Source: CAYFZR01 sp046760505 [NCBI: Candidatus Hydrothermarchaeota archaeon]
Lineage (GTDB): Archaea; CAYFZR01
NCBI GenBank assembly: GCA_046760505.1
Contig: JBHIEG010000007.1
Location: forward strand, 1-64,000
Direction of reading: 5' to 3'
DNA length: 64,000 bases
Positions 1-64,000 of the stretch are shown piece by piece. Under the pieces are notes generated by a model. It had not been told where the DNA came from. It saw nothing but the letters and a program-made list of their open reading frames with translations, and did no database searches. How positions within the stretch are numbered: position 1 is the stretch's first letter; the number at the start of each line of letters is the position of its first letter. The position numbers were made by a program, and so were the translations under genes.

Positions 1-86
1 TGCAAGCCTGTAGCGGTAGTAGTACAACCGAAACCCATCAGCCCTAGTACTGCTGGGTTTGCCCAATCTGCCGCCGCTTCTGCCAT
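1..86 (-). CDS. satP: Acetate/succinate transporter, SatP/GPR1-FUN34-YaaH family (5' end only)
   Basis: Only the first 28 or so codons lie in the window. The reverse strand reads an ATG at 86 followed by MAEAAADWANPAVLGLMGFG and a Thr-rich stretch, matching the N-terminal NPAxLGLMGFG signature of AceTr family membrane proteins that take up acetate and, in some members, succinate or propionate. A strong ribosome binding site (GGGAGGTGA) ends 4 bases before the ATG. It diverges from the nucleotidyltransferase gene at 429. A short-chain acid transporter would fit the propionate/succinate/lactate genes further right, but substrate is inference. Confidence 0.8.
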   Translation of the reverse strand, partial: MAEAAADWANPAVLGLMGFGCTTTATGL

Positions 87-150
87 TTTCTCACCTCCCT
101 AAAAGTTCTTACAACCCCCACCTTCTAACTGTAATGAACTATTGTTATAG

Positions 151-173
151 TTCTTATAGGGGTTGATCATTTT
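151..173 (-). promoter_or_regulatory. Leftward promoter with AAAATGATCAA element
   Basis: Read on the reverse strand, the 11-base element AAAATGATCAA (163-173) is followed five bases later by a TATA-like CTATAAG (about 152-158), placing a start site near 125-130 and a roughly 40-base leader carrying the transporter's ribosome binding site. The same 11-base element precedes the TATA box of the opposite gene (263-286). A second TATA-like run (TTAATATATG, 174-184) lies just upstream and could be an alternative. Confidence 0.45.
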
Positions 174-262
174 CATATATTAAAGTTTCGGTTACCGGTT
201 ATATAGGATTTTGACGACTAACCCGATATTATTTTCATTTTACCCGTGAGGATAAAAATTAA

Positions 263-286
263 AAAATGATCAAAACTTTTATATCC
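263..286 (+). promoter_or_regulatory. Rightward promoter with AAAATGATCAA element
   Basis: AAAATGATCAA (263-273) sits immediately upstream of a TATA-like CTTTTATATCC (276-286). Transcription from here would start near 310 and give a leader of about 120 bases before the ATG at 429. The rest of the 342-base gap between 87 and 428 is AT-rich. Apart from further TATA-like runs (199-207, 297-308) I see no gene or RNA in it. Confidence 0.45.
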
Positions 287-428
287 CAAACCTCAAAACT
301 ATAAAATCAACTTTTCAACTCTCAAATCGGTTTCATTCCTATTGGATCTACCGTAAATGTATGAACCCGGTCAGTGAGGAAAACAAAGTTTAACCCGAAT
401 TTTGAGGAAAAGGCAAAGGAGGAGGGAA

Positions 429-1127
429 ATGGAAGCGCTTATTCTCGCAGCGGGAGATGGGACTAGGATGGGGTTGTTTACCGCGAGAACTCCCAAAGTC
501 CTGCTTGAAGTAAACGGTGAGCCCATAATAGTCAAAACCTTAAATTCTCTCAAAAATATAGGTATATCGCGAGTAATCGTCGTGGTAGGCTATCTAGGCG
601 ATCGTATTATTAAATATCTGGGAGATGCATGGAAAGGTCTAAGAATAGACTACGCTTTAAGCGACTGGTATGGAGATGGAATTGTTAGATCAATTATCAA
701 GGCAAGAGATTACATAGACGAGAGTTTCTTGTTGCTTCTGGGAGATAACATATTTGAAGAGGAACTACTCAGGAACCTAGCAAATGCAAGCGGAGACTTC
801 ATTCTCCCGGTAGATAAAGACCTTTCAAGGGAAGGACTCAGAATAAGATATGATTTTGAGGGAAAAATTATAGAATGGGGAAACGAACTGATAGAATATA
901 ACGGTATAGCCATAGGCGCTTCTCTCTGTTCTCCTGTTGTTTTCGAGGCTTATGAAGAGGTCCTAAGAAACGATAAGGCAGATAGACTCGATTGTGTACC
1001 GTGGCTCTACGAAAATGGTTATTCTGTTAAGATTCTTGAAGTATACAACAAGAAATGGTTTGATGTAGATACGCTGGAAGACCTTTACCAGGCTAGGAGG
1101 ACTCAAGGGCTGAGAGGGACTTTATGA
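429..1127 (+). CDS. Sugar/inositol-phosphate nucleotidyltransferase, likely inositol-1-phosphate cytidylyltransferase
   Basis: A 232-residue GT-A fold nucleotidyltransferase beginning MEALILAAGDGTRMG, the LAAGxGTRM signature that binds the NTP. Downstream are LLLGDNIF (metal-binding Asp region) and WFDVDTLEDL near the end, as in short NTP_transferase proteins. The start at 429 is chosen because GGAGGAGGG lies just before it; an in-frame TTG at 402 would precede that site. The gene converges on, and overlaps by 35 bases, a CDP-alcohol phosphotransferase gene. In Archaeoglobus these two activities are one bifunctional polypeptide making CDP-inositol and then DIP phosphate; pairing here suggests IPCT, but a hexose-1-phosphate specificity cannot be excluded. 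Confidence 0.6.
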   Translation: MEALILAAGDGTRMGLFTARTPKVLLEVNGEPIIVKTLNSLKNIGISRVIVVVGYLGDRIIKYLGDAWKGLRIDYALSDWYGDGIVRSIIKARDYIDESFLLLLGDNIFEEELLRNLANASGDFILPVDKDLSREGLRIRYDFEGKIIEWGNELIEYNGIAIGASLCSPVVFEAYEEVLRNDKADRLDCVPWLYENGYSVKILEVYNKKWFDVDTLEDLYQARRTQGLRGTL

Positions 1128-2181
1128 ACGAGTAGAAGAGTAAAAGAACCACCGTTGTTTGGCAAATAGATATGAATAGCAGGGCAAGTTCCGGTTTCCT
1201 CAGGATGCACAAGAGTGCTGCCGTAAAAAATGAAAAATCTCTGTCCCAGGGTCTAATTTTAGGTCCGTCCAACGCTTTATAATACACTTTTTCCCATTTG
1301 AGATCTGTCTCTGCCCTGCAGTATTCTTTCAGGTAAAAACCCATGTTAAAGGAAAATGCGCCTAAGAATCCAAGTAATATGAGCAGGGGAGTATATAAAC
1401 GATTTAAACTTATATATGTTAGCGCTAAGATTAATGCCATTTCACCCACTCTATCGAAAAAGGAGTCTATGGTTGATCCCGTGAGAGACGTCTGACATCT
1501 AATCCTAGCGACTTTTCCATCTACACCATCCAGTAAAATACCCAGATAGAGGAGTGGCGAGCCGTATAGAAAATTTCCGGTGGCAAGAAGAAATGAAGCA
1601 AGTAGAATTATGCTCAGACTCATCAGGGTAATATGAGTCGGATTCAGTGGTGTACCGATAATGACTCTGGTAATCAACCGGGAAAATGGTAGGTTAAAGT
1701 ACCTTGTAAACTTAGAATAACTTGAAAAAGGAGATTTTAAATCAAATCTGGTTTCTACGGAAAAATCAAATATCGAATTCTCAAATTCTCTCTCTGCTGG
1801 TTTTTTTATTTCCTCACAGAAATAACCTTCAGTATCTATCCCCTCAAATTTCTCTAAGTTCATTTCTTTAAGAGGTCCTGTTATATCCTGCTTGGAAATC
1901 TTGAAGGCTGGCAATCTGTTGCCATTCTTCACCAGTATGGCAGATGTCCCTGCTTTTTTTAGTTTATCCAAAAGTCGATGATCCAAGAGAAGATTTGCTT
2001 TTACCAAAACAAACGTCTCTTCTTCGATATTTTTTAATTCTTTATCAAATGTAGATTGATCTAGAAACATTGGGTCTAGATTTGCGCTTTTTGCTATCCA
2101 TTTTAATCTATCTTTCCATTTCACCCCCCAATGAGTATGGGTCATTTCTTTTTCGTCCTCATAAAAAAAGATGCATTTCAT
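1093..2181 (-). CDS. CDP-alcohol phosphotransferase with N-terminal extension; DIP-phosphate synthase-like
   Basis: 362 residues. The C-terminal ~200 residues form a membrane CDP-alcohol phosphotransferase: DGKVAR, eight residues, G, three, D, three, D is visible around residues 238-262, the complete catalytic motif DGxxAR(x8)GxxxDxxxD, among several hydrophobic segments. The N-terminal ~150 residues are soluble. They have segments (FVLVKANLLLDHRLLDKL, then AILVKNGNRLPAFKI) that look like a degenerate nucleotidyltransferase domain without the GxGTRM loop, as in fused IPCT/DIPPS proteins. It lies 4 bases after the TIM-barrel gene at 2186 (same operon) and converges on the nucleotidyltransferase. 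Best guess is di-myo-inositol phosphate phosphate synthase; an archaetidyl-lipid synthase is the alternative. Confidence 0.6.
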   Translation of the reverse strand: MKCIFFYEDEKEMTHTHWGVKWKDRLKWIAKSANLDPMFLDQSTFDKELKNIEEETFVLVKANLLLDHRLLDKLKKAGTSAILVKNGNRLPAFKISKQDITGPLKEMNLEKFEGIDTEGYFCEEIKKPAEREFENSIFDFSVETRFDLKSPFSSYSKFTRYFNLPFSRLITRVIIGTPLNPTHITLMSLSIILLASFLLATGNFLYGSPLLYLGILLDGVDGKVARIRCQTSLTGSTIDSFFDRVGEMALILALTYISLNRLYTPLLILLGFLGAFSFNMGFYLKEYCRAETDLKWEKVYYKALDGPKIRPWDRDFSFFTAALLCILRKPELALLFISICQTTVVLLLFYSFIKSLSALESS

Positions 2182-2185
2182 TGTT

Positions 2186-3169
2186 TCACCTGAAATGATT
2201 GTCTACAAGTTCTTTAAGATCGTTATAAGACCTTTTAATCCATTCTATAAAGTCTAATTCCCCATATGTATGCATAAAAGAATCAGGACCTGATTCAAGT
2301 ATGAAAGAGCCCCGGTATCCTTTTCTCGCCAATACCCTGATGAAATCTTCTACCGGAGTCACTCCGAATCCAACTGGTAAGTGTAAATCTCCTTTTTTAT
2401 CCTTATAGTCCTTTCTTTCGTCTAAAGCACCCGATAAACCATAATTTGAATGTACATGAACATGAATGCACATGTCAGCAAATTCTCCAATGAATTTTTC
2501 ATAGGGGATCTTCATTAGAGTATGAGTTATGGTAGCATGCCCGAAGTCCCATACAGTTCCAACGTATGGGGAATCGAGACCCTTTATAATCTCGAGTATT
2601 TCCTCAGGCAGGGTACCTATCCTCTTTACGCCTATTTTTGGTGGCATATTCTCTACACCGACTAAAAGGGGCATATCATACTTTTCAACCATCGCGATTG
2701 CATCTTTTAAGCTTGCGTAAATCCTTGAAATCAATTTTTCTTCTACTCTGACTTCCCAGTCATGCCTTACTTTATGACTTGGATGAACGATTGCTACCGG
2801 TGAATCAATTTCCACGCAAATTTCAAATCCAGCATCTAATATGTCTATAATCCTCTCGTGAGGTTTTCCATAATTTTCATCCAAATAAACAGGCGCATAA
2901 CCTGGATATGGGGAGTGGTAGATGTAACAAAAGTCGAATGAACTAAGGGTATCAAGAACGTTTCTCTTCATCTCTTTATTCAAGTTACCCATGGTGTCAA
3001 ATATTTTAAGATTAACTGCTTGAAACTCAACTACTTTTACTTTAGCCTGAGAATAAAGTTCTAGAACCTGTTCCAGACTCAAATTGTAGGGATCCGATAG
3101 CCACCCCTTAGATACATTCATTCCGCATTCGTTACATAATCTCCTAGTTAAGTATTGATCCAAGGCCAT
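2186..3169 (-). CDS. Sugar phosphate isomerase/epimerase-like TIM-barrel protein (AP endonuclease 2 family)
   Basis: 327 residues of the xylose-isomerase-like TIM barrel superfamily. Metal-ligand type segments are visible in order: FCYIYHSPYPG, AIVHPSH, LLVGVENMPPK, VGTVWDFGHATI, MCIHVHVHSN and GSFILESGP, whose His, Glu and Asp fit the divalent metal site of IolI/endonuclease IV folds. The ATG lies about 28 bases after a TATA box (TTTTATAATT on the reverse strand, 3192-3202), with no ribosome binding site, so the mRNA is probably leaderless. It is first in an operon with the CDP-alcohol phosphotransferase, 4 bases apart, which hints at inositol or polyol metabolism. The substrate is unknown. 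Confidence 0.65.
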   Translation of the reverse strand: MALDQYLTRRLCNECGMNVSKGWLSDPYNLSLEQVLELYSQAKVKVVEFQAVNLKIFDTMGNLNKEMKRNVLDTLSSFDFCYIYHSPYPGYAPVYLDENYGKPHERIIDILDAGFEICVEIDSPVAIVHPSHKVRHDWEVRVEEKLISRIYASLKDAIAMVEKYDMPLLVGVENMPPKIGVKRIGTLPEEILEIIKGLDSPYVGTVWDFGHATITHTLMKIPYEKFIGEFADMCIHVHVHSNYGLSGALDERKDYKDKKGDLHLPVGFGVTPVEDFIRVLARKGYRGSFILESGPDSFMHTYGELDFIEWIKRSYNDLKELVDNHFR

Positions 3170-3256
3170 TGTAACGTTATATTCTTGAGATGAATTATAA
3201 AATCTTATTGTTTTGAAATAGCAATTAGATCTAAGTTCATAAGGGACGTTACGTGT

Positions 3257-3267
3257 AATTTATATTA
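3257..3267 (+). promoter_or_regulatory. TATA box for the two-repeat secreted protein gene
   Basis: AATTTATATTA about 70 bases before the TTG start at 3333. Transcription would begin near 3290 and include the tandem TACCAAC copies and hairpin described at 3304-3330. Confidence 0.45.
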
Positions 3268-3303
3268 AAAGAAATCACATTATTAAACAACATATTATTC
3301 AGA

Positions 3304-3330
3304 TACCAACTACCAACCAAAGAGGTGGTA
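3304..3330 (+). promoter_or_regulatory. Hairpin sequestering the ribosome binding site
   Basis: Two tandem copies of TACCAAC (3304-3310, 3311-3317) precede the ribosome binding site. TACCAACC (3311-3318) can pair with GGTGGTA (3324-3330) as seven base pairs with one bulged A around a five-base loop, burying the GAGGTGG site of the TTG-start gene at 3333. Either copy of TACCA could pair, which is compatible with a temperature-sensitive or protein-controlled leader. This is a prediction by eye. Confidence 0.3.
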
Positions 3331-3332
3331 AT

Positions 3333-3869
3333 TTGAGCAAATTTTCTCATTTAATCGTATGGCTATGCTTATTGACTTTCACAATAAGTGTTACATTCTC
3401 TGAGGAGTTCTATCCTCTATCTGTATACAAGAAGTATGAGGGTAAAACGCTTAACGGCCTCTACATAAGATATGTAACGAAGGATGGAGTTGGGATAAGG
3501 GATAACTTCGACAGACTATGGAGTTTTAATCCTGAGACCTTTCCGACTTGCTGTTCCTACAACAAATTAAGGAGATATGTCTGGAGGTTGGAGAACGGAA
3601 TCAGCATGCAGGAATACGGTTACCTTAAATTCAACTATACTGAACTGGAGCTGGATCCGCTATCAGTTTATAAAAGACATGAAGGAGAAAATATTAATGG
3701 AATAACAATATTATTCGTAACAAAAGATGGAGTAACTGTAAAAGATGAAGAAGGCAATTATTACGGGTTTAATCCTGAATATTTGCCTAAATGCGCCTGT
3801 TTTTCTGGTAAACTAAACGACGTGATCCGAAGATTGACCAGGGGACTCGAAATTCTGGAGGGTTACTGA
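3333..3869 (+). CDS. Secreted protein with two copies of an unrecognised Cys-containing repeat
   Basis: 178 residues starting at TTG, four bases after GAGGTGG. Residues 1-24 are a signal peptide (hydrophobic core LIVWLCLLTFTISVTF, then EEFYP). The mature part is two copies of a ~75-residue unit (about 25-98 and 107-178) sharing DPLSVYKxxEGxxxNG, VTKDGVxxxD, FNPExxPxC, then a basic helix ending RLxxG. Each copy keeps Cys after FNPExxP (CC in the first, CAC in the second). I do not recognise the family. Its stop overlaps the start of the cyclophilin-like gene at 3869 (TGATG), so the two are translationally coupled. Confidence 0.75.
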   Translation: MSKFSHLIVWLCLLTFTISVTFSEEFYPLSVYKKYEGKTLNGLYIRYVTKDGVGIRDNFDRLWSFNPETFPTCCSYNKLRRYVWRLENGISMQEYGYLKFNYTELELDPLSVYKRHEGENINGITILFVTKDGVTVKDEEGNYYGFNPEYLPKCACFSGKLNDVIRRLTRGLEILEGY

Positions 3870-4225
3870 TGGAAGTTAAGAGGATAAAGATAATTCATAA
3901 AGACTTTGAAGTATTTGCCGAGCTTACAGATGAAAATCCCAAGACAGTCGAGTTATTACTGGAAAAATTACCCTTGGAAGGCTCTGCTAAGCTCTGGAAG
4001 GAAGAGGTTTATTTTGAAATACCGCTAGAATATGTTCCTGAAAATCCCTCTAGCACTACAAAAAAAGGAGATATAGCCTATTGGCCACCAGGAAAAGCCT
4101 TTTGCATATTCTTTGGTGAGTCTCAGCCTTACAGCGAAGTTAACATACTGGGAACCATAAGGGAGGGAGTGGAAAAACTATCTAGCGTTAGGGAAGGAGA
4201 TACCATAAGAATTGAAAAATTATAG
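3869..4225 (+). CDS. Cyclophilin-like beta-barrel protein (TM1367 family)
   Basis: 118 residues matching the small cyclophilin-like archaeal/bacterial family typified by TM1367: two charged N-terminal strands with ENPKTVELLLEKLPLEGSAK, then KKGDIAYWPPGKAFCIFFG and VNILGTI near the C-terminus. These proteins share the cyclophilin fold but lack the proline isomerase catalytic set; the cellular role is unknown. Coupled by a one-base overlap to the secreted two-repeat protein upstream. It has no signal peptide, so the pair would be in different compartments unless it acts before export. Confidence 0.75.
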   Translation: MEVKRIKIIHKDFEVFAELTDENPKTVELLLEKLPLEGSAKLWKEEVYFEIPLEYVPENPSSTTKKGDIAYWPPGKAFCIFFGESQPYSEVNILGTIREGVEKLSSVREGDTIRIEKL

Positions 4226-4346
4226 TTTGATGCAAGTTTTCTTAATCACTCAAACCATTCAGTTTACAATTCTAAAATTTACTGCACAAAAAATTAACAT
4301 TTTTAACCAAAGAAATTTGAATAGGGTATTCGTGGTTTGGGGAGAA

Positions 4347-4356
4347 CTATATATAA
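4347..4356 (+). promoter_or_regulatory. TATA box of the ribonucleotide reductase gene (leaderless)
   Basis: CTATATATAA lies 24-33 bases before the ATG at 4380, the distance at which archaeal transcription starts, and there is no ribosome binding site between, so the transcript should begin at or next to the start codon. Confidence 0.6.
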
Positions 4357-4379
4357 ATGAGATATGTTAAATCTTATAC

Positions 4380-6194
4380 ATGGAGAAGGTGCAGCCTAAT
4401 ATCGAATTATCTGATAACGCGATAAAAGTACTGAGAAGGCGGTATCTGAAAAAGGACGAAAAGGGTAATGTGATCGAAACACCCGAAGAAATGTTTAGGA
4501 GAGTAGCCCGCAATATTGCTTCCACCGATGAAAAATATGGTGAGGACCCTAAAAAGTCTGAGGAAGATTTTTATAGAATAATGGCAAATCTCGAGTTCCT
4601 GCCCAATTCTCCCACCCTCATGAATGCAGAAACAGAACTTCAACAACTTGCAGCCTGTTTTGTCCTACCGGTAGAGGATTCGATAGAAGGAATTTTTGAA
4701 ACTTTAAAAAACGCAGCCCTTATACATCAAAGCGGTGGCGGAACCGGATTTTCTTTTTCTAAATTGAGACCAAAAGGAGATATTGTTAAGTCAACAGGCG
4801 GCATAGCTTCGGGTCCAGTATCATTCATGAAAGTTTTTGATGCAGCGACTCAGGCAATAAAACAGGGAGGAAAGCGTAGAGGAGCAAACATGGGGGTGCT
4901 CAGAGTAGATCACCCAGACATAATGGAATTCATAACCGTAAAGAAAGATCCCAGAGTTTTGACCAACTTCAATATATCTGTAGCGGTTACTGAGGAATTT
5001 ATGGAAGCCCTAAAGAAAGGAGAAAAATACAACCTGATTAACCCAAGAACCAAAGAAATCGTAGATAGAATAAATGCAGAGGAAGTTTTTGATTTGATTG
5101 TAGAAATGGCCTGGAGTACTGGCGATCCCGGAATAATATTCTTGGATAGAATAAACAAGGACAATCCTACACCTCAGCTGGGAGAAATAGAGGCTACAAA
5201 TCCCTGCGGGGAGCAGCCCCTGCTACCATATGAGGCTTGTAACCTTGGATCTATAAATCTTTCCAAAATGGTAAAGAATGGGGAAATAGACTTTGAAAAA
5301 TTGGGTGAAATTGTAGATATTGCAGTAAAATTTTTGGATAACGTCATAGACAAGAATAAATTCCCATTAAAAAAAATAGAAGAGATGGTAAAAGGAAACA
5401 GGAAGATAGGTTTGGGTGTTATGGGATTCGCTGATATGCTGGTAAAACTGGGGATTTCGTATAACTCGGAGGAAGCACTTAAGATCGCTGAAAAGGTCAT
5501 GAAATTCATTTCAGAAAGGGCAAAAAGAAAATCAATGGAAATTGCAAGGAAAAGAGGACCCTTTCCTAATTATGAAGAGAGCGTGAAATATAATCCACGT
5601 ATCGAAAAGGTAAGAAATGCCACTAGGACAACGATTGCTCCCACGGGGACGATAAGCATAATAGCAGGTTGTTCGAGCGGCATAGAGCCTTTTTATGCCA
5701 TATCTTATGTGAGAAAGGTTCTTGATGATGAAAAACTATATGAAGTCAATCGACTCTTTGAAGAAATCGCTAAAAAAAGAGGGTTCTACAGCGAGGAACT
5801 GATGACAAAAATCGCAGAAAAAGGATCGGTCCAAGGGATGAACGAGGTACCGGAAGATGTTCAAGAACTATTTGTTACCGCCTATGATATTTCTCCGGAA
5901 TGGCAGGTAAAGATGCAGGCAGCATTCCAAAAATATGTGGACAATGCGGTGTCAAAGACCGTGAACTTGCCGCAAGAAGCAACTAAAGAAGATGTGAGAA
6001 GGGTTTTCCTGCTTGCATATGAACTAGGATGTAAAGGTATAACCGTTTACAGAAACAAGAGCAAAGAGGAGCAGACTCTATCAATAGAGGAAAAAGTACC
6101 GGTAGAAGAGTGTCCGGACTGCGGTGAAGAACTCAAGTTCATTGAGAGAGCAGATGTCTGCATAAGATGCGGTTACACAACATCCGTGAGTTGA
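4380..6194 (+). CDS. nrdJ: Adenosylcobalamin-dependent (class II) ribonucleoside-diphosphate reductase
   Basis: 604 residues. Visible family motifs: GGGTGFSFSKLRPKGD near residue 120, NPCGEQPLLPYEACNLGSIN (active-site Cys and radical-transfer region) near 278, APTGTISIIAGCSSGIEP near 423, and a C-terminal zinc ribbon (CPDCG...CIRCG). It makes deoxyribonucleotides using adenosylcobalamin and no oxygen. It is shorter than many members: no N-terminal ATP-cone is seen, so dATP activity control is probably absent. No intein is present. Cobalamin dependence links it to CobT (15822) and the adenosyltransferase (40826). Confidence 0.95.
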   Translation: MEKVQPNIELSDNAIKVLRRRYLKKDEKGNVIETPEEMFRRVARNIASTDEKYGEDPKKSEEDFYRIMANLEFLPNSPTLMNAETELQQLAACFVLPVEDSIEGIFETLKNAALIHQSGGGTGFSFSKLRPKGDIVKSTGGIASGPVSFMKVFDAATQAIKQGGKRRGANMGVLRVDHPDIMEFITVKKDPRVLTNFNISVAVTEEFMEALKKGEKYNLINPRTKEIVDRINAEEVFDLIVEMAWSTGDPGIIFLDRINKDNPTPQLGEIEATNPCGEQPLLPYEACNLGSINLSKMVKNGEIDFEKLGEIVDIAVKFLDNVIDKNKFPLKKIEEMVKGNRKIGLGVMGFADMLVKLGISYNSEEALKIAEKVMKFISERAKRKSMEIARKRGPFPNYEESVKYNPRIEKVRNATRTTIAPTGTISIIAGCSSGIEPFYAISYVRKVLDDEKLYEVNRLFEEIAKKRGFYSEELMTKIAEKGSVQGMNEVPEDVQELFVTAYDISPEWQVKMQAAFQKYVDNAVSKTVNLPQEATKEDVRRVFLLAYELGCKGITVYRNKSKEEQTLSIEEKVPVEECPDCGEELKFIERADVCIRCGYTTSVS

Positions 6195-6224
6195 TTTCAT
6201 TTAATTGACGAATATTATTGAGAA

Positions 6225-7991
6225 TCAAACTCTAAAAGAATCCAACTCCCTTGGAGCCTCCACGTGGAGGTCTGGAAGTCTATTTTTAATCAACTTACGT
6301 AGCTGAAGAGTATTTTCTTCCTCTCCGTGCACCACAAATATGTTTTCAGGTTTTTTGGAAAGAGAATTTAGGAAATTCATTATCTGCGGTCTGTCGGAGT
6401 GTGCACTAAAAGTATATGATTTTACCTCCATATCCAACTTCAATTCCTCGCCATTCAATTCTATGATTTTTTTTCCATCCAGTATTTCTCTACCCAGTGT
6501 TCCTTGGGCTTGGTACCCCACAAGTATCAGCAGGTTTCTTCTATCGTTGTGCAGTCTTTTAAGATGATGTATCACGGGTCCACCTTTCATCATCCCTGAT
6601 GTAGCAAGTATAATCGCTGGTTCCTCTATACTTTCCCTTCTTTTTGGCGTGATTACATGGAATATATCTGACAAAAATGGATTATCTTTAGTTTCATCAA
6701 TTCTTCTTCTTATACTGGAACGAAGAAAGTCAGAATAATGGGTATATATAAGGTTAGCCTCCCTAACCATACCGTCCACATAAACAGGGTATCTTTTTAG
6801 CGCACCGGATCTCATGTACTCTTCCAGAACAAGCATTATCTCTTGGGCTCTTCCTACGGCTGCTACTGGAATCAAGACGCTACCTCCCCTTTCCATGCAT
6901 TGTCGTACAGATTTTATGAAATCAGATTCTACACCTTTCCTTGATGGATGAAGATCTTCTTTTCCACCGTAAGTAGATTCTATGATTAAGGTGTCAGCAT
7001 GTATTTTTTTTCTGGATATATCAAGCAGTCTTGTCTTCCTATAACTGAAATCACCCGTGTACAGTAATTTATAGTCATTGAGAGAAAGATGAATCAGAGA
7101 AGATCCAAGAATGTGTCCTGCGCTGTACAAGGTTAATTTCACATTTGGAGACGCCATTACGCTCCTTTCATACTCGAGAGGTATTGCGTGTTTTATGGAA
7201 AGTTCTATTCCTTTTTTTGAGAACAATGATTTAGAATTTCTTTTGCTCAGTCTTAGTGTATCGTTCCATAACAAATACATCACATCAAGGGAGGGTCTAG
7301 TGCAAATTAAGGCTCCTTCAAAGCCGTTTTCGTAAAGATATGGAACAGCCCCGCAATGGTCCAGATGTGCATGAGAAACAACGATTGAGTGTAATTTATC
7401 GATTTCAAATTCAGGTAAATCAAATGCCGGTAGAAGGGGTGGAGACTGTGATGCATCAATGCCGCAATCAAGGAGTATGCCATCGGAGTTTGTGTGAAAA
7501 AGAAAGCATGACTTTCCTACCTGTCTGCAACCTCCAAGGAATGATATACGCTTCCACTTTGCTTCTCCTTTTTCTCTCAACTTTTCACCTATTTTTCTCA
7601 GATGCTCTAGTCTTTCTCCATAGAGTATCTTGTTTACATTTCTGGTTGCTTGACACAGTTTTCCTCGAGTTTCCATGAACTCGAATACCCAACCGGTCTT
7701 TTTCATCAGGATTTCCTTTGTTAATTCTACATTTGCCAAAAAATAATTTGACTCCAGTTCTACAAGAACTACCCCAAAATCTGAGAAAATGATATTCTGT
7801 ATCCCCCTTGGAAAAACTTCCTTCAGTAAATCTTTAACTTCATCTTTTTTTGCCCGATTTTTTTCATCTACCCTGATCAATACTTCTTCTCCATGTTTTT
7901 CTCTTAGTTCTTCCCTTAAATTAGGATCAAATAGTTGATCTATTTCAGCGGCGAAGTAAACCAAATCAGTACCTAGCGCTTCAGCCTCCAT
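6225..7991 (-). CDS. KH/beta-CASP metallo-beta-lactamase ribonuclease, FttA (aCPSF1)-like
   Basis: 588 residues. After ~125 N-terminal residues comes the nuclease core: LGGCRQVGKS, HAHLDHCG (metal site), AGHILGSS, YTGDFSYRKT, ESTYGG, ILATSGMMKGG, FSAHSD and VVHGEEE, so all metal ligands and beta-CASP motifs are intact. FttA cleaves 3' ends of archaeal transcripts and terminates transcription. The N-terminal KH-like region retains the KKTGW landmark but shows no GxxG loop, and the protein is shorter than the usual ~630-640 residues, so it may be a divergent paralog. The ATG at 7991 follows AGGAGGA. It is the last gene of a leftward run with a membrane protein and a methyltransferase. Confidence 0.85.
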   Translation of the reverse strand: MEAEALGTDLVYFAAEIDQLFDPNLREELREKHGEEVLIRVDEKNRAKKDEVKDLLKEVFPRGIQNIIFSDFGVVLVELESNYFLANVELTKEILMKKTGWVFEFMETRGKLCQATRNVNKILYGERLEHLRKIGEKLREKGEAKWKRISFLGGCRQVGKSCFLFHTNSDGILLDCGIDASQSPPLLPAFDLPEFEIDKLHSIVVSHAHLDHCGAVPYLYENGFEGALICTRPSLDVMYLLWNDTLRLSKRNSKSLFSKKGIELSIKHAIPLEYERSVMASPNVKLTLYSAGHILGSSLIHLSLNDYKLLYTGDFSYRKTRLLDISRKKIHADTLIIESTYGGKEDLHPSRKGVESDFIKSVRQCMERGGSVLIPVAAVGRAQEIMLVLEEYMRSGALKRYPVYVDGMVREANLIYTHYSDFLRSSIRRRIDETKDNPFLSDIFHVITPKRRESIEEPAIILATSGMMKGGPVIHHLKRLHNDRRNLLILVGYQAQGTLGREILDGKKIIELNGEELKLDMEVKSYTFSAHSDRPQIMNFLNSLSKKPENIFVVHGEEENTLQLRKLIKNRLPDLHVEAPRELDSFRV

Positions 7992-8001
7992 TTTATTCCT
8001 C

Positions 8002-8397
8002 CTAGAAGGAGAGGCTAAAAATACCTCTCTTAAAGAAATGGTATAAATAGAACAAAACGATCATTATTATTACCGCAATAGCCATCAAAGAGAGCCAGTA
8101 TGCTCTTTTATACTTTGGATATCTTATCTCCTTATAGATATAGGGTGGTCGGTAAACTTCTCTCTTTTTCTCAAGAAACAAAATTTTGGTATCTCTTTTA
8201 TTTCTTTCCAAGCTTGCTATAAAATAGTCCCTGGACCTTATTCTGGCACGTTCTCCGCTTTGCCTGTCTATTAGTAATATATCATTGTATCCTCTCACAA
8301 TGGAAATATGTTCAGGAATAGAGACATTTATCTCTATTTTTTCCTTTTTTTCCGTTATTTTTTGCTCTATCTCTTCTTTAATGCTTTTTAATTCCAT
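8002..8397 (-). CDS. Unrecognised small membrane protein
   Basis: 131 residues with a charged N-terminal half (coiled-coil-like KEEIEQKITEKKEKIEI, then an Arg/Lys-rich segment) and one membrane segment near residues 100-122 (WLSLMAIAVIIMIVLFYLY). No domain recognised. It sits 10 bases upstream of the FttA-like gene and 9 bases downstream of a methyltransferase, all leftward, so it is probably co-transcribed with them. Confidence 0.6.
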   Translation of the reverse strand: MELKSIKEEIEQKITEKKEKIEINVSIPEHISIVRGYNDILLIDRQSGERARIRSRDYFIASLERNKRDTKILFLEKKREVYRPPYIYKEIRYPKYKRAYWLSLMAIAVIIMIVLFYLYHFFKRGIFSLSF

Positions 8398-8406
8398 ATT
8401 AATCTC

Positions 8407-8997
8407 TCAATTCTTTTGACATAAGACTTGAGTCTGTAAAGGACCGGATCTTTTATCGATTATCTCAAATCCATTATTTTCTATATGATTAATTATCTCT
8501 TTTTCATCGTACATATAAAACCTAATTCCCCACATGAACCTCGGCAGGTTTAGAATACTCTTTTGGGAGAAGGATAACAAAACCTTTCCATCCCTTTTCA
8601 GGATCCTGCAAATTTCTTTAAGTAAAATTTCCTTTTCTTTGATGTACTCTAGGACGCCTATCATTGAGACAAAATTAAAACTCTCGTCCTTGAATGGTAA
8701 AGTTAAGGCGTTTGCTCTGACAAATTCAGCATCTAAATTCTTTTCCTTAGCGATTTTTATCATCCTTTGAGATATATCGATTCCATAGAGTTTGTTTTCC
8801 TTCTCTTGAGGTAGATTCTTGTACAAGGAGAGGATCGTTCCGGTGCCGCATCCAATATCCAGTATTCTTGCGCCCTTTAGGTCCATAGAAGATAGAATAT
8901 GTTTAAAAATATTTAATTCCCCTTCTCTGATGTTTCTGAAAGGAGGCATTTTGAATAGTCCATCATGAATCAATGCCTTAATATCCCATACACTCAA
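8407..8997 (-). CDS. SAM-dependent class I methyltransferase
   Basis: 196 residues with the Rossmann SAM-binding motif ILDIGCGTGTILSLY (residues ~45-59), then GIDISQRMI and a post-I acidic residue, and FVSMIGVLEYIKE as motif IV-like segment; typical UbiE/Methyltransf_11 layout. Substrate unknown. It starts at TTG (8997) with no convincing ribosome binding site and is the first gene of the leftward group, back to back with the CBS gene. Confidence 0.8.
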   Translation of the reverse strand: MSVWDIKALIHDGLFKMPPFRNIREGELNIFKHILSSMDLKGARILDIGCGTGTILSLYKNLPQEKENKLYGIDISQRMIKIAKEKNLDAEFVRANALTLPFKDESFNFVSMIGVLEYIKEKEILLKEICRILKRDGKVLLSFSQKSILNLPRFMWGIRFYMYDEKEIINHIENNGFEIIDKRSGPLQTQVLCQKN

Positions 8998-9055
8998 AAC
9001 AACACCAAAGATAGATTTAATATGAGTTATTTAAAGATACTCTCGAGGTTTCAAA

Positions 9056-9508
9056 ATGAGGATGAAGGATCCCTCTACCATAACTGTGGGAGAAGTCATG
9101 ACTAAAAAAGTCATAACGGTTAATGAAGACGACAGTTTTGAAAAAATAACCAAAATATTCAAGGAAATAAAGGTAAACGCCTTCCCTGTTTTGAACAGAC
9201 ATAATAAACTGGTGGGAATCGTTTCTGAGAGTGATGTAATGAAGGTTGTTGAGAAGCGTTATCTGAGTAAACACGAGATGTTCGGTACAATCGGGAGTAG
9301 GGCTAAAATCTTGAGCCCTAGAAAGGTGAAAGACGTTATGACAAGGAATCCGGTGACAATTTCTCCACTTGCGACGCTGGAACAGGCGATTATCCTTATG
9401 CTAATTCATCATGTGCGTGGTTTACCCGTTATTAACGAAAAAAACGAAGTTATAGGTATTATCGTGAAGAGGGACATCGTAAACACTCTTTTGTCGGAGA
9501 GTGAATAG
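9056..9508 (+). CDS. Two-CBS-domain protein
   Basis: 150 residues made of two CBS domains: VGEVMTKKVITVNEDDSFEKI through VGIVSESDVMKV, then VKDVMTRNPVTISPLATL through IGIIVKRDI. Such pairs bind adenine nucleotides and act as regulatory modules. The gene abuts the antiporter start with no gap, so a regulatory role for that transporter is likely. A TATA-like GTTATTTAAAG lies about 25-35 bases upstream of the ATG. Confidence 0.9.
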   Translation: MRMKDPSTITVGEVMTKKVITVNEDDSFEKITKIFKEIKVNAFPVLNRHNKLVGIVSESDVMKVVEKRYLSKHEMFGTIGSRAKILSPRKVKDVMTRNPVTISPLATLEQAIILMLIHHVRGLPVINEKNEVIGIIVKRDIVNTLLSESE

Positions 9509-10633
9509 TTGGATTTTCTCTTTCAGCTCATACTGATTCTAGTTTTTGCAACAGTATTCGGAGAACTTTTTCAGAGACTAAATCAACCAAGCGTAGTTGG
9601 AGAAATTGTAGCCGGAATTCTGCTCGGAATTTTCCTTGTGCCTTCGGAGAGTATAAAAGATATGGCTAACCTTGGTATTCTGTTCCTTCTCTTCTTGGCA
9701 GGGACAGAAATTGATATTCAGGATCTTATAGATGTTGGCAGGCAATCAACATCTACAGCAATATTTGGCATGGTCCTTCCTTTCTCAATTGGATTTACCA
9801 CATCTTATCTCATTTGGAAAGGGGTTTTGCTTTCCCTATTCATCGGAACCGCTTTCACCGCAACATCGATTGGAGTTACCGTTAAGACCTTGATGGACAT
9901 GGATAAGTTAGATACCATAGTGGGGAGAACAATAATCGGAAGCGCCATTATAGACGATATCTTGGGAATATCTCTCCTCGGTATCGTCACATCTCTTTCT
10001 ATAGGAAAGGTATCAGTGAGCAAGACGTTTTTCAGCACCTTAACCGGGATATTCTTAATTGTTGTGGTCCTCTACATAGGAATCAAGACCATAAACAGTG
10101 TGGCAACACACATGAACAAATTACTCTTAATTGAGGGAAGTTTCATGGTTTTTATAATACTTGCCCTGACTCTGGCTTATATTGCCGAAAAAATAGGTTT
10201 AAACATGGTACTGGGAAGTTTTGCAGCTGGCATCATTATTGGAAAAGTGGTGGATCATCATTTGCTTGGAAAAATATCAGCAATGTCTCGAGGATTCTTT
10301 ATTCCAATATTTTTCGCGTTTGTTGGCATGTCTACACATTTAGGTTTGAGTTATCAGAACTTAGATATCGTATTCTTATTTCTGGTTTCCGCGAGTTTAA
10401 GCAAGGTCTTTGGCGCCAGCATTGGATCTCTGATAGGGGGAATATCTCCCAGAGAATCTTTGGTCATAGGTATAGGGCTGATGCCGAGAACAGAAATCGC
10501 TTTGGCGGTAATCACAGTGGGGGCTGGATTGGGTATAATTCCTCCTGAAATCTTTTCCGTACTCGTGATAACCTTCGCCCTAACCGTTTTTATAACTCCG
10601 ATGCTATTATCTCTTTCCTATAGAAATTTATAG
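9509..10633 (+). CDS. Na+/H+ or K+/H+ antiporter, CPA2 (KefB/NapA-like) family
   Basis: 374 residues, almost entirely hydrophobic (about 11-12 membrane segments), starting at TTG directly after the CBS gene's stop. N-terminal QPSVVGEIVAGILLG and the central GSAIIDDILGI are the family signatures; the Asp pair in IIDD is the proposed ion site of electrogenic antiporters. No cytosolic KTN/RCK domain is fused, so control may come from the CBS protein encoded just upstream. Confidence 0.9.
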   Translation: MDFLFQLILILVFATVFGELFQRLNQPSVVGEIVAGILLGIFLVPSESIKDMANLGILFLLFLAGTEIDIQDLIDVGRQSTSTAIFGMVLPFSIGFTTSYLIWKGVLLSLFIGTAFTATSIGVTVKTLMDMDKLDTIVGRTIIGSAIIDDILGISLLGIVTSLSIGKVSVSKTFFSTLTGIFLIVVVLYIGIKTINSVATHMNKLLLIEGSFMVFIILALTLAYIAEKIGLNMVLGSFAAGIIIGKVVDHHLLGKISAMSRGFFIPIFFAFVGMSTHLGLSYQNLDIVFLFLVSASLSKVFGASIGSLIGGISPRESLVIGIGLMPRTEIALAVITVGAGLGIIPPEIFSVLVITFALTVFITPMLLSLSYRNL

Positions 10634-10643
10634 GGGGTTTTGC

Positions 10644-11216
10644 ATGAAGGTCCTGGGAATAAATGGCAGCCATAGATATGAAAAAACAACAAGAAAGTAT
10701 CTTGATCTTGCCATGGAGGAAATAAAAAAGGAAGGATTTGAAACCGAAATCTTAGAACTATCAAAGCTTAATATCGAAGATTGCAATGTTTGTGAGAAGT
10801 GCAGGGAAGAACCTTGTCCAATACAGGATGATATGCAGGAGGTATATAAAAAGTTGGAAGAGTCTGATGGAATAATCTTGGCGTCTCCGGTCTACTTTGG
10901 TACTGTATCTGCCAAACTAAAAAGAATGATGGACAGAACGCTTTACCTAAGGAGAAAAAATATGGCTCTCTCAGGAAAGGTAGGAGGAGCCATATCAGTG
11001 GGAAGGACAAGAAATGGAGGTCAAGAGTTTACCAACATGGCGATCTATAACTTCATGTTCATACATGAAATGATAGCAGTAAGCGATAAGTCCACGGCTC
11101 ATTTTGGAGGGATAGCCCACTCAGGAGTAGAGGAGGATCCGGAGGGAGAAAAAACCTGCAGAAATTTAGGAAGGAAAGTTGCTGAGACACTGAAAAAATT
11201 AAGTCCGAATAGTTAG
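10644..11216 (+). CDS. Iron-sulfur flavoprotein (NADPH-dependent FMN reductase fold)
   Basis: 190 residues, flavodoxin-like, beginning MKVLGINGSHR. The compact cysteine motif CNVCEKCREEPC (C-x2-C-x2-C-x4-C, near residue 48) is that of archaeal iron-sulfur flavoproteins (Isf), binding a [4Fe-4S] cluster next to FMN; ASPVYFGTVSA and GKVGGAISVGRTRNGGQE are FMN-binding loops. These proteins carry electrons from ferredoxin, possibly for oxidative-stress defence. Ten bases after the antiporter gene, perhaps the same transcript. Confidence 0.9.
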   Translation: MKVLGINGSHRYEKTTRKYLDLAMEEIKKEGFETEILELSKLNIEDCNVCEKCREEPCPIQDDMQEVYKKLEESDGIILASPVYFGTVSAKLKRMMDRTLYLRRKNMALSGKVGGAISVGRTRNGGQEFTNMAIYNFMFIHEMIAVSDKSTAHFGGIAHSGVEEDPEGEKTCRNLGRKVAETLKKLSPNS

Positions 11217-11218
11217 CC

Positions 11219-12166
11219 TCAATCCAATCCTCGGTGAGTTCTAGAAATTTCCTCCAGAAGCTCACAGGGCTTACATATGTTTCTAGATGTAGGTTCCCCA
11301 CATATCTCGCACTCCCTTATCCTTTCATCTACGAGATTTCTTACATAGGGTAACATCTTATCCAGAGAACTTACCACTCCATGCTTCGTGCCAGGCCTCT
11401 TTCTTTCTATCTCGTTTAAGAAATCACGAACATCTGCCCTGAAAGAAGTTCCAGAATATGTACATTCTTTCAACGAACAGGGAATATCTTTCAAAATTGT
11501 ATACAGAGCTATTTCTTTCTCAGGTAAGTTCCTCAGGGGTTTTAGTCTTGGCACAATCAAGGGATGCGTATTATGGGGTAAAGGATCTAATCTTGCGAGT
11601 TTTTTTAATGCACCCTGCATCATGTTCAACATTATCGCCTGAGCCTCGTCATCCAAGTTGTGTCCGGTGAATATCTTGTTGCATTCGAGTTCTCTGGCGT
11701 ATTTATTTATTAGATATCTCCTCAACACGCCACAGTAAGTACAAGGGTTTTTTTTATACCCATTCTCCTTGCTAATTTCAACCATTCTATCAAGGGAGTA
11801 ATCGAATTCTTTTTCAAAAATGAACATGTGGTGAGGAATACCTAACTTTCTGCATAATTTCCTTCCACTTTTTAGAGTGTGCTCCCTGTATCCTTTGATT
11901 CCTTCATCTATGCTTATTGCGATTACCTCCACATCAGGAATCCGGTTTGCAACCTTGTTTATCGTATAAAGGACGCATGAACTGTCTTTTCCTCCAGATA
12001 GAGCAACCGCTATCTTGTCGCCCCTTTGGATACCTTTAAGGAACCTTAATTCCCGTCTTATTCTTTTTTCAAAGAACGTAATAAAACATGATTCACAAAA
12101 AAACTTTCCAACATACCTTAAATTAATGACTGCTTCACTTCCGCAAACACATTTCAAACTAGCCAC
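11219..12166 (-). CDS. tRNA 2-thiouridine synthetase, TtuA/Ncs6 family
   Basis: 315 residues. An N-terminal zinc finger (CVCGS...CESC), PP-loop ATP site VALSGGKDSS near residue 56, CTYCGVLRR and CSLKEC, which fit the three Cys that hold the [4Fe-4S] cluster in TtuA, GHNLDDEAQ, and a C-terminal zinc finger (CEICG...CKPC). The enzyme activates tRNA uridine and inserts sulfur; U54 (TtuA) or U34 (Ncs6) cannot be separated by eye. It overlaps by 8 bases the gene for a Gly-Gly-ending sulfur carrier, its expected partner. Converges on the Fe-S flavoprotein with a two-base gap. Confidence 0.9.
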   Translation of the reverse strand: MASLKCVCGSEAVINLRYVGKFFCESCFITFFEKRIRRELRFLKGIQRGDKIAVALSGGKDSSCVLYTINKVANRIPDVEVIAISIDEGIKGYREHTLKSGRKLCRKLGIPHHMFIFEKEFDYSLDRMVEISKENGYKKNPCTYCGVLRRYLINKYARELECNKIFTGHNLDDEAQAIMLNMMQGALKKLARLDPLPHNTHPLIVPRLKPLRNLPEKEIALYTILKDIPCSLKECTYSGTSFRADVRDFLNEIERKRPGTKHGVVSSLDKMLPYVRNLVDERIRECEICGEPTSRNICKPCELLEEISRTHRGLD

Positions 12167-12359
12167 CAGAAATCACGTTAATAATTTCTAAAATATCTCC
12201 ATCATTTAATTTTTCTTCCTCTGGTCTAATACGTCCATTTAGGCTAACCACTACGGTTACCGGGTTTATGTTTAAGATATTAAGTACATCCATTATGGTG
12301 CTTCCATCTTTCAGAGAAAGTTCTTCTTCTTTTCCCACTCTTTTTACCTTGATCTTCAT
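12159..12359 (-). CDS. Ubiquitin-like sulfur carrier (TtuB/SAMP2/ThiS-like)
   Basis: 66 residues with the beta-grasp pattern of ThiS/MoaD/SAMP proteins: KIKVKRVGKEEELSLKDG, a central helix, VSLNGRIRPEEEKLNDGD, and the terminal INVISGG. The Gly-Gly C-terminus would be adenylated and thiocarboxylated by an E1-like enzyme, not in this window. Immediately upstream of, and overlapping, the TtuA/Ncs6 gene, so it most likely donates sulfur for tRNA thiolation; it may also conjugate to proteins as SAMP2 does. Confidence 0.9.
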   Translation of the reverse strand: MKIKVKRVGKEEELSLKDGSTIMDVLNILNINPVTVVVSLNGRIRPEEEKLNDGDILEIINVISGG

Positions 12360-12495
12360 GGTGAATAAACGGTGAAATAGAAATTTGAAGGTTTCGTCAT
12401 AACTTAATTCTTTCCACCTTGTATTTTGAGTATACTTCGGCTATTACCGATCGCTGGTCACAAAGATTAAAAGTTATGTCGTCTTGATAGGTTAT

Positions 12496-12511
12496 GAGGG
12501 CTCATGCCCTC
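12496..12511. other. Perfect GC-rich hairpin between the sulfur-carrier and DUF460 genes
   Basis: GAGGGC-TCAT-GCCCTC forms a six-base stem with a four-base loop. On the + strand it is followed by CCCCCC and ATTTTT. It lies 26 bases downstream of the leftward DUF460 stop and about 140 bases upstream of the sulfur-carrier gene. A terminator-like or small RNA role is possible; the reverse-strand side has no T-run after the stem. Confidence 0.3.
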
Positions 12512-12536
12512 TGCCCCCCATTTTTCCAAAATCTTT

Positions 12537-14534
12537 TCAAAGTTTACTACTGTTTTCGTTAGGTCTCAGGAGTTCTCTGGCTCTTTTCTCCTTGTATTCA
12601 TAAATTATGTCTTCGATTGCGTCCAAACTTTCCGTATCTTTTCGTTTTTTGTCTTCTCGGAGCCAGTTTTCAATTTCTCTTCTGAAGAGTTCTGAATCTA
12701 TAACCGCGAAATCATCCACATGTCTCAGTCTTACCTTATCAGGGTCTATTATGGGGATATTCTCCTCTTTAAAAACCTCTTCAGCCACATGAGACATCCC
12801 TTTCTTTGCTATGATGCATTTTACCCCTTTGGCCAGCGTCCTTGCTGTTGTGGCTCCGCCTCCGCTCGCATCCATAATGTACACTACATCGTTAGAAAGT
12901 CCCACCTGGTCTTTTAGTTTTTGTATACTTCCTTTGGTGAACGTTTTCAGTATTTTAACCGGTTTTAATTTTTTTGAAGGTTCTAAAGAATGGATTCTCT
13001 TTAGAGTTTGGAGTTCTTTTGCATATCTTGACGATCTCTCTTTTTCTTTTATTATCTCCGCTTTTAAATCTTCAATCATTTTTTCTTTAGATCTGAGAAG
13101 AGAATCCTTTCGTATCTCCATGTCTTCTTCTTTTATAATTCTCTCTAGTTTTGCTTGCAATTCATTTTTCTCATGAATTAGTTTTTCCCTTTCTTCCATC
13201 AAGAATTTGTTTTCTTCCTCTAATTTTTCTATCTTCTTTTCTAATTTTTTAATTTTATTTTTTAAATATTCCAGATCGTCTTTTTCTGGATGTTTTTCTG
13301 ATAATTTCCTTGTTTTCTCTTTTTTCTCTTTCAACATATCAACTGCATCTTTGAGTGTGTACCCTTTTATCGTTAGTTCTTTAATTTTATTTACGTCGCC
13401 TTTGAAACCAATTTCTTCTAGTTTACCATCGATCTGTAAAAATTTATTTTTATAGGAATTAAATGCCTTTACGGCAGCTGCCAAAGAGTCTCTCTGATGA
13501 GAATCGCTCGGGGGGTGTATTTTCTCTTCCATTACGTAGGCGTTCACAATCTCTCTTTTGTCCTGCACGCTCAATTGGTCGTGGGAAATCAATTTGGCGT
13601 TAAATATTGCCGATATTTTTTCAATTTGCTTGGGAGGGGGGTGAATATCTGTTGCAACTATAGCGGGAGTCCCGAATTTCTCGATGAAATTTATTATGTC
13701 ACTTCTTGACATATTTTTCATACTTTTCATTGAGACCAGATGACCGTTTAGATCGAGTATGGATAGCCCTGTTGTCGTCCCGGGGTCTATTCCAACAATT
13801 AGGGGAGAGTATTTTTTTCTCTTTTCAACTGTAATCTTCGCCGGTTTTACCGTAACTTTGACGTCAGGACCTTTTACTTCTCTAACAATTTTTCTGACCT
13901 TAGGATAGGTTGCGTAAGCAGTAAATTCACTTCTAGAATATCCTTGATCTTTAGTTTTTATATTCAGGTCGTAATCTATACCTTTTTCATCTAAGTTTCG
14001 CTTTATATCTCTTGTAACCTGCTGTATAAGGTTGTGAATCTTTCTTCTGTACCTAGACTGGCTGAATCCCCCTGGTCCAATACTTCTTGCCCTACTTACT
14101 ATGATTTTGGTCGTATCTTTGACGAGGGTTACTTCTGTTCCTATGCCTTTATGCGCGAGTAGTGCGCATACACGGGCTTCCTCTAATGAAGAAGCCCTTT
14201 CTCCAACAGGGATTCCGTGTTTTTTGGCTATCTTGTAGAGTGAAACCTGCCCTCCAAAAGGGCCGGTTACTTGGAGAACTTTGGTTTCGGGGGATAATCT
14301 ACCTAAAAAGCGTTTCAGGCGCTTTCTGTTGGGTACCAGTTCATATATATTATCAGTAGCAAGTATATCTGGCTTTTCCTTTTTGATCAGCCTTAAAAGT
14401 TTGTGAAGATTGGCTCTTTCAAAGGAAAAGACTATTTTTCCGTCTTTCACTCCAACGACAGAGAACCATGGCTTTCTTTTTCCTCTGATAGAACCGTATG
14501 CAACATCGATTCCTATCACTAGCAAACGAACCAC
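12537..14534 (-). CDS. DUF460 (COG2433) archaeal RNase H-like protein with coiled coil
   Basis: 665 residues, start GTG. N-terminal RNase H-fold domain (VIGIDVAYGSIRG...), a second RuvC/RNase H-like domain (LIVGIDPGTTTGLSILD, then IVATDIHPP and RDSLAAAVKAF) near residues 245-385, a long charged coiled coil (~420-520), and a C-terminal domain (VYIMDASGGGATTARTLA; VRLRHVDDFAVID). This is the archaeal DUF460 architecture. The acidic residues suggest a nuclease or nucleic-acid-binding role, but function is not established. It stands alone, leftward. Confidence 0.85.
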   Translation of the reverse strand: MVRLLVIGIDVAYGSIRGKRKPWFSVVGVKDGKIVFSFERANLHKLLRLIKKEKPDILATDNIYELVPNRKRLKRFLGRLSPETKVLQVTGPFGGQVSLYKIAKKHGIPVGERASSLEEARVCALLAHKGIGTEVTLVKDTTKIIVSRARSIGPGGFSQSRYRRKIHNLIQQVTRDIKRNLDEKGIDYDLNIKTKDQGYSRSEFTAYATYPKVRKIVREVKGPDVKVTVKPAKITVEKRKKYSPLIVGIDPGTTTGLSILDLNGHLVSMKSMKNMSRSDIINFIEKFGTPAIVATDIHPPPKQIEKISAIFNAKLISHDQLSVQDKREIVNAYVMEEKIHPPSDSHQRDSLAAAVKAFNSYKNKFLQIDGKLEEIGFKGDVNKIKELTIKGYTLKDAVDMLKEKKEKTRKLSEKHPEKDDLEYLKNKIKKLEKKIEKLEEENKFLMEEREKLIHEKNELQAKLERIIKEEDMEIRKDSLLRSKEKMIEDLKAEIIKEKERSSRYAKELQTLKRIHSLEPSKKLKPVKILKTFTKGSIQKLKDQVGLSNDVVYIMDASGGGATTARTLAKGVKCIIAKKGMSHVAEEVFKEENIPIIDPDKVRLRHVDDFAVIDSELFRREIENWLREDKKRKDTESLDAIEDIIYEYKEKRARELLRPNENSSKL

Positions 14535-14603
14535 CGCTCTGTATGGTATATAAAGAGAATTCTTCTTTAAAAAACTTTAAGACTGAATTTTAAATGATGT
14601 CCA

Positions 14604-15314
14604 TCAGAGGAAGTCTCTCTTCAGTTTTTCTAATTTCTTCATCAGCTCGCTTGAATCTATCAAGCCCTTTACGATGGATGAATTGACATCTAGCAGTCTT
14701 ACAGTTTCTATGGCTGTAAAAAAAGCCCATAAGTCTTGATCTAGGTCATACATTCTAATTTTATGTTTAAATTCAGAAATAGTCTTCTTTTCTATGAGAT
14801 TTTTCCTCTCTTCTTTCAATTTATGCGACAGTATCTCCACACCTTTGCTCAATATTTCGCTGATAATTTCCTCCGAAATATCCTCAGGAATTTTAATTTC
14901 CTTAATAAAATTAGTATCCTCTACATCTTCTTTTGAAACTTCCAATAAACCTTTTTTACCTAGCACGGTAACCATGGAAAAATTCAGTGCCCATTCATGG
15001 AGTTTTACAAGAAAATTCATCTCTTCTCTCCGGAAATAAGGAACAACTTCATATCTTCCAAAATCTTCTCTTCTCTTTTTTACTTCTTCAATGGCTTCAA
15101 CAAGGATCCTTTTTGCTTTTTCTTCGTCAATATGTCTTTTTAAATAATCTTTTAGATTTTTTCCAATTTTTTCAATTAATGACTTTGAAAAATGATATTG
15201 TTCTTTATTGCAGGATAATCTAGGCATGTTTTCTATCACATCATAACATGCTGCAAAATCCTTTATCAACCGAGAAACAGAATCGTCTATATCTTGGTTA
15301 GTCGATTTTAACAT
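14604..15314 (-). CDS. Unrecognised all-helical protein
   Basis: 236 residues, very rich in Lys and Glu and predicted almost wholly helical; no signal peptide, membrane segment or Cys cluster (one Cys pair apart at residues 23 and 35). I recognise no family; a translin-like helical bundle was considered but no landmark supports it. It sits alone between DUF460 (same strand, 69 bases away) and the GGCT-like gene (opposite strand). Confidence 0.6.
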   Translation of the reverse strand: MLKSTNQDIDDSVSRLIKDFAACYDVIENMPRLSCNKEQYHFSKSLIEKIGKNLKDYLKRHIDEEKAKRILVEAIEEVKKRREDFGRYEVVPYFRREEMNFLVKLHEWALNFSMVTVLGKKGLLEVSKEDVEDTNFIKEIKIPEDISEEIISEILSKGVEILSHKLKEERKNLIEKKTISEFKHKIRMYDLDQDLWAFFTAIETVRLLDVNSSIVKGLIDSSELMKKLEKLKRDFL

Positions 15315-15413
15315 AATATCCCTTGGGTTTGGAAGGATATAAATATTTATTTCAGTTTTGCGAATCTCTCAATAAAATAACTTTTTTATTTCGGTTATCT
15401 TAAATAGGAGAAT

Positions 15414-15821
15414 ATGAACCCAGACTCTCTATTCGTGTATGGGACTCTCATGAACATTGAGTTATTGAAAAGATTGATAGGTGATGTTTCAATAAAAATA
15501 GAAGAAGGAAGGGTTAACGGTAGATTGTATAACTGTGGTAACTTCCCAATACTTATGGAATCTAAAGATGAATATGTGCATGGAAAGCTTCTCACCATAG
15601 AAAATTTAATGGAAAAGATAGACACTCTGGATAGATACGAAGGCTATGAAAAAAATAATCCAGAATGCCTTTTTATCCGCAAAAAAATCGAAGTAACTCT
15701 AAAGGACAATAAAAAGAAAATAGCATGGGTCTATGTAGGAAACCCAAATTCAGAGTATATAAATAAAATATGCGTTAAAGAAAATTACATTGGGAGCGGA
15801 TCGTGGAATCCTCCTTTGTAG
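15414..15821 (+). CDS. Gamma-glutamylcyclotransferase-like (AIG2/GGCT) protein
   Basis: 135 residues with the family signature near the start (DSLFVYGTLMN, the substrate-binding YGTL loop), LYNCGNFPIL, VHGKLLTI and LDRYEGY, followed by IAWVYVGN near the C-terminus. The fold releases 5-oxoproline from gamma-glutamyl amines, but many members have other or unknown substrates. Its stop abuts, tail to tail with no gap, the CobT gene. A TATA-like TTAAATA precedes the ATG closely, suggesting little or no leader. Confidence 0.85.
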   Translation: MNPDSLFVYGTLMNIELLKRLIGDVSIKIEEGRVNGRLYNCGNFPILMESKDEYVHGKLLTIENLMEKIDTLDRYEGYEKNNPECLFIRKKIEVTLKDNKKKIAWVYVGNPNSEYINKICVKENYIGSGSWNPPL

Positions 15822-16907
15822 TCAAATTATTTTGGAGTAAATTTTTTCAACCTCATTTACTATATCTTGAATCCCTAACTCAGGGTTCATAACCAAAGTT
15901 GTAAGCGCTGCTCCGCCTGCTCCCACACCTTCCTTTACAACTCCCCTCTCATAGGCCTTTAGTCCATCGTACCTAGTTTCAGAAAAGTCTAAATCTACTC
16001 CAATGAGAGGTACCTGATTTGCGATTTTTTTGACCAGAAATTCAATATCTGATGTTTTGTCTTCCAGTATCCACCTTGTTGTCCCTAGTATAACATTTTC
16101 AAGAGAATTGGGATTGGTTTTGGAGAGGATAGAGAGTATTGCACCCATCTGGGTCCCTCCCGCGAGTATTACCGGAACGTATTTATGTGCTCCATCTACG
16201 ATCCCGCTGAAGGCGGCTTGCATTGGATCTCCAACCGCTTTTATTGCCGAAAATGGATCTTCTTTGCAGTCTCCCTCTTTTATTCCAGCATTTCTTAATC
16301 CTTCTTCAACGACTTTTATCTTTAATTCGCTAGGATTATTCGGCATGCTGCTGCTCACCTTTTCTCTTGCATCTATCCCCATGGCAAGAAGAACACCTAG
16401 AGCAGTGGTGGTTCCCCCGGGAATACTTTCTCCTATGCATAAAAAGTCTACTGCTCTGGCGATTTGCTCTCCTATCATTTTTCCATTTTCATAGATTTTT
16501 AGTGGGTCTTCTACTGCATTACCGGTTCTTATGTCGTTCCCGGGAATTGAACCTGCCACAATAAAAGGCACTGCTGGATTAACCCTGAGACCAGCACTGA
16601 CACCGAAAACTGGAAATTTCGCAAGATTTTTGCATGCTAGTGTAATTATAGCTGGGGTGGGGATACCTTCAGGAGTTACTGGAACCCCATCTAAGCAGAC
16701 ACATCTTTCTAAAAGGAGGAATTCTAGATCTCCTGCAGGAGTCAGATCCGTAATCTCTGGAAATGCTCCTGCTGCGGATATTCCAGGGATTTTTGCTGTT
16801 TCTGTATTCCCTAAAACGCATAAGAATGCTGATTTTTTATTATAGATTTCTGATAAGAGCTCTTTTCCTTTTTTCTTATTCAAAACAATTTTAATCCCCT
16901 CGATCAC
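15822..16907 (-). CDS. cobT: Archaeal CobT-type nicotinate-nucleotide phosphoribosyltransferase (cobalamin lower-ligand activation)
   Basis: 361 residues of the archaeal CobT/UPF0284 family: GISAAGAFPEITDLTPAGD, CLDGVPVTPEGIPTPAII, LCIGESIPGGTTTALGVL and VPVILAGGTQMGAIL. It transfers phosphoribosyl from nicotinate mononucleotide to the lower ligand base of cobalamin. Cobalamin is used by two enzymes in this window, NrdJ and methylmalonyl-CoA mutase. It ends the leftward sugar-nucleotide gene run, 37 bases after the previous gene, so it may share its transcript although the function differs. Confidence 0.85.
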   Translation of the reverse strand: MIEGIKIVLNKKKGKELLSEIYNKKSAFLCVLGNTETAKIPGISAAGAFPEITDLTPAGDLEFLLLERCVCLDGVPVTPEGIPTPAIITLACKNLAKFPVFGVSAGLRVNPAVPFIVAGSIPGNDIRTGNAVEDPLKIYENGKMIGEQIARAVDFLCIGESIPGGTTTALGVLLAMGIDAREKVSSSMPNNPSELKIKVVEEGLRNAGIKEGDCKEDPFSAIKAVGDPMQAAFSGIVDGAHKYVPVILAGGTQMGAILSILSKTNPNSLENVILGTTRWILEDKTSDIEFLVKKIANQVPLIGVDLDFSETRYDGLKAYERGVVKEGVGAGGAALTTLVMNPELGIQDIVNEVEKIYSKII

Positions 16908-16944
16908 GCGATCACCTTGTCATTTTGATTGCAACGTATCTGTG

Positions 16945-18237
16945 TCAGGCTTCCATAAAATAAAGATTTTTTTCATCCATTCCAAGCTCTATATATTTTC
17001 CGGTTTTCAATATCTCATGAGTCTCCTTTAGTGGTGCTACTCTTTTTCCAGGACCTATTACAGAATTTTCATAGATTTCGACGTTTTCTCCAATAACTAC
17101 AGTTTTGTCGATATCCTTACCGTAGAACTCCAGGGGAAAATCGCTATCCAACAAGCTTCCTGCACCAATATCAGTGTATCTTCCTACAACACACTTGTTT
17201 AGGGTAGAATGCTTTCCTATATTCACGAAATCCATTACAACGCTATTTTTTATCGTGACGTTATCTTCAATTATACAGTTGTCCCCTATTGAGGAGTTTT
17301 CTATCCATACATTTTCTCCGATCTCACAGTCTCTTCCTATTAGGGTGTATTCTCCCAAGTTAATGCTTCCGCGGAGTAGTTTTGATTTATTTCTCTCTTC
17401 AGTTGAGGATAGAACCCATCTATTTATCCCGCAAATTTCACACTCGTTGATGAGCTTAATATGTCCGAGTTTTTTCTGCAATACGTCAAAACTGGTTTGA
17501 AGATATCTTCCAGGAGTCCCAACATCTGCCCAGTAGCCGTGAAATGGGAAACCATAGATTGGATATCCCTTATCCGTGAGATAAGGTATCACGTCCTTTC
17601 CCACGTCCCTCACTCTGTCTCCCATCTCGTCGAAGACATCTTTTATCTCAGGCGAAAAGAGATATATAGCCGTATTAACAAGTCTTGATGGTTCCTTGCC
17701 TTTTTTAGGTTTTTCGACAAACCTTATAATTCTATTGTCATCAGTAATCTCTGCAACTCCAAATTGAGAGATGGATTCTTGAGGTTCCAGTATTTTAAGT
17801 CCTATTGTGAGTAACGCATTCTTTTTCTTGTGAAACTCGAGCATTTCTCTAATTTCAATATCCACCACATTGTCACCGCTAACAACCAAAACATCTTCGT
17901 CGATATTGAAGTACTCCATGCAAAATCTAATCGCATCTCCACTTCCTTGATCATCGTATCTTGGTTGATATCGAAATTCTACTTCTTCGTCTAATCCCAA
18001 TCTACCAGAAAAACCTTTTCCTTCTTTGAAATATTCTTTCAATCTGGTTGTATTGACATCGCCTTTGCTAGCAATGTAAAACTCCCTGCACCCCTGATTT
18101 GCGAGACCCTCAAATAATATCGCTAAAATAGATTTGTTGCACATTTCTACAAGAGGTTTGGGCTGGTGAAGCGTTAAAGGAAACAGTCTCGTCCCTCGCC
18201 CTCCTACGGTGGCAATTACAGGCGGCATTTCCTTCAT
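16945..18237 (-). CDS. Sugar-1-phosphate nucleotidyltransferase with left-handed beta-helix domain
   Basis: 430 residues. N-terminal NTP-transferase domain starting near residue 10 with VGGRGTRLFPLTLHQPKPL (GxGTR(L) loop), VVSGDNVV for metal binding, FVEKPKKG, and GYWADVGTPGRYL. From about residue 285 a hexapeptide-repeat beta-helix (IGENVWIENSSIGDNCIIED...) follows, a common GlmU/ManC-like layout. Nucleotide and sugar cannot be named. In the leftward cassette with UDP-glucose dehydrogenase and UDP-glucuronate decarboxylase-like genes. Confidence 0.85.
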   Translation of the reverse strand: MKEMPPVIATVGGRGTRLFPLTLHQPKPLVEMCNKSILAILFEGLANQGCREFYIASKGDVNTTRLKEYFKEGKGFSGRLGLDEEVEFRYQPRYDDQGSGDAIRFCMEYFNIDEDVLVVSGDNVVDIEIREMLEFHKKKNALLTIGLKILEPQESISQFGVAEITDDNRIIRFVEKPKKGKEPSRLVNTAIYLFSPEIKDVFDEMGDRVRDVGKDVIPYLTDKGYPIYGFPFHGYWADVGTPGRYLQTSFDVLQKKLGHIKLINECEICGINRWVLSSTEERNKSKLLRGSINLGEYTLIGRDCEIGENVWIENSSIGDNCIIEDNVTIKNSVVMDFVNIGKHSTLNKCVVGRYTDIGAGSLLDSDFPLEFYGKDIDKTVVIGENVEIYENSVIGPGKRVAPLKETHEILKTGKYIELGMDEKNLYFMEA

Positions 18238-18299
18238 ATCTTTACTATTTTGAGGGTCTTACTTAAACATTACTTGTTACAAAAATTTGCAAAAAAATT

Positions 18300-19589
18300 T
18301 TAAATGCTGTTATTTCCCCTTCCCAGACCCATATATAGGATATCATCTGTTTTTTCCAAAATGCGTCGCGTGTCTATTAAAATAGGATTGTTCATACTTT
18401 TTATGTGTTTTTTTACTTCTTTAAACTCCTCCCAATCCGTGACTATCACACAGCAATCGCTTCCCCTTAGAGAAGATTTAAGGTCTTCTGCGTACTCTAT
18501 GGAATCTCCAAATATTTTCTTTGCGTTTTCTATTGCTCTAGGATCATAAACAATTACCCTTGCGCCATTCTTTTTGAGTTCGTTTATTATAGGAATTGCT
18601 GGAGAATTTCTCATGTCATCTGTATTCGGCTTGAAAGAAAGACCTAGTACCGTTATTTTCCTTTCATTAAGTCCAGATAGGATATTTTTTACTTTCTCTA
18701 CAACATAAAGAGGCTGTCTTCTATTTACTTCCAGCACAGATTCTAATAAGATTGGTTCATAACCTGCTTTTTTCGACTCACTTATAATTGCGTGAACATC
18801 TTTGGGAAAACAGGATCCGCCAAAACCAGGTCCTGCCTTGAGGAAATGGGGTGAGATTCTGTGATCTAAACCTATGCCCTCTGCTACCTTATCAACGTCA
18901 ATCTTGAATATCTCGCACATATTGGCAATTTCGTTAATAAACGAGATTTTCGTTGCTAAAAAAGCATTAGATGCGTATTTGATCATTTCAGCAGTTCTAA
19001 AGTCTGTGTATAATTTGGGACAGTCAAAACTCTCGTATAACTTTGAGATTTCTATTCGAGAGGTATCATCCAGAGATCCGATCACAATGCGATCAGGATT
19101 GAAGAAATCATATACTGCGTTACCTTCTCTCAAGAACTCAGGATTAACAACTATTCCAAAATCTTCTCCAAATTTCTTGCCCGAGGCTCTCTCAAGGACT
19201 GGTTTTACTATACGATCGGTTGTTCCGGGAATAACTGTGCTTTTTACCACAACGATATGATTTTTCTTTAAAGCCTTACCTATCTCAAAAGAAGAAGATT
19301 CTACATATCTTAAATCGATGCTGCCATCTGCTTTGCTTGGAGTACCTACACAAATGAAAGATATTTCGCTGTTTTCAATAGCATAGTTGGTATCTGTAGT
19401 GAATTCCAATTTTTGCGATGATTTTTCCAGCAAATCACTTAACTCAGGTTCGTAAAAAGGAATTTCTCTCTTCTTTATTTTTTCTATTTTCTCCTCATCT
19501 ATGTCTACGCAGATTACATCGAAGTTCATAGAAGCAAAGCATACAGCAGTAGTTAATCCAACGTAACCAGTTCCTATAATTGAAATCAT
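18300..19589 (-). CDS. UDP-glucose/GDP-mannose dehydrogenase family, likely UDP-glucose 6-dehydrogenase
   Basis: 429 residues. N-terminal NAD site ISIIGTGYVGLTTAVCFAS, FICVGTPSKADGSIDL, VKSTVIPGTTD, NPEFLREGNAV, and catalytic GFGGSCFPKDVHAI carrying the active-site Cys, then FKPNTDDMRNSP. It oxidises UDP-sugar C6 to the acid in two steps. Its start overlaps the nucleotidyltransferase gene by four bases and a UXS-like decarboxylase lies just beyond, which favours UDP-glucose to UDP-glucuronate over UDP-GlcNAc or ManNAc oxidation. Confidence 0.9.
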   Translation of the reverse strand: MISIIGTGYVGLTTAVCFASMNFDVICVDIDEEKIEKIKKREIPFYEPELSDLLEKSSQKLEFTTDTNYAIENSEISFICVGTPSKADGSIDLRYVESSSFEIGKALKKNHIVVVKSTVIPGTTDRIVKPVLERASGKKFGEDFGIVVNPEFLREGNAVYDFFNPDRIVIGSLDDTSRIEISKLYESFDCPKLYTDFRTAEMIKYASNAFLATKISFINEIANMCEIFKIDVDKVAEGIGLDHRISPHFLKAGPGFGGSCFPKDVHAIISESKKAGYEPILLESVLEVNRRQPLYVVEKVKNILSGLNERKITVLGLSFKPNTDDMRNSPAIPIINELKKNGARVIVYDPRAIENAKKIFGDSIEYAEDLKSSLRGSDCCVIVTDWEEFKEVKKHIKSMNNPILIDTRRILEKTDDILYMGLGRGNNSI

Positions 19590-20722
19590 CGTCTCACCAT
19601 GTCTAGCTTACTGTACGGGCCGATTACATTTCCTGCTCTAAAATGAAACATCGGACCTATAACGCTGAAATCACCTATCACAACTCCAAATTCGTCGTTA
19701 GATCCCTTTGCAACAACCTTGGATGCTAACTCAGAACCTTCTCCGACTATACTTCTCTCAAGAAAGACATCATCCGAAATTATCACGTTGTCTAAAACAA
19801 TAGAATTTGCAATAACGGAGGAACTAGAAATCTTCGTACCGGGACAGATGTAAGTATAAGGACCTATTGTGCAGTTTGGACCTATGTCCGTGTTTCTTGA
19901 TATGTAAGAGGGTCCTATTATGCGAGTACCAGATCTTACTATTGCCCTCTCCTCTATGACTACATTTCCCTCTATGATTACGTCTCTATCAAGATCTCCT
20001 TTGTTATCAGGGGATATATTACTTAAAAACTTCATGTTGGCTTCAAGCAGATCAAATGGATGACCTGTATCCTTCCACCACCTTTCAATAATGTATCCAA
20101 GTACTAATTCTCCCCTGTTAACAAGTCCCTGAACTGCGTCCGTAATTTCATATTCTCCTCGCCAAGAAGGCTCTAGCGTCTCTATAACTTCGAATATCAC
20201 TGGATCAAAAACGTAGATGCCTGCTACCGCAAGGTTGCTTGGAGGAATTCTTGGCTTCTCAACTAAATGAGTTATTCGATTCTCTGACATTTTCGCGACT
20301 CCGAATTTACTTGGATCTTCCACTTTAGCCAGGCATAAAGTTGCTTGAGCCTCATTTTCTCTATGAAATTTTAATAGGGGATTTAGTCTGATATCACTTA
20401 GTACATCACCAAGATATACCAAAAAATCGTCATCAAGATAATTTTCAGCGCAGGTTAAGGCGTGAGCCAACCCCAAACGTCTTTCTTGAGTTACATACTC
20501 TATATTGAGATCGAAGCGCGTTCCATCTCCGAAGTAATCTTTGATGTATTCACCTTGATGTCCTATAACCATGATTATATCCTTGAAGCCCGAACCATGG
20601 AGCTTTGTTATCACATGTTCGAGTATAGGTTTCCCTGCAACTGGAAGCATGTGTTTGGGTCTTGTAAACGTAAATGGTCTCATCCTAGTGCCTAGACCCG
20701 CTGCCAAGATAACCGCTTTCAT
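19586..20722 (-). CDS. Nucleotidyltransferase, likely glucose-1-phosphate uridylyl/thymidylyltransferase with beta-helix
   Basis: 378 residues from the ATG at 20722, giving MKAVILAAGLGTRMRPFTFT, the canonical loop right at the N-terminus; an ATG at 20737 would add five residues. LVYLGDVLSD holds the metal-binding Asp, LVEKPRIPPS and WWKDTGHPFDLLEAN follow, and from ~residue 245 a hexapeptide beta-helix, the Sulfolobus ST0452-like bifunctional layout. Starts inside the end of the decarboxylase-like gene (38-base overlap) and overlaps the dehydrogenase by four, so the three are translationally coupled. Confidence 0.85.
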   Translation of the reverse strand: MKAVILAAGLGTRMRPFTFTRPKHMLPVAGKPILEHVITKLHGSGFKDIIMVIGHQGEYIKDYFGDGTRFDLNIEYVTQERRLGLAHALTCAENYLDDDFLVYLGDVLSDIRLNPLLKFHRENEAQATLCLAKVEDPSKFGVAKMSENRITHLVEKPRIPPSNLAVAGIYVFDPVIFEVIETLEPSWRGEYEITDAVQGLVNRGELVLGYIIERWWKDTGHPFDLLEANMKFLSNISPDNKGDLDRDVIIEGNVVIEERAIVRSGTRIIGPSYISRNTDIGPNCTIGPYTYICPGTKISSSSVIANSIVLDNVIISDDVFLERSIVGEGSELASKVVAKGSNDEFGVVIGDFSVIGPMFHFRAGNVIGPYSKLDMVRR

Positions 20723-21728
20723 GCTTAAACCACTCAATGGTTTTTTTCAACCCCTCCTCCAGCGAGACTTGGGGTTTCCAATCCAGTAATCTTCTTGCTT
20801 TAGATATATCCGGGCATCTTCTTTTAGGATCATCTTCTTGTTTAGGATAGAAGGTTATCTCTGATTTGGATTCCGTTAGTTTTTTTATCATTTCTGCCAG
20901 TTCGATTATTCTCGTTTCTTTGTTGTTCCCTATATTTATTACCTCTCCTTCCAGTCCGTCGAGCAAAGAGAGATATAGAAAGCCGAGTATTTGATCTGTT
21001 ACATAGAGAAAAGATCTAGTTTGGTTACCGTCTCCAAATACGGTTATTGGTTTTTCAGAGAGAGCTTGTTCTATAAACCTTGGTACAACTCTACCATAGA
21101 CATCGCCTGCTCGCATTTTAGGTCCATAGGTATTGAATATTCTTGCGATTCTTACGTCTAATCCATGTTCCCTATGATATGCTATCACAAATGATTCTCC
21201 ACATCTCTTTGCTTCATCATAACATCCTCTAGAGCCTAAAGAATTAACATTCCCATAATAGGATTCAGGAGTAGGGATAAATCTCGGATCCGGATCTCCA
21301 TAAACCTCACTGGTACTTGCGTAAATAAATCTAGAATTGTATTTTTTAGCTATTCCCAAAGTAATCCAGGTACCAAGAGTATTTGCCTTAAGTATTTGTA
21401 TAGGATACCTTGAAAACTCTAGTGGAGAGGCACGACTGGCAAGATGCATTACTAGGTCAAATTTTTCATTAAAAAAGATAGGCTGGGAGATATCATGTTT
21501 TATGATTTTAAAGTTTTCTCCTATTAGGTGGTTTACGTTGTCCAATCTTCCGCTTGAAAAATTATCTATGCATGTAACATTAGCATTTTGTGAAACGAGG
21601 ACATCGCAAATCCAAGACCCCAAAAATCCTGCTCCACCCGTTACTAGTACACTTTTATCTTCAAACGATAAATTTCTTTTCCTCAATTTTTCTAATATGC
21701 TACTTACTCCCTCTCTGCATACGTCCAT
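20685..21728 (-). CDS. NAD-dependent epimerase/dehydratase, UDP-glucuronate decarboxylase (UDP-xylose synthase)-like
   Basis: 347 residues of the extended SDR family. VLVTGGAGFLGSWICD binds NAD near residue 28; HLASRASPLEFSRYP and ILKANTLGT resemble the HLASPASPxxYxxxPI and TLKxNxxGT motifs of UDP-xylose synthases; the catalytic pair is YDEAKR; FNTYGPKM and VFGDGNQTRSFLYV complete the set. With UDP-glucose dehydrogenase two genes away it predicts UDP-glucose, UDP-glucuronate, UDP-xylose (or a related pentose) for glycans. First gene of the leftward cassette; a reverse-strand TATA (TTTATAAATA, about 21780-21792) lies upstream. Confidence 0.8.
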   Translation of the reverse strand: MDVCREGVSSILEKLRKRNLSFEDKSVLVTGGAGFLGSWICDVLVSQNANVTCIDNFSSGRLDNVNHLIGENFKIIKHDISQPIFFNEKFDLVMHLASRASPLEFSRYPIQILKANTLGTWITLGIAKKYNSRFIYASTSEVYGDPDPRFIPTPESYYGNVNSLGSRGCYDEAKRCGESFVIAYHREHGLDVRIARIFNTYGPKMRAGDVYGRVVPRFIEQALSEKPITVFGDGNQTRSFLYVTDQILGFLYLSLLDGLEGEVINIGNNKETRIIELAEMIKKLTESKSEITFYPKQEDDPKRRCPDISKARRLLDWKPQVSLEEGLKKTIEWFKHESGYLGSGSRH

Positions 21729-21900
21729 GAAGCCTTCCTACCTAATTCTTTCTTCTCAACTTATTTTTAAATTTTTGACTATTTATAAAGGCTTGGCTAG
21801 AAATGCGCGAGAGCATCTAACACTCCATGCTATCGAAATAATTATATAACATCATGGTTCACCTACCTTTTCCCACTATCTCTCTCATCGAGGCAATCGC

Positions 21901-23667
21901 ATGGTAAAACTAACAGACACAATATTCAGGGATGCTCACCAGTCTCTTGCGGCAACAAGAATGAGAACAAGGCACATGCTACCGTAGCAGAGAAACTGGA
22001 TCAGGTTGGATTTTTCTCCCTCGGGGTATGGGGCGGCGCCACATTTGATTCATGTATAAGGTTTCTCAACGAGGACCCGTGGGATAGAATTAAGTCTCTC
22101 AAAAAAGTTCTTAAGAATACGCCCATGCAGATGTTGCTTAGAGGTCAAAACCTAGTCGGCTACAGACATTATTCTGATGATGTGGTTGAGAAGTTTATAG
22201 TTAATGCAGCGAAAAATGGAATAGACATATTCCGTATATTTGACGCCCTGAATGATATAAGAAACATGGAATTCTCCATAAGATTGCAAAGAGGGAGGCC
22301 GCACATGTACAGGGTTGTTACTGCTACACCATCAGCCCGGTTCATACTATGGAGAGAACTATTGAATTTTTCAAGGAATTAGCCTCTCTGGAAGTTGATT
22401 CTTTATGTATAAAAGACATGGCAGGACTTATTCGTCCAAAAATTGCTTACGACATGATAAAGAAGTTAAAAAAAGAAATCAACTTACCTATCGATTTACA
22501 TTGCCATTGTACAGCGGGTCTAGCCCCAATTAGTTATTATGCTGCTTGTGAGGCAGGAGTGGACATATTAGATACGGCTATTTCACCATTTGGATGGGGC
22601 ACTTCCCAACCTCCAAGAGAATCTATAGTCGCTGCCCTACAAGGTACCCCCTATGATACTGGTATAGACCTAGAGTCGCTTGTTGAAATAGCGAGTGACA
22701 TCAAAAAGATAAGGGAAAAATACGCGCATCTCATAGTCCCTCTATCAGAGAGAGTTGATACCAGAGTTCTGGTTCATCAGATACCGGGAGGCATGTTTTC
22801 CAATTTGATTTCTCAGCTGAAAGAGCAGAATACTATGGAAAAATTTGAAGATGTATTAAAAGAATTGCCTAGAACAAGGAAAGAACTGGGGTATCCTCCT
22901 TTAGTTACTCCTGCAAGTCAAATTGTAGGGATTCAAGCCGTTTTAAATGTCGTTTTGGATGAAAGATACAAGATGGTGCCAAAAGAGGTTAAAGATTACG
23001 TAAGAGGGCTATATGGTAAGACTCCCGCTCCGGTCGATGAAAAGATTAAAAAAATAATCATAGGAGATGAAAAACCTATAACCTCTAGGCCTGCAGATCT
23101 TTTAGAGCCGGAGTTGGATAAACTTACAGAGAGGCAAAAGAAAAGGGAATTCTACATAAAGAAGAGGATTTAATAACCTACGCTTTGCATTCTCAAGCGG
23201 CTGAGAAATTTCTAAGAGGAGAATTAATAGAAGAGCCTCTGGAACCTGTTGAAGAGGTACGAACACCCGAGATTATAAGTCCTGAAGCCGGTCCGGTGAG
23301 AGAATTCAAGGTTATTATTGACGATAAGCCTTACAAAATAAGGTTACAGGAGTTTGAGGCCGAACCATCTGTAAGAGAAGAAGTTTTATTGGCGAAGGAG
23401 AAGACAGTTAGTCCAGAAATCACGGTTCCAAAGGCTAAAGAAGTATCTCTGCCTGATGGAGAAATAACAAGCCACATGCAGGGAACAATAATAAGGATAA
23501 ATGTTAATGTTGGGGATTTCGTAAATGAAGGCGATGTGCTAGCGGTATTGGAAGCAATGAAGATGGAGAACGATATAGTAGCGATAAGGTCAGGAACAGT
23601 CAGTAAGATACATGTTTCTGTGAATCAAACCGTAACTAAAGGAACACCCTTATTTCTAATATCGTAG
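21901..23667 (+). pseudogene. pycB: Pyruvate carboxylase subunit B / oxaloacetate decarboxylase alpha, broken by three single-base deletions
   Basis: The coding sequence can be followed from ATG 21901 (MVKLTDTIFRDAHQSLAATR) to TAG 23665-23667 only by changing frame three times: near 21981-21987 (after RHMLP, where TAG appears), near 22280-22283 (before IAKREAAHVQG) and near 23158-23161 (before EEDLITYALH). Each is the loss of one base. Rejoined it is a ~588-residue protein with carboxyltransferase TIM barrel (CIKDMAG, DLHCHCTAGLAP, PGGMFSNLI) and a C-terminal biotin domain (EAMKMEND). Conserved residues are also altered: the usual RTRDML reads RTRHML and SLEVWGGATFD reads SLGVWGGATFD. No such breaks occur in the neighbouring genes. 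Decay is favoured; sequencing error is the alternative. Confidence 0.85.
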
Positions 23668-23724
23668 TTTATCATGAAATTACCTTGATTTTTTCCGCAA
23701 CCTTTTATCCCATCGTAAGTTTCC

Positions 23725-24396
23725 TTATTTTAAGTTCTTTTTTATTTTAAGTTCCTTTATTTTATGGGGTAAATGGGCGAAATCTTTGAAGTCAATTCCG
23801 TAACACAATACGTTAAGACCCGCTTTTTTAGCGCCTTTGCAATCTCTCTTACGATCGTTTCCGACGAATATGCATTCTTTTGGAGAAACCCCAAGTGAGG
23901 AGACCGCCTGTTCAAATATCTTTCTATGGGGTTTGCGCACCTTTACCATATCTGAGGTTATTATTAATTCAAAATAATGTGACAGTCCGGTATAATTTAG
24001 ATCAGACAACACCCATTTTAAGGGGGCATTGGTTATGATCGCGAGTTTATATTTTTTTCTGAGATCTTCGAGTGTGTTTTCAACGTTGATAACCGGGAAA
24101 ACGAGTTCGTAATATTTTTTATAAATTTGCAATAGGAGTTCAACATGATTTTCTAGAACTTCATGCCCTAACAGGGAAAATATTTTTTTTACCGCGCTTT
24201 TATCATCATGGAGTTTGCCCAGACTATACTCCAAATAGACTGTATTGCGGGCGTCTTCATATTCTGAATATCTTACATCGTATCCAAGTTCTCTGGCTAG
24301 TTTACAAATTGAATTGCCAACTCTAAATGAATCTTTCTCATTCCAAGTTAGAAGCGTGCCGTATAGATCAAAGAGAATTGCCTTTATTTCTGTCAT
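23725..24396 (-). CDS. HAD-superfamily hydrolase
   Basis: 223 residues. Motif I is AILFDLYGTLLTW (nucleophile Asp; Tyr at the +2 position, as in haloacid-dehalogenase-like members, not the usual Asp), motif II LAIITNAP, motif III KVRKPHRKIFEQA, motif IV FVGNDRKRDCKGAKKAG. Cap domain between I and II is helical. Substrate unknown; phosphoglycolate-type phosphatases are the nearest layout. The last codons repeat (KELKIKKNLK), giving two copies of TTATTTTAAGTTC at 23724-23754 on the + strand. Confidence 0.85.
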   Translation of the reverse strand: MTEIKAILFDLYGTLLTWNEKDSFRVGNSICKLARELGYDVRYSEYEDARNTVYLEYSLGKLHDDKSAVKKIFSLLGHEVLENHVELLLQIYKKYYELVFPVINVENTLEDLRKKYKLAIITNAPLKWVLSDLNYTGLSHYFELIITSDMVKVRKPHRKIFEQAVSSLGVSPKECIFVGNDRKRDCKGAKKAGLNVLCYGIDFKDFAHLPHKIKELKIKKNLK

Positions 24397-24462
24397 TCTA
24401 TATCAGCTACCTTGTGAGATACTATTAATTTGTTTCTCAACATTTCACATTCAACGGGAAAA

Positions 24463-24477
24463 ATAAGTATAACTTAT
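24463..24477. promoter_or_regulatory. 15-base palindrome overlapping the TATA box of the cupin gene
   Basis: ATAAGT-ATA-ACTTAT is a perfect inverted repeat whose centre is the TATA-like AGTATAACT. It lies 33-47 bases before the TTG start of the cupin gene. A dimeric repressor bound here would block TBP. Transcription would start near 24495, just before the ribosome binding site AGGAGTGA. Confidence 0.45.
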
Positions 24478-24509
24478 CGACAAGAAATTAATGTCAGGAG
24501 TGACAAATT

Positions 24510-24893
24510 TTGGCTGGTAAAGATGTTTTCCTATTTAGAAGAGGAGAATACAGAAGATACGGGGAGTTTCCTGGAATTGTGGTAGATCTGTTGAAACCGG
24601 AAGTGGACTGCACAATGGAGCCTGCTATTGCTACATTTGAACCTGAAGCCTCTACTGGAAAGGATCCGTATGTCCATCATGGGGATGAGTTCATACTGGT
24701 ATTAGATGGTGAAATCGAAATAAAAATAGAGGATGAAATATTTACATTGAAAGAAGGGGATGGAATCTACTTTCCTTCGACAAAACCACATGCGGTTTAT
24801 AATAAAAGTAACAAAAAGGCAAAATATTTGGCGGTAAATTGCCCCCCATCTCTCGTGATCATGCCCAGAAGATACGGAATGAACGAGGAATAG
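24510..24893 (+). CDS. Single-domain cupin protein
   Basis: 127 residues from TTG at 24510, placed by AGGAGTGA (24496-24503). Cupin motif 1 is HHGDEFILVLDGEIEI and motif 2 is GDGIYFPSTKPHAVYN; the His-His, Glu and second His of a metal site are present. Function unknown: many such archaeal cupins are isomerases, sensors or small oxygenases. It stands alone between two promoters, ahead of the lactate genes on the same strand. Confidence 0.85.
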   Translation: MAGKDVFLFRRGEYRRYGEFPGIVVDLLKPEVDCTMEPAIATFEPEASTGKDPYVHHGDEFILVLDGEIEIKIEDEIFTLKEGDGIYFPSTKPHAVYNKSNKKAKYLAVNCPPSLVIMPRRYGMNEE

Positions 24894-24967
24894 TATCAAC
24901 CTCTGATATGAAAGATGTTGTATTTTTATTTACGATAAAATTTACTATTTCTTTTTAATACTCATCG

Positions 24968-24993
24968 AAAAATATTTTAGTAAAGATATTTTT
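24968..24993. promoter_or_regulatory. Palindromic operator-like element before the lactate operon
   Basis: AAAAATAT (24968-24975) and ATATTTTT (24986-24993) flank TTTAGTAAAG, itself a palindrome around G24980. The whole element is a near-perfect inverted repeat with a single unmatched base. It overlaps the only TATA-like run upstream of the GTG at 25027, whose ribosome binding site (GGAGGTA) follows at 25015-25021. A lactate-responsive regulator is a plausible reader, but AT-rich repeats also occur by chance. Confidence 0.4.
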
Positions 24994-25026
24994 ACGTTGA
25001 TTTGAGTTCTTTTGGAGGTATGATTT

Positions 25027-26466
25027 GTGGAAAAAGAACTGGTAGAGAGGGCTTATGAGGAAATTAAAAAGGTTTTAGGGGATAAAAAAGTCAGAAAAGA
25101 TCCTGTGGAGTTGTACTGTTATTCATTTGATGCCTCAATTTATAAGGGTAATCCGGACATTGTGGTAAGGACCTCGAGCGCATATGAGGTCTCAGAGGTT
25201 GTTAAGATCGCTAACAAATACAAGATTCCAGTAGTTCCTAGAGGAGCAGGGACTGGGTTAACTGGAGGTGCATGTGCATTATACGGTGGAATAGTTTTGG
25301 ATCTCATGGCCATGAATCGAATTAAAGAGATAAACATAGATAATCAATACGTTGTGGTTGAGCCAGGAATAATTTACGACGATTTGAATTTAGAGCTAGC
25401 AAGCTATGGTTTTTTCTTTCCTCCTGCTCCGGGCAGCGGAAGCGCCTGCTCGGTAGGAGGCATGGTCGCGAATAACGCTAGCGGGATGCGAGCAGTAAAG
25501 TATGGCACGACAAGAAATTACGTCTTAAAGTTAGAAGTGGTAATGCCTGACGGAAATATAATCACTACGGGATCTCTTTCCTCAAAGAGTTCAGCCGGAT
25601 ATTCTCTAAAAGATCTTTTTGTAGGATCCGAAGGAACTCTTGGCGTTATAACAGAGATTACACTAAGAATAAAACCTCTTCCTAAGCATTCATCAGCACT
25701 GATTGTTTCCTTTAATAATGTAAGAGAGGCAGGAAAGGCAGCATCGGAAATTTTGAAGACCGGAATAGTGCCAGCGGGAATGGAAATCCTGAGCGAGGTG
25801 TGCATTGAAGCGGTTAAAAGGGTTAAAAAGATAGAGTTTCCGGAAGGGAAGGCAATTTTATTCATTGAGACAGATGGAGATGATGTATGCGTCAAAAATG
25901 ATACTGAAAAGATAATTAAGGTCTGTAAAGAAAACAATGCGTTATTTATCCAGCACTCTGAAGATAAAGCAGAAATAAAAAGAATGATGGCTGGCAGGAA
26001 GGCTCTAAGTCCCTCTCTATTCAACTATGATCCGCGCTTAAATCCGGTATTTCTAGCAGAAGATATTGGTGTGCCTATTTCAAGCATCCCTGATGCCATA
26101 GAAGAAATAGAAAAAATAGCATCTGAAGAAGGTTTGGTTATAGCAGTATTTGGACACATAGGTGACGGAAACCTCCATCCAAGGATGTTAATAGATGTTA
26201 GAGATGAAGAAACTTGGAAGAGGGCCGATAGGGCTGCTAGAGAAATATACAAGATAGCCAAAAAATACGGCGGAACGATAGCAGGAGAACACGGTGTTGG
26301 AATTACAAGAGCTCAGTTCTTAAAATTGGAACACGGCGAGAGCTTAGAGATTATGAGAAAAATAAAGAGGGCACTGGATCCCAACAACATAATGAATCCT
26401 GGTTTGCTCTTTGATTATAAAGAAACTCAATTAGATCATTTAAGATACAGGGAGACAGTCTTATGA
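25027..26466 (+). CDS. glcD: FAD-linked 2-hydroxyacid dehydrogenase, GlcD / D-lactate dehydrogenase type
   Basis: 479 residues, GTG start after GGAGGTA. FAD-binding PCMH domain with VVPRGAGTGLTGGACA (residues ~75-90), SGSACSVGGMVANNASGMRA and LFVGSEGTLGVITEI; C-terminal vanillyl-alcohol-oxidase-type domain with VFGHIGDGNLHPRML, IAGEHGVG and DPNNIMNPG. It oxidises D-lactate or glycolate to the 2-oxoacid and passes electrons to the Fe-S subunit encoded next (four-base ATGA overlap). With LarA third in the set, lactate is the most likely substrate. Confidence 0.9.
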   Translation: MEKELVERAYEEIKKVLGDKKVRKDPVELYCYSFDASIYKGNPDIVVRTSSAYEVSEVVKIANKYKIPVVPRGAGTGLTGGACALYGGIVLDLMAMNRIKEINIDNQYVVVEPGIIYDDLNLELASYGFFFPPAPGSGSACSVGGMVANNASGMRAVKYGTTRNYVLKLEVVMPDGNIITTGSLSSKSSAGYSLKDLFVGSEGTLGVITEITLRIKPLPKHSSALIVSFNNVREAGKAASEILKTGIVPAGMEILSEVCIEAVKRVKKIEFPEGKAILFIETDGDDVCVKNDTEKIIKVCKENNALFIQHSEDKAEIKRMMAGRKALSPSLFNYDPRLNPVFLAEDIGVPISSIPDAIEEIEKIASEEGLVIAVFGHIGDGNLHPRMLIDVRDEETWKRADRAAREIYKIAKKYGGTIAGEHGVGITRAQFLKLEHGESLEIMRKIKRALDPNNIMNPGLLFDYKETQLDHLRYRETVL

Positions 26467-27539
26467 TAGATTACAGAGACAGAATTATAAAATGCGCCCT
26501 TTGCGGGGAATGTAATACACAATGCATAGTTTTAAGAGAGATCGGTTGGTTGTCTAGCGGTCCAAAAGGTAAGATTTTAATGTCCGGACTTGCTTTAGAA
26601 GGTAAATTAGAAAAAGACCTTGATAATTTGTATTTGTGTACGACCTGCGCTAAATGCGAACCGGTTTGTAATGTAGGGTTAGAGATAGTGGATATCATTG
26701 AGCATGCTAGGAGAAAACTGGTTGAAGCAGGGATTACAAAATTACCTCACGAAAAAATGGCAAACAATATCTTCAACTACGGAAATCCCTATGGAGAAAA
26801 AGAAAAGATAAGGTTAGATTCAAAACTTGTGGAAAAAGAAAGCGCTGAGTACGTTTTTTTCCCAGGTTGTACGGCTAAATACAGAGTAAACGAGATAATG
26901 TTATCTTCTATAGATATATTTAATAAAATAGGGTTGGATTATGTGGTGTTTGATGAAAATTACTGTTGTGGAAGTCCACTATTTAGAACGGGTTTTGCGG
27001 GAGGTTTTGAAGAAAGAGCAGGATTACTCGTGGAAAAACTTAATAAAAAAGGAGATAAAGTAATAACTGCATGTCCTGGGTGTTATAGAACCATGAAAAA
27101 TGACTACAGTAAAAAATACGATCTAGAATTAGATATTCAGCATATATCTGTTTTTTTAAATGAAAAGTTGGATGGAATTGACCTTTCTCTCGAGAAAAAT
27201 ATGACAGCCACATACCATGATCCTTGCCACTTAGGAAGGCATATGAATGTCTACGAAGAGCCGAGAAGTCTATTAAAAAAAGTTAAAAACCTAGAACTAG
27301 TTGAAATGACAAATAATAGAGAAAATGCCCTCTGTTGTGGATCAGGTGGCGGTGTACGCGCCGCATTTGATGAACTTGCATATCAGATAGGTAAAAAGAG
27401 GTTAGAAGAGGCTAAAGAAACCAATGCAGAGTCTATAATCTCATCCTGTCCATTTTGCAAGTTGATGTTCGATACTCTCAAAGAAAATGGTTTAAATGCT
27501 TATGATGTTACTGAAGTCATTGCAAAATCCATGAGATAG
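26463..27539 (+). CDS. glcF: Fe-S oxidoreductase with two CCG domains, GlcF/HdrD-like
   Basis: 358 residues. Two [4Fe-4S] motifs at the N-terminus (CALCGECNTQC; CTTCAKCEPVC), then two cysteine-rich CCG modules: FFPGCTAKYRVNE...YCCGSPLF...CPGCYR and HDPCHLGRHMNVYEEPR...CCGSGGGVRAA...CPFCK. This is the electron-accepting partner of the GlcD-type flavoprotein upstream. CCG domains in HdrB and HdrD hold noncubane clusters that act on disulfides, so the physiological acceptor could be a quinone-like carrier, ferredoxin or a heterodisulfide. Confidence 0.9.
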   Translation: MIDYRDRIIKCALCGECNTQCIVLREIGWLSSGPKGKILMSGLALEGKLEKDLDNLYLCTTCAKCEPVCNVGLEIVDIIEHARRKLVEAGITKLPHEKMANNIFNYGNPYGEKEKIRLDSKLVEKESAEYVFFPGCTAKYRVNEIMLSSIDIFNKIGLDYVVFDENYCCGSPLFRTGFAGGFEERAGLLVEKLNKKGDKVITACPGCYRTMKNDYSKKYDLELDIQHISVFLNEKLDGIDLSLEKNMTATYHDPCHLGRHMNVYEEPRSLLKKVKNLELVEMTNNRENALCCGSGGGVRAAFDELAYQIGKKRLEEAKETNAESIISSCPFCKLMFDTLKENGLNAYDVTEVIAKSMR

Positions 27540-27565
27540 TATGATATGAACGTTGTAATTTAGGG

Positions 27566-28819
27566 ATGAAAATGACAAGAGTGCGTTTGAGATATGGTAA
27601 GGGCTCAATTGAGGTAGACATACCGGAAAAAAATCTAATGGGAATTATTGAACCTAAAGAACTTCCTAGAGCAGTAGATGAAATAAAAGAGATTAATGAA
27701 GCCATCAAAAATCCAATAAACTCAAAAAAGATCTCAGAAATTGTAAAAAATAAAGAAAAAGTTGTAATCATTGTGAGCGACATAACAAGACCAACTCCTT
27801 CATCAAAGATTCTCCCACCGCTCTTGAATGAATTATATTCCTGTGGTATAAAAAATAAAGATGTAACCATTGTTTTCGCATTAGGAATCCACAGGGCGCA
27901 CACGGAGAAAGAGAGAAAAAATTTGGTGGGCGAGGAAATTTATAGAAAAATACGTTGCATCGATCACGACCCTGAAAACTGTATAAACATCGGTAAAACT
28001 TCATATGGAACAAATGTAGACATTTTTAAACCTGTAGCAGAAGCAGACGTAGTTATTTGTACCGGAAACGTAGAATTTCATTATTTTGCAGGATACAGCG
28101 GAGGATCAAAGGCTGTAATGCCGGGCGTAAGTTCTAAGAGAGCAATACAGGAGAATCATCGGATGATGGTTCTGCCAAAGGCTGAGGCTGGAAGGCTTGA
28201 TAGCCCGGTAAGATTGGACATCGACGAGGCTGGAGAAATACTGGGAGTCGATTTCGCCCTAAATGTTGTATTAAACGAAAAAAAAGAGATTGTCAAAGCC
28301 TTTGCTGGAAATCCCACTGATGTGTACAAAGCCGGTGCAAAGTACGTGGACATGATGTATAAAGTTCCAGTTGATCCAGCAGATATAGTAATAACATGTG
28401 CTGGTGGATCTCCCAAAGATATTAATCTCTATCAGGCGCAGAAAGCCTTGGACAATGCCAAAAATGCAGTGAAAGACGGTGGCTCCATCATTCTTGTTGC
28501 AGAGTGTTCGGAAGGTTTTGGAGAGAGCACGTTTGAGGAATGGATAAGGGAGGCAAAGGATCCAGAAGATCTAATAAAAAGATTAGAAGAGAATTTTGTA
28601 TTGGGCGGACACAAAGCAGCGGCTATTGCCTTAGTGATGCGGAAAGCGGAGTGCTATCTGGTATCCAATATGCCTGAAGACCTCGCAAAGGAAGCATTCT
28701 TTATTCCAAAAGGAGATCTTCAGGAAGCACTGGAAGAGGCATTGAGAAAGCAAGAAGATGCAAAGGTACTTGTCATGCCGTATGGTGGATCTACTCTTCC
28801 CTTTCCCAAGACTAAATGA
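27566..28819 (+). CDS. larA: Nickel-pincer lactate racemase family protein (LarA)
   Basis: 417 residues of the DUF2088/LarA family: IIVSDITRPTPSSKILPPLL, GIHRAHTEKERKNLVGE, HDPENC, CTGNVEFHYFAGYSGGSKAVMPG (with the Lys that anchors the pincer cofactor) and IQENH. LarA interconverts D- and L-lactate; related members epimerise other 2-hydroxyacids. The cofactor-making LarB, LarC and LarE are not in this window. It is 26 bases after glcF and, with it, lets both lactate enantiomers be used. Its last 8 bases overlap the convergent gamma subunit gene. Confidence 0.9.
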   Translation: MKMTRVRLRYGKGSIEVDIPEKNLMGIIEPKELPRAVDEIKEINEAIKNPINSKKISEIVKNKEKVVIIVSDITRPTPSSKILPPLLNELYSCGIKNKDVTIVFALGIHRAHTEKERKNLVGEEIYRKIRCIDHDPENCINIGKTSYGTNVDIFKPVAEADVVICTGNVEFHYFAGYSGGSKAVMPGVSSKRAIQENHRMMVLPKAEAGRLDSPVRLDIDEAGEILGVDFALNVVLNEKKEIVKAFAGNPTDVYKAGAKYVDMMYKVPVDPADIVITCAGGSPKDINLYQAQKALDNAKNAVKDGGSIILVAECSEGFGESTFEEWIREAKDPEDLIKRLEENFVLGGHKAAAIALVMRKAECYLVSNMPEDLAKEAFFIPKGDLQEALEEALRKQEDAKVLVMPYGGSTLPFPKTK

Positions 28820-29507
28820 ATATTACCTTGGATGTCTCCTCGCCTTTAAACTTCATTCTATCGCGGTATCCTTTTTCAAATATCTCAACGTTTTTCTCTG
28901 GTACACCCTTCTTTGGTGGTGCCGACTCATATACAACTTTCTTAGCTTCTTCTAAAGGTATTTTCAAAAGATCTTCATCTTTTCTTTTTTCTAGGTCAGC
29001 AATCATAACGCCGAATGAATATGGACCTTTCAGTACGGATGGATATTCCTTGTACTTTGAAAAGTCATATAAAATTATTTTAGGAGGATTACCACCGATT
29101 TTATAGTTTTTGAGTAACTCTAGCAGTTCTTCTCTTGAATAATACCTGGGGCCTTTTATACTTGTCATCACTGCAATTGGTTCGATAACTCTGTAATCGC
29201 TTATTACTGTTAGATCTTTTGAATATACCTTTTCCGCTCGATTTCCCGCCTCGGTGAACATACGCCAGATTTCAGTCATTTCATAGGCATCCATGTAGTT
29301 GATCTCTTGTGGTACCGAACCGTGAATCTCCTTCTCACTTATCCAGACATCCAGACACATGGGCCCCTCCGCCTGAGCCAGCCCTCTGCATTGATATACT
29401 ACTGCATAATATCCTGCCTTAATCGCTGCATCTGCGATTGTCTCAGCAAGAGTTAGATATCCAGAACCTCCAATCGATGGAAGAGTGATTACAAGATCTC
29501 GCCCCAT
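28812..29507 (-). CDS. 2-oxoacid:ferredoxin oxidoreductase, gamma subunit
   Basis: 231 residues of the POR/KOR gamma family: LPSIGGSGYLTLAETIADAAI, then VYQCRGLAQAEGPMCLDVWIS, equivalent to the GxGGQGxxxAg and RGG segments of these subunits. It holds no Fe-S motif and helps bind CoA or stabilise the complex. Third gene of a leftward alpha-beta-gamma set, 5 bases after beta. The gly-rich loop is altered (GGSGYLTL, not GGQG), as expected for a divergent subgroup. Confidence 0.75.
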   Translation of the reverse strand: MGRDLVITLPSIGGSGYLTLAETIADAAIKAGYYAVVYQCRGLAQAEGPMCLDVWISEKEIHGSVPQEINYMDAYEMTEIWRMFTEAGNRAEKVYSKDLTVISDYRVIEPIAVMTSIKGPRYYSREELLELLKNYKIGGNPPKIILYDFSKYKEYPSVLKGPYSFGVMIADLEKRKDEDLLKIPLEEAKKVVYESAPPKKGVPEKNVEIFEKGYRDRMKFKGEETSKVIFI

Positions 29508-29512
29508 CTAAA

Positions 29513-30433
29513 TCATCTCTCTGCATAGTTTTTCAAAAACTCGATATACTTCTTGGGGTGTTCGGTTACCATTGCTAGGTTTGGCTCATCGCATGTTAGA
29601 GATTCGCAATCGTAATGTGCACATGCCCCGCAGTTGAAGCATCGGCTTGGATCATTCTCAAGTAATGCTTGACAGCGCAGGCGCATACCGCAGAGTCTGC
29701 ATTTGAATGGAGGAATTTCCTTTAGTTTTTCTGGATTCTCTCTAGCAATTTTTTCTCTTTCTTTTTGATAAATTAGGTCTTTGCAATCCTCTCTTTTGAT
29801 AAATGTGCCCAGTTTAATTCCCACTGCTGAGAGTTCCCGTCTCAAGTCTCTTGAGCAGGTGCCATCAGCAACTACCATGATTGCCTTGTTTTTCAGGTAT
29901 TCCCCTATGAGTTTTTTGAAGATCTCTGCGTTCTCCTCATATCGATAGGGGTTGATGAAGTAAACATCGAAGCCTAAAGCTTTGCCTTCTACTTCGTAAT
30001 CATTTTTTAAGCCTATTTGCCCACCTGTCATGCGAATTGAGTAGTTGTCGTAGATTATGTACATGCTTGGTGGGTCTTGGGCTGCAATCTTCATTCCATT
30101 TATATTGAAGTTGTATGCACCATCACCGCTTGCACAAACAACTATGTACTCATTCTCAGGTCCACCGGAAGAATATCTTGCGCCTAATGCAACCATTGGA
30201 GCCATACCCATGCAGTAGATTGCATCTACTATTCTGTATTCATGCCATCCTTGGAGATTGCCGCAGCCTCTATCAGCTACGTAGATAAGTTTGAATTTTG
30301 TCTTATTTTCTTTATTGTATCTTCTGAGACCTTCTTTTAAGGCCATAGAAACTTTGGTTGCGCCGCATCCAGGGCAGTTTGCCACAGGTCTCTTAATCGT
30401 TCTTTCCTCAGGTTTAGGTAATGCAATTTCCAC
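29513..30433 (-). CDS. 2-oxoacid:ferredoxin oxidoreductase, beta (TPP) subunit
   Basis: 306 residues, GTG start. NCPGCGATKVSMAL starts the TPP domain; VVCASGDGAYNFNINGMKIA is the TPP/Mg2+ motif, followed by YDNYSIRMTGGQ. The C-terminal ~60 residues add eight Cys (CRLCG, RC, CFNCGAC, DC, LTC), enough for two [4Fe-4S] clusters, an arrangement more like indolepyruvate oxidoreductase than plain KorB. Oxidatively decarboxylates a 2-oxoacid to acyl-CoA with ferredoxin reduction; substrate undetermined. Confidence 0.85.
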   Translation of the reverse strand: MEIALPKPEERTIKRPVANCPGCGATKVSMALKEGLRRYNKENKTKFKLIYVADRGCGNLQGWHEYRIVDAIYCMGMAPMVALGARYSSGGPENEYIVVCASGDGAYNFNINGMKIAAQDPPSMYIIYDNYSIRMTGGQIGLKNDYEVEGKALGFDVYFINPYRYEENAEIFKKLIGEYLKNKAIMVVADGTCSRDLRRELSAVGIKLGTFIKREDCKDLIYQKEREKIARENPEKLKEIPPFKCRLCGMRLRCQALLENDPSRCFNCGACAHYDCESLTCDEPNLAMVTEHPKKYIEFLKNYAER

Positions 30434-30448
30434 TATTTTCTCACCTCT

Positions 30449-31729
30449 TTACGCGCTAGCCATTATATGCTCTGCATAAGAAAATCTTTCATACATTCTG
30501 GGCTCATATGGAATGCCCTTATTTCTAACCCTAACGCTGAATTCGTGTGTATTTATGAAGTCAAGAGTTTCGAAGTACATCAGTCTGCTATATCCTTCCT
30601 CGAAAACAAAGACCTCATCTATAGAGCTTTCCTCAAAGATCTGCTTGTATATACCGATAGGCAAAGGCCAGACCAAGTCACTGGCAACCACGACTGGATC
30701 TTTATATCTTTCCCTGAATTCTCTTTCTTTGGCTTCATTGTTTCTTATGTAGTTGAAGTCTTCTCTGAAGGGGCCATTAACAATTACCATTTTCGTTGGA
30801 TTCTCTGAGTAATGAATAACCTCGTTATTTAAGAAATTGAATTTCTCTGAGAACTTTTTCTTTATAAGAGGAATTATCTTCTCCCAGTGTCTCTTCTCCT
30901 TGGGCCTTATTTGAGGTCCGATTGTAACGAGATTATATGGATCCGGGGTGAATCCTTTCTTCCTCTTATTAGCAGTCATATCTATCTCAAGACTTACATC
31001 AGTGACTACCTCTCGATAAGATTGGTTGTAGTTCTCAATAATTGCGAAAGGCACGCCCAGTTCCTCACAAAGTTTATAAGCGTTTCTAACTGTTACATGA
31101 GCATTAGCCGGGTTGTGAACTTCAAATGTTGGCATTCTGAAATGCCATGCGAATAATACCTTGTTGTCCTGCATTGTTTGCGATGCAGTGCCCTGTCTAT
31201 CATCTCCGCTCGCTATGCCAAGACCGCCTGGATAGGGTATGATATTCATCAAAGTTCTAGCGACGTCTGCAGCGGTGTTGCCTCCGAGATGTTTAACCGA
31301 GCACATTACCCTCGAGCCAACTGGAATCTCATCTTTGTTCAGGAAATTTTTCTTTGCAAAGATTGTGTCTCCGTAAATGGTATCGTATTCCTCGGGAGTA
31401 ATGAATTCACGAGTTTTTTTATCTCCCTTACAAATTATATTGCCCAAGGCGAAGGATAGTGCATTTGGCTCGTTTGTCATTTCGCCCCATTTGGCAACGA
31501 GATCGTAGCCAGCCTTATCCAGAGCTTCGCCAAGTTTTTTTGTAAAAAGATTGTTTCTCGGATATCCTGGTTTTTTCGCGAGAGATTCAAATGTATTCTG
31601 CAGATCTGAAATAGGAGCACCGGGATATGCGCATGTAATTCTAACTCCCGCTTCTATGGCTCCTCTCGCGATTGCTTGGTTACCAGTGATTCTCATTCTC
31701 CCTAGATCGATTCTCAACGTTTCCACCAA
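30449..31729 (-). CDS. 2-oxoacid:ferredoxin oxidoreductase, alpha subunit (IOR-like)
   Basis: About 426 residues. Begins with a pyrimidine-binding domain, GNQAIARGAIEAGVRITCAYPGAPISD, close to the GNEAIARGALEAGV...YPGTPSSE form of IorA, but the TPP domain is on a separate gene. SGDDRQGTASQTMQDN and FEVHNPANAHVTVRNA follow. Start taken as TTG 31729, four bases after AAAGGTGAT, with GTG 31726 equally possible; GTG 31738 would lie inside that site. The product could act on aryl, branched or simple 2-oxoacids; the nearby lactate genes would supply pyruvate. Confidence 0.8.
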   Translation of the reverse strand: MVETLRIDLGRMRITGNQAIARGAIEAGVRITCAYPGAPISDLQNTFESLAKKPGYPRNNLFTKKLGEALDKAGYDLVAKWGEMTNEPNALSFALGNIICKGDKKTREFITPEEYDTIYGDTIFAKKNFLNKDEIPVGSRVMCSVKHLGGNTAADVARTLMNIIPYPGGLGIASGDDRQGTASQTMQDNKVLFAWHFRMPTFEVHNPANAHVTVRNAYKLCEELGVPFAIIENYNQSYREVVTDVSLEIDMTANKRKKGFTPDPYNLVTIGPQIRPKEKRHWEKIIPLIKKKFSEKFNFLNNEVIHYSENPTKMVIVNGPFREDFNYIRNNEAKEREFRERYKDPVVVASDLVWPLPIGIYKQIFEESSIDEVFVFEEGYSRLMYFETLDFINTHEFSVRVRNKGIPYEPRMYERFSYAEHIMASA

Positions 31730-31783
31730 TAGAATCACCTTTCATTATTTTGTAATGCTAGTGATTGAACTTCCAGAAAAGCG

Positions 31784-31795
31784 AGTATATAAAAT
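31784..31795 (-). promoter_or_regulatory. TATA box for the 2-oxoacid oxidoreductase operon
   Basis: On the reverse strand TTTTATATACTC lies about 55-65 bases before the alpha subunit start, giving a start site near 31757 and a ~28-base leader with the ribosome binding site. Confidence 0.55.
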
Positions 31796-31879
31796 TTGGG
31801 TTTGGCCTTTTTCAGAGTTATTATCGGGTTATGATTGTAAATTTTAAATATAGCAATAAAAAACGGTAAAAAACTAAGC

Positions 31880-32260
31880 CTAAGTTATGATCAATAACAC
31901 ATCTCCTACCTTTACAGTTTGTCCTTCTCTAACACATACTTCCTTTACCGTGCCAGAGATCTGAGAAGAAATATCATTTTCCATCTTCATTGCCTCTATA
32001 ACAACTACAACATCCCCTTTATTTACCGTGTCTCCACTTTTTACGTTAACAGACACGACAGTTCCCTGAATTGGTGAGGTAATCTCCCCTGTAAGCATGC
32101 TAGGTGTGGTTTCTACAAGAGGGATGGAGGGTTGGGCGGTTGTCTCCACCTCTATTTCGCTTTGGTTTTGCTCAATAGGCTTGGGTTTGCTTTCTGATGT
32201 TATTTCTTCGACTTTCACTATGTAAGCGACTCCGTCAACCTTCACCTTGAATTTTCTCAT
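31880..32260 (-). CDS. Biotin carboxyl carrier protein of acyl-CoA carboxylase
   Basis: 126 residues. Short N-terminal strand pair (MRKFKVKVDGVAYIVKVEEI), a Pro/Glu/Thr linker (residues 22-55), and a biotinyl domain with EITSPIQGTVVSVNVKSGD and the biotinylation motif VIEAMKMEND (Lys is the attachment site). It carries CO2 from the biotin carboxylase to the carboxyltransferase encoded just upstream. Start overlaps the stop of the 79-aa gene by four bases (ATGA). Last gene of the sucC-sucD-carboxylase operon. Confidence 0.93.
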   Translation of the reverse strand: MRKFKVKVDGVAYIVKVEEITSESKPKPIEQNQSEIEVETTAQPSIPLVETTPSMLTGEITSPIQGTVVSVNVKSGDTVNKGDVVVVIEAMKMENDISSQISGTVKEVCVREGQTVKVGDVLLIIT

Positions 32261-32496
32261 ATGTATCCCTTTATCCCTCTTTCTTTGTAGGATTTTGGAG
32301 CCATTAACCTTAGCCTACCTTGATACTTCCATGAGTCTTTTTGTTTCATTACTTTGAATGGTTTAATCATGAGTTGTTCTCTCCCTCTCACCTTCCATTC
32401 TGATATCACCGGAGTAGGAGGTGCCTCCTCCTCGAAGATCTCTTCTACCTCAACTATGTATGTCTTACCCTCGATTTCAATTTTAAACCTTCTCAT
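32257..32496 (-). CDS. 79-aa protein with a BCCP-like N-terminus but no biotin domain
   Basis: Residues 1-22 (MRRFKIEIEGKTYIVEVEEI) match almost position by position the first 20 residues of the following BCCP and the pre-linker segment of the broken PycB, but the rest (ISEWKVRGREQLMIKPFKVM..., basic) has no AMKM motif. I saw none in the other reverse frames either, so it is not a frameshifted BCCP. It overlaps the biotin carboxylase stop by 14 bases and the BCCP start by four, so it is embedded in the carboxylase operon and probably translated. Possibly an accessory carboxylase subunit. Confidence 0.7.
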   Translation of the reverse strand: MRRFKIEIEGKTYIVEVEEIFEEEAPPTPVISEWKVRGREQLMIKPFKVMKQKDSWKYQGRLRLMAPKSYKERGIKGYI

Positions 32497-33973
32497 TTAC
32501 ATCATCAAGAGGTTCAATAGAAGATATTTTTATTTCTTCTGGGTTTTTTCCCAAATAAGCTGAGATAGCAGCAGTAATCGCAACAATAGTTACACTATCT
32601 TCAATCTTTTTCTTAAGTTTTGGCATTATTCTCTGTTGGTAGAATGAGGTTGAGTAATTTCCCTCCCTGTAATATTGGTCTTCCATAACTAGTTTGTTAA
32701 AGGGTATTGTCGTCTTTATTCCCTCTCCAGTGATTATATATTCGTCCAGTGCCCGTCTCATTCTTTTTATTGCTTCCTTTCTATTTCTACCCCACACAAT
32801 CACCTTAGATATCATCGGATCGAAGTAGGGGAGGATGGTATATCCCTCATAAACAGAACTATCTAGTCTAACTCCAAAACCTCTGGGAACTATGTAAGTA
32901 TCTATCGTTCCGGGAGTGGGAATAAAGTCGTTAAAGGGATCTTCTGCGTATATCCTACACTGTATAGAGTGTCCACGCATCCTTATGTCTTCTTGGTCGC
33001 ACTCGATGCGTTCTCCTGCAGCCATCCTTATTTGCTCCTTGATCAGATCAACTCCGGTTACCATTTCAGTAACGGGATGCTCTACTTGGATGCGTGTATT
33101 GACCTCTAGGAAATAGAAATTTTTATCCTTATCCATCAAAAACTCCACTGTTCCCAAGTTAGTATATCCGGCTTCTTTTGCACCTTTTACAGCCAGTTTC
33201 CCGAGAGTTTCCCTTAGTTCGCCGTTTATGGCAGGGGAGGGAGACTCTTCGATTAACTTTTGATATCTCCTTTGGATGGAGCAGTCTCTTTCTCCTAGAT
33301 GAATTATTTTGCCGTATTTGTCCGCCACAATTTGGAATTCTATGTGCCTAGGTTCTTCGATGTATTTCTCAATGTAAACTTCGGATATTCCGAATGAAGA
33401 CATTCCTTCGCTCCTCGCAGATGCGATGGCTCCCTTTAATTCCTCTTCATTCTTTGCTATCCGAATACCTCTTCCTCCACCGCAACCGACGCATTTAACC
33501 ACAACAGGATAGCCTAGACTCTCTGCTATTTCAAGGGCATCTTCTTCATCTTTTATTGGTTTCTTAGTACCAGGAACAAGGGGGACGCCTGCCTTAGCCA
33601 TTATTCTTCTTGCGCATACCTTGTCTCCCATTTTTTTGAGTACTTTACTAGAAGGTCCTATCAGTACAATCCCTGTTTTCTCACAGTCTCTCGCAAACTC
33701 GTTATTTTCTGCCAAAAACCCGTAACCGGGATGAATCGCATCTGCTCCGCATTTCAGTGCGGTATCGATTATCTTTTCTCCGTTTAAATAACTCTTTACA
33801 GGAGATTCTCCGATACAGTAAGCTTCCTTTGCGTATCTAACGTGTAAAGAATTTTTATCCGGTTCCGAGTAAACTACAACAGGCTTTATGTCCAGTTCTT
33901 TACATGCACCCATTATCCTTATGGCAATTTCTCCTCTGTTTGCAATCAATATCTTGTTGAACAAAAATTTCAC
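32483..33973 (-). CDS. accC: Biotin carboxylase subunit of acetyl/propionyl-CoA carboxylase
   Basis: 496 residues, GTG start directly after the carboxyltransferase stop. ILIANRGEIAIRIM opens the domain; GCGGGRGIRIA is the ATP-grasp glycine loop; EKYIEEPRHIEFQI, ERDCSIQRRYQKLIEE, FLEVNTRIQVEHPVTE and GHSIQCRIYAEDP are all present. It carboxylates biotin with ATP and bicarbonate. The C-terminal ~45 residues continue past the usual end (SAYLGKNPEEIKI, resembling the linker of other carboxylases). Shared by a propionyl-CoA or acetyl-CoA carboxylase with the BCCP and carboxyltransferase here. Confidence 0.93.
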   Translation of the reverse strand: MKFLFNKILIANRGEIAIRIMGACKELDIKPVVVYSEPDKNSLHVRYAKEAYCIGESPVKSYLNGEKIIDTALKCGADAIHPGYGFLAENNEFARDCEKTGIVLIGPSSKVLKKMGDKVCARRIMAKAGVPLVPGTKKPIKDEEDALEIAESLGYPVVVKCVGCGGGRGIRIAKNEEELKGAIASARSEGMSSFGISEVYIEKYIEEPRHIEFQIVADKYGKIIHLGERDCSIQRRYQKLIEESPSPAINGELRETLGKLAVKGAKEAGYTNLGTVEFLMDKDKNFYFLEVNTRIQVEHPVTEMVTGVDLIKEQIRMAAGERIECDQEDIRMRGHSIQCRIYAEDPFNDFIPTPGTIDTYIVPRGFGVRLDSSVYEGYTILPYFDPMISKVIVWGRNRKEAIKRMRRALDEYIITGEGIKTTIPFNKLVMEDQYYREGNYSTSFYQQRIMPKLKKKIEDSVTIVAITAAISAYLGKNPEEIKISSIEPLDDVNEKV

Positions 33974-35536
33974 CTACAGTGGTATATTTCCATGTTTTTT
34001 CCATGGTCTATCTTCTCTTTTATTTTCTAATGTTTTCAAAGCATTTATCAGGAGAGGTCTCGTGTTTTTGGGTTCTATTACCGCATCGATGTATCCTCTT
34101 GCCGCTGCTTCGTATGGATTTGCGAATTTCTCCCTGTACTCTTGAATCAATTTTTCTCTCATCGCTTCAGGATCTTCTGCTTTTGCTATTTCTTTCCTCG
34201 CTATGATATTTACTGCTCCTTCTGGCCCCATCACAGCAATCTCAGCAGTGGGCCAGGCATAAACTAAATCCGCGCGCAAATCCCTGCTGCACATAGCCAG
34301 ATAAGTGCCTCCGTATGATTTTCTCGTAATTATTGTTATCTTTGGAACTGTAGCCTCTGAATAAGCAAAGAGAAGTTTTGCTCCATGTCTAATAATTCCA
34401 CCGTATTCCTGAGCCGTTCCTGGTAGAAATCCAGGCACATCAACGAATGTTACCAGAGGTATGTTAAAAGCATCACAGAACCTTATGAATCTCGCAGCTT
34501 TGTCAGATGAGTTTACATCTAGACTTCCCGCGTACACTTTAGGCTGATTCGCTATTATACCCACGGTTTTGCCATCAAGCCTCGCAAAGCCTATTATAAT
34601 GTTCTTAGCAAAATTCGGTTTGAGTTCAAACAGTTTACCATTGTCCACTATCATGCGTATTACGTCGTACATGTCATATGCCTTCTTTGGATCCACTGGT
34701 ACTACATAATTTAGTTCTTCTTCTCTTCTGTTTGGGTCGTCTCCTGTATTAACTACAGGAGGATCTTCTAAGTTATTGGAAGGTAAATAGCTTAATAGCT
34801 CTTTGATCAATTTTATACATTCTTCTTCATTTTTTGCTGAGAGATCTGCGTTTCCGCTAACCTGAGTATGTACATCTGCTCCGCCTAACTGCTCGAACGT
34901 CACTTCTTCCCCTGTTACCTCTTTTATAACGTCCGGTCCCGTTATGAACATGTAACTGGTTTTCTCCACCATGATGGTGAAATCGGAGATAGCAGGAGAA
35001 TACACTGCTCCCCCAGCGCAAGGACCCATTATTGCCGATATTTGAGGAATTACTCCTGAATATATTGTGTTCCTAAAGAATATTTCACCATAACCAGCCA
35101 AACTGTCCACTCCTTCTTGAATCCTTGCTCCTCCTGAATCATTTAAACCTATAAAGGGTGCACCAACCTTGGCAGCCATATCCATTATCTTGCAGATTTT
35201 CTTTGAAAACATCTCGCTTAACGTACCACCTATTACCGTAAAATCCTGCGCGAAAACGTATACAAGTCTGCCATCTATGGTTCCGTATCCTGTAACCACA
35301 CCGTCTCCGGGATACTTTCTTTTTTCCATGCCAAAGTGAGTGCACCTGTGCTCAACGAACATATCTAACTCCACGAAACTGCCTGGATCTAACAGCAAAT
35401 CAAGTCTTTCCCGAGCAGTGAGTTTACCCTTTTTGTGTTGGGCATCTATTTTTTCCTTTCCTCCTCCTAATTTTGCCTTTTCTTCTCTTTCTTTAAGTTC
35501 GGCAATTTTTTTGTCAGATTCTGACCTAGCAGACAT
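33974..35536 (-). CDS. pccB: Acyl-CoA carboxylase carboxyltransferase subunit (PccB/MmdA-like)
   Basis: 520 residues. [87 protein letters not shown] and [19 protein letters not shown] are the crotonase-fold carboxyltransferase signatures. The residue that is Asp in actinobacterial PccB (GGAYDVM) is Leu here (GGTYLAM), so propionyl-CoA specificity is not proved by that marker; methylmalonyl-CoA mutase and epimerase next door argue for it. A strong site (AAGGAGGG) precedes the ATG. Confidence 0.92.
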
Positions 35537-35556
35537 AAGAACCCTCCTTAACCAAA

Positions 35557-36423
35557 TTATAGTAATTCTTCAACTATTTCTGCTACTCCAGAGGGAGTCG
35601 TACCAACTTTAACTCCAACTCTCTCAAGTGTTTTAATCTTCACATCAGGAGTCCCCGTACCTCTTGAGATTATTGCACCTGCGTGACCCATCCTCTTTTC
35701 TGGAGGAGCATACCTTCCGGCAATAAATCCTACAACCGGCTTGTTTACATACTCTTTTATGTATTCTGCGGCCTCCTCCTCTTTAGTTCCGCCAATTTCT
35801 CCTATCAACACAATTGCCTTTGTTTCAGGATCTTCCTCGAAAAGTTTCAAAACATCTATGAATGTCGTGCCAACTATAGGGTCACCCCCAATGCCTATGC
35901 AGGTGGACTGTCCAATCCCTCTTCTCGTAAGATCATCCACGATCTGATAGGTGAGAGTGCCACTTCTGGAAACTACACCTACGCTTCCCTTCTTAAATGC
36001 ATCCCAAGGCATGATTCCAAGAAGAGTTTTCTCTGGGACAATTATTCCAGGGCAATTGGGCCCTACTAATACGGTATCGGTCTCCTTTAGATACTTGGAA
36101 ATTCTCAGCATGTCATGGACTGGAATGCCCTCTGATACGCAGACGATGAGATCTAGACCTGCGTATATAGATTCAAAAATTGCATCGGTAGCGAATTTTG
36201 CGGGAACAAAAATTAGGGAGGCATTCGCACCGGTCTCAATTACTGCTTCTTCTACTGAATTGTAAACAGGCACTCCATGGATCTCCCCTCCTCCTTTGCC
36301 AGGCGTAACTCCAGCAACAACATTCGTTCCATATGCTATCATCCTTTCGGTATGAAAACTACCCTCTCTACCTGTTATCCCTTGGACCAAGACCTTTGTG
36401 CTTTTGTCTGCCAGTATACTCAT
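35557..36423 (-). CDS. sucD: Succinyl-CoA synthetase, alpha subunit
   Basis: 288 residues from ATG 36423 ([20 protein letters not shown]), chosen because AGGAGAT lies just upstream; the reading frame extends 24 codons further into sucC. CoA-binding Rossmann domain, then [23 protein letters not shown], and GHAGAII, whose His is phosphorylated in catalysis. Converts succinyl-CoA to succinate with ATP or GTP formation (or the reverse). Adjacent to sucC (13 bases between stop and start) and upstream of the carboxylase genes in one operon. Confidence 0.95.
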
Positions 36424-36436
36424 TTTACTATCTCCT

Positions 36437-37573
36437 TTAAGACTTTTTAGATAGTTCCACGACTTTTTCTGCTGCATCTTCCATGGTATCAGCAAGAATT
36501 AGATCTGTGTCTCTTAAAATTTCTTTCCCTTCAATTTCATTTGTTCCCGCCAACCTAACAACTATAGGCACGTTGACTTTCATGTCTCCTAAGGCTTCTC
36601 TAATTCCTCTGGCAACCTCGTCGCACCTGGTTATCCCACCGTAAATGTTGAGCAGTATTGCATTTATTCTTTCATCTGATAGGAGTAAGCCTAAAGCACT
36701 TCTAACTCTTTCTGCCCTTGCTCCACCGCCTATATCTAGGAAATTTGCTGCTTTACCCCCTTTGTCGTGGATAAGATCTATGGTTGTCATCACAAGACCT
36801 GCACCGTTTCCAATTACTCCGATATTTCCTTCTAATTTAACATAGTGGAACCCCTTTTCCTTAGAAATTCTCTCAGATTCATCTGTTTCCATGTATTTAA
36901 TTAATTCTGGATGTCTCATAAGGGCATTATCGTCTATTTCCAGTTTTGCGTCCAGTCCTACAAGTGATCTGTCTTTTTTGAGTACCAGAGGATTTATTTC
37001 TGCTAACATTGCATCTTTTTCTAAAAATATCTTGTAAAGTTTTTTTGAAATATCCAAAATACCTGGAATTGCTTCTTTATCAATGCCGGCATTGTATGCG
37101 AGCGATCTTGCCTGAAAATCTAGAAGACCTAGATTCGGGTCTACTGTTTGCTTGATAACCTTTTCAGGCATCTTTTTAGCGACTTCTTCAATGTCAACTC
37201 CACCAATGGAGCTCATAATGGCAGTGATTTGCCCGCTGGATGGATCTATCACAAAACCCACATAATATTCTTTTTCAATATCTACCCTTTCTTCTACGAG
37301 TACCTTTTTTACGGTAAAATCTTTTATTTTCATGCCCAGCATTTCCTTTGTTACTTTCTCTGCTTCCTCTGGTGTATCAGAAAATTTTATTCCCCCTGCC
37401 TTCCCACGACCACCAACCGGTATCTGTGCCTTAATTGTGACCCGACTTCCTATGCTCTTTGCAATTTCTCTCGCTTCTTCAGGTGTTTCTGCGACTTTTC
37501 CCCTTGGGATGGGGAGACCATATTCTTTGAATATTCCTTTGGCCTGATACTCCAACATCCTCATTGCAACCAT
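36437..37573 (-). CDS. sucC: Succinyl-CoA synthetase, beta subunit
   Basis: 378 residues: ATP-grasp domain ([44 protein letters not shown]) and the C-terminal flavodoxin-like half ([34 protein letters not shown]). Binds nucleotide and succinate. First gene of the leftward operon. In-frame ATG codons at 37573, 37564 and 37558 are close together and none has a clear ribosome binding site. A reverse-strand TATA (GTTATATACA, about 37610-37620) lies upstream. Confidence 0.95.
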
Positions 37574-37632
37574 CCACGCATAGTAATTCTCCGGAGTTAA
37601 TAACTGTTGTTGTATATAACAATTTTTTCATC

Positions 37633-37664
37633 AGAAAAACTTATAATTAGAAAAACTTATAATT
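37633..37664. repeat. Two tandem 16-base repeats between the divergent sucC and mutase operons
   Basis: AGAAAAACTTATAATT occurs at 37633-37648 and again, identically, at 37649-37664. Each copy holds a TATA-like CTTATAATT readable on the + strand, and on the reverse strand AATTATAAG. The pair sits mid-way in the 206-base gap between the two divergent methylmalonyl-pathway operons, where a shared activator or repressor site would be expected. A second rightward TATA-like run (GCTTATATGA, 37746-37755) is nearer the start codon. Confidence 0.55.
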
Positions 37665-37779
37665 CCAGATTTCATGAATTACTGTAAGAAGAGAAGAAAT
37701 TGCAGAATAAGTAAGTAATAATTTAGAAATACAAGATTTCTTCATGCTTATATGAATGAGTTTTGAGAGGGAGCGGAAA

Positions 37780-38181
37780 ATGGAAGAAAAAATAAGAATC
37801 CTGATAGCGAAACCCGGCCTGGATGGCCACGACAGAGGTGCGAAGGTAATTGCGCGAGCATTAAGAGATGCTGGGTTCGAGGTAATTTATACAGGGGTGA
37901 GACAAACTCCTGAACAAATCGTTGAAACAGCAATTCAAGAAGACGTAGACGCTATTGGTCTTAGCATACTCTCTGGTGCACATACCTATTTATTTCCAAA
38001 GATAATGGAGCTTTTAAGAAAAAGAGGCGTTGATGACATAGTTGTTTTCGGAGGTGGAATAATACCTGAGGAGGATATACCTGCGCTCAAAAAGGCTGGA
38101 ATAAAAGAGATATTTGGTCCAGGCACCTCAACCCAAACCGTCATTGAATTTGTAAAAAATACCGTCAAAAAGAGGTCCTGA
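37780..38181 (+). CDS. mcmB: Methylmalonyl-CoA mutase, B12-binding small subunit
   Basis: 133 residues from ATG 37780, chosen for GAGAGGGAG just upstream (ATG 37756 would precede it). [21 protein letters not shown] gives the DxHxxG motif whose His ligates cobalt; [12 protein letters not shown] is the SxL and [12 protein letters not shown] the GG element, completing the base-off/His-on cobalamin fold. It pairs with the catalytic subunit at 39141; splitting of the B12 domain onto its own gene is common in archaea. Confidence 0.95.
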
Positions 38182-38197
38182 ATTTTTTGGTGAAAGG

Positions 38198-39148
38198 ATG
38201 GAACTGGTTGACAGGTTATTAAAAGGAGATGAAAGAGCCGTAGCAAGATTGATAACGTTACTGGAAAACAGATCTTCAATAGCAAGAGAAGCCATAAGAC
38301 TTCTCTATCCATACACCGGGAACGCATACGTGATCGGAATAACAGGAGCACCTGGAGTCGGTAAAAGTACTTTAATCGATAGAATAGCCAGAGAATACAG
38401 AAAAGAGGACAAAAAAATAGGAATATTGGTCATAGATCCCAACAGTCCGTTTACCGGGGGTGCAATATTCGGTGATAGGATAAGAATGATGGGATTAAGC
38501 ACAGACAAGGATGTTTTCATAAGGAGTATGGGTTCTAGAAGCAAAAAAGGAGGACTAGCACCAGCGATACACGATGCAATAAGAGTTTTAGATGCATTTG
38601 GAAAACAAATAATCCTTGTAGAAACCATGGGTATCGGTCAGGCAGAAGTTGATATTGTAAAGGTAGCAGATACAGCCATAGTTGTCTCTGTTCCCGGGTT
38701 AGGCAATAGCATCCAGACCATTAAGGCAGGAGTGATGGAGATCGCAGACATATTTGTCGTAAACAAGGCTGATCACCCATTCGCAGATAGGGTTGTATAT
38801 GAGATTGAATCAATGCTTGATCTAGATCTAAGTGCATCAAAAGAAGAGTGGAGACCTCCGGTGATAAAAACTTCAGCAGAAAAAGGGGAGGGAATTTTAG
38901 ATCTGATTAAAGCAATAGAGAACCACAGGACGTATCTACATGAATCGAACAGAATTGATTACAAAAGAAGAAAAAGAATTGAAAACGAATTGATAGAAGT
39001 AATTAGAGATATGTGCACAGAAAATTTATTGAAAAAAATGGAAGAAAATAAAATATTCGAAAAATTTATTGATGAAATGGTCAATGAAAAGAAAGATCCT
39101 TATTTTATTGCTGAAAAATTCATTAGGGAGTGGATCAGAATTGATTGA
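38198..39148 (+). CDS. meaB: MeaB/ArgK-type GTPase chaperone of methylmalonyl-CoA mutase
   Basis: 316 residues of the G3E GTPase family: [18 protein letters not shown] (Walker A), [49 protein letters not shown] and VVNKADH (base specificity). It gates adenosylcobalamin loading and protects the mutase. Lies between the two mutase subunit genes; its stop overlaps the TTG start of the large subunit by eight bases. Confidence 0.95.
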
Positions 39149-40817
39149 AAAAGAATACCTGGAAAAAATAAAGGATGAAGAAGAGAAGTGGGAAAACACA
39201 ACCTTAAAGAAAGTACTGGAAAAATTCCCGGAAAGAAAAAAGGAATTTCTTTCTGAATCAAGAATATCCATAAAGAGAGTGTATACACCGAAAGATATCG
39301 AAGATACAGATTACATCAATGATATAGGTCTTCCTGGAGAGTATCCGTATACAAGAGGAATTCAACCCACGATGTACAGGGGAAAAGTCTGGACAATGAG
39401 GCAGTACTCAGGTTTTGGTACTGCAGAAGAAACAAATGAGAGGTTTAAATATCTTCTAGAGCAGGGACAGACAGGTCTCAGTATAGCCTTTGATCTTCCT
39501 ACCCAAATAGGTCTTGACTCTGACCATCCCCTTGCTTATGGAGAAATAGGCAGAACTGGGGTCGCCATAGATTCCCTTAAAGACATGGAAATACTGTTTG
39601 AAGGAATCCCCCTCGATAAGGTGAGTACTTCAATGACCATCAACGCACCTGCATGCGTACTACTGGCCATGTACATCGTTCTTGCAGAGAAACAGGGCAT
39701 CCCTCTGGACAAACTAAACGGAACAATTCAGAATGATATCTTAAAGGAATATATAGCAAGGAATACCTACATATTCGCCCCTTTACCATCCATGAAACTG
39801 ATAACCGACATATTTGAATTCTGTACAAAAAATATGCCTAGATGGAATTTCATAAGCGTGAGCGGCTACCACATAAGAGAAGCAGGAGCAACAGCGGTTC
39901 AAGAACTGGCATTTACCTTTGCAAATGCCATGACTTATATTGATTATGCGATAAAGCGCGGTTTAGATGTAGATGAATTTGCGGCTCGGATATCATTCTT
40001 CTTCAGTTCTTCAAGTGATTTATTTGAAGAAGTGGCAAAGTTTAGGGCAGCTAGAAGAATATGGGCTAAAATAATGAGAAATAAGTTTAAAGCAAAAAAT
40101 CCAAGATCCTGGCTCTTAAGATTTCATGTTCAGACAGCAGGCAATACTCTAACTGCTCAACAGCCAGAAAATAACATAGTTAGAGTAACACTACAAGCGT
40201 TAGCAGCGGTTTTGGGAGGTGCCCAGTCTTTACACACAAATTCTATGGATGAGGCATACTGCTTGCCAAGCGAACAAGCCGTAAGAACCGCACTGAGGAC
40301 CCAGCAAATTATAGCCTATGAAAGCGGTGTAACCAATACGGTAGATCCTCTGGGAGGGTCTTACTACATAGAAGCACTGACAAATGAAATTGAAAAACAG
40401 GTATGGGAATACCTAGAAAAGCTAGAGGAAATAGGAGTCGTGAACGCTATAGAAAGTGGCTTTATACAATCAGAGATTCAAAGCAGCGCGTACAAATACA
40501 CAAAAGAGATTGAAAGCAAGGAAAGAATAGTGGTAGGCGTCAACAGCTACCAGATAGAAGAAGAAGAGAAATTGGAACTCTTAAGACCTAATCCTGCTGT
40601 AGAGGCAATGCAACTGGAGAGGTTAAGGAAGGTTAAGGAAGAAAGAGATGGTAAAAAAGTAGAAGAAGCTCTAGAAAAACTCAGAGAAACAGCAAAAAAG
40701 GAAGAAAATGTTATGCCTCCAATAATAGAAGCTGTTAGATCTTACGCAACAATTGGTGAGATTTGTGATGTTCTGAGAGAGGTATACGGAGAATATCAGC
40801 CAATTACAGTACTGTAG
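39141..40817 (+). CDS. mcmA: Methylmalonyl-CoA mutase, catalytic large subunit
   Basis: 558 residues from TTG 39141 (AGGGAG ten bases upstream; the frame opens earlier inside meaB but that would add an unlikely extension). The barrel shows [84 protein letters not shown], and [19 protein letters not shown]. Tyr in RQYSGF and Arg in ARNTYI are the residues that mark methylmalonyl-CoA mutase; isobutyryl-CoA mutases have Phe and Gln there. It interconverts (R)-methylmalonyl-CoA and succinyl-CoA. Confidence 0.95.
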
Positions 40818-40825
40818 GTAATGAA

Positions 40826-41362
40826 ATGGTAAGAAAAAGGTTAGTACAGGTTTACACAGGAAATGGCAAAGGAAAGACAACCGCCAGTTTAGGACTGGCA
40901 ATGCGAGCCGTAGGACATGGATTGAAGGTATACATGATTCAATTCTTAAAGGGAAACGGAAAGAAAGGAAATTTCTACGGAGAACTAAACTTGGCCAAAG
41001 AGATTCCAAATCTAACGATTGTCCAGTTTGGAAGACCTGTTTGGCTCGACAAGCATACAATAGACGAAGAAGACTTAATAAGAGCAAGAAAAGGACTAAT
41101 GCATGCTAAAGAGATTATTTCGAGCAAAGAATACGATATCGTAATACTGGACGAGATAAACGTGGCAATGGATTATGGCCTCATAGACGTAAAGGAAGTA
41201 ATGGATTTAATAAAAAATAAACCTGAAGAGGTAGAAATTGTATTAACTGGAAGGTATGCGCCGGAAGAGATTATAAAAATCGCTGATCTTGTAACAGAAA
41301 TGAGGAATATAAAACATCCGTATGAAAAAGGAATAAAATCTAGAAAGGGCATAGACAGGTGA
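40826..41362 (+). CDS. cobO: Cob(I)alamin adenosyltransferase, CobA/BtuR type
   Basis: 178 residues of the CobA/CobO family: [22 protein letters not shown] (P-loop with GNGKGKTT), IQFLKG, and [12 protein letters not shown]. It makes adenosylcobalamin, the cofactor of the mutase encoded 8 bases upstream and of NrdJ. Being in the mutase operon suggests local supply of cofactor. Confidence 0.92.
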
Positions 41363-41366
41363 TAAA

Positions 41367-41777
41367 ATGATAAAAAAAATTCAGCACATAGGTGTTGCTG
41401 TTAAAGACTTAAAGTCTGCGATGGATTTTTATGAAAACGTTTTGGGACTGAAGGTAAAGCATGTAGAGGTCATAGAAGACCAAAAAGTAAAGGTCGCTTT
41501 CATTCCAATTGGAGAGACCAACATAGAATTACTTGAAGCAACTGAAGAGGATAGCCCGGTCGCAAGGCACATAGAAAAGCGAGGTGAAGGATTGCACCAC
41601 ATAGCACTAGCGGTAGACGACATAGAGAAGGTATTGGAAGATGTAAGGAACAAAGGAGTCACACTGATAGATGAAAAGCCAAGAATCGGGGCCCATAATG
41701 ATAAAATAGCATTTCTTCATCCAAAATCTACATACAAAGTTCTTTTAGAACTGGTTGAAGAATTTAAAGAACAATAA
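41367..41777 (+). CDS. mce: Methylmalonyl-CoA epimerase
   Basis: 136 residues of the glyoxalase/VOC fold, two beta-alpha-beta-beta-beta units: [19 protein letters not shown] with the first metal His, [14 protein letters not shown] with the second, and the C-terminal LLELVEE Glu. Converts (S)- to (R)-methylmalonyl-CoA between carboxylase and mutase. Four bases after the adenosyltransferase; last gene of the rightward mutase operon before a new promoter. Confidence 0.95.
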
Positions 41778-41829
41778 CTAGTTATATTCAAAAAAAGGCG
41801 TAAAAAACTGTTAAATCTTTGAGAAGTAG

Positions 41830-41841
41830 AAAGAGTTATAT
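41830..41841 (+). promoter_or_regulatory. TATA box of the fumarase-fumarate reductase operon
   Basis: A run containing AGAGTTATATTT lies 35-46 bases before the ATG at 41876 and is followed by GAGGTAG as ribosome binding site. It separates the fumAB-frd operon from the mutase operon, though read-through across the 98-base gap is possible. Confidence 0.5.
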
Positions 41842-41875
41842 TTGCCTCTCATCAAGGTTGAGGTAGGTTGTTGGT

Positions 41876-42706
41876 ATGGCAATTACTAGAGAGGATGTCA
41901 TAGATTCGGTAGAAAAAATATTGAGGGAAGCCGTAATTAAGCTTCCTGAAGACGTTATATTTTGTTTGAAATCCTCGCTGAAAAAGGAACGTAATGAAAG
42001 GGCAAGAGCCACCCTCAACACGATTCTAGAGAATGTAAGGGTAGCAGCGGAAAGAAACATACCAATGTGCCAAGATACAGGAATACCTATATTCTTCGTC
42101 GATCTTGGAAGAGATTTGAACCTAGACTTCGATCTCAAGGAGGCAATAACGGAAGGAGTTAGAAAGGCTACCAAGGAGATACCTCTAAGACCCAATGCGG
42201 TACATCCGCTTACCAGGGAAAACTCAGGAGACAATACAGGTCCTGGAATGCCTGATATCACCTTAGATCTCGTGGAAGGAAGTTCAATGAAGATAACTGT
42301 AGCGCCTAAGGGCGCGGGCTCAGAAAACATGAGTGCTTTAAGAATGCTAAGTCCGGGTCAGGCAAAAGAGGTTGATCGCATAATCGTAGAGACGGTTAAA
42401 AATGCTGGAGGAAGACCTTGTCCACCAGTCATCGTTGGAGTTGGAATTGGAGGATCATTCGATGAATCTGCTAAACTTGCAAAGAAGGCCATACTTAGGG
42501 ATCTTAGAGAGAAGCCAAGTAAGATGGAAAAGGAAGTGCTTGAAAAAATAAATTCTTTGGGAATCGGTCCGATGGGTCTTGGTGGGAATACCACTGCATT
42601 GAAGGTAAACATAGAATTCGCCCACTGTCACACCGCATCTCTTCCCTTGGCGATAAACATTCAATGCTGGGCTGATAGAAAGGCGAGCGTTGTACTGGGT
42701 GGTTGA
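41876..42706 (+). CDS. fumA: Class I fumarate hydratase, alpha subunit
   Basis: 276 residues: [15 protein letters not shown] with a cluster Cys, [41 protein letters not shown], and [15 protein letters not shown] near the end. With the beta subunit it forms the oxygen-sensitive [4Fe-4S] fumarase interconverting fumarate and malate. Two-gene form, as in many archaea. A tartrate dehydratase role is less likely given the succinate dehydrogenase genes that follow. Confidence 0.93.
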
Positions 42707-42707
42707 G

Positions 42708-43283
42708 ATGGAATATACACTAAATACACCTTTAAGCTTGGAGGATATTTCTCAACTTAAGGCAGGGGACATAGTTTATTTAAACGGCATAGTGCTTACC
42801 GCTAGAGATGAAGCCCATGAAAGAATCTTGAAATACAGAAAAGAAAGTAAGAAACTGCCCTTTGAATTAAATGGCTCCGCTATATACCATTGCGGACCAC
42901 TGATGAAGAAGGAAAATGAAAAATGGAAGGTAGTAGCAGCTGGTCCGACTACTAGCGTGAGGATGAATAAAACTACGCCAGAATTACTCAAGTATTTTGA
43001 AGTTAGAGCATTGATAGGAAAAGGCGGGATGAGCGAGATCACCGAGCATTTAAAGGGAAAATGCGTTTACCTTGCATATACAGGAGGATGTGCTGCCCTC
43101 GCAGCGGATAGAATAAAGGAGACAAAAGATGTATTCTGGCTAGATCTTGGGATGCCAGAGGCGGTATGGGTATTCGAAGTGCAGAACTTCGGACCTTTAA
43201 TAGTAGGGAGCGACGTAGAGGGAAATGATTTATTCAGAGATGTAATGGAAAATGCCACGAAAAAAATGAAAAAACTATTTTAG
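42708..43283 (+). CDS. fumB: Class I fumarate hydratase, beta subunit
   Basis: 191 residues from ATG 42708, one base after the alpha stop (the frame extends six codons upstream). NTPLSLEDISQLKAGDIVYLNG, HCGPLMKK, AAGPTTSVRMNKTTPELL, KGGMSEIT and GMPEAVWVFEVQNFGPLIV are the swivelling-domain signatures. Translationally linked to fumA. Confidence 0.93.
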   Translation: MEYTLNTPLSLEDISQLKAGDIVYLNGIVLTARDEAHERILKYRKESKKLPFELNGSAIYHCGPLMKKENEKWKVVAAGPTTSVRMNKTTPELLKYFEVRALIGKGGMSEITEHLKGKCVYLAYTGGCAALAADRIKETKDVFWLDLGMPEAVWVFEVQNFGPLIVGSDVEGNDLFRDVMENATKKMKKLF

Positions 43284-43295
43284 GGAGATGTTAAA

Positions 43296-44981
43296 TTGGA
43301 GGTCCATGAGACAGATGTTCTAATCATAGGAGGTGGCGGTGCTGGCTGCAGGGCCGCCATAGAAGCATCTGAAAAAAATGTTGACGTAATAGTGATGGTG
43401 AAAAGTTTAGTCGGAAAGAGCGGATGCACTCCCATGGCTGAAGGCGGCTATAACGCGGCTTTGGGAAATATACACAAAGAAGATTCCTGGGAAGTTCATT
43501 TTAGAGATACGGTAATAGGGGGAGCCTACTTAAATAATCAAAAACTGGTAGAAATATTGGTTAAGGAGGCTCCAGAGAGGATATACGATCTCGAGAATTA
43601 CGGCGCAGTCTTTGATAGAACAGAGGAAGGATATATAGCACAAAGACCTTTTGGACATCAAACCTATATCAGGACCTGTTATGCCAGCGATAGAACCGGT
43701 CATGAAATGATGATCACTCTTTTAAACGAGATTAGGAGGAGAGACATCACTCTGATAGAAGACCATATGGCTATTGAGCTTCTAAAATACGATAGCAGAG
43801 TTACCGGTGCCATAGCACTCGACATGATAAGCGGAGATCTTGCATTGATAAAGTCTAAAGCCACCATACTTGCTACGGGTGGAGGATCAAGAATATATAA
43901 GATCTCTACGAACTCTCAGCAAACCTGCGGAGATGGCTATGCAATGGCTTATAGAGCGGGAGCAGAGTTAATAGACATGGAACAGGTTCAATTTCACCCT
44001 ACAGGAATGGTATTTCCTGAATCTGCGAAGGGAATTCTGGTAACCGAAGCAGTAAGGGGAGAAGGAGGCATTTTACTAAACAAAGATGGAGAGAGGTTCA
44101 TGTTAAGATATTCCCCTGAGAAAAAAGAACTCGCAGGAAGAGACGTTGTTGCAAGGGCAATAGCCACTGAAATATTAGAGGGAAGAGGTACCAAAGAGGG
44201 TGGCGTTTATCTCGATGTATCTCATCTCGATGAGGAGGTTATTGAAAAGAGACTGGAAACGATGTTTGAGCAGTTCATGTTATTTGGTGTAGACATAAGA
44301 AAGGAGCCAATGCAAGTGGCTCCTACCGCACATCACTTTATGGGAGGAGTTAGAATAGATGAGCAGTGCAGAACCTCTCTTCCCGGCCTATATGCTGCAG
44401 GAGAGACTGCAGGAGGCGTTCATGGAGGTAATCGGCTCGGAGGGAATGCTTTAGCGGATACGCAGGTATTCGGTAAGAGAGCAGGAGAATATGCTGCTGA
44501 ATACGCTAAAAAGACTGGTAAGCCCAAGATAGAGAGACAATTTGTTGAAAAAGTTGAGAAAGGGGTTTACTCGCTATACAACGGAGAGGGAGTTTCTCCA
44601 ATAGAAGCAAAAAAACGTTTGACAGAGATTATGTGGGACAAGGTAGGGATATTTAGAGAAGAAAAAGCCATGAGTGAGGCTCTAAAAGAATTAGAACGAA
44701 TGAAAAAGGAAGATTTGCAAAATTTAAGAGTTAATGAGGGAAAAACTTATAATTTAGAACTGATTGAGGCGCTTCAATTAAGAAATATGGTTACCGTAGC
44801 AGAGATGGTTACCAGATCAGCGCTCTATAGAAAGGAAAGCAGGGGCGCTCATTGCAGACTTGACTTTAAGGAAAAAGATGACAAAAACTGGCTTGTAAAC
44901 GTAATAGTAAAACAAAAAAACGGTAAGATGACGATTTACACAGAGCCAGTTGTTTTTACGATTCTAAGGCCAGGTGGTTGA
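43296..44981 (+). CDS. tfrA: Fumarate reductase/succinate dehydrogenase flavoprotein (TfrA-like)
   Basis: 561 residues, TTG start after AGGGAGATG. FAD site VLIIGGGGAGCRAAIEA, GKSGCTPMAEGGYNAAL, FHPTGMVFPESAKGILVTEAVRGEGG, LAGRDVVARAI (catalytic Arg), HFMGGVRID and GGNRLGGNALAD. In the position where covalently flavinylated enzymes have His (SHTVAAEGG) this has Cys (GCTPMAEGG), so FAD is probably not covalently bound. It works with the Fe-S/CCG subunit overlapping its end, so electrons are likely exchanged with a thiol/disulfide couple or carrier, not a classical quinone anchor. Confidence 0.9.
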   Translation: MEVHETDVLIIGGGGAGCRAAIEASEKNVDVIVMVKSLVGKSGCTPMAEGGYNAALGNIHKEDSWEVHFRDTVIGGAYLNNQKLVEILVKEAPERIYDLENYGAVFDRTEEGYIAQRPFGHQTYIRTCYASDRTGHEMMITLLNEIRRRDITLIEDHMAIELLKYDSRVTGAIALDMISGDLALIKSKATILATGGGSRIYKISTNSQQTCGDGYAMAYRAGAELIDMEQVQFHPTGMVFPESAKGILVTEAVRGEGGILLNKDGERFMLRYSPEKKELAGRDVVARAIATEILEGRGTKEGGVYLDVSHLDEEVIEKRLETMFEQFMLFGVDIRKEPMQVAPTAHHFMGGVRIDEQCRTSLPGLYAAGETAGGVHGGNRLGGNALADTQVFGKRAGEYAAEYAKKTGKPKIERQFVEKVEKGVYSLYNGEGVSPIEAKKRLTEIMWDKVGIFREEKAMSEALKELERMKKEDLQNLRVNEGKTYNLELIEALQLRNMVTVAEMVTRSALYRKESRGAHCRLDFKEKDDKNWLVNVIVKQKNGKMTIYTEPVVFTILRPGG

Positions 44982-44982
44982 T

Positions 44983-46509
44983 TTGGATCTCAAGGTTAGG
45001 GTACTTAGATACGATCCTTTAATGGATGATGAGCCCAGATTTGTCGAATATTCCGTTCCGTATCAGCAGTACATGACTGTTTTAGACGTTTTACAATATA
45101 TTTATGAAAACTACGATTCAACTCTCTCTTTCAAATGGGGGTGCAGAGCAGGTCAGTGTGGATCGTGCACCGTGGTGTATAACGAAAAACCCTCTTTGGC
45201 ATGCAGAACAAAGATCGATCCTGAGCAAGATGTTGAAATAAGCCCTCTACCATATTTTCCGATTGTAAAAGATCTTGTTGTAAATACGGAGAAGATACGT
45301 GAGAAATTGATAAGGGCTTTACCCTTCCTAGAATCAATGAAAAAGATAGAAAGACCTTACAAAGTAAAACAGGAAGAAATAGAATCCATAGTAGATCTCA
45401 GGAAATGCATAGAATGTTATTCATGCGTAGCAACGTGTCCAGTAATAGATCAGGCATGGCAAGATTATGGAAGTCCTTTTGTTATGAGAGAAGTTGGCAG
45501 GTGGGCGTTCGATAAAAGAGATTCATTAGACAGGATAAAAATAGCCATGTTAAACGGGCTCTATAATTGTACCACGTGCGGAAGTTGCAAAGAAGTCTGC
45601 TACAAAAACATTGATATTCCAGAGAAAGCAATAGAAAAACTAAGAAATCTCGCGGTCATAGAGGGATTGGCGCCATTGCCGCCTCATAAGACGTTGATAG
45701 CAAGCATACAAAATTACTGGAATCCATGGCTTCAGCCAAGGGCAGCGAGAGCAAAGTGGGCTAAGAAGATGAAATTGAAAGATGAAGGTGACACTCTATT
45801 TTTCGCGGGATGTTCTCCATCTTTGCTGTTAAAAAATCTTCCCTTATCGAGTATGGAAATACTGAATTCGTTGAACAAAGACGTTGCGTATTTGGGAAGG
45901 AACGAAAGGTGCTGCGGCAGTCCATTGTTAAGACTAGGAGATTTAGAACTTTTTGATGAAATAGGAAGATCGAACATAGAGGAATTCAAAAAAGCAGGAG
46001 CAGAAAGAATCATTGTTACGTGCGCAGGCTGTTACAAAGCCCTTAAAGTCGATTATCCAAATTTCTTCGGTGATTTCGACTTTGAAGTAAAGCACATTTC
46101 CGAAGTAATCGCTGACGAGATAAGAGAAGGCAATGTTGATTTTAAAGAAAAATACGATATGAAAGTTACATATCATGATCCCTGTCATTTAGGCAGGGCA
46201 GGAGGGGTATATGATGCTCCAAGAGAAATTATAAAAGCCATTCCTGGTTTAGAATTGATTGAAATGAACAGGAAAAGGGAAATAAGTGCTTGCTGTGGAA
46301 GCGGAGGAGGTCTAAAGACTTATAAACCAGATCTTGCCATGTCCATAGGCGGTAAAAGAGTCGAAATGGCGAAGAATACTGGAGCAGAGTATATACTGAC
46401 GTGTTGTCCTTGGTGCGAGCAAAATCTTGATGATAGCGCTAAAAAGGCGAATATAGACATGAAAACCATAGACTTGGTTGATATCGTAGTAGAGGTACTT
46501 GAGGTGTAA
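44983..46509 (+). CDS. tfrB: Fumarate reductase Fe-S subunit fused to Hdr-type CCG domains (TfrB-like)
   Basis: 508 residues from TTG 44983 (AGGTGG five bases before; GTG 44974 is alternative). Three parts: a [2Fe-2S] ferredoxin (CRAGQCGSC...C), two cubane motifs (CIECYSCVATCP; CTTCGSCKEVC), and two CCG modules (FFAGCS...RCCGSPLL...CAGCYK; HDPCHLGRAGG...ACCGSGGG...CCPWCE). This is the layout of methanogen thiol:fumarate reductase TfrB, which oxidises CoM-SH and CoB-SH to the heterodisulfide while fumarate is reduced. Whether this organism uses those thiols is not shown; a menaquinone-linked variant is possible. Confidence 0.88.
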   Translation: MDLKVRVLRYDPLMDDEPRFVEYSVPYQQYMTVLDVLQYIYENYDSTLSFKWGCRAGQCGSCTVVYNEKPSLACRTKIDPEQDVEISPLPYFPIVKDLVVNTEKIREKLIRALPFLESMKKIERPYKVKQEEIESIVDLRKCIECYSCVATCPVIDQAWQDYGSPFVMREVGRWAFDKRDSLDRIKIAMLNGLYNCTTCGSCKEVCYKNIDIPEKAIEKLRNLAVIEGLAPLPPHKTLIASIQNYWNPWLQPRAARAKWAKKMKLKDEGDTLFFAGCSPSLLLKNLPLSSMEILNSLNKDVAYLGRNERCCGSPLLRLGDLELFDEIGRSNIEEFKKAGAERIIVTCAGCYKALKVDYPNFFGDFDFEVKHISEVIADEIREGNVDFKEKYDMKVTYHDPCHLGRAGGVYDAPREIIKAIPGLELIEMNRKREISACCGSGGGLKTYKPDLAMSIGGKRVEMAKNTGAEYILTCCPWCEQNLDDSAKKANIDMKTIDLVDIVVEVLEV

Positions 46510-46511
46510 TT

Positions 46512-46856
46512 ATGACTTTAAATATAGATCCCCTGAAATGTGTTGGATGTGGAGCATGCGAAGTAGCATGTAGTTTTCATAGGGATGAGACCTTTTCAAC
46601 CCTCTCTTCAAGTATAATGTTATATAAAGAGGAGAAGAAAAACTACTTCGGCGTTATGTTAAAGAGAGAAGAAGATCTTGTCCTCGGTAGACCCGAGGGA
46701 CTAGAAATAAAAAGGATAGAAGATATTTCTGAGGAAGCAGGAGAAGAAGCAGCCAGCTCAAAGCCAATATTGTTAAGAGAATCCTGCGATTTATGCGAAG
46801 ACGAAGAACCCTATTGCGTGAGATTTTGCCCTACCAACGCTATAACAGGAGGATAA
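46512..46856 (+). CDS. Ferredoxin-like Fe-S subunit associated with AOR-family proteins
   Basis: 114 residues with two cysteine groups, CVGCGACEVACSFHRD near the start and CDLCEDEEPYCVRFCP near the end, separated by a ~75-residue middle without Cys. This is the pattern of small electron-transfer subunits encoded next to tungsten aldehyde oxidoreductases. Two bases after tfrB and one base before the AOR-like gene, so it likely bridges them. Confidence 0.85.
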   Translation: MTLNIDPLKCVGCGACEVACSFHRDETFSTLSSSIMLYKEEKKNYFGVMLKREEDLVLGRPEGLEIKRIEDISEEAGEEAASSKPILLRESCDLCEDEEPYCVRFCPTNAITGG

Positions 46857-46857
46857 A

Positions 46858-48285
46858 ATGACGGAATACTTGTATTCAGGATTAGTATTGATAGTTGATC
46901 TTGAAAAAGAAGAAACAGAAGAAATTGACCTGGAAGATGAATTAATAGAGGAGAAAATAGGTGGTGCAGCGGTAAACATAGCCTTATATGAAGAACACAA
47001 AGAAGATGATCCTATAATACTGGGAACAGGTATTTTTACAAGTACATTGGTTCCGGGCTCCGCCTTAGGAATAATAACTGCCAAGAGCCCGATAAATAAA
47101 AGGGTATGTCACGTTCCAATTACGCTCTTCGCGGGCTGTGATTTAAAACTCAGTGGATTTGACTTCGTTGTAATCAAAGGAAAGGCAGAAACTCCTGTCT
47201 ATCTCTGGCTACGCGATATGATAGCGGATATTCATGACGCGAGTGAGGTTTGGAATAAGGATACATGGGAAACCACTGATTATTTGCGCTCAGAACTAGG
47301 GGAAGAACGTATCCAAGTACTAAATATAGGTACTGCAGGAGAAAACAAGGTTGACATCTCTCAAATCTGCAATAACTACTGGGGATCTGCTGATAGATTT
47401 GGTATTGCCAGTATTTTCGGAGATAAAAATCTGAAAGCCATTGCTATGAGAGGTCTAGGAGAACTAGAGATAAAGGATCCGAAAAGTTTCTTTGATAAAG
47501 CCCTCGAATTACTCGAGGTCGCTAGAAATAGAAAGATCGACGTTTTAGATCTCATGCCAAATGGAAGAGCGGAAATAGAAAATATGCTCCATAGAAGAGT
47601 TTCCTGCTTTAACTGCGGATACGCATGTAATTTATTTTTGAAATTCAGAGAGGACCCTAAGGTAATGGTTTCTTCTCATATAGAAGAACCAGGAATACTT
47701 GTTCAAGATATCTCTCATCTGATCGGTTTCTCCAATTTTAAACTATCGCTGGCAGAGATTATCGAAGTGATAGAAAAGTGCTACAGATTAGGGCTGGATC
47801 CTGTATCAGTAAGTAAAATTGCAAGGGGAGATTCTAAGGAAAAAGTTATGAGAGAAATAGAGGGATTCGCAAGCGGCACTTACGACTTGCCCGAGGCAAG
47901 ATTTGACGGAATAATACCCTATCCAACCATAAAGGACTCGGGCCTTCTCCAAGGATTTGGAATATTCTCAAATTGGATGACTTTACATATCGGAGATGTT
48001 ACAGATATCACCGAGGCAGAAGCTTGGGTATACAGAAATGCCCTCTCCTACATACTCGGAATCTGCCCGATACTCATGTTGGGAGCAAATTTTAACGAAA
48101 AAGATCTTCTTGAGCTAATAAATCTCGGAACGGAATTCGAAATAGACTCAGAGACTCTAAGCGATAAAATAAAAAATATGGTTGGAGATAGCATCAAACT
48201 CGGAGGAGAAGAGAGAGACATCCACAATTCTCTTAAAAGCGGGGATTTCGATTCGAATTTAAAAGATCTCCTAAGAAAATTCTGA
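46858..48285 (+). CDS. Shortened aldehyde ferredoxin oxidoreductase (AOR)-family protein
   Basis: 475 residues against ~600 for the family. The N-terminal AOR domain is recognisable (KIGGAAVNIALYEE; GALGIITAKSP-like GSALGIITAKSP; FAGCDLKLSGFDFVVIKGKA), then CFNCGYAC with YILGICP supplying a possible fourth Cys for the [4Fe-4S] cluster, and RLGLDPVSV matching the pterin-binding LGLDTIS. The stretch between these, normally holding the KGlExxxYDPRG and RGxxH elements, is missing, and the Asp before LGxC is absent. Tungsten cofactor binding may be altered and activity is doubtful. In the same transcript as fumarate reductase. Confidence 0.75.
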   Translation: MTEYLYSGLVLIVDLEKEETEEIDLEDELIEEKIGGAAVNIALYEEHKEDDPIILGTGIFTSTLVPGSALGIITAKSPINKRVCHVPITLFAGCDLKLSGFDFVVIKGKAETPVYLWLRDMIADIHDASEVWNKDTWETTDYLRSELGEERIQVLNIGTAGENKVDISQICNNYWGSADRFGIASIFGDKNLKAIAMRGLGELEIKDPKSFFDKALELLEVARNRKIDVLDLMPNGRAEIENMLHRRVSCFNCGYACNLFLKFREDPKVMVSSHIEEPGILVQDISHLIGFSNFKLSLAEIIEVIEKCYRLGLDPVSVSKIARGDSKEKVMREIEGFASGTYDLPEARFDGIIPYPTIKDSGLLQGFGIFSNWMTLHIGDVTDITEAEAWVYRNALSYILGICPILMLGANFNEKDLLELINLGTEFEIDSETLSDKIKNMVGDSIKLGGEERDIHNSLKSGDFDSNLKDLLRKF

Positions 48286-48309
48286 AGATTTCCCCATATT
48301 ATTCCATCA

Positions 48310-49602
48310 TTACTCATCGTTTAATCCCAATGCTTCTGAAACCAATTTTGTTATATCTGATACTTCCATTCTAAGTTTTTTCATTTTAACAGTGTTCTGC
48401 AGGCTTTGATAACAGAATGGGCAGGCAGTAACCAATTCTTCAGCATTGATTTCCCTCGCATCTTCTACCCTACTCTCTGAAAGTCTCTCCGCAAGATGAG
48501 GATTTGCGGGTTTAAGCCCTCCTCCAGCGCCGCAACATCTAGAATACTCTCTATTTCTTTCCATTTCAATTAGTTCGATTCCGGTGATTGATTCCAAAAC
48601 CCTTCGCGGGGGATCATAAACATTCGTATGCCTACCTAAGTGGCATGGATCGTGATAGGTTATCACCTTATTTATAGCCTTTTTAAATTCGAGTTTACCC
48701 TCCTCTATCAACTCGTCTATGAATTCAATGGTATGCATGACCTTGGGTTTCAATTCCCCGAACTTGGGATAGTCTTGGCTCAAGGTCTTGAAGCAGCCTG
48801 CGCAGGATGTAACTATGAGCTCTACTCCTAATTCGTTAAAAGTTTTAAAATTCTCATTGGCTATTTCCTTAAATTTTTTTACCTCTCCAACTCTAAGGAG
48901 AGTGCTTGCACAACATTGCTCCTTTTTACCCAAGATTCCAAAGTCTACGCCTGCTTCATTAAATATTTTTACCGTATTTATTGCTACGTCTTTTATGTGA
49001 GGATCATAGGAAGCAGTGCAGCCAACGAAAAACAGGATTTTTGCATCCTCTTTATTTAAATCTTTAATTTTTAATTCCTTTTCCTTTTTTCTCATTTCTT
49101 TGGTCAAATCCTTAGCCCATTTATCTCTCCTTGCTCTTGGATAAAGCCAAGGATTTCTGTAATTTATGATGCTCTTGACAAAGACATCGTGCTCTTTCAA
49201 AGGACCAAATCCGTTTTCAACTGAAACTTGTCTCGTATCTTCCCAGAGATTTATGGTGTTAATTTTAGCCGGACATACAATGTGGCACTGTCCGCATACC
49301 GTACAGGCGTACAGACCGTTTAGAAATTTTTCTCTCTCTACGTTTTTTCCAATCAGATTGTACAGGACTCTGTAGAATGGGTTGTGTTTCTTTCTTAAAA
49401 TGGTCTTCATCCCGTCTATCTTAAACCTAGGCAATACATTTTCCTCTTTTAATCCATCATACGCTGGACACCAGTTGAGGCACTCTCCGCATCTCGTGCA
49501 AGCCTCGATTTCAATCAACTGCTTTATACTTAGATCTTCCAGAGATAAGTCTTCTATTTCCTTTTCATCCTTTTTTGTCTCTTGCTCTTTCACTTCAGTC
49601 AT
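48310..49602 (-). CDS. hdrD: Membrane-complex Fe-S/CCG subunit, HdrD (DsrK/HmeD)-like
   Basis: 430 residues. A charged N-terminal extension (~30 residues), two cubane motifs (ACTRCGECLNWCP; ACTVCGQCHIVCP), then two CCG modules (FFVGCTASYDPH...CCASTLL...CAGCFK, with Ala replacing Gly; HDPCHLGRHTNVYDPPR...CCGAGGGL...CPFCY). Overlaps by four bases the cytochrome b-like gene before it, in the hdrE-hdrD order of methanogens. Expected to reduce or oxidise a disulfide using electrons from the membrane. Converges on the AOR-like gene with 24 bases between. Confidence 0.85.
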   Translation of the reverse strand: MTEVKEQETKKDEKEIEDLSLEDLSIKQLIEIEACTRCGECLNWCPAYDGLKEENVLPRFKIDGMKTILRKKHNPFYRVLYNLIGKNVEREKFLNGLYACTVCGQCHIVCPAKINTINLWEDTRQVSVENGFGPLKEHDVFVKSIINYRNPWLYPRARRDKWAKDLTKEMRKKEKELKIKDLNKEDAKILFFVGCTASYDPHIKDVAINTVKIFNEAGVDFGILGKKEQCCASTLLRVGEVKKFKEIANENFKTFNELGVELIVTSCAGCFKTLSQDYPKFGELKPKVMHTIEFIDELIEEGKLEFKKAINKVITYHDPCHLGRHTNVYDPPRRVLESITGIELIEMERNREYSRCCGAGGGLKPANPHLAERLSESRVEDAREINAEELVTACPFCYQSLQNTVKMKKLRMEVSDITKLVSEALGLNDE

Positions 49603-50414
49603 TCTCTAACCTTTGAGACGGTGTTTAAGAATATGCTTAATGGAGTGGTGAAAACGTGGAAAAACTTGCTGAAGGGGAAGTATGCTATGAAGAGAGAGGA
49701 TAGAAGCGAGTGAGTAATCCATAGATGCTCATGAAATGTGTGTACAGCATTATCACTTATATTCATGAATTTTGAAATAAAATATCCAAAGAATGAATAG
49801 ATTCCTATGGAAGATGGCTCTTTAACTAATCTCACCGCTTCCAGAATGAAGCCCGATAGTACCACTATTAACAAAAAAGTTAATGCGAAGGCATCGTCAA
49901 GATTCGTTGACATCTGCTCACTTTTAAATAAAAATCTCCTTGATAAAGCAATCAGAATTCCGATAAAAATCATAAATCCAAATAATTCAAATAAAAAGTC
50001 ATATACAATCAGGGATTTGCCCTTCAGTTCTACATGGAATAAATCAGTATACGTGCCAACGAGATCCATGATCAAAAAGAGGATGAATCCGACTCCAATG
50101 TTAAAGTGCATAAACCATCTTACCTTACTTAATTTGGTGGTATCTTTCTGTAAAATGGAATCCAGAAAGAGAGTCTTTACAAAAGTTTCAAAGTTGTTCA
50201 GGATTAATTTGATTAACCTCGTTCCATTTGAGAGGAACTTGGATATTATGTTTCTTTCAGATTTATCCGCAGTCAAAAAAATACTGATCCTTATCCACAA
50301 ACCCACGCAAAAAATTAAAAGGCAGGAAAAATGGACTATCCAAAAAAGTGAGATCAATTTAGCGTTGTCTATGGTCTTTATCATTGAAATCAATCTCATG
50401 GGGACTAAAAACAT
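49599..50414 (-). CDS. hdrE: Heme b membrane subunit, HdrE/NarI/DsrM-like
   Basis: 271 residues with about six hydrophobic segments. HFNIGVGFILFLIMDLVG, HEHLWITHSLLSSLFIAYFP and FSKFFHVFTTPLS are the His-bearing helices and C-terminal PFSKFxHxxxxPL signature of NarI/HdrE cytochrome b subunits. It would pass electrons between a membrane carrier (methanophenazine or menaquinone) and the HdrD-like protein. The ATG at 50414 follows AGGGTGG; a reverse-strand TATA (CTTTTATAG, 50449-50457) lies 35-43 bases upstream. Confidence 0.85.
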   Translation of the reverse strand: MFLVPMRLISMIKTIDNAKLISLFWIVHFSCLLIFCVGLWIRISIFLTADKSERNIISKFLSNGTRLIKLILNNFETFVKTLFLDSILQKDTTKLSKVRWFMHFNIGVGFILFLIMDLVGTYTDLFHVELKGKSLIVYDFLFELFGFMIFIGILIALSRRFLFKSEQMSTNLDDAFALTFLLIVVLSGFILEAVRLVKEPSSIGIYSFFGYFISKFMNISDNAVHTFHEHLWITHSLLSSLFIAYFPFSKFFHVFTTPLSIFLNTVSKVRE

Positions 50415-50448
50415 ACTTCCACCCTTTTGGGAATCTTAAAGGACAACA

Positions 50449-50515
50449 CTATAAAAGCTTTGTGGAGGTATAGTTCCGATCTAGGCAGATAACTCCAATT
50501 TTTGTAACAAAGCTT
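50449..50515. promoter_or_regulatory. hdrED promoter and adjoining long inverted repeat
   Basis: CTTTTATAG on the reverse strand (50449-50457) is the likely hdrED TATA box. Overlapping it begins an inverted repeat: AAGCTTTGT (50455-50463) pairs with ACAAAGCTT (50507-50515), and inside it GGAGGTAT (50464-50471) pairs with ATAACTCC (50489-50496) with one mismatch. It could be an operator or, if transcribed, a hairpin. The rest of the 361-base gap up to 50775 is AT-rich; I see only the downstream gene's promoter in it. Confidence 0.4.
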
Positions 50516-50729
50516 AGGTTCTGTAATTCTAAAATAAGATACCCGGTTGCAGGCGGCATTTAAAGAAAAAAGTAGCAGGCCATGTTCTTTGAATGACATT
50601 GGTGATAAATTAAAAAAGCCTATGGCTCCTATTTTCACTTCCCATAAACAATAGATAGGAGAGGAAAAAACTGGTAAAAGTTCAGGAATGGATATAGAAG
50701 GTTCAAATGATTTTTAACATAAAGCAATC

Positions 50730-50738
50730 TTTTTATAC
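50730..50738 (+). promoter_or_regulatory. TATA box of the DUF4139-like gene
   Basis: TTTTTATAC about 40 bases before the TTG at 50776, followed by GGAGGTGA at 50764-50771. It lies downstream of the ATG at 50707, which rules that ATG out as the start for transcripts from this promoter. Confidence 0.5.
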
Positions 50739-50775
50739 TCTCAAATCTACTTTTCAGAAAAACGGAGGTGATGGA

Positions 50776-52161
50776 TTGAAAAAATTCATTATTTTGAGAA
50801 AATGCATTATTCTAATGGTCATATCGCTTTTGATGACTCTTTCTCTTCCAAGTCCTTCAAATTCTCTGACATCTTTAAGTCCTGAAAACACTATAAAAAC
50901 TGAAATTCCAGTCCAAAAAGTTACTTTTTATCAAAATGGACTGATATACGTCGAAAGAATTAAGAATATCCTTCTAAAGAAAGGAATCAACGAGATAGTA
51001 ACCGATACGTTTTCAGATCAGATCTTGGCTTATACAATAAGGGCAAAAACCGAGGAAGGGGAAGTCATTGACGTTTCTTACACGCCGGAAAAAAAATTGG
51101 AAACTAGGTTTAAAGAATTCTTGGGAAAACAGGTAGAAATTTTATTAAAAGAGGGAAAAATTATCCGAGGAGAACTTGTGTCTTATTCACTAGACTATCT
51201 GGGGATATACTCTGAAAATAGGTTGGACGTGGTAAAAACAGAGAATATATTGAGTATAACGGTCTTTGGCGTCGAAAAAAACGGAAAGGCACTTAAAATA
51301 AAAATAGATTCTAAAAAGGATGGTAATCAGAAAATAAAATTCACCTACCTCACGAAGGGTGGAAATTGGAAACCTGTATACGATCTTTACGTAGAAAAGT
51401 CTCATTTAATTTCTAATGCAGTGATCACAAATGAGGTAGAGCCATATTCTAACGTGGAACTCGAATTAGTAGCTGGAACTCCTCATTTCGCTTTCGTTCC
51501 CGTTCCCATACCTGCCATGGCGAAGGGCTATGCCGTGGAAGAAGCCGGAAGAGTGGTAAGAGGAGGTTTAGGAGAATACGTAGTTTACAAATTATCTAAC
51601 GTAACCATCGAAAAAAACGAAATCAAGAAATTTAAGTTATTCGAAGGAAGTGTGGACATAGACCCAATATATCAATGGGATGCTTCCACTTTGATAAAGG
51701 GAAAGGCAAGCGAGAGATTAAAGTTAAAAAATAACATGGAAGACCCGTGGGCCAGCGGAATAATGAATATCTATAGGAATGACAAGTTAATAGGCTCTGA
51801 CTCAATAGAATATACCCCTATAGGGGCAGACGTTGAGGTTACCGTAGGAAGCACTCCTGATATAGACGTGAAGAAAGAACTTACAGCGGTTAAAGTATCC
51901 TACGAGGAGACCCTTCGAATTGAGACTGTGGAGTATACATTGACGATAAATAACTACAAGAAAGAATCTATAGCGATCATTGTAAAAGATAGAATTCCCT
52001 ACGGCTCTACTCTCGTATCCGCCAATCCCAAAGCGACTCAAAAACCGGATAACATGTTAGAATGGAGAATTAATATCCGCCCTCAGGGAGAGCAGAAGAT
52101 AACTTATACTTATGAAACCAGACAACCAGTTCCAAGATACGTAGGAAAGCCGGTTGGATAG
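50776..52161 (+). CDS. Secreted DUF4139-like protein
   Basis: 461 residues from TTG 50776, set by GGAGGTGA and the TATA position. Signal peptide KKFIILRKCIILMVISLLMT followed by LSLPSPSNS. The rest is beta-rich: N-terminal PVQKVTFYQNGLIYVER, a middle domain with KIKFTYLTKGGNWKPVYDLYV and NAVITNEVEPYSNVELELVAG, and a C-terminal region with VEYTLTINNYKKESI, VKDRIPYGSTL and RPQGEQKITYTYETR, as in the DUF4139 family. Function unknown; a cell-surface structural or adhesive role is typical speculation for this fold. Confidence 0.75.
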   Translation: MKKFIILRKCIILMVISLLMTLSLPSPSNSLTSLSPENTIKTEIPVQKVTFYQNGLIYVERIKNILLKKGINEIVTDTFSDQILAYTIRAKTEEGEVIDVSYTPEKKLETRFKEFLGKQVEILLKEGKIIRGELVSYSLDYLGIYSENRLDVVKTENILSITVFGVEKNGKALKIKIDSKKDGNQKIKFTYLTKGGNWKPVYDLYVEKSHLISNAVITNEVEPYSNVELELVAGTPHFAFVPVPIPAMAKGYAVEEAGRVVRGGLGEYVVYKLSNVTIEKNEIKKFKLFEGSVDIDPIYQWDASTLIKGKASERLKLKNNMEDPWASGIMNIYRNDKLIGSDSIEYTPIGADVEVTVGSTPDIDVKKELTAVKVSYEETLRIETVEYTLTINNYKKESIAIIVKDRIPYGSTLVSANPKATQKPDNMLEWRINIRPQGEQKITYTYETRQPVPRYVGKPVG

Positions 52162-52310
52162 AAGTATAAGAAACCCCATGGAGAGTAATTAAGTCTGCAG
52201 AAAATCCGTGTAATCAGGGTAAAAACTCCATTATCTGGTCTGTATAAAGAACATTCTTCGATGATATAAGATGATGGAGTAAGACATTCCTCTTTTGCCT
52301 CTGTAGTAAA

Positions 52311-52320
52311 GTTTTTAACT
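52311..52320 (+). promoter_or_regulatory. TATA-like element of the hdrA-like gene (leaderless)
   Basis: GTTTTTAACT lies 22-31 bases before the ATG at 52342; there is no ribosome binding site (TTTTCTCCT precedes the ATG), so the mRNA probably starts at the start codon. Confidence 0.4.
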
Positions 52321-52341
52321 TTTTGTTCTTTATTTTCTCCT

Positions 52342-54690
52342 ATGATTGGGGTATTCCTCTGTCATTGCGGAAATAACATCGCTGGTACAGTAGATATAGA
52401 ATATATCAAGAAAGAACTTTCTAACAGGGGCATAATTAATTTTGACAACATTTTCCTTTGTTCTCAAGAAGGTCAGGATCTTATTTTAGAGAGGATAAAA
52501 GAAGAAAATTTAGATAGAATCGTGATTGCTGCTTGTTCACCTAAGCACCATGAAGATATCTTTAAAAGATGTGTGGAAAAAGAGATCAATCCATACCTTT
52601 TGGAAATGGTGAACATTCGAGAACAATGCTCTTGGGTACATAGAGATAAGGGAGAAGCCACCAAAAAAGCTCTTGCCCTGATAACCGGTGCCATCAGGAA
52701 GGCGGAATATCTTTCTGAGATTCATAGAATCGAGGTTCCAATAAGCAAAGAAGTCCTGATTGTTGGAGGTGGTGTAGCCGGAATTCAGTGTGCTTTGGAA
52801 CTCGCTAAAAACGACTACAAGGTATATCTCTTAGAGAAAGAACCATGCATAGGAGGGAACATGGTAAGGCTCAATAAAACTTTTCCAACGGATGATTGTT
52901 CCATGTGTACTATTGCTCCAAAGATAAGCGAGGTTGGAAGTCATGAAAACATAGAGATAATATCAATGGCTGAGATAGAAGACATAAAAGGCTCTGTAGG
53001 CAATTTCACTGTAAAAATAAAGCAGAAGCCTAGATACGTCAACGAAAAGTGTACTGCCTGCGGAGAGTGTGCCAAGGCTTGCGTCCTGAAAGACAGGATC
53101 GAGGATGATTTCAATCTGGGATTGAGTAAAAGATCAGCGATTTATATCCCATATGAGCCTGGAATGCCTTCCATGTACGTTGTAGATGCGGAAAACTGTC
53201 TATATGTAAAGAAGGGAAAATGCAAGCAGACCTGTCTGGAAGCCTGCTTTAGAGGTGCCATAGACTTTGAGCAGGAAGAAAAAGAGTTCACTCTAAACGT
53301 TGGAGCAATAGTGCTCGCAACGGGTTATCAGGAGTACGATCTAACGGGTACCGAGTATAATTTCGAGCACCCAAATGTGATAACCGGTCTGCAACTGGAA
53401 AGGCTATTGAGCGCGAATGGACCGACTGGAGGTACTTTGAGAAGACCCAGCGATGGAAAGATACCTAAAACCGTTGTTTTCGTGCAGTGCGCTGGCTCGA
53501 GAAGCGAGAAACACAATGAATATTGCTCAAAGATCTGCTGCATGCATGCCCTTAAGAATTCAATGATAGTAAAATCAGAAAATCCAGATACCGAGGTTTA
53601 CTACTGCTATATAGATCTAAGAGCCGCTGGCAGAGGTTACGAAGAGTACTACGATAGAGCCAGAGAGATGGGAATAAAATTTATAAGAGGAAATGTGGGA
53701 GATATCCAAAGCGCAAGCGACAATCTTATCGTAAGAGTTGAGGACACTCTTTTGGGAGAGAATAAAGAAATCGAAGCAGAACTGGTGGTCCTCTCAACTG
53801 CACTGGTACCCTCTGAAGGGACTAAAAATATAAAAGACCATATCAACGTTTCTTATGAGCCAGATGGTTTTGTAAGTCCTTTACATCCAAAAATAGAACC
53901 TGTGGATACAAAAGATGCGGGCATATTTATATGCGGTACGGTATCTGGTCCAAAGGCGATACAGGACTGTGTTGCAGAGGCTAACGCGGTTTCATCCCGG
54001 ATTCAAACAATCTTGCATAGAGGAAAGATAGAGGTCGATTTAAAGATACCCTCTCTGGACAAAGAGATCTGTGTCCGCTGTGGAGAATGCATAGTGAACT
54101 GTGCGTTTAATGGCGTAGAGGATTTTGAAGTACTGGAAGGCGTTTGCAGGAGTTGCGGAAAGTGTATTGTTAATTGTCCTTCAAGTGCTTTAGAAACGTG
54201 TTACTACTCAGACAGGCAAATAGAATCGCAAATAGAGGGAATCTTGGAAGTCGATCCAGATTCCATAATAGCCTTTTGCTGTAATGAATGCAGTTATGCT
54301 GCTGCTGATTTAGCTGGCGTTGCAAAAATAAACTATCCTTCACAGGTAAAAATTATAAGAGTTCCATGCACAGGAAGGGTTTCATTAAATCACATATTGA
54401 AATCCTTTGAGCTTGGAGCGCAGGGTGTTATGGTAGCCGGATGTTTAGCTGATCAATGTCATTACATCGATGGGAATTACAATGCCGCTGAAATTGTAGA
54501 AAGAGGAAAAAAAATTCTTGACTTGCTTAATATAGGAAGCGAAAGATTAAAGATGTTTTATATTTCAGCAGCAATGAGAGATGCTTTTGTGCAAGCAGTA
54601 AAAGAAATGGTTGAGACCACTAAAAAGCTATCAGAAGAGTTTAAAGAAGAGAAATCTGAAATAGCTATTAAAGATACTTTCCAGCATTAG
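52342..54690 (+). CDS. hdrA: HdrA-like flavin/Fe-S protein with C-terminal MvhD domain
   Basis: 782 residues. N-terminal HdrA module (GVFLCHCGNNIAG; CSPKHHED), FAD domain (VLIVGGGVAGIQCALELA), CSMCTIAPK, an inserted ferredoxin (CTACGECAKAC...CKQTCLEAC), VFVQCAGSR, then two cubane motifs (CVRCGECIVNC; CRSCGKCIVNC), and from ~residue 640 an MvhD/FlpD domain (FCCNECSYAAADLAG, VPCTGRV, GCLADQCHY). HdrA bifurcates electrons between ferredoxin and disulfide; MvhD normally connects it to hydrogenase or formate dehydrogenase. Neither is nearby. The next gene supplies CCG domains in place of HdrB/HdrC. Confidence 0.9.
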   Translation: MIGVFLCHCGNNIAGTVDIEYIKKELSNRGIINFDNIFLCSQEGQDLILERIKEENLDRIVIAACSPKHHEDIFKRCVEKEINPYLLEMVNIREQCSWVHRDKGEATKKALALITGAIRKAEYLSEIHRIEVPISKEVLIVGGGVAGIQCALELAKNDYKVYLLEKEPCIGGNMVRLNKTFPTDDCSMCTIAPKISEVGSHENIEIISMAEIEDIKGSVGNFTVKIKQKPRYVNEKCTACGECAKACVLKDRIEDDFNLGLSKRSAIYIPYEPGMPSMYVVDAENCLYVKKGKCKQTCLEACFRGAIDFEQEEKEFTLNVGAIVLATGYQEYDLTGTEYNFEHPNVITGLQLERLLSANGPTGGTLRRPSDGKIPKTVVFVQCAGSRSEKHNEYCSKICCMHALKNSMIVKSENPDTEVYYCYIDLRAAGRGYEEYYDRAREMGIKFIRGNVGDIQSASDNLIVRVEDTLLGENKEIEAELVVLSTALVPSEGTKNIKDHINVSYEPDGFVSPLHPKIEPVDTKDAGIFICGTVSGPKAIQDCVAEANAVSSRIQTILHRGKIEVDLKIPSLDKEICVRCGECIVNCAFNGVEDFEVLEGVCRSCGKCIVNCPSSALETCYYSDRQIESQIEGILEVDPDSIIAFCCNECSYAAADLAGVAKINYPSQVKIIRVPCTGRVSLNHILKSFELGAQGVMVAGCLADQCHYIDGNYNAAEIVERGKKILDLLNIGSERLKMFYISAAMRDAFVQAVKEMVETTKKLSEEFKEEKSEIAIKDTFQH

Positions 54691-54701
54691 GTGCACGAAA
54701 A

Positions 54702-56585
54702 ATGCTAGATTGCACAACCTGCAGGCTTTGTGCCGTCAAATGCCCAACAGAAATCAATCTAGATGAGATTATCAAAAGATACAGATATTTAAATGAAATC
54801 AGGACTCCTCACGGGGGAGTATTCCATATACTAGGGAAAATTTTAATCAGAGTGGATATTTCAGATTGGCTTAAAGAAGATGAACTGGATATTGGCAGAG
54901 ACGATTTATACTATTTTCCAGGATGTTTGCCGATATTCGATTTGGTTCTGGATAGAGATAGAAGCTATTCGGGAATTGCCCATGCAGGAATAAAGGTTTT
55001 GAATAAGTTGGGGATATCACCGAAAATAATCTACGGCTGCTGCGGGCACGACCTCTTATATTCAGGGAATTTAGATGAGTTTGAAATCAATAGGATAAAC
55101 CTTAAAGGAAAAGTGGAAGGTAAGAAGATAATAACTGGATGTGCAGAGTGTTATCACATTTTAAAAAATGAATATCAAGCGGATGTGGAGCATTTCTCTC
55201 AATTCATTTCCAAAAATTTAAACAAACTTGATTTAAGTAATATCGATACAGAAAAATTGAAAACCACCTATCATGATCCCTGTAGATTAGGAAGATACAA
55301 TTCAATTTACAATGAACCTAGAGAACTCCTTGAAAAAATCACTTCCTTTAGTGAGATGTCAAGAAACAGAGAAGAAACAATATGCTGTGGAGTTTCTTCG
55401 TGGCTAAACTGTGATAACCTATCTAGGGAATTGAGAGAAGAAAAAATAAAAGAAGCAATTGAAACCGGATCAGATTCTTTGGTCACGAGTTGTCCGAAGT
55501 GTATAGTTCATTTAGATTGTTTATACGAAGAGAAACTCGGTGATTTGGATTTAAAGCGTTTAAATATCGTTGATTTACAAGAAATACTCGCTCATTCGCT
55601 TGGAATCTATGACCTCCAATCAGATGAGAAATTTTATGAAATAAAAAAGAGAAAGAGCACACCAATAAAGTCCGTTGAAATAAAGAAAGATCCCTTGAGA
55701 TATATAGACAGAGATCTATCCAATTTAGCATACAGGTGTACCACATGTTATGCATGTGAGACTGCATGTCCGATGGAATATAAGCCTGTTCACATGATGG
55801 AAGACTTCAGAAAATTTCTTGTTTCTCAAAATCTCAATCCTGAAAGGCACAATGAAATTTATAACAATATTTTAGAAACAGGAAACGTTTTTGGTGAAAA
55901 AGAGGAAATATTTGATGAAAAAGTAGATCATGACGTGGTTTATTTCCCGGGATGTGTCGCTAGTTTTCGTGCTAGGAAGATAGTCGATTCATGCAGGGAA
56001 TTGATGGACAGAATAGGAGTTAATTATACCATCCCTAAAGGGACGATATGCTGTGGGAGCATAGCGTTTAGAACGGGATTCAATACCAGACCAATCGTGG
56101 AGAAGAATATGCAAGTGTTAAACGGAAAGAAGATTGTTTGTTCTTGTTCGGGTTGTTACGCTACGTTTAAAAAGGACTATGGATTAAACGCTATTCACTT
56201 CATCGATTTATTGCTGGATAACAAGAATAAACTGAAATTTAAAAAATCGGGAGTGAAAATAGCCTACCATGATCCGTGTCATCTAGGAAGGGAGTTTCAG
56301 TACTTCGACCCTCCGAGAGAACTGCTAAAATTAATTCCAGAACTGGAATTGGTAGAATTTCCCCATAGCAGAGAGAATTCTCTATGCTGTGGAGGTGGAG
56401 GCGGGGTTAGATCTGCTTTTCCGGAGTTATCTGCAATGATAGCAAAAAAAAGGATGGAAGAAATCGAAAATGAAAGTGTGGATGCTGTAGTAACCGCCTG
56501 CCCGTTCTGTGAGATAAATCTAGGAACCGTTACCGATAAGAAGGTATACGACATATCCCAATTCTTACTGATACATCTAAAATGA
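54702..56585 (+). CDS. Tandem HdrD-like protein: two [4Fe-4S] motifs and four CCG modules
   Basis: 627 residues built as two fused halves. Half one: CTTCRLCAVKCP at residue 4, CCG modules FPGCL...GCCGH...CAECY and HDPCRLGRY...ICCGV...CPKC. Half two (from ~345): CTTCYACETACP, FPGCVASF...ICCGS...CSGCY and HDPCHLGRE...CCGGGGGV...CPFC. Each half has one cubane motif where GlcF/HdrD relatives have two. All four CCG motifs have full Cys sets; the Gly-rich tail is lost in half one. AGGTG precedes the ATG; 11 bases after hdrA, so it is its probable disulfide or electron-accepting partner. Confidence 0.85.
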   Translation: MLDCTTCRLCAVKCPTEINLDEIIKRYRYLNEIRTPHGGVFHILGKILIRVDISDWLKEDELDIGRDDLYYFPGCLPIFDLVLDRDRSYSGIAHAGIKVLNKLGISPKIIYGCCGHDLLYSGNLDEFEINRINLKGKVEGKKIITGCAECYHILKNEYQADVEHFSQFISKNLNKLDLSNIDTEKLKTTYHDPCRLGRYNSIYNEPRELLEKITSFSEMSRNREETICCGVSSWLNCDNLSRELREEKIKEAIETGSDSLVTSCPKCIVHLDCLYEEKLGDLDLKRLNIVDLQEILAHSLGIYDLQSDEKFYEIKKRKSTPIKSVEIKKDPLRYIDRDLSNLAYRCTTCYACETACPMEYKPVHMMEDFRKFLVSQNLNPERHNEIYNNILETGNVFGEKEEIFDEKVDHDVVYFPGCVASFRARKIVDSCRELMDRIGVNYTIPKGTICCGSIAFRTGFNTRPIVEKNMQVLNGKKIVCSCSGCYATFKKDYGLNAIHFIDLLLDNKNKLKFKKSGVKIAYHDPCHLGREFQYFDPPRELLKLIPELELVEFPHSRENSLCCGGGGGVRSAFPELSAMIAKKRMEEIENESVDAVVTACPFCEINLGTVTDKKVYDISQFLLIHLK

Positions 56586-56606
56586 TGTTCACGGTGAAGA
56601 TGTAAT

Positions 56607-57719
56607 ATGAAGATAGGTGTATACGTGGGAGAAGGCTCTTCGCATTCATGGGTATGGCTCGTTGATACCTTGGAGAAATTTGGTCTTATAGATATCTTGT
56701 TTCTAAACGAAAAACTTGTAAAAAAAGATACGCTGAATTCCATAAATTTAATGGTAATATCTGGAGGGGACACGATATCCATAGCCAATTCTATAGGAAA
56801 TGGGTTCAAAGAAATCAAAAACTTTATAGGAGATGGAGGAATATACTTGGGAATTTGCGCTGGCGCTTATCTTCCCCTGTACTCGAGGAAAGAGCCACTT
56901 TCTAAGTTTAACCTAGTTAAAGCCGGTATCACCAATATAATCAGGAGTGGGGGCTTTAAACCTTTCAGTTGCGACCGTGTATTTCAGGGCGTAAGAGGAC
57001 CGTTGTATATAGATTTTCAAGGAAAGATCATTTCCGCGCCTCTCTACGGTGGCCCCTCCTTTGTCCCCAATGGAAGTGAGACTCTTGCAATCTACTCTGA
57101 CTTTTCCGAAGAGACCTCATTTTTGGTTGAAAAAAACCTAGCAGAAAGAACGATTTTAGGAAAAGGAGCAATTATCAAAAAGGATTATGGAAAAGGCGCC
57201 TTTTTGCTCTTTGGACCCCATCTTGAGCACCCTTCTTTCCATGATGCTAATCTAATTTTTTACCACTTACTCAAAGGTTTGAAAATTAAAGAAATCAGAG
57301 ACCAGGAAGAAAAAGATTTTACCCATTTATTAAGAGGTGTAGAGGCGAAAAAATTCTTAAAGGACTTAAAAAGAGAGATTAGCAATATGAGAATAATCGC
57401 AATGGGAATTGAAGGCTCTATAAAATGGAAGGTAGGGCATAAGGTATGGGATATGGAAAGAATCCTTTATTTCACAGATGCCACATGGAAGAGACTTAGA
57501 TACCTGGAAAAAGATACCCTTTACGTAAAAAATCCCGATAAAATAGTGGAAGAAGTAAAAGAGACAAAAAATCTACTCATAAAAATCAGGGAAGAATTAA
57601 GAGAAGGAAAGGACATAAGAGAATCTGCTGAAAACTTGGTAAGAAAAATGAGAGAAGTTGTTCCAGCGATTCTTGAGTTTTATTTTAACAACATAAAGAG
57701 AAATAGGGGATCCTCATGA
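56607..57719 (+). CDS. BPL_N-type class I glutamine amidotransferase-like protein
   Basis: 370 residues. The first ~230 match the class I amidotransferase-like domain seen at the N-terminus of some biotin-protein ligases: KIGVYVGEGSSHSW, LMVISGGDTISIA, GGIYLGICAGAYLPLY (nucleophile Cys), GKGAFLLFGPHLEHPSFHD with a catalytic-type His. The remaining ~135 residues are a charged helical domain (repeated EExKExKN, REELREGKD) with no biotin-ligase catalytic domain. Role unknown. Overlaps the LLM gene by four bases; 21 bases after the tandem CCG gene, so perhaps part of its operon. Confidence 0.8.
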   Translation: MKIGVYVGEGSSHSWVWLVDTLEKFGLIDILFLNEKLVKKDTLNSINLMVISGGDTISIANSIGNGFKEIKNFIGDGGIYLGICAGAYLPLYSRKEPLSKFNLVKAGITNIIRSGGFKPFSCDRVFQGVRGPLYIDFQGKIISAPLYGGPSFVPNGSETLAIYSDFSEETSFLVEKNLAERTILGKGAIIKKDYGKGAFLLFGPHLEHPSFHDANLIFYHLLKGLKIKEIRDQEEKDFTHLLRGVEAKKFLKDLKREISNMRIIAMGIEGSIKWKVGHKVWDMERILYFTDATWKRLRYLEKDTLYVKNPDKIVEEVKETKNLLIKIREELREGKDIRESAENLVRKMREVVPAILEFYFNNIKRNRGSS

Positions 57720-58687
57720 ATGAGATAAAATTTGGGCTTCAACAGCCAGAATACAACTTTAAACCTGAAACAACCTTTGATAATTTAAAGAATATAATTC
57801 AGACTGCTGAATCAAATGGTTTTGAATCTTTCTGGGTTATGGATCACTTGATGCAGATCCCGTATCTGGATCCTGAATCTAAGGCTCCAATGCTGGAAGC
57901 ATGGGTTGTCCTCTCTAATCTGGCGGGGGTTACCAAAAAGATTAAACTTGGAACGCTTGTGACATGTGCATCATACAGAAATCCTGCCCATCTTGCAAAG
58001 ATAGGCGCTACCTTGGATGTTTTATCTGGTGGTAGAGTAATCATGGGAATCGGAGCCGGTTGGTTTGAAAAAGAGTACATATCTTATGGCTATTCGTTCC
58101 CTAAATATAGGGAACGCGTGGAAATGCTAAGCGAGGCAGTGCAGATAATGAAAAAGATGTGGACGGAAGAGTCGCCATCCTTTGAAGGGAAATATTTTAG
58201 GATAAAGGATGCTATTTGTAACCCTAAACCCTTGCAGAAGCCATATCCGCGGATTTTAATTGGAGGAGGAGGTCTAGAGACCTTAAAAGTCGTGGCTGAA
58301 CATGCAGACATGTGTAATTTCTTCGGAAAGCCTGATGAAATCATGAAGAAGATTGAGACAGTTGAGAAATACTGCTCTGAAATCGGTAGAGACCCAGATG
58401 AAATAACAGTTAGTAAAATAGGCGGAGTTATAATAGCCGAATCTGAAGATGAACTAAAAAGTATTCTAAAGACAAAAATCCGCCCTGGCATCCGCCCTGG
58501 CTTCAGTCCTGAGCAACTGGAGGGCTGGCTGATTTTAGGCACCCCAGAGCAAGTAAAGGAAAAATTACAGAAATTCATAGATGTGGGAGTTACTTACTTC
58601 ATCCTCAACTTCCCGGGCTCGGATGAGGTTAAACTACATTTGAATAAAATAATGATCTTCGGTGAAAGGGTGATATCTGAGTTCTGA
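57716..58687 (+). CDS. LLM-class oxidoreductase, probably F420- or flavin-dependent
   Basis: 323 residues of the luciferase-like monooxygenase barrel: FESFWVMDHLMQIPYL, KLGTLVTCASYRNPAHLAK, VIMGIGAGWFEKEY, FRIKDAICNPKPLQKPYPRI and ILIGGGGLETLKVV. In archaea such proteins usually bind F420, but the cofactor cannot be settled here. Translationally coupled (ATGA) to the amidotransferase-like gene; a joint pathway is likely but unknown. Confidence 0.88.
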   Translation: MNEIKFGLQQPEYNFKPETTFDNLKNIIQTAESNGFESFWVMDHLMQIPYLDPESKAPMLEAWVVLSNLAGVTKKIKLGTLVTCASYRNPAHLAKIGATLDVLSGGRVIMGIGAGWFEKEYISYGYSFPKYRERVEMLSEAVQIMKKMWTEESPSFEGKYFRIKDAICNPKPLQKPYPRILIGGGGLETLKVVAEHADMCNFFGKPDEIMKKIETVEKYCSEIGRDPDEITVSKIGGVIIAESEDELKSILKTKIRPGIRPGFSPEQLEGWLILGTPEQVKEKLQKFIDVGVTYFILNFPGSDEVKLHLNKIMIFGERVISEF

Positions 58688-58717
58688 TACAAAGAGATAT
58701 AGAGAGACAATATCATT

Positions 58718-59200
58718 ATGTCAGTAGAATCGGAAAAAATAAGGATTGATAGAGTAAATCTAAAGGAAATCAAAGAACTGGTGGAAGTTTATAAAGATGC
58801 TTATGCTGAGTTGGAAGAATATGCCTACACTAGCCGAAGCAATATAAAGGGGTATTTGAAATGGCTTTACAAAAGAGATCCGATGGGTTTTTTTGTTGCT
58901 TATTTTAAAAATCGACCTGTGGGATTTATTTCAGTAGATTCTAGATGGTACAGCGTGGATAAAGGTGTACTTCTGGGAGAAATCCATGAAGTCGTTGTAA
59001 TCAGGGAATTTCAGGGAAAAGGAATAGGTAAAAGACTCTTCGAGACGGGTCTATCTTACCTGAAAAGCAAGGGAATAAAGAACTTGGAGTTATGGGTTGG
59101 AGAAAATAATAGAAGGGCAAGGAAATTCTACAGGAAATATGGTTTCAAAGAAGTTGAAAAGCGATGGGACTGGGTGAGAATGACGAAAAAATTAGACTAA
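58718..59200 (+). CDS. GNAT-family N-acetyltransferase
   Basis: 160 residues: FVAYFKNRPVGFISV, GEIHEVVVIREFQGKGIGKRLFE (acetyl-CoA pyrophosphate loop Q/RxxGxG/A), LELWVGENNRRARKFYRKYGFKE. Substrate unknown. The last nine bases overlap the tail of the convergent peptidase gene. Confidence 0.9.
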   Translation: MSVESEKIRIDRVNLKEIKELVEVYKDAYAELEEYAYTSRSNIKGYLKWLYKRDPMGFFVAYFKNRPVGFISVDSRWYSVDKGVLLGEIHEVVVIREFQGKGIGKRLFETGLSYLKSKGIKNLELWVGENNRRARKFYRKYGFKEVEKRWDWVRMTKKLD

Positions 59201-60274
59201 ATATGAAATCGCTCTATACAAGATTTTGCTGGCTAAAATAATATCTTCAACATCAACGTATTCATTCGAGGTGTGGGAAGTTTCCAATCTACCGGGACCG
59301 AAAACAACTGGTTCAATTCCCCTTTCGTATAGATTTTGTGCGTCTGTCCAACTCTTCATACCTCTTATCTTTGCATCCTTACCTAAAACATCTTTATATG
59401 CCTTTTTCAATAAACTTACAATCTCAGCGTCCATATTGATTTCGAAAGGCATGGATTCGTCTGTTAGTTTGTATTCAATTCCTTTAGAATCGAAATAATC
59501 ATGTAACTCCTTCTTTATTTTTTTAGCATCTTGATTGGGGAGTATTCTAAAATCTAAAACCATTTTACATTTCTTAGGAACTATTAAGGCATCGAAACCC
59601 CCTTCGATTCTCTGGATGTTATAGAGGCTTTTACCTATCAATTCATGCTCCTCATTTAAGAATGAGAGCTCGTTAATTTTTTCAATTACATCAATTGCTT
59701 TCATAATAGCATTTTCTCCGAATTCAATCGCGCTTCCATGCGCTTCCTTTCCTATAACTTCTATTTCTATCTCAAAGGATCCTGCGCCTGCTACACATAT
59801 ATCCAATCCGGTAGGCTCTAGAACTATACCGTATTTTGAGGTATACTGATCCGCTAACTTCTCGGATCCTGATCCATCCCCCTCTTCGTCCACCAAAAAT
59901 GCGAAGGTAACAGGAAATTTTCTCAGATTTTCTTTCTCTTTTATTGTTTCCAAAGTCAAGAGAATGGATAAAATGCCACCTTTAGCATCAGCACTTCCGA
60001 GTCCGTAAACTCTTTCTCCCTCAACCTCTGCCCTAAGAGTTTGATGATAGAGTAATGGTATTGTATCTACATGCGTGCATATAATGAGTTCTGGATCATC
60101 GAGCGGATTGACGATTAAGTTATAGTTTTTCTTTACATTTTGTCTTTCGAATGGAATATCCAGTTCATTAAGCCTTTTCTCTATATATCTTAGAATTTTA
60201 TCCTCTTCTCCACTAGGACTTGGAATTTCTATGAGTTTTACCAACTCATCTATGAGGGAACGCATGGTGAACAT
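59192..60274 (-). CDS. M20-family metallopeptidase/deacetylase (ArgE/DapE/LysK-like)
   Basis: 360 residues. LIICTHVDTIPL (metal His and Asp), GLGSADAKGGI (bridging Asp), LVDEEGDGSGS (catalytic and metal Glu), LEPTGLD, the dimerisation lid (AHGSAIEFGENAI), and GPGRLETSHTSNEYVDV with the last metal His. Cleaves acyl groups or short peptides; LysK/ArgE-type amino-group carrier biosynthesis is possible. Start at ATG 60274 (60265 is an alternative). Confidence 0.88.
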   Translation of the reverse strand: MFTMRSLIDELVKLIEIPSPSGEEDKILRYIEKRLNELDIPFERQNVKKNYNLIVNPLDDPELIICTHVDTIPLLYHQTLRAEVEGERVYGLGSADAKGGILSILLTLETIKEKENLRKFPVTFAFLVDEEGDGSGSEKLADQYTSKYGIVLEPTGLDICVAGAGSFEIEIEVIGKEAHGSAIEFGENAIMKAIDVIEKINELSFLNEEHELIGKSLYNIQRIEGGFDALIVPKKCKMVLDFRILPNQDAKKIKKELHDYFDSKGIEYKLTDESMPFEINMDAEIVSLLKKAYKDVLGKDAKIRGMKSWTDAQNLYERGIEPVVFGPGRLETSHTSNEYVDVEDIILASKILYRAISYLV

Positions 60275-60310
60275 TTTTCTTCATCCTTAGTTTTTTACTT
60301 AATAAATTTC

Positions 60311-61573
60311 TTAGATTGTGTATTTTTCCAACCCTAAGAGTTCAAGTAATCTATCAAAAATAGAGGATAAAAGTCCTATTATTCCTTTATGCTCAAGATC
60401 CTCAGAGACATGAATCGAAATTTTTTCTGAAATTATGATTTTTTCCTGATTATCTTCATAGTAGATTAAATTTGCGTTGGGAATCTCATAATCACCTTTT
60501 TGTTCTGGTCTAATCCTATAGCTGTAGGTTTTGAATTCTCCTCCTCCCAAGATATCTGCGATAATTAAGCTACCATTGATAACTTCAAAATCTTTAGGGG
60601 CTGTATCAACAATTTCAATCTTAATGGGCTTATCTAAAAGGTTCTCTACCTTCAATAAGACGCTCATTTCTTGCCCAACTATTGGATTATAGTTTTCGAT
60701 CTCCTTGACGATTACCGCACCAAGTCTCTCTCTTGGCGCGAACTTAGTTTCTCTGACTATTCTATACCTCATTGATGAGGGCAATTCTACTTTCACTTCA
60801 ACGCCATCAGAGTTTATATCCAGCAAGGTCAACTTTGCTTCTCCTATGTCCAGAGATTCTCCAGAATTCAGAGAACCAGAAAGAGGAGACTTCTTCCCTT
60901 TGTATAAAACATTTATGTAGGCCCTGTTTTTTTCGGTATCAATAAGTCTCAGTCCATAATTCTCATAAGTAAATATCTCTCCAAAGGAGAGAAAACCCTG
61001 ATAAAAGCCTTTTCCTTCCTTCAATAATTCGCCCTCATAGATATAGGTGGTAGGTGGACCAGTAAGTTTAGGTTCTTTTTTTTCTTTGTAGGTTTCTTTC
61101 TTAGGAATTTGGGTTAACTTTACTCCTCTCAATAAACTGTTTATTACAGATTCGAGCTCTTCTTTCTCTCTGTAACCAGACAATTTTTTAACCGGCCTTC
61201 CATATCTGTCGAAAAAGGTAAACGTCGGGAGGTAGCGTTCACCATACTTTCTTGAAAGTTTTAGACCTTCTGCAGTATCTACGTTAACGGTTATTATATC
61301 CACGATTCCCTTGTATTTCGTTCTCAGCGCTCTTACGGTTGGAATCATCATTCTACAAACCCCGCACCTATCTGCTGAGAATTCTAATACGGTGGGCTTA
61401 CCGTTGTTTAATGCTTCATGAAACTTCTCTGGAGAGTAATCATAGAGAATTCCAGCGGGGCTTAAATACCCCTCAAAATCTCCTGCCTCTTCTGCCTCAG
61501 AAGGAATCAATAGCATGACTAGCATTACAATCAGGAAAACGACCAGGAGATGTTTTTCAAACCCTTGCATCAT
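60311..61573 (-). CDS. Secreted protein with thioredoxin domain and beta-rich C-terminus
   Basis: 420 residues. Signal peptide (residues ~8-26, HLLVVFLIVMLVMLLIPS), then a thioredoxin fold with CGVC active site (VLEFSADRCGVCRMMIPTV) and cis-Pro segment YLPTFTFFDRYGRP, a Lys/Pro linker (~155-172), and two beta-sandwich regions resembling conserved-repeat/CARDB domains (VLLKVENLLDKPIKIEIVDT; YSYRIRPEQKGDYEIPN). Probably an extracellular disulfide oxidoreductase attached to a surface scaffold. A reverse-strand TATA (TTTAATATAG, ~61596-61605) sits about 27 bases before the ATG, so likely leaderless. Confidence 0.8.
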   Translation of the reverse strand: MMQGFEKHLLVVFLIVMLVMLLIPSEAEEAGDFEGYLSPAGILYDYSPEKFHEALNNGKPTVLEFSADRCGVCRMMIPTVRALRTKYKGIVDIITVNVDTAEGLKLSRKYGERYLPTFTFFDRYGRPVKKLSGYREKEELESVINSLLRGVKLTQIPKKETYKEKKEPKLTGPPTTYIYEGELLKEGKGFYQGFLSFGEIFTYENYGLRLIDTEKNRAYINVLYKGKKSPLSGSLNSGESLDIGEAKLTLLDINSDGVEVKVELPSSMRYRIVRETKFAPRERLGAVIVKEIENYNPIVGQEMSVLLKVENLLDKPIKIEIVDTAPKDFEVINGSLIIADILGGGEFKTYSYRIRPEQKGDYEIPNANLIYYEDNQEKIIISEKISIHVSEDLEHKGIIGLLSSIFDRLLELLGLEKYTI

Positions 61574-61730
61574 CTCATAATTTATGCTTTGGGCTATATT
61601 AAATTTTTAGATGTTCGAGCAGTTGAAGATTATGTTATTTCAATTAACCTATATTTCCAACTTTAATTTAATCTTTAATTTACATCTCTATTAATTTTTT
61701 ATTCGTCTCTGAATCTGAGCAGATATCTCT

Positions 61731-61742
61731 CGAACATGTTCG
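61731..61742. promoter_or_regulatory. 12-base perfect palindrome CGAACATGTTCG between divergent genes
   Basis: Lies between the thioredoxin-fold gene and the MoxR operon. The half-site ATGTTCGAG recurs at 61611-61619 and, with one change, at 61813-61821 (the MoxR start codon), giving spaced copies across the intergenic region. The MoxR TATA box (GAGTATATATG, 61763-61773) is 21 bases downstream, and GGTGGA (61801-61806) is its ribosome binding site. Confidence 0.4.
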
Positions 61743-61812
61743 TGGTAACGATTATCCTCTAAGAGTATATATGTTAGTTTGACTCTTGAAGTAATGATAA
61801 TGGTGGACATCT

Positions 61813-62817
61813 ATGTTTGAGCAGTTGAGAGAAGTAATTTTAGAAAAAATTAGACAGGGTATAGATCCCTTGGGAAAAATAATCGGTCAGGAAGAGGCTA
61901 AGGAAGGAATACTAGCAGCTTTGCTTGTAGGACATCATATTCTGATTGAAGGCCCTCCAGGGGTAGGTAAGACCACTCTGGCAAAGGAAGTTGCAAAACT
62001 TTTGCCACCGATAAAAGTCGTTAAGGGGTGCCCCTATAACTGTGATCCTGAAGAGCCTGTTTGCCCCCTGTGCAAGCAGAAAAAAGACTTTGAAATCGAG
62101 GAAATTGCTGGAATAAAGAGGTTTGTCCGAATTCAGGGTTCTCCAGATCTTACTGCAGAGGATCTTCTCGGAGACATTGATCCTCCGATGGCATTCAAGT
62201 ATGGACCCCAAGACTACAGGGCATTTACTCCCGGAAAACTTCTCAAAGGAAATAGAGGGGTTATATTCTTCGATGAACTCAACAGAGTCCCAGAAAAGTT
62301 GCAGAATGCTTTACTTCAAGTATTGGAGGAGGGAATAGCTACCATAGGTCCCTACGACGTTGACTATCCCTCCAATTTTATAATGATCGCAACCATGAAT
62401 CCTGCTGAGCACGCTGGAGTGGAAGAACTCTCAGACGTTTTGCTTGATAGGTTTGATATGGTAAGAATGGGGCATCCTGTTTCCATAGAAGAGGAAAAGA
62501 GAATCGTGCTGGAAAACGCCCGTGATATAGGCGTTAAAGTCAAACCTGAGTTGATGGACGAATTACTCAAAATAGTTAGGGCTACAAGGGAGGATGAAGA
62601 AATTTCCCAGGGAGCAAGCGTTAGAGCGAGCATAAGTTTATACGAAAAGGCTCAGGCCAGGGCTCTTATGCATGGAAGAAGAGAGGTGACCAGAGAAGAC
62701 ATAATGGAAATGGCTCCTTCCGTACTACTTAAACGCATAAAACCCGCTCCAGAATCTCCTTACTTTGAAGATCCCTTGCCTCTCGTGATAAGGAAGATAG
62801 ATGAGGTAATGGGCTAA
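61813..62817 (+). CDS. MoxR-like AAA+ ATPase with four-Cys insertion
   Basis: 334 residues. Walker A GPPGVGKTTL (residues ~45-54), a Cys insertion GCPYNCDPEEPVCPLC (C-x3-C...C-x2-C, probably zinc), RIQGSPDLTAEDLLGDIDPP, Walker B VIFFDELNRVPE, sensor 1 IATMNP, and arginine-finger-type LLDRFD; C-terminal lid through residue 334. MoxR proteins are chaperone-like ATPases that usually work with a VWA-domain partner or insert metals (ChlI-like). Paired with a paralog that starts directly at its stop. Confidence 0.9.
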   Translation: MFEQLREVILEKIRQGIDPLGKIIGQEEAKEGILAALLVGHHILIEGPPGVGKTTLAKEVAKLLPPIKVVKGCPYNCDPEEPVCPLCKQKKDFEIEEIAGIKRFVRIQGSPDLTAEDLLGDIDPPMAFKYGPQDYRAFTPGKLLKGNRGVIFFDELNRVPEKLQNALLQVLEEGIATIGPYDVDYPSNFIMIATMNPAEHAGVEELSDVLLDRFDMVRMGHPVSIEEEKRIVLENARDIGVKVKPELMDELLKIVRATREDEEISQGASVRASISLYEKAQARALMHGRREVTREDIMEMAPSVLLKRIKPAPESPYFEDPLPLVIRKIDEVMG

Positions 62818-64000
62818 ATGGGTATAAGAAAAGATATAAGGAATGTATTGAGGGAAAGAGAAGAAGAATTATTTGAAGGACTTTACTTGCCAGTGGATTT
62901 CAAGGAAGATGTCCTGACTAGTCTTTTCGCTGGGCACAACATAATCCTCGCTGGACCTCCAGGAACAGGAAAGACAAGTATTGCCTTAAATCTATCAAAA
63001 ATGCTCCCTGATATTAAAGTAGTTAGAGGCTGTCCAGTTAATTGTCTTTTTGAAAATCCAACATGTCCATTTTGCAAAAAATTAGGAAAAATGGAGCCAG
63101 AGATCATAAAGGGAAGCGAGAGGATGGTGAGAATACAGGGAAGCGCAGAAATGGTTCCTGAAGATCTAATAGGAGACTTCGATCCAAAAGTGACTCTTGA
63201 AGAGGGCTTCACCTTGGAAGCCTTTCATCCAGGAAAACTCTTTAAAGCCAATAATGGCATATTGATGGTAGATTTCATTGATAGAATGCCTGAGAGAGTA
63301 ATAAATACCCTATTATCTAGCCTCGAGGAAGGATACGCTGTTCCACGGTTAGAAGAATTCTTCAAATTGGATTTTTTAATTATCGCCACGAGCGGAATTA
63401 AAACTCTAGATAGGCTGCCAGATGATTTGATAGATAGATTCGATGTAATAAAAATGGACTACATAGAGACAAAATATGAAAAAGAGCTTTTTCTCGAGCG
63501 TGCAAAGGGTGTAAAAAAAGACCTCGTGGAGTTATATGCTAAACTAATTGGAGATACTCGTTCTCACTCAGATGTTCTAAGAGGGGTTAGTACAAGAGGC
63601 GGTTTAAGGTTTTTTGAGTTGTTGAGCATACTGCCCACCCTAAATCAAAGGGATGAAATTACCATAGAAGACGTAAAAAAGGCAATGTACATGACTCTAA
63701 GACACAGAATGAAAGTAAAACCTTATACCAAGGCAGAAATCGTTTTAAAAGACATAATGGATGATTTACTTGGTGAATATAAAGAGAAAGGACCAATAAC
63801 AGATGCTGACGTTATCAGTATAATAGAGGAAATAGCCTCTGATCCAAGCCTTCAGAGACCACTTAAGTATGGATTCTCAGATATTTTACTCAAAAGACTG
63901 AGTCAGAGACCTTCTTCTACATTAAGTTTAATTCAGCAGAGAATTGCAAAAGATTTGGAATATAAGGTAAGATTTGCTCCAGACCAGGCTGAAAAAATGA
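62818..64000 (+). CDS. Second MoxR-like ATPase, degenerate Walker B (3' end outside window)
   Basis: Open from ATG 62818 to the window edge without a stop (394 complete codons). Walker A GPPGTGKTS and the same four-Cys insertion (GCPVNCLFENPTCPFC) are kept, as is LIDRFD, but the Walker B acidic pair DE of its neighbour is DF here (ILMVDFIDRMPE) and sensor-1 Asn is lost (IATSGI in place of IATMNP). So it probably binds but hardly hydrolyses ATP and would act as a partner of the active ATPase. The C-terminal region runs longer than in the first copy (helical, from ~residue 300). Confidence 0.88.
   Translation, partial: MGIRKDIRNVLREREEELFEGLYLPVDFKEDVLTSLFAGHNIILAGPPGTGKTSIALNLSKMLPDIKVVRGCPVNCLFENPTCPFCKKLGKMEPEIIKGSERMVRIQGSAEMVPEDLIGDFDPKVTLEEGFTLEAFHPGKLFKANNGILMVDFIDRMPERVINTLLSSLEEGYAVPRLEEFFKLDFLIIATSGIKTLDRLPDDLIDRFDVIKMDYIETKYEKELFLERAKGVKKDLVELYAKLIGDTRSHSDVLRGVSTRGGLRFFELLSILPTLNQRDEITIEDVKKAMYMTLRHRMKVKPYTKAEIVLKDIMDDLLGEYKEKGPITDADVISIIEEIASDPSLQRPLKYGFSDILLKRLSQRPSSTLSLIQQRIAKDLEYKVRFAPDQAEKM

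What the first reader, a model, noticed from the sequence alone, without database searches (positions are those of the whole stretch)
52342..56585. HdrA-MvhD fusion paired with a four-CCG, two-cubane protein: a possible new Hdr-type bifurcating complex
HdrA-MvhD normally works with separate HdrB and HdrC and a hydrogenase or formate dehydrogenase. Here the next gene, 11 bases on, is a 627-residue tandem fusion in which each half has one cubane-cluster motif and two complete CCG motifs. That is enough for four CCG-type (HdrB-like) sites, an architecture I do not know from described Hdr complexes. No hydrogenase is near, so the low-potential donor must be something else; acyl-CoA, succinate or lactate oxidation are candidates given the surrounding genes.
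Basis: partly seen in the sequence, partly recalled or inferred. Interest (0 to 1): 0.7.

Follow-up and report, generated by a model that had tools for sequence, protein, structure and literature searches.

The report
HdrA partner with four noncubane sites
Next to an electron-splitting enzyme (HdrA) this archaeon carries a conserved fusion of two different iron-sulfur proteins, probably a bridge that ties electron splitting to succinate/fumarate (or, in a relative, fatty-acid) metabolism; the parts are known kinds, but I found no description of the fused partner.

Summary
In detail: 52342-54690 encodes HdrA-MvhD and 54702-56585 a 627-residue protein ordered cubane-CCG-CCG-cubane-CCG-CCG. It is not a one-off: nine relatives in eight genomes from two phylum-level archaeal groups keep the order, and the fusion directly follows HdrA-MvhD in 9 of 9 loci (window included) where that side can be read. 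Eight of these HdrAs were put in a tree and form one clade apart from 67 others.

The interpretation needs correcting. The fusion joins two different HdrD kinds: half 1 the kind found beside HdrA elsewhere, half 2 the GlcF/TfrB kind. It does not replace HdrB/HdrC: 7 of 8 readable loci carry both next door; the window is the exception. Site 2 is not plain HdrB-like: two extra cysteines are invariant (19 of 19 rows of its kind, 0 of 32 others).

Best reading: a soluble flavin-bifurcating Hdr complex in which the fusion bridges HdrA to a flavoprotein: fumarate-reductase kind in the window and four relatives, acyl-CoA dehydrogenase/ETF in one. This is inferred from sequence and synteny; no biochemistry was possible. 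New variant of a known kind.

The parts
52342..54690 (+). HdrA-MvhD fusion, 782 aa; MvhD domain about 54265-54630; bifurcation residues E353 and K405 (= E356/K409 of the methanogen enzyme) and the inter-subunit cluster ligand C189 (= Cys197)
   Evidence: NCBIfam HdrA2 902.7 bits against a cut-off of 1100
54702..56585 (+). Tandem HdrD-HdrD fusion, 627 aa
   Evidence: folds
54711..54743 (+). half 1 single cubane motif C4-x2-C7-x2-C10-x3-C14
   Evidence: 10 of 10 family members
54924..55151 (+). CCG site 1 (C75, C113, C114, C147, C150)
   Evidence: complete in 8 of 10
55281..55520 (+). CCG site 2 with two extra cysteines (C194, C228, C229, C237, C264, C267, C273; CCGxSxWxNC ... CxxCxxHxxC)
   Evidence: 10 of 10 family members; extra pair in 19 of 19 rows of this kind and 0 of 32 others
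55737..55769 (+). half 2 single cubane motif (C346, C349, C352, C356)
   Evidence: 10 of 10
55953..56156 (+). CCG site 3 (C418, C450, C451, C482, C485)
   Evidence: 10 of 10
56277..56510 (+). CCG site 4 (C526, C562, C563, C600, C603)
   Evidence: 9 of 9 that reach this far
43296..44981 (+). TfrA-type fumarate reductase flavoprotein, proposed partner (inferred; 5.8 kb upstream of hdrA, not in the same operon)
   Evidence: NF004900 806.4 bits, cut-off 718; 36-40% identical to the flavoprotein directly upstream of hdrA in L100, L107, L108, L136
44974..46509 (+). TfrB-type iron-sulfur/CCG subunit, proposed partner (inferred)
   Evidence: NF004898 458.5 bits, cut-off 385
41876..43283 (+). fumarase alpha and beta (41876-42706, 42690-43283); fumarase genes also flank the tandem operons L100 and L108
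   Evidence: above NCBIfam cut-offs; 49-58% identity
56607..57719 (+). BPL_N-like (class-I amidotransferase-like) protein downstream of the fusion; homologue heads the tandem cluster in L102; role unknown
   Evidence: Pfam 53.8 bits; 34.7% identity over 375 columns
57716..58687 (+). F420-dependent-type LLM oxidoreductase in the same run of genes; a hint that F420 is present
   Evidence: TIGR03560 271.2 bits, cut-off 231.4

Best explanation
The two genes encode the core of a cytoplasmic, flavin-bifurcating Hdr complex. Shown here: HdrA-MvhD has the FAD domain, the two residues named in print as needed for bifurcation and the inter-subunit cluster ligand; the fusion consists of an HdrD of the kind that accompanies HdrA (half 1) joined to an HdrD of the GlcF/TfrB kind (half 2); the pair has been inherited together. 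Inferred: half 1 docks on HdrA and passes electrons between its flavin and half 2 through its cubane and two CCG sites; half 2 exchanges electrons with a partner flavoprotein or its thiol/disulfide carrier, as the characterised GlcF/TfrB/EtfD-type proteins do. In the window the partner is most likely the TfrAB-type fumarate reductase/succinate dehydrogenase, fed by the methylmalonyl-CoA/fumarase genes beside it; in L101 it is acyl-CoA dehydrogenase-ETF. In the favourable direction a mid-potential donor (F420H2 or NAD(P)H) would be split between fumarate or enoyl-CoA and ferredoxin; the reverse (confurcation) would help to oxidise succinate. Confidence 0.5 is for 'bridge between a bifurcating HdrA and a flavoprotein dehydrogenase'; about 0.35 for fumarate/succinate being the partner in the window.
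For: Fusion directly after hdrA-mvhD in 9 of 9 readable loci, overlapping it in the 8 relatives. HdrAs of the 8 loci tested form one clade, SH-aLRT 100, among 75 rows. Bifurcation residues E356/K409 equivalents in 8 of 8 HdrAs scanned (roles from PMC12054007 passages). Half 1 groups with HdrA-associated HdrDs (19 rows, 100/100) and half 2 with GlcF/TfrB kinds. In L100, L107, L108 and L136 a TfrA-like flavoprotein with the QYHPT, RDV, HYxxGG and NRLxGN motifs lies immediately upstream of hdrA, and (L100, L108, L136) an Fe-S protein, hdrB and hdrC before it. L101 has acyl-CoA dehydrogenase-etfB-etfA-hdrC-hdrB-hdrA-fusion. Both halves match EtfD best in fold, Z 25.6 and 27.8, and HdrB next, Z about 22; EtfD takes electrons from ETF (PMC13083937 passages). 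Window TfrA and TfrB pass the curated TfrAB cut-offs.
Against: No biochemistry. In the window TfrAB is not in the hdrA operon: 5.8 kb and five genes lie between, two of them on the other strand. L136 shows no fumarase in the 20 kb read; L102, L104 and L137 show no flavoprotein dehydrogenase in the stretch read, so partners vary or are elsewhere. The relation of the two halves is not resolved: pTM 0.54 and 0.52, linker pLDDT about 30-40. HdrA is below the HdrA2 cut-off (902.7 against 1100). F420 use is only hinted at.
Confidence: 0.5

Rival explanations
1. The fusion is a disulfide reductase with two active sites: each half uses a pair of CCG clusters, as HdrB does, to reduce (or make) a small heterodisulfide or a protein disulfide of DsrC type, and HdrA feeds both.
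For: Sites 3 and 4 keep the full five-cysteine set and the GGGG loop of HdrB; fold match to HdrB Z about 22; TfrAB, which oxidises thiols in methanogens (recalled), is encoded nearby.
Against: Site 2 replaces the glycine loop by SxWxNC and adds two cysteines; CCG1 is lost in L104 and one cysteine short in L103, so a second, half-1 active site is not conserved. A separate HdrB is next door in 7 of 8 readable loci. No search for DsrC was made.
Confidence: 0.25
2. The fusion couples HdrA to a 2-oxoacid:ferredoxin oxidoreductase, as suggested by the neighbours of its half-1 relatives.
For: 2-oxoacid oxidoreductase-like genes (recognised by eye from the N-terminal sequences) stand in the clusters of the half-1-type HdrD in L005, L006, L007, L021, L027 and L053.
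Against: No such genes in the readable tandem clusters; in the window they lie more than 20 kb away (28812-31738).
Confidence: 0.1
3. The two genes are merely co-transcribed; the fusion serves another dehydrogenase such as the GlcD-like 2-hydroxyacid dehydrogenase.
For: Half 2 is of the GlcF kind; the window has a GlcD-like/GlcF-like pair with a malate racemase.
Against: GlcD already has its own GlcF-like gene next to it (26463-27539); the HdrA-fusion pairing is kept in 9 of 9 readable loci and HdrA and fusion share one clade each.
Confidence: 0.15

Closest known systems
HdrA2B2C2 of Methanosarcina acetivorans (PMC5296606, passages)
   Same: HdrA fused to MvhD, HdrB/HdrC in most relatives, bifurcation residues
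   Different: No tandem HdrD subunit is mentioned in the passages seen; the window HdrA is below the curated HdrA2 cut-off and belongs to a separate clade from the HdrAs sampled
HdrA clusters with HdrD-like genes in ANME and methanogens (PMC9012536 passages; PMC12054007 abstract and passages)
   Same: HdrD-like protein beside HdrA, as half 1
   Different: There it is a single HdrD; here it is fused to a second HdrD of another kind and each half has one cubane motif instead of two
sHdr complex of sulfur oxidisers, hdrC1B1A-hyp-hdrC2B2 (PMC6067878, passages)
   Same: One HdrA with two HdrB/HdrC-type modules
   Different: Separate proteins in a different gene order; lipoate-binding proteins go with it (not looked for here)
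flxABCD-hdrABC interspersed with korABCD and tfrAB in gammaproteobacterial rTCA clusters (PMC6315080, passages)
   Same: Published suggestion that an Hdr bifurcating complex hands electrons directly to a thiol:fumarate reductase
   Different: Bacterial, FlxABCD as input; no tandem HdrD is mentioned in the passages seen
EtfD of mycobacteria (9ojn; PMC13083937, passages)
   Same: Best fold match of both halves; two CCG domains that carry electrons from ETF
   Different: EtfD is a membrane protein with one CCG pair, a linear [3Fe-4S] cluster (Thr in place of one Cys) and a His ligand; the fusion keeps Cys at those places
TfrAB, GlcF, GlpC (NCBIfam NF004898, NF008434, NF008369)
   Same: Kin of half 2; TfrB model is the best NCBIfam hit of the whole fusion (303.1 bits)
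   Different: Below the TfrB cut-off (385); TfrB has a [2Fe-2S] domain and two cubane motifs with one CCG pair

Membership tests
Bifurcating HdrA (type Ia, HdrA-MvhD) | E356 and K409 equivalents beside the FAD | tested here: met
   window E353, K405; both in 8 of 8 HdrAs of tandem loci scanned
Bifurcating HdrA (type Ia, HdrA-MvhD) | C-terminal MvhD domain | tested here: met
   Pfam FlpD 152.3 bits, residues 642-763
Bifurcating HdrA (type Ia, HdrA-MvhD) | Cys197 equivalent for the inter-subunit cluster | tested here: met
   window C189 by alignment to 5odc_A
HdrA2 (NCBIfam NF040770) | curated score cut-off 1100 | tested here: not met
   902.7 bits; 930.5 for L100. Not filed as HdrA2
HdrABC complex | HdrB and HdrC encoded with HdrA | tested here: inconclusive
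   none seen in the window; no whole genome is held for it; present next door in 7 of 8 readable loci
CCG (PF02754) protein | CX(n)CCX(n)CXXC sites | tested here: met
   four Pfam stretches; 5 cysteines at each site
HdrD/GlcF standard form | two N-terminal cubane motifs and one CCG pair | tested here: not met
   one cubane motif and one CCG pair per half, 10 of 10 members
TfrB (NF004898) | cut-off 385 and a [2Fe-2S] domain | tested here: not met
   fusion 303.1 bits, no Fer2 hit
EtfD | Thr in the CC pair of the first site and His between the last two cysteines | tested here: not met
   window has CC at 113/114 and 450/451, and CAEC / CSGC; membrane helices not tested
sHdr | hdrC1B1A-hyp-hdrC2B2 order with lipoate-binding protein | tested here: not met
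   gene order differs in all loci read; lipoate-binding protein was not searched for
TfrAB (window 43296-46509) | curated NCBIfam cut-offs | tested here: met
   TfrA 806.4 (718), TfrB 458.5 (385)
Noncubane [4Fe-4S] protein | noncubane clusters in the protein | not testable with these tools
   needs EPR/Moessbauer or a structure

The most novel reading that the evidence does not exclude
A soluble, quinone-independent bifurcating fumarate reductase/succinate dehydrogenase: HdrA-MvhD splits F420H2 (or NAD(P)H) electrons between ferredoxin and fumarate, and the HdrD-HdrD fusion, with three plain noncubane sites and one new seven-cysteine site, is the dedicated electron bridge. The same chassis would be re-plugged to acyl-CoA dehydrogenase/ETF in other archaea.
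Probability: 0.2. Interest if true: 0.75.

Novelty: new variant of a known kind. Interest (0 to 1): 0.5.

Why it matters
How anaerobes without membrane quinone enzymes deal with the succinate/fumarate step is an old bioenergetic question. A conserved HdrA clade tied to a dedicated double HdrD, and in four loci to a fumarate-reductase-type flavoprotein, makes a direct Hdr-fumarate coupling testable. The seven-cysteine CCG site, also present in the HdrDs that accompany HdrA in bacteria and archaea, is a concrete target for a possibly new iron-sulfur cluster.

Tried and rejected
Simple internal duplication: rejected; the halves are 29% identical over 292 columns and fall in different parts of the tree. 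Missing first cubane through a frameshift or wrong start: the open frame extends only 10 codons upstream (54672) and the first cubane motif is absent in both halves of all 10 members. A plasmid-borne kin: tblastn of plasmids gave 84 records, identity under 60% in all; in the 30 rows listed both halves fell on one place of about 1.0-1.2 kb, that is a single HdrD/GlcF-type gene. Bacterial copies: 0 full-length among 50 bacterial genomes chosen because they carry HdrA (7 had single-half matches). HdrA in viral contigs: nothing.

NCBIfam found nothing for the BPL_N-like protein.

Limits of the counts: in the wide genome searches only 3-8 candidates per genome were scored, so absences are soft; the phyla (0 of 250, 0 of 148) had no positive control. 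The HdrA tree is a quick one without bootstrap; rows without my motif filter, L104 among them, were left out. L104's halves are long branches and its half 2 falls apart from the other six. The 11 'HdrA-associated' HdrDs were picked partly by their motif, so 11 of 11 is not independent; the tree groups them separately. HdrA was seen beside them in 8, near by in one (L052), and not looked at in L081 and L109. A crude MvhD flag read 'False' for L102, L108 and L136 because frames had been read through TGA; BLAST against the window HdrA covers the MvhD part in these. Paper claims rest on passages or abstracts, not whole texts; the Appel et al. 2021 review of HdrA(BC) modules, seen only in reference lists, could not be read. 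Residue roles in fumarate reductase and redox potentials are recalled.
Full report
1. The observation. The window encodes HdrA-MvhD at 52342-54690 and, 11 bases on, a 627-residue protein at 54702-56585. Pfam recognises FlpD (the MvhD domain) in the first and four CCG stretches in the second. The cysteines spell cubane, CCG, CCG, cubane, CCG, CCG, with five cysteines at each CCG site. None of 20,000 composition shuffles gave four CCG patterns or two cubane patterns.

2. It is a family. The window's own genome is not held. Searching genomes with the fusion itself did find relatives. Wide draws: 1 of 294 in the phylum of G014; 4 of 292 in the phylum of G008, one of them cut by its contig; 6 of 389 in the phylum of G394, four of these the same genomes as. 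Nearer draws: 2 of 2 in the order of G171, one genome with two copies; 2 of 59 in its class; 1 of 150 in the class of G577. No full-length relative: 0 of 250 in the phylum of G001, 0 of 148 in that of G015, 0 of 23 in that of G007 (ten with single-half matches), 0 of 23 genomes of archaeal HdrA loci and 0 of 50 genomes of bacterial HdrA loci. In all: nine relatives in eight genomes (G171, G996 twice, G394, G577, G322, G355, G1211, G1171), 31-48% identical to the window protein. The first two genomes belong to one phylum-level draw and the other six to another. It is a sparse, patchy family.

3. What is kept. Over the ten members both cubane motifs are complete 10 of 10, CCG2 and CCG3 10 of 10, CCG4 9 of 9, CCG1 8 of 10 (L104 has lost it, L103 lacks one cysteine); two window cysteines outside the motifs are kept in none of the other nine.

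4. Two kinds joined. In a tree of 51 HdrD-type rows the eight half-1 rows are one clade (100/100) and, with eleven HdrDs found with HdrA in bacteria and archaea, one side of a 100/100 branch. Six of seven half-2 rows form a clade (100/97) among GlcF/TfrB-type proteins; the seventh, L104, is a long branch elsewhere. Half 1 matches those free HdrDs from their second cubane motif onward, which explains the single cubane motif per half. The halves are 29% identical.

5. A different site 2. In half 1 the second CCG site reads CCGxSxWxNC ... CxxCxxHxxC: two extra cysteines (window 237 and 273). Both are present in 8 of 8 half-1 rows and 11 of 11 HdrA-type HdrDs, and in 0 of 7 half-2 rows and 0 of 25 others; in the ten-member alignment they are 10 of 10. 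The glycine loop of HdrB is gone. I infer that this site carries another cluster, or the same cluster otherwise ligated, and does not bind CoM-S-S-CoB. The 11 were chosen partly by motif, so the count illustrates the tree rather than being independent of it.

6. Fold. Two AlphaFold2 models, each with one half covered by relatives, have mean pLDDT 72.4 and 73.8 and pTM 0.54 and 0.52. Half 1 in the first aligns to EtfD with Z 25.6 (2.5 A, 287 residues) and to HdrB with Z about 21-22; half 2 in the second to EtfD with Z 27.8 (2.1 A, 293 residues) and to HdrB with Z about 21-22. The placement of the halves to each other is not resolved.

7. Neighbours. The fusion directly follows hdrA-mvhD in the window and in L100, L101, L102, L103, L104, L107, L108 and L136; in the eight relatives the ORFs overlap. 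In L137 the contig ends there. hdrC and hdrB lie next door in L100, L101, L102, L104, L108, L136 and L137; L103 and L107 are cut; the window has none, so the fusion is an addition to HdrBC rather than a substitute. L100, L108 and L136, from two phylum-level groups, have hdrC-hdrB-(2Fe-2S/4Fe-4S protein)-flavoprotein-hdrA-mvhD-fusion; L107 shows flavoprotein-hdrA-mvhD-fusion at its contig edge. The flavoprotein is 36-40% identical to window TfrA, has FAD_binding_2 and keeps the motifs around the catalytic residues (roles recalled), but is well below the TfrA cut-off (292.8 against 718 for L136). Fumarase genes, 49-58% identical to the window's, stand beyond it in L100 and L108 but not in L136. 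In the window fumarase lies beside TfrA-TfrB, both above the curated cut-offs, 5.8 kb upstream of hdrA and in another transcription unit. L101 has acyl-CoA dehydrogenase-etfB-etfA-hdrC-hdrB-hdrA (with an NfnB-like insert)-fusion. L102, L104 and L137 show no dehydrogenase in the stretch read.

8. HdrA. Its E356/K409 equivalents, named in PMC12054007 (passages) as key to bifurcation, are present in the window and in all 8 HdrAs scanned, as is the Cys197 equivalent. In a quick tree of 75 HdrA rows the eight from tandem loci are one clade with SH-aLRT 100. NCBIfam's HdrA2 model gives 902.7 bits, below its cut-off of 1100.

9. How it most likely works. HdrA's flavin splits electron pairs from a mid-potential donor. 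Half 1 is the HdrA-side module; half 2 belongs to a kind whose known members work with flavoprotein dehydrogenases (GlcF, GlpC, TfrB; recalled) and resembles EtfD, which takes electrons from ETF (PMC13083937, passages). So the fusion is read as an electron bridge between HdrA and a flavoprotein. With recalled potentials (fumarate about +30 mV, F420 about -340 mV, ferredoxin about -500 mV) splitting F420H2 between fumarate and ferredoxin is downhill; succinate oxidation would need the reverse. The window's methylmalonyl-CoA mutase, succinyl-CoA ligase, fumarase and malate racemase genes fit either direction.

10. What is known. HdrD-like proteins in HdrA clusters are reported for ANME (PMC9012536, passages) and in a survey of methane-metabolising archaea (PMC12054007, abstract and passages). 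A survey of archaeal fusions reports fusions among Hdr subunits and doubled HdrA (PMC11237513, passages); its tables were not seen, so an entry for this fusion cannot be excluded. Direct hand-over from an Hdr complex to a thiol:fumarate reductase was proposed for gammaproteobacterial rTCA clusters (PMC6315080, passages). Eight paper searches brought up no text on a double HdrD beside HdrA. Hence: new variant of a known kind, with one feature (site 2) that may be more than that.

Noticed in passing
window 56607-57719; L102:15112-16227: BPL_N-like (class-I amidotransferase-like) protein next to the tandem cluster in two unrelated loci, 34.7% identical; role unknown.
   Followed up: partly
half-1-type HdrDs: L005, L006, L007, L017, L021, L027, L052, L053, L081, L102:13491-14633, L109: A kind of HdrD with a seven-cysteine second CCG site (CCGxSxWxNC ... 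CxxCxxHxxC), in most cases beside HdrA and 2-oxoacid oxidoreductase-like genes; the site may hold an undescribed cluster.
   Followed up: partly
window 46512-48285: Small ferredoxin and an AFOR_N-type protein of 475 aa in which the AFOR_C part is only weakly recognised: a shortened aldehyde:ferredoxin oxidoreductase relative after TfrAB.
   Followed up: no
window 48310-50414 (-): HdrD-like protein with a NarI-type membrane protein (Pfam Nitrate_red_gam), an HdrDE/DsrMK-like pair.
   Followed up: no
window 25027-28819: GlcD-like and GlcF-like genes followed by a nickel-dependent malate racemase (NF052593, 589 bits, cut-off 500), not a lactate racemase; LarA-like genes also lie near the tandem in L100, L107 and L108.
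   Followed up: partly
L101:5711-9493: HdrA of 1260 aa with an NfnB-like insert (Fer4_20 + Pyr_redox_2) and MvhD, resembling type III HdrA; suggests NAD(P)H in place of F420H2 in this relative.
   Followed up: no
L118 (G1107:C31): Half-1-type match in an open frame of 1011 aa with one TAG inside; a possible other fusion, not examined.
   Followed up: no
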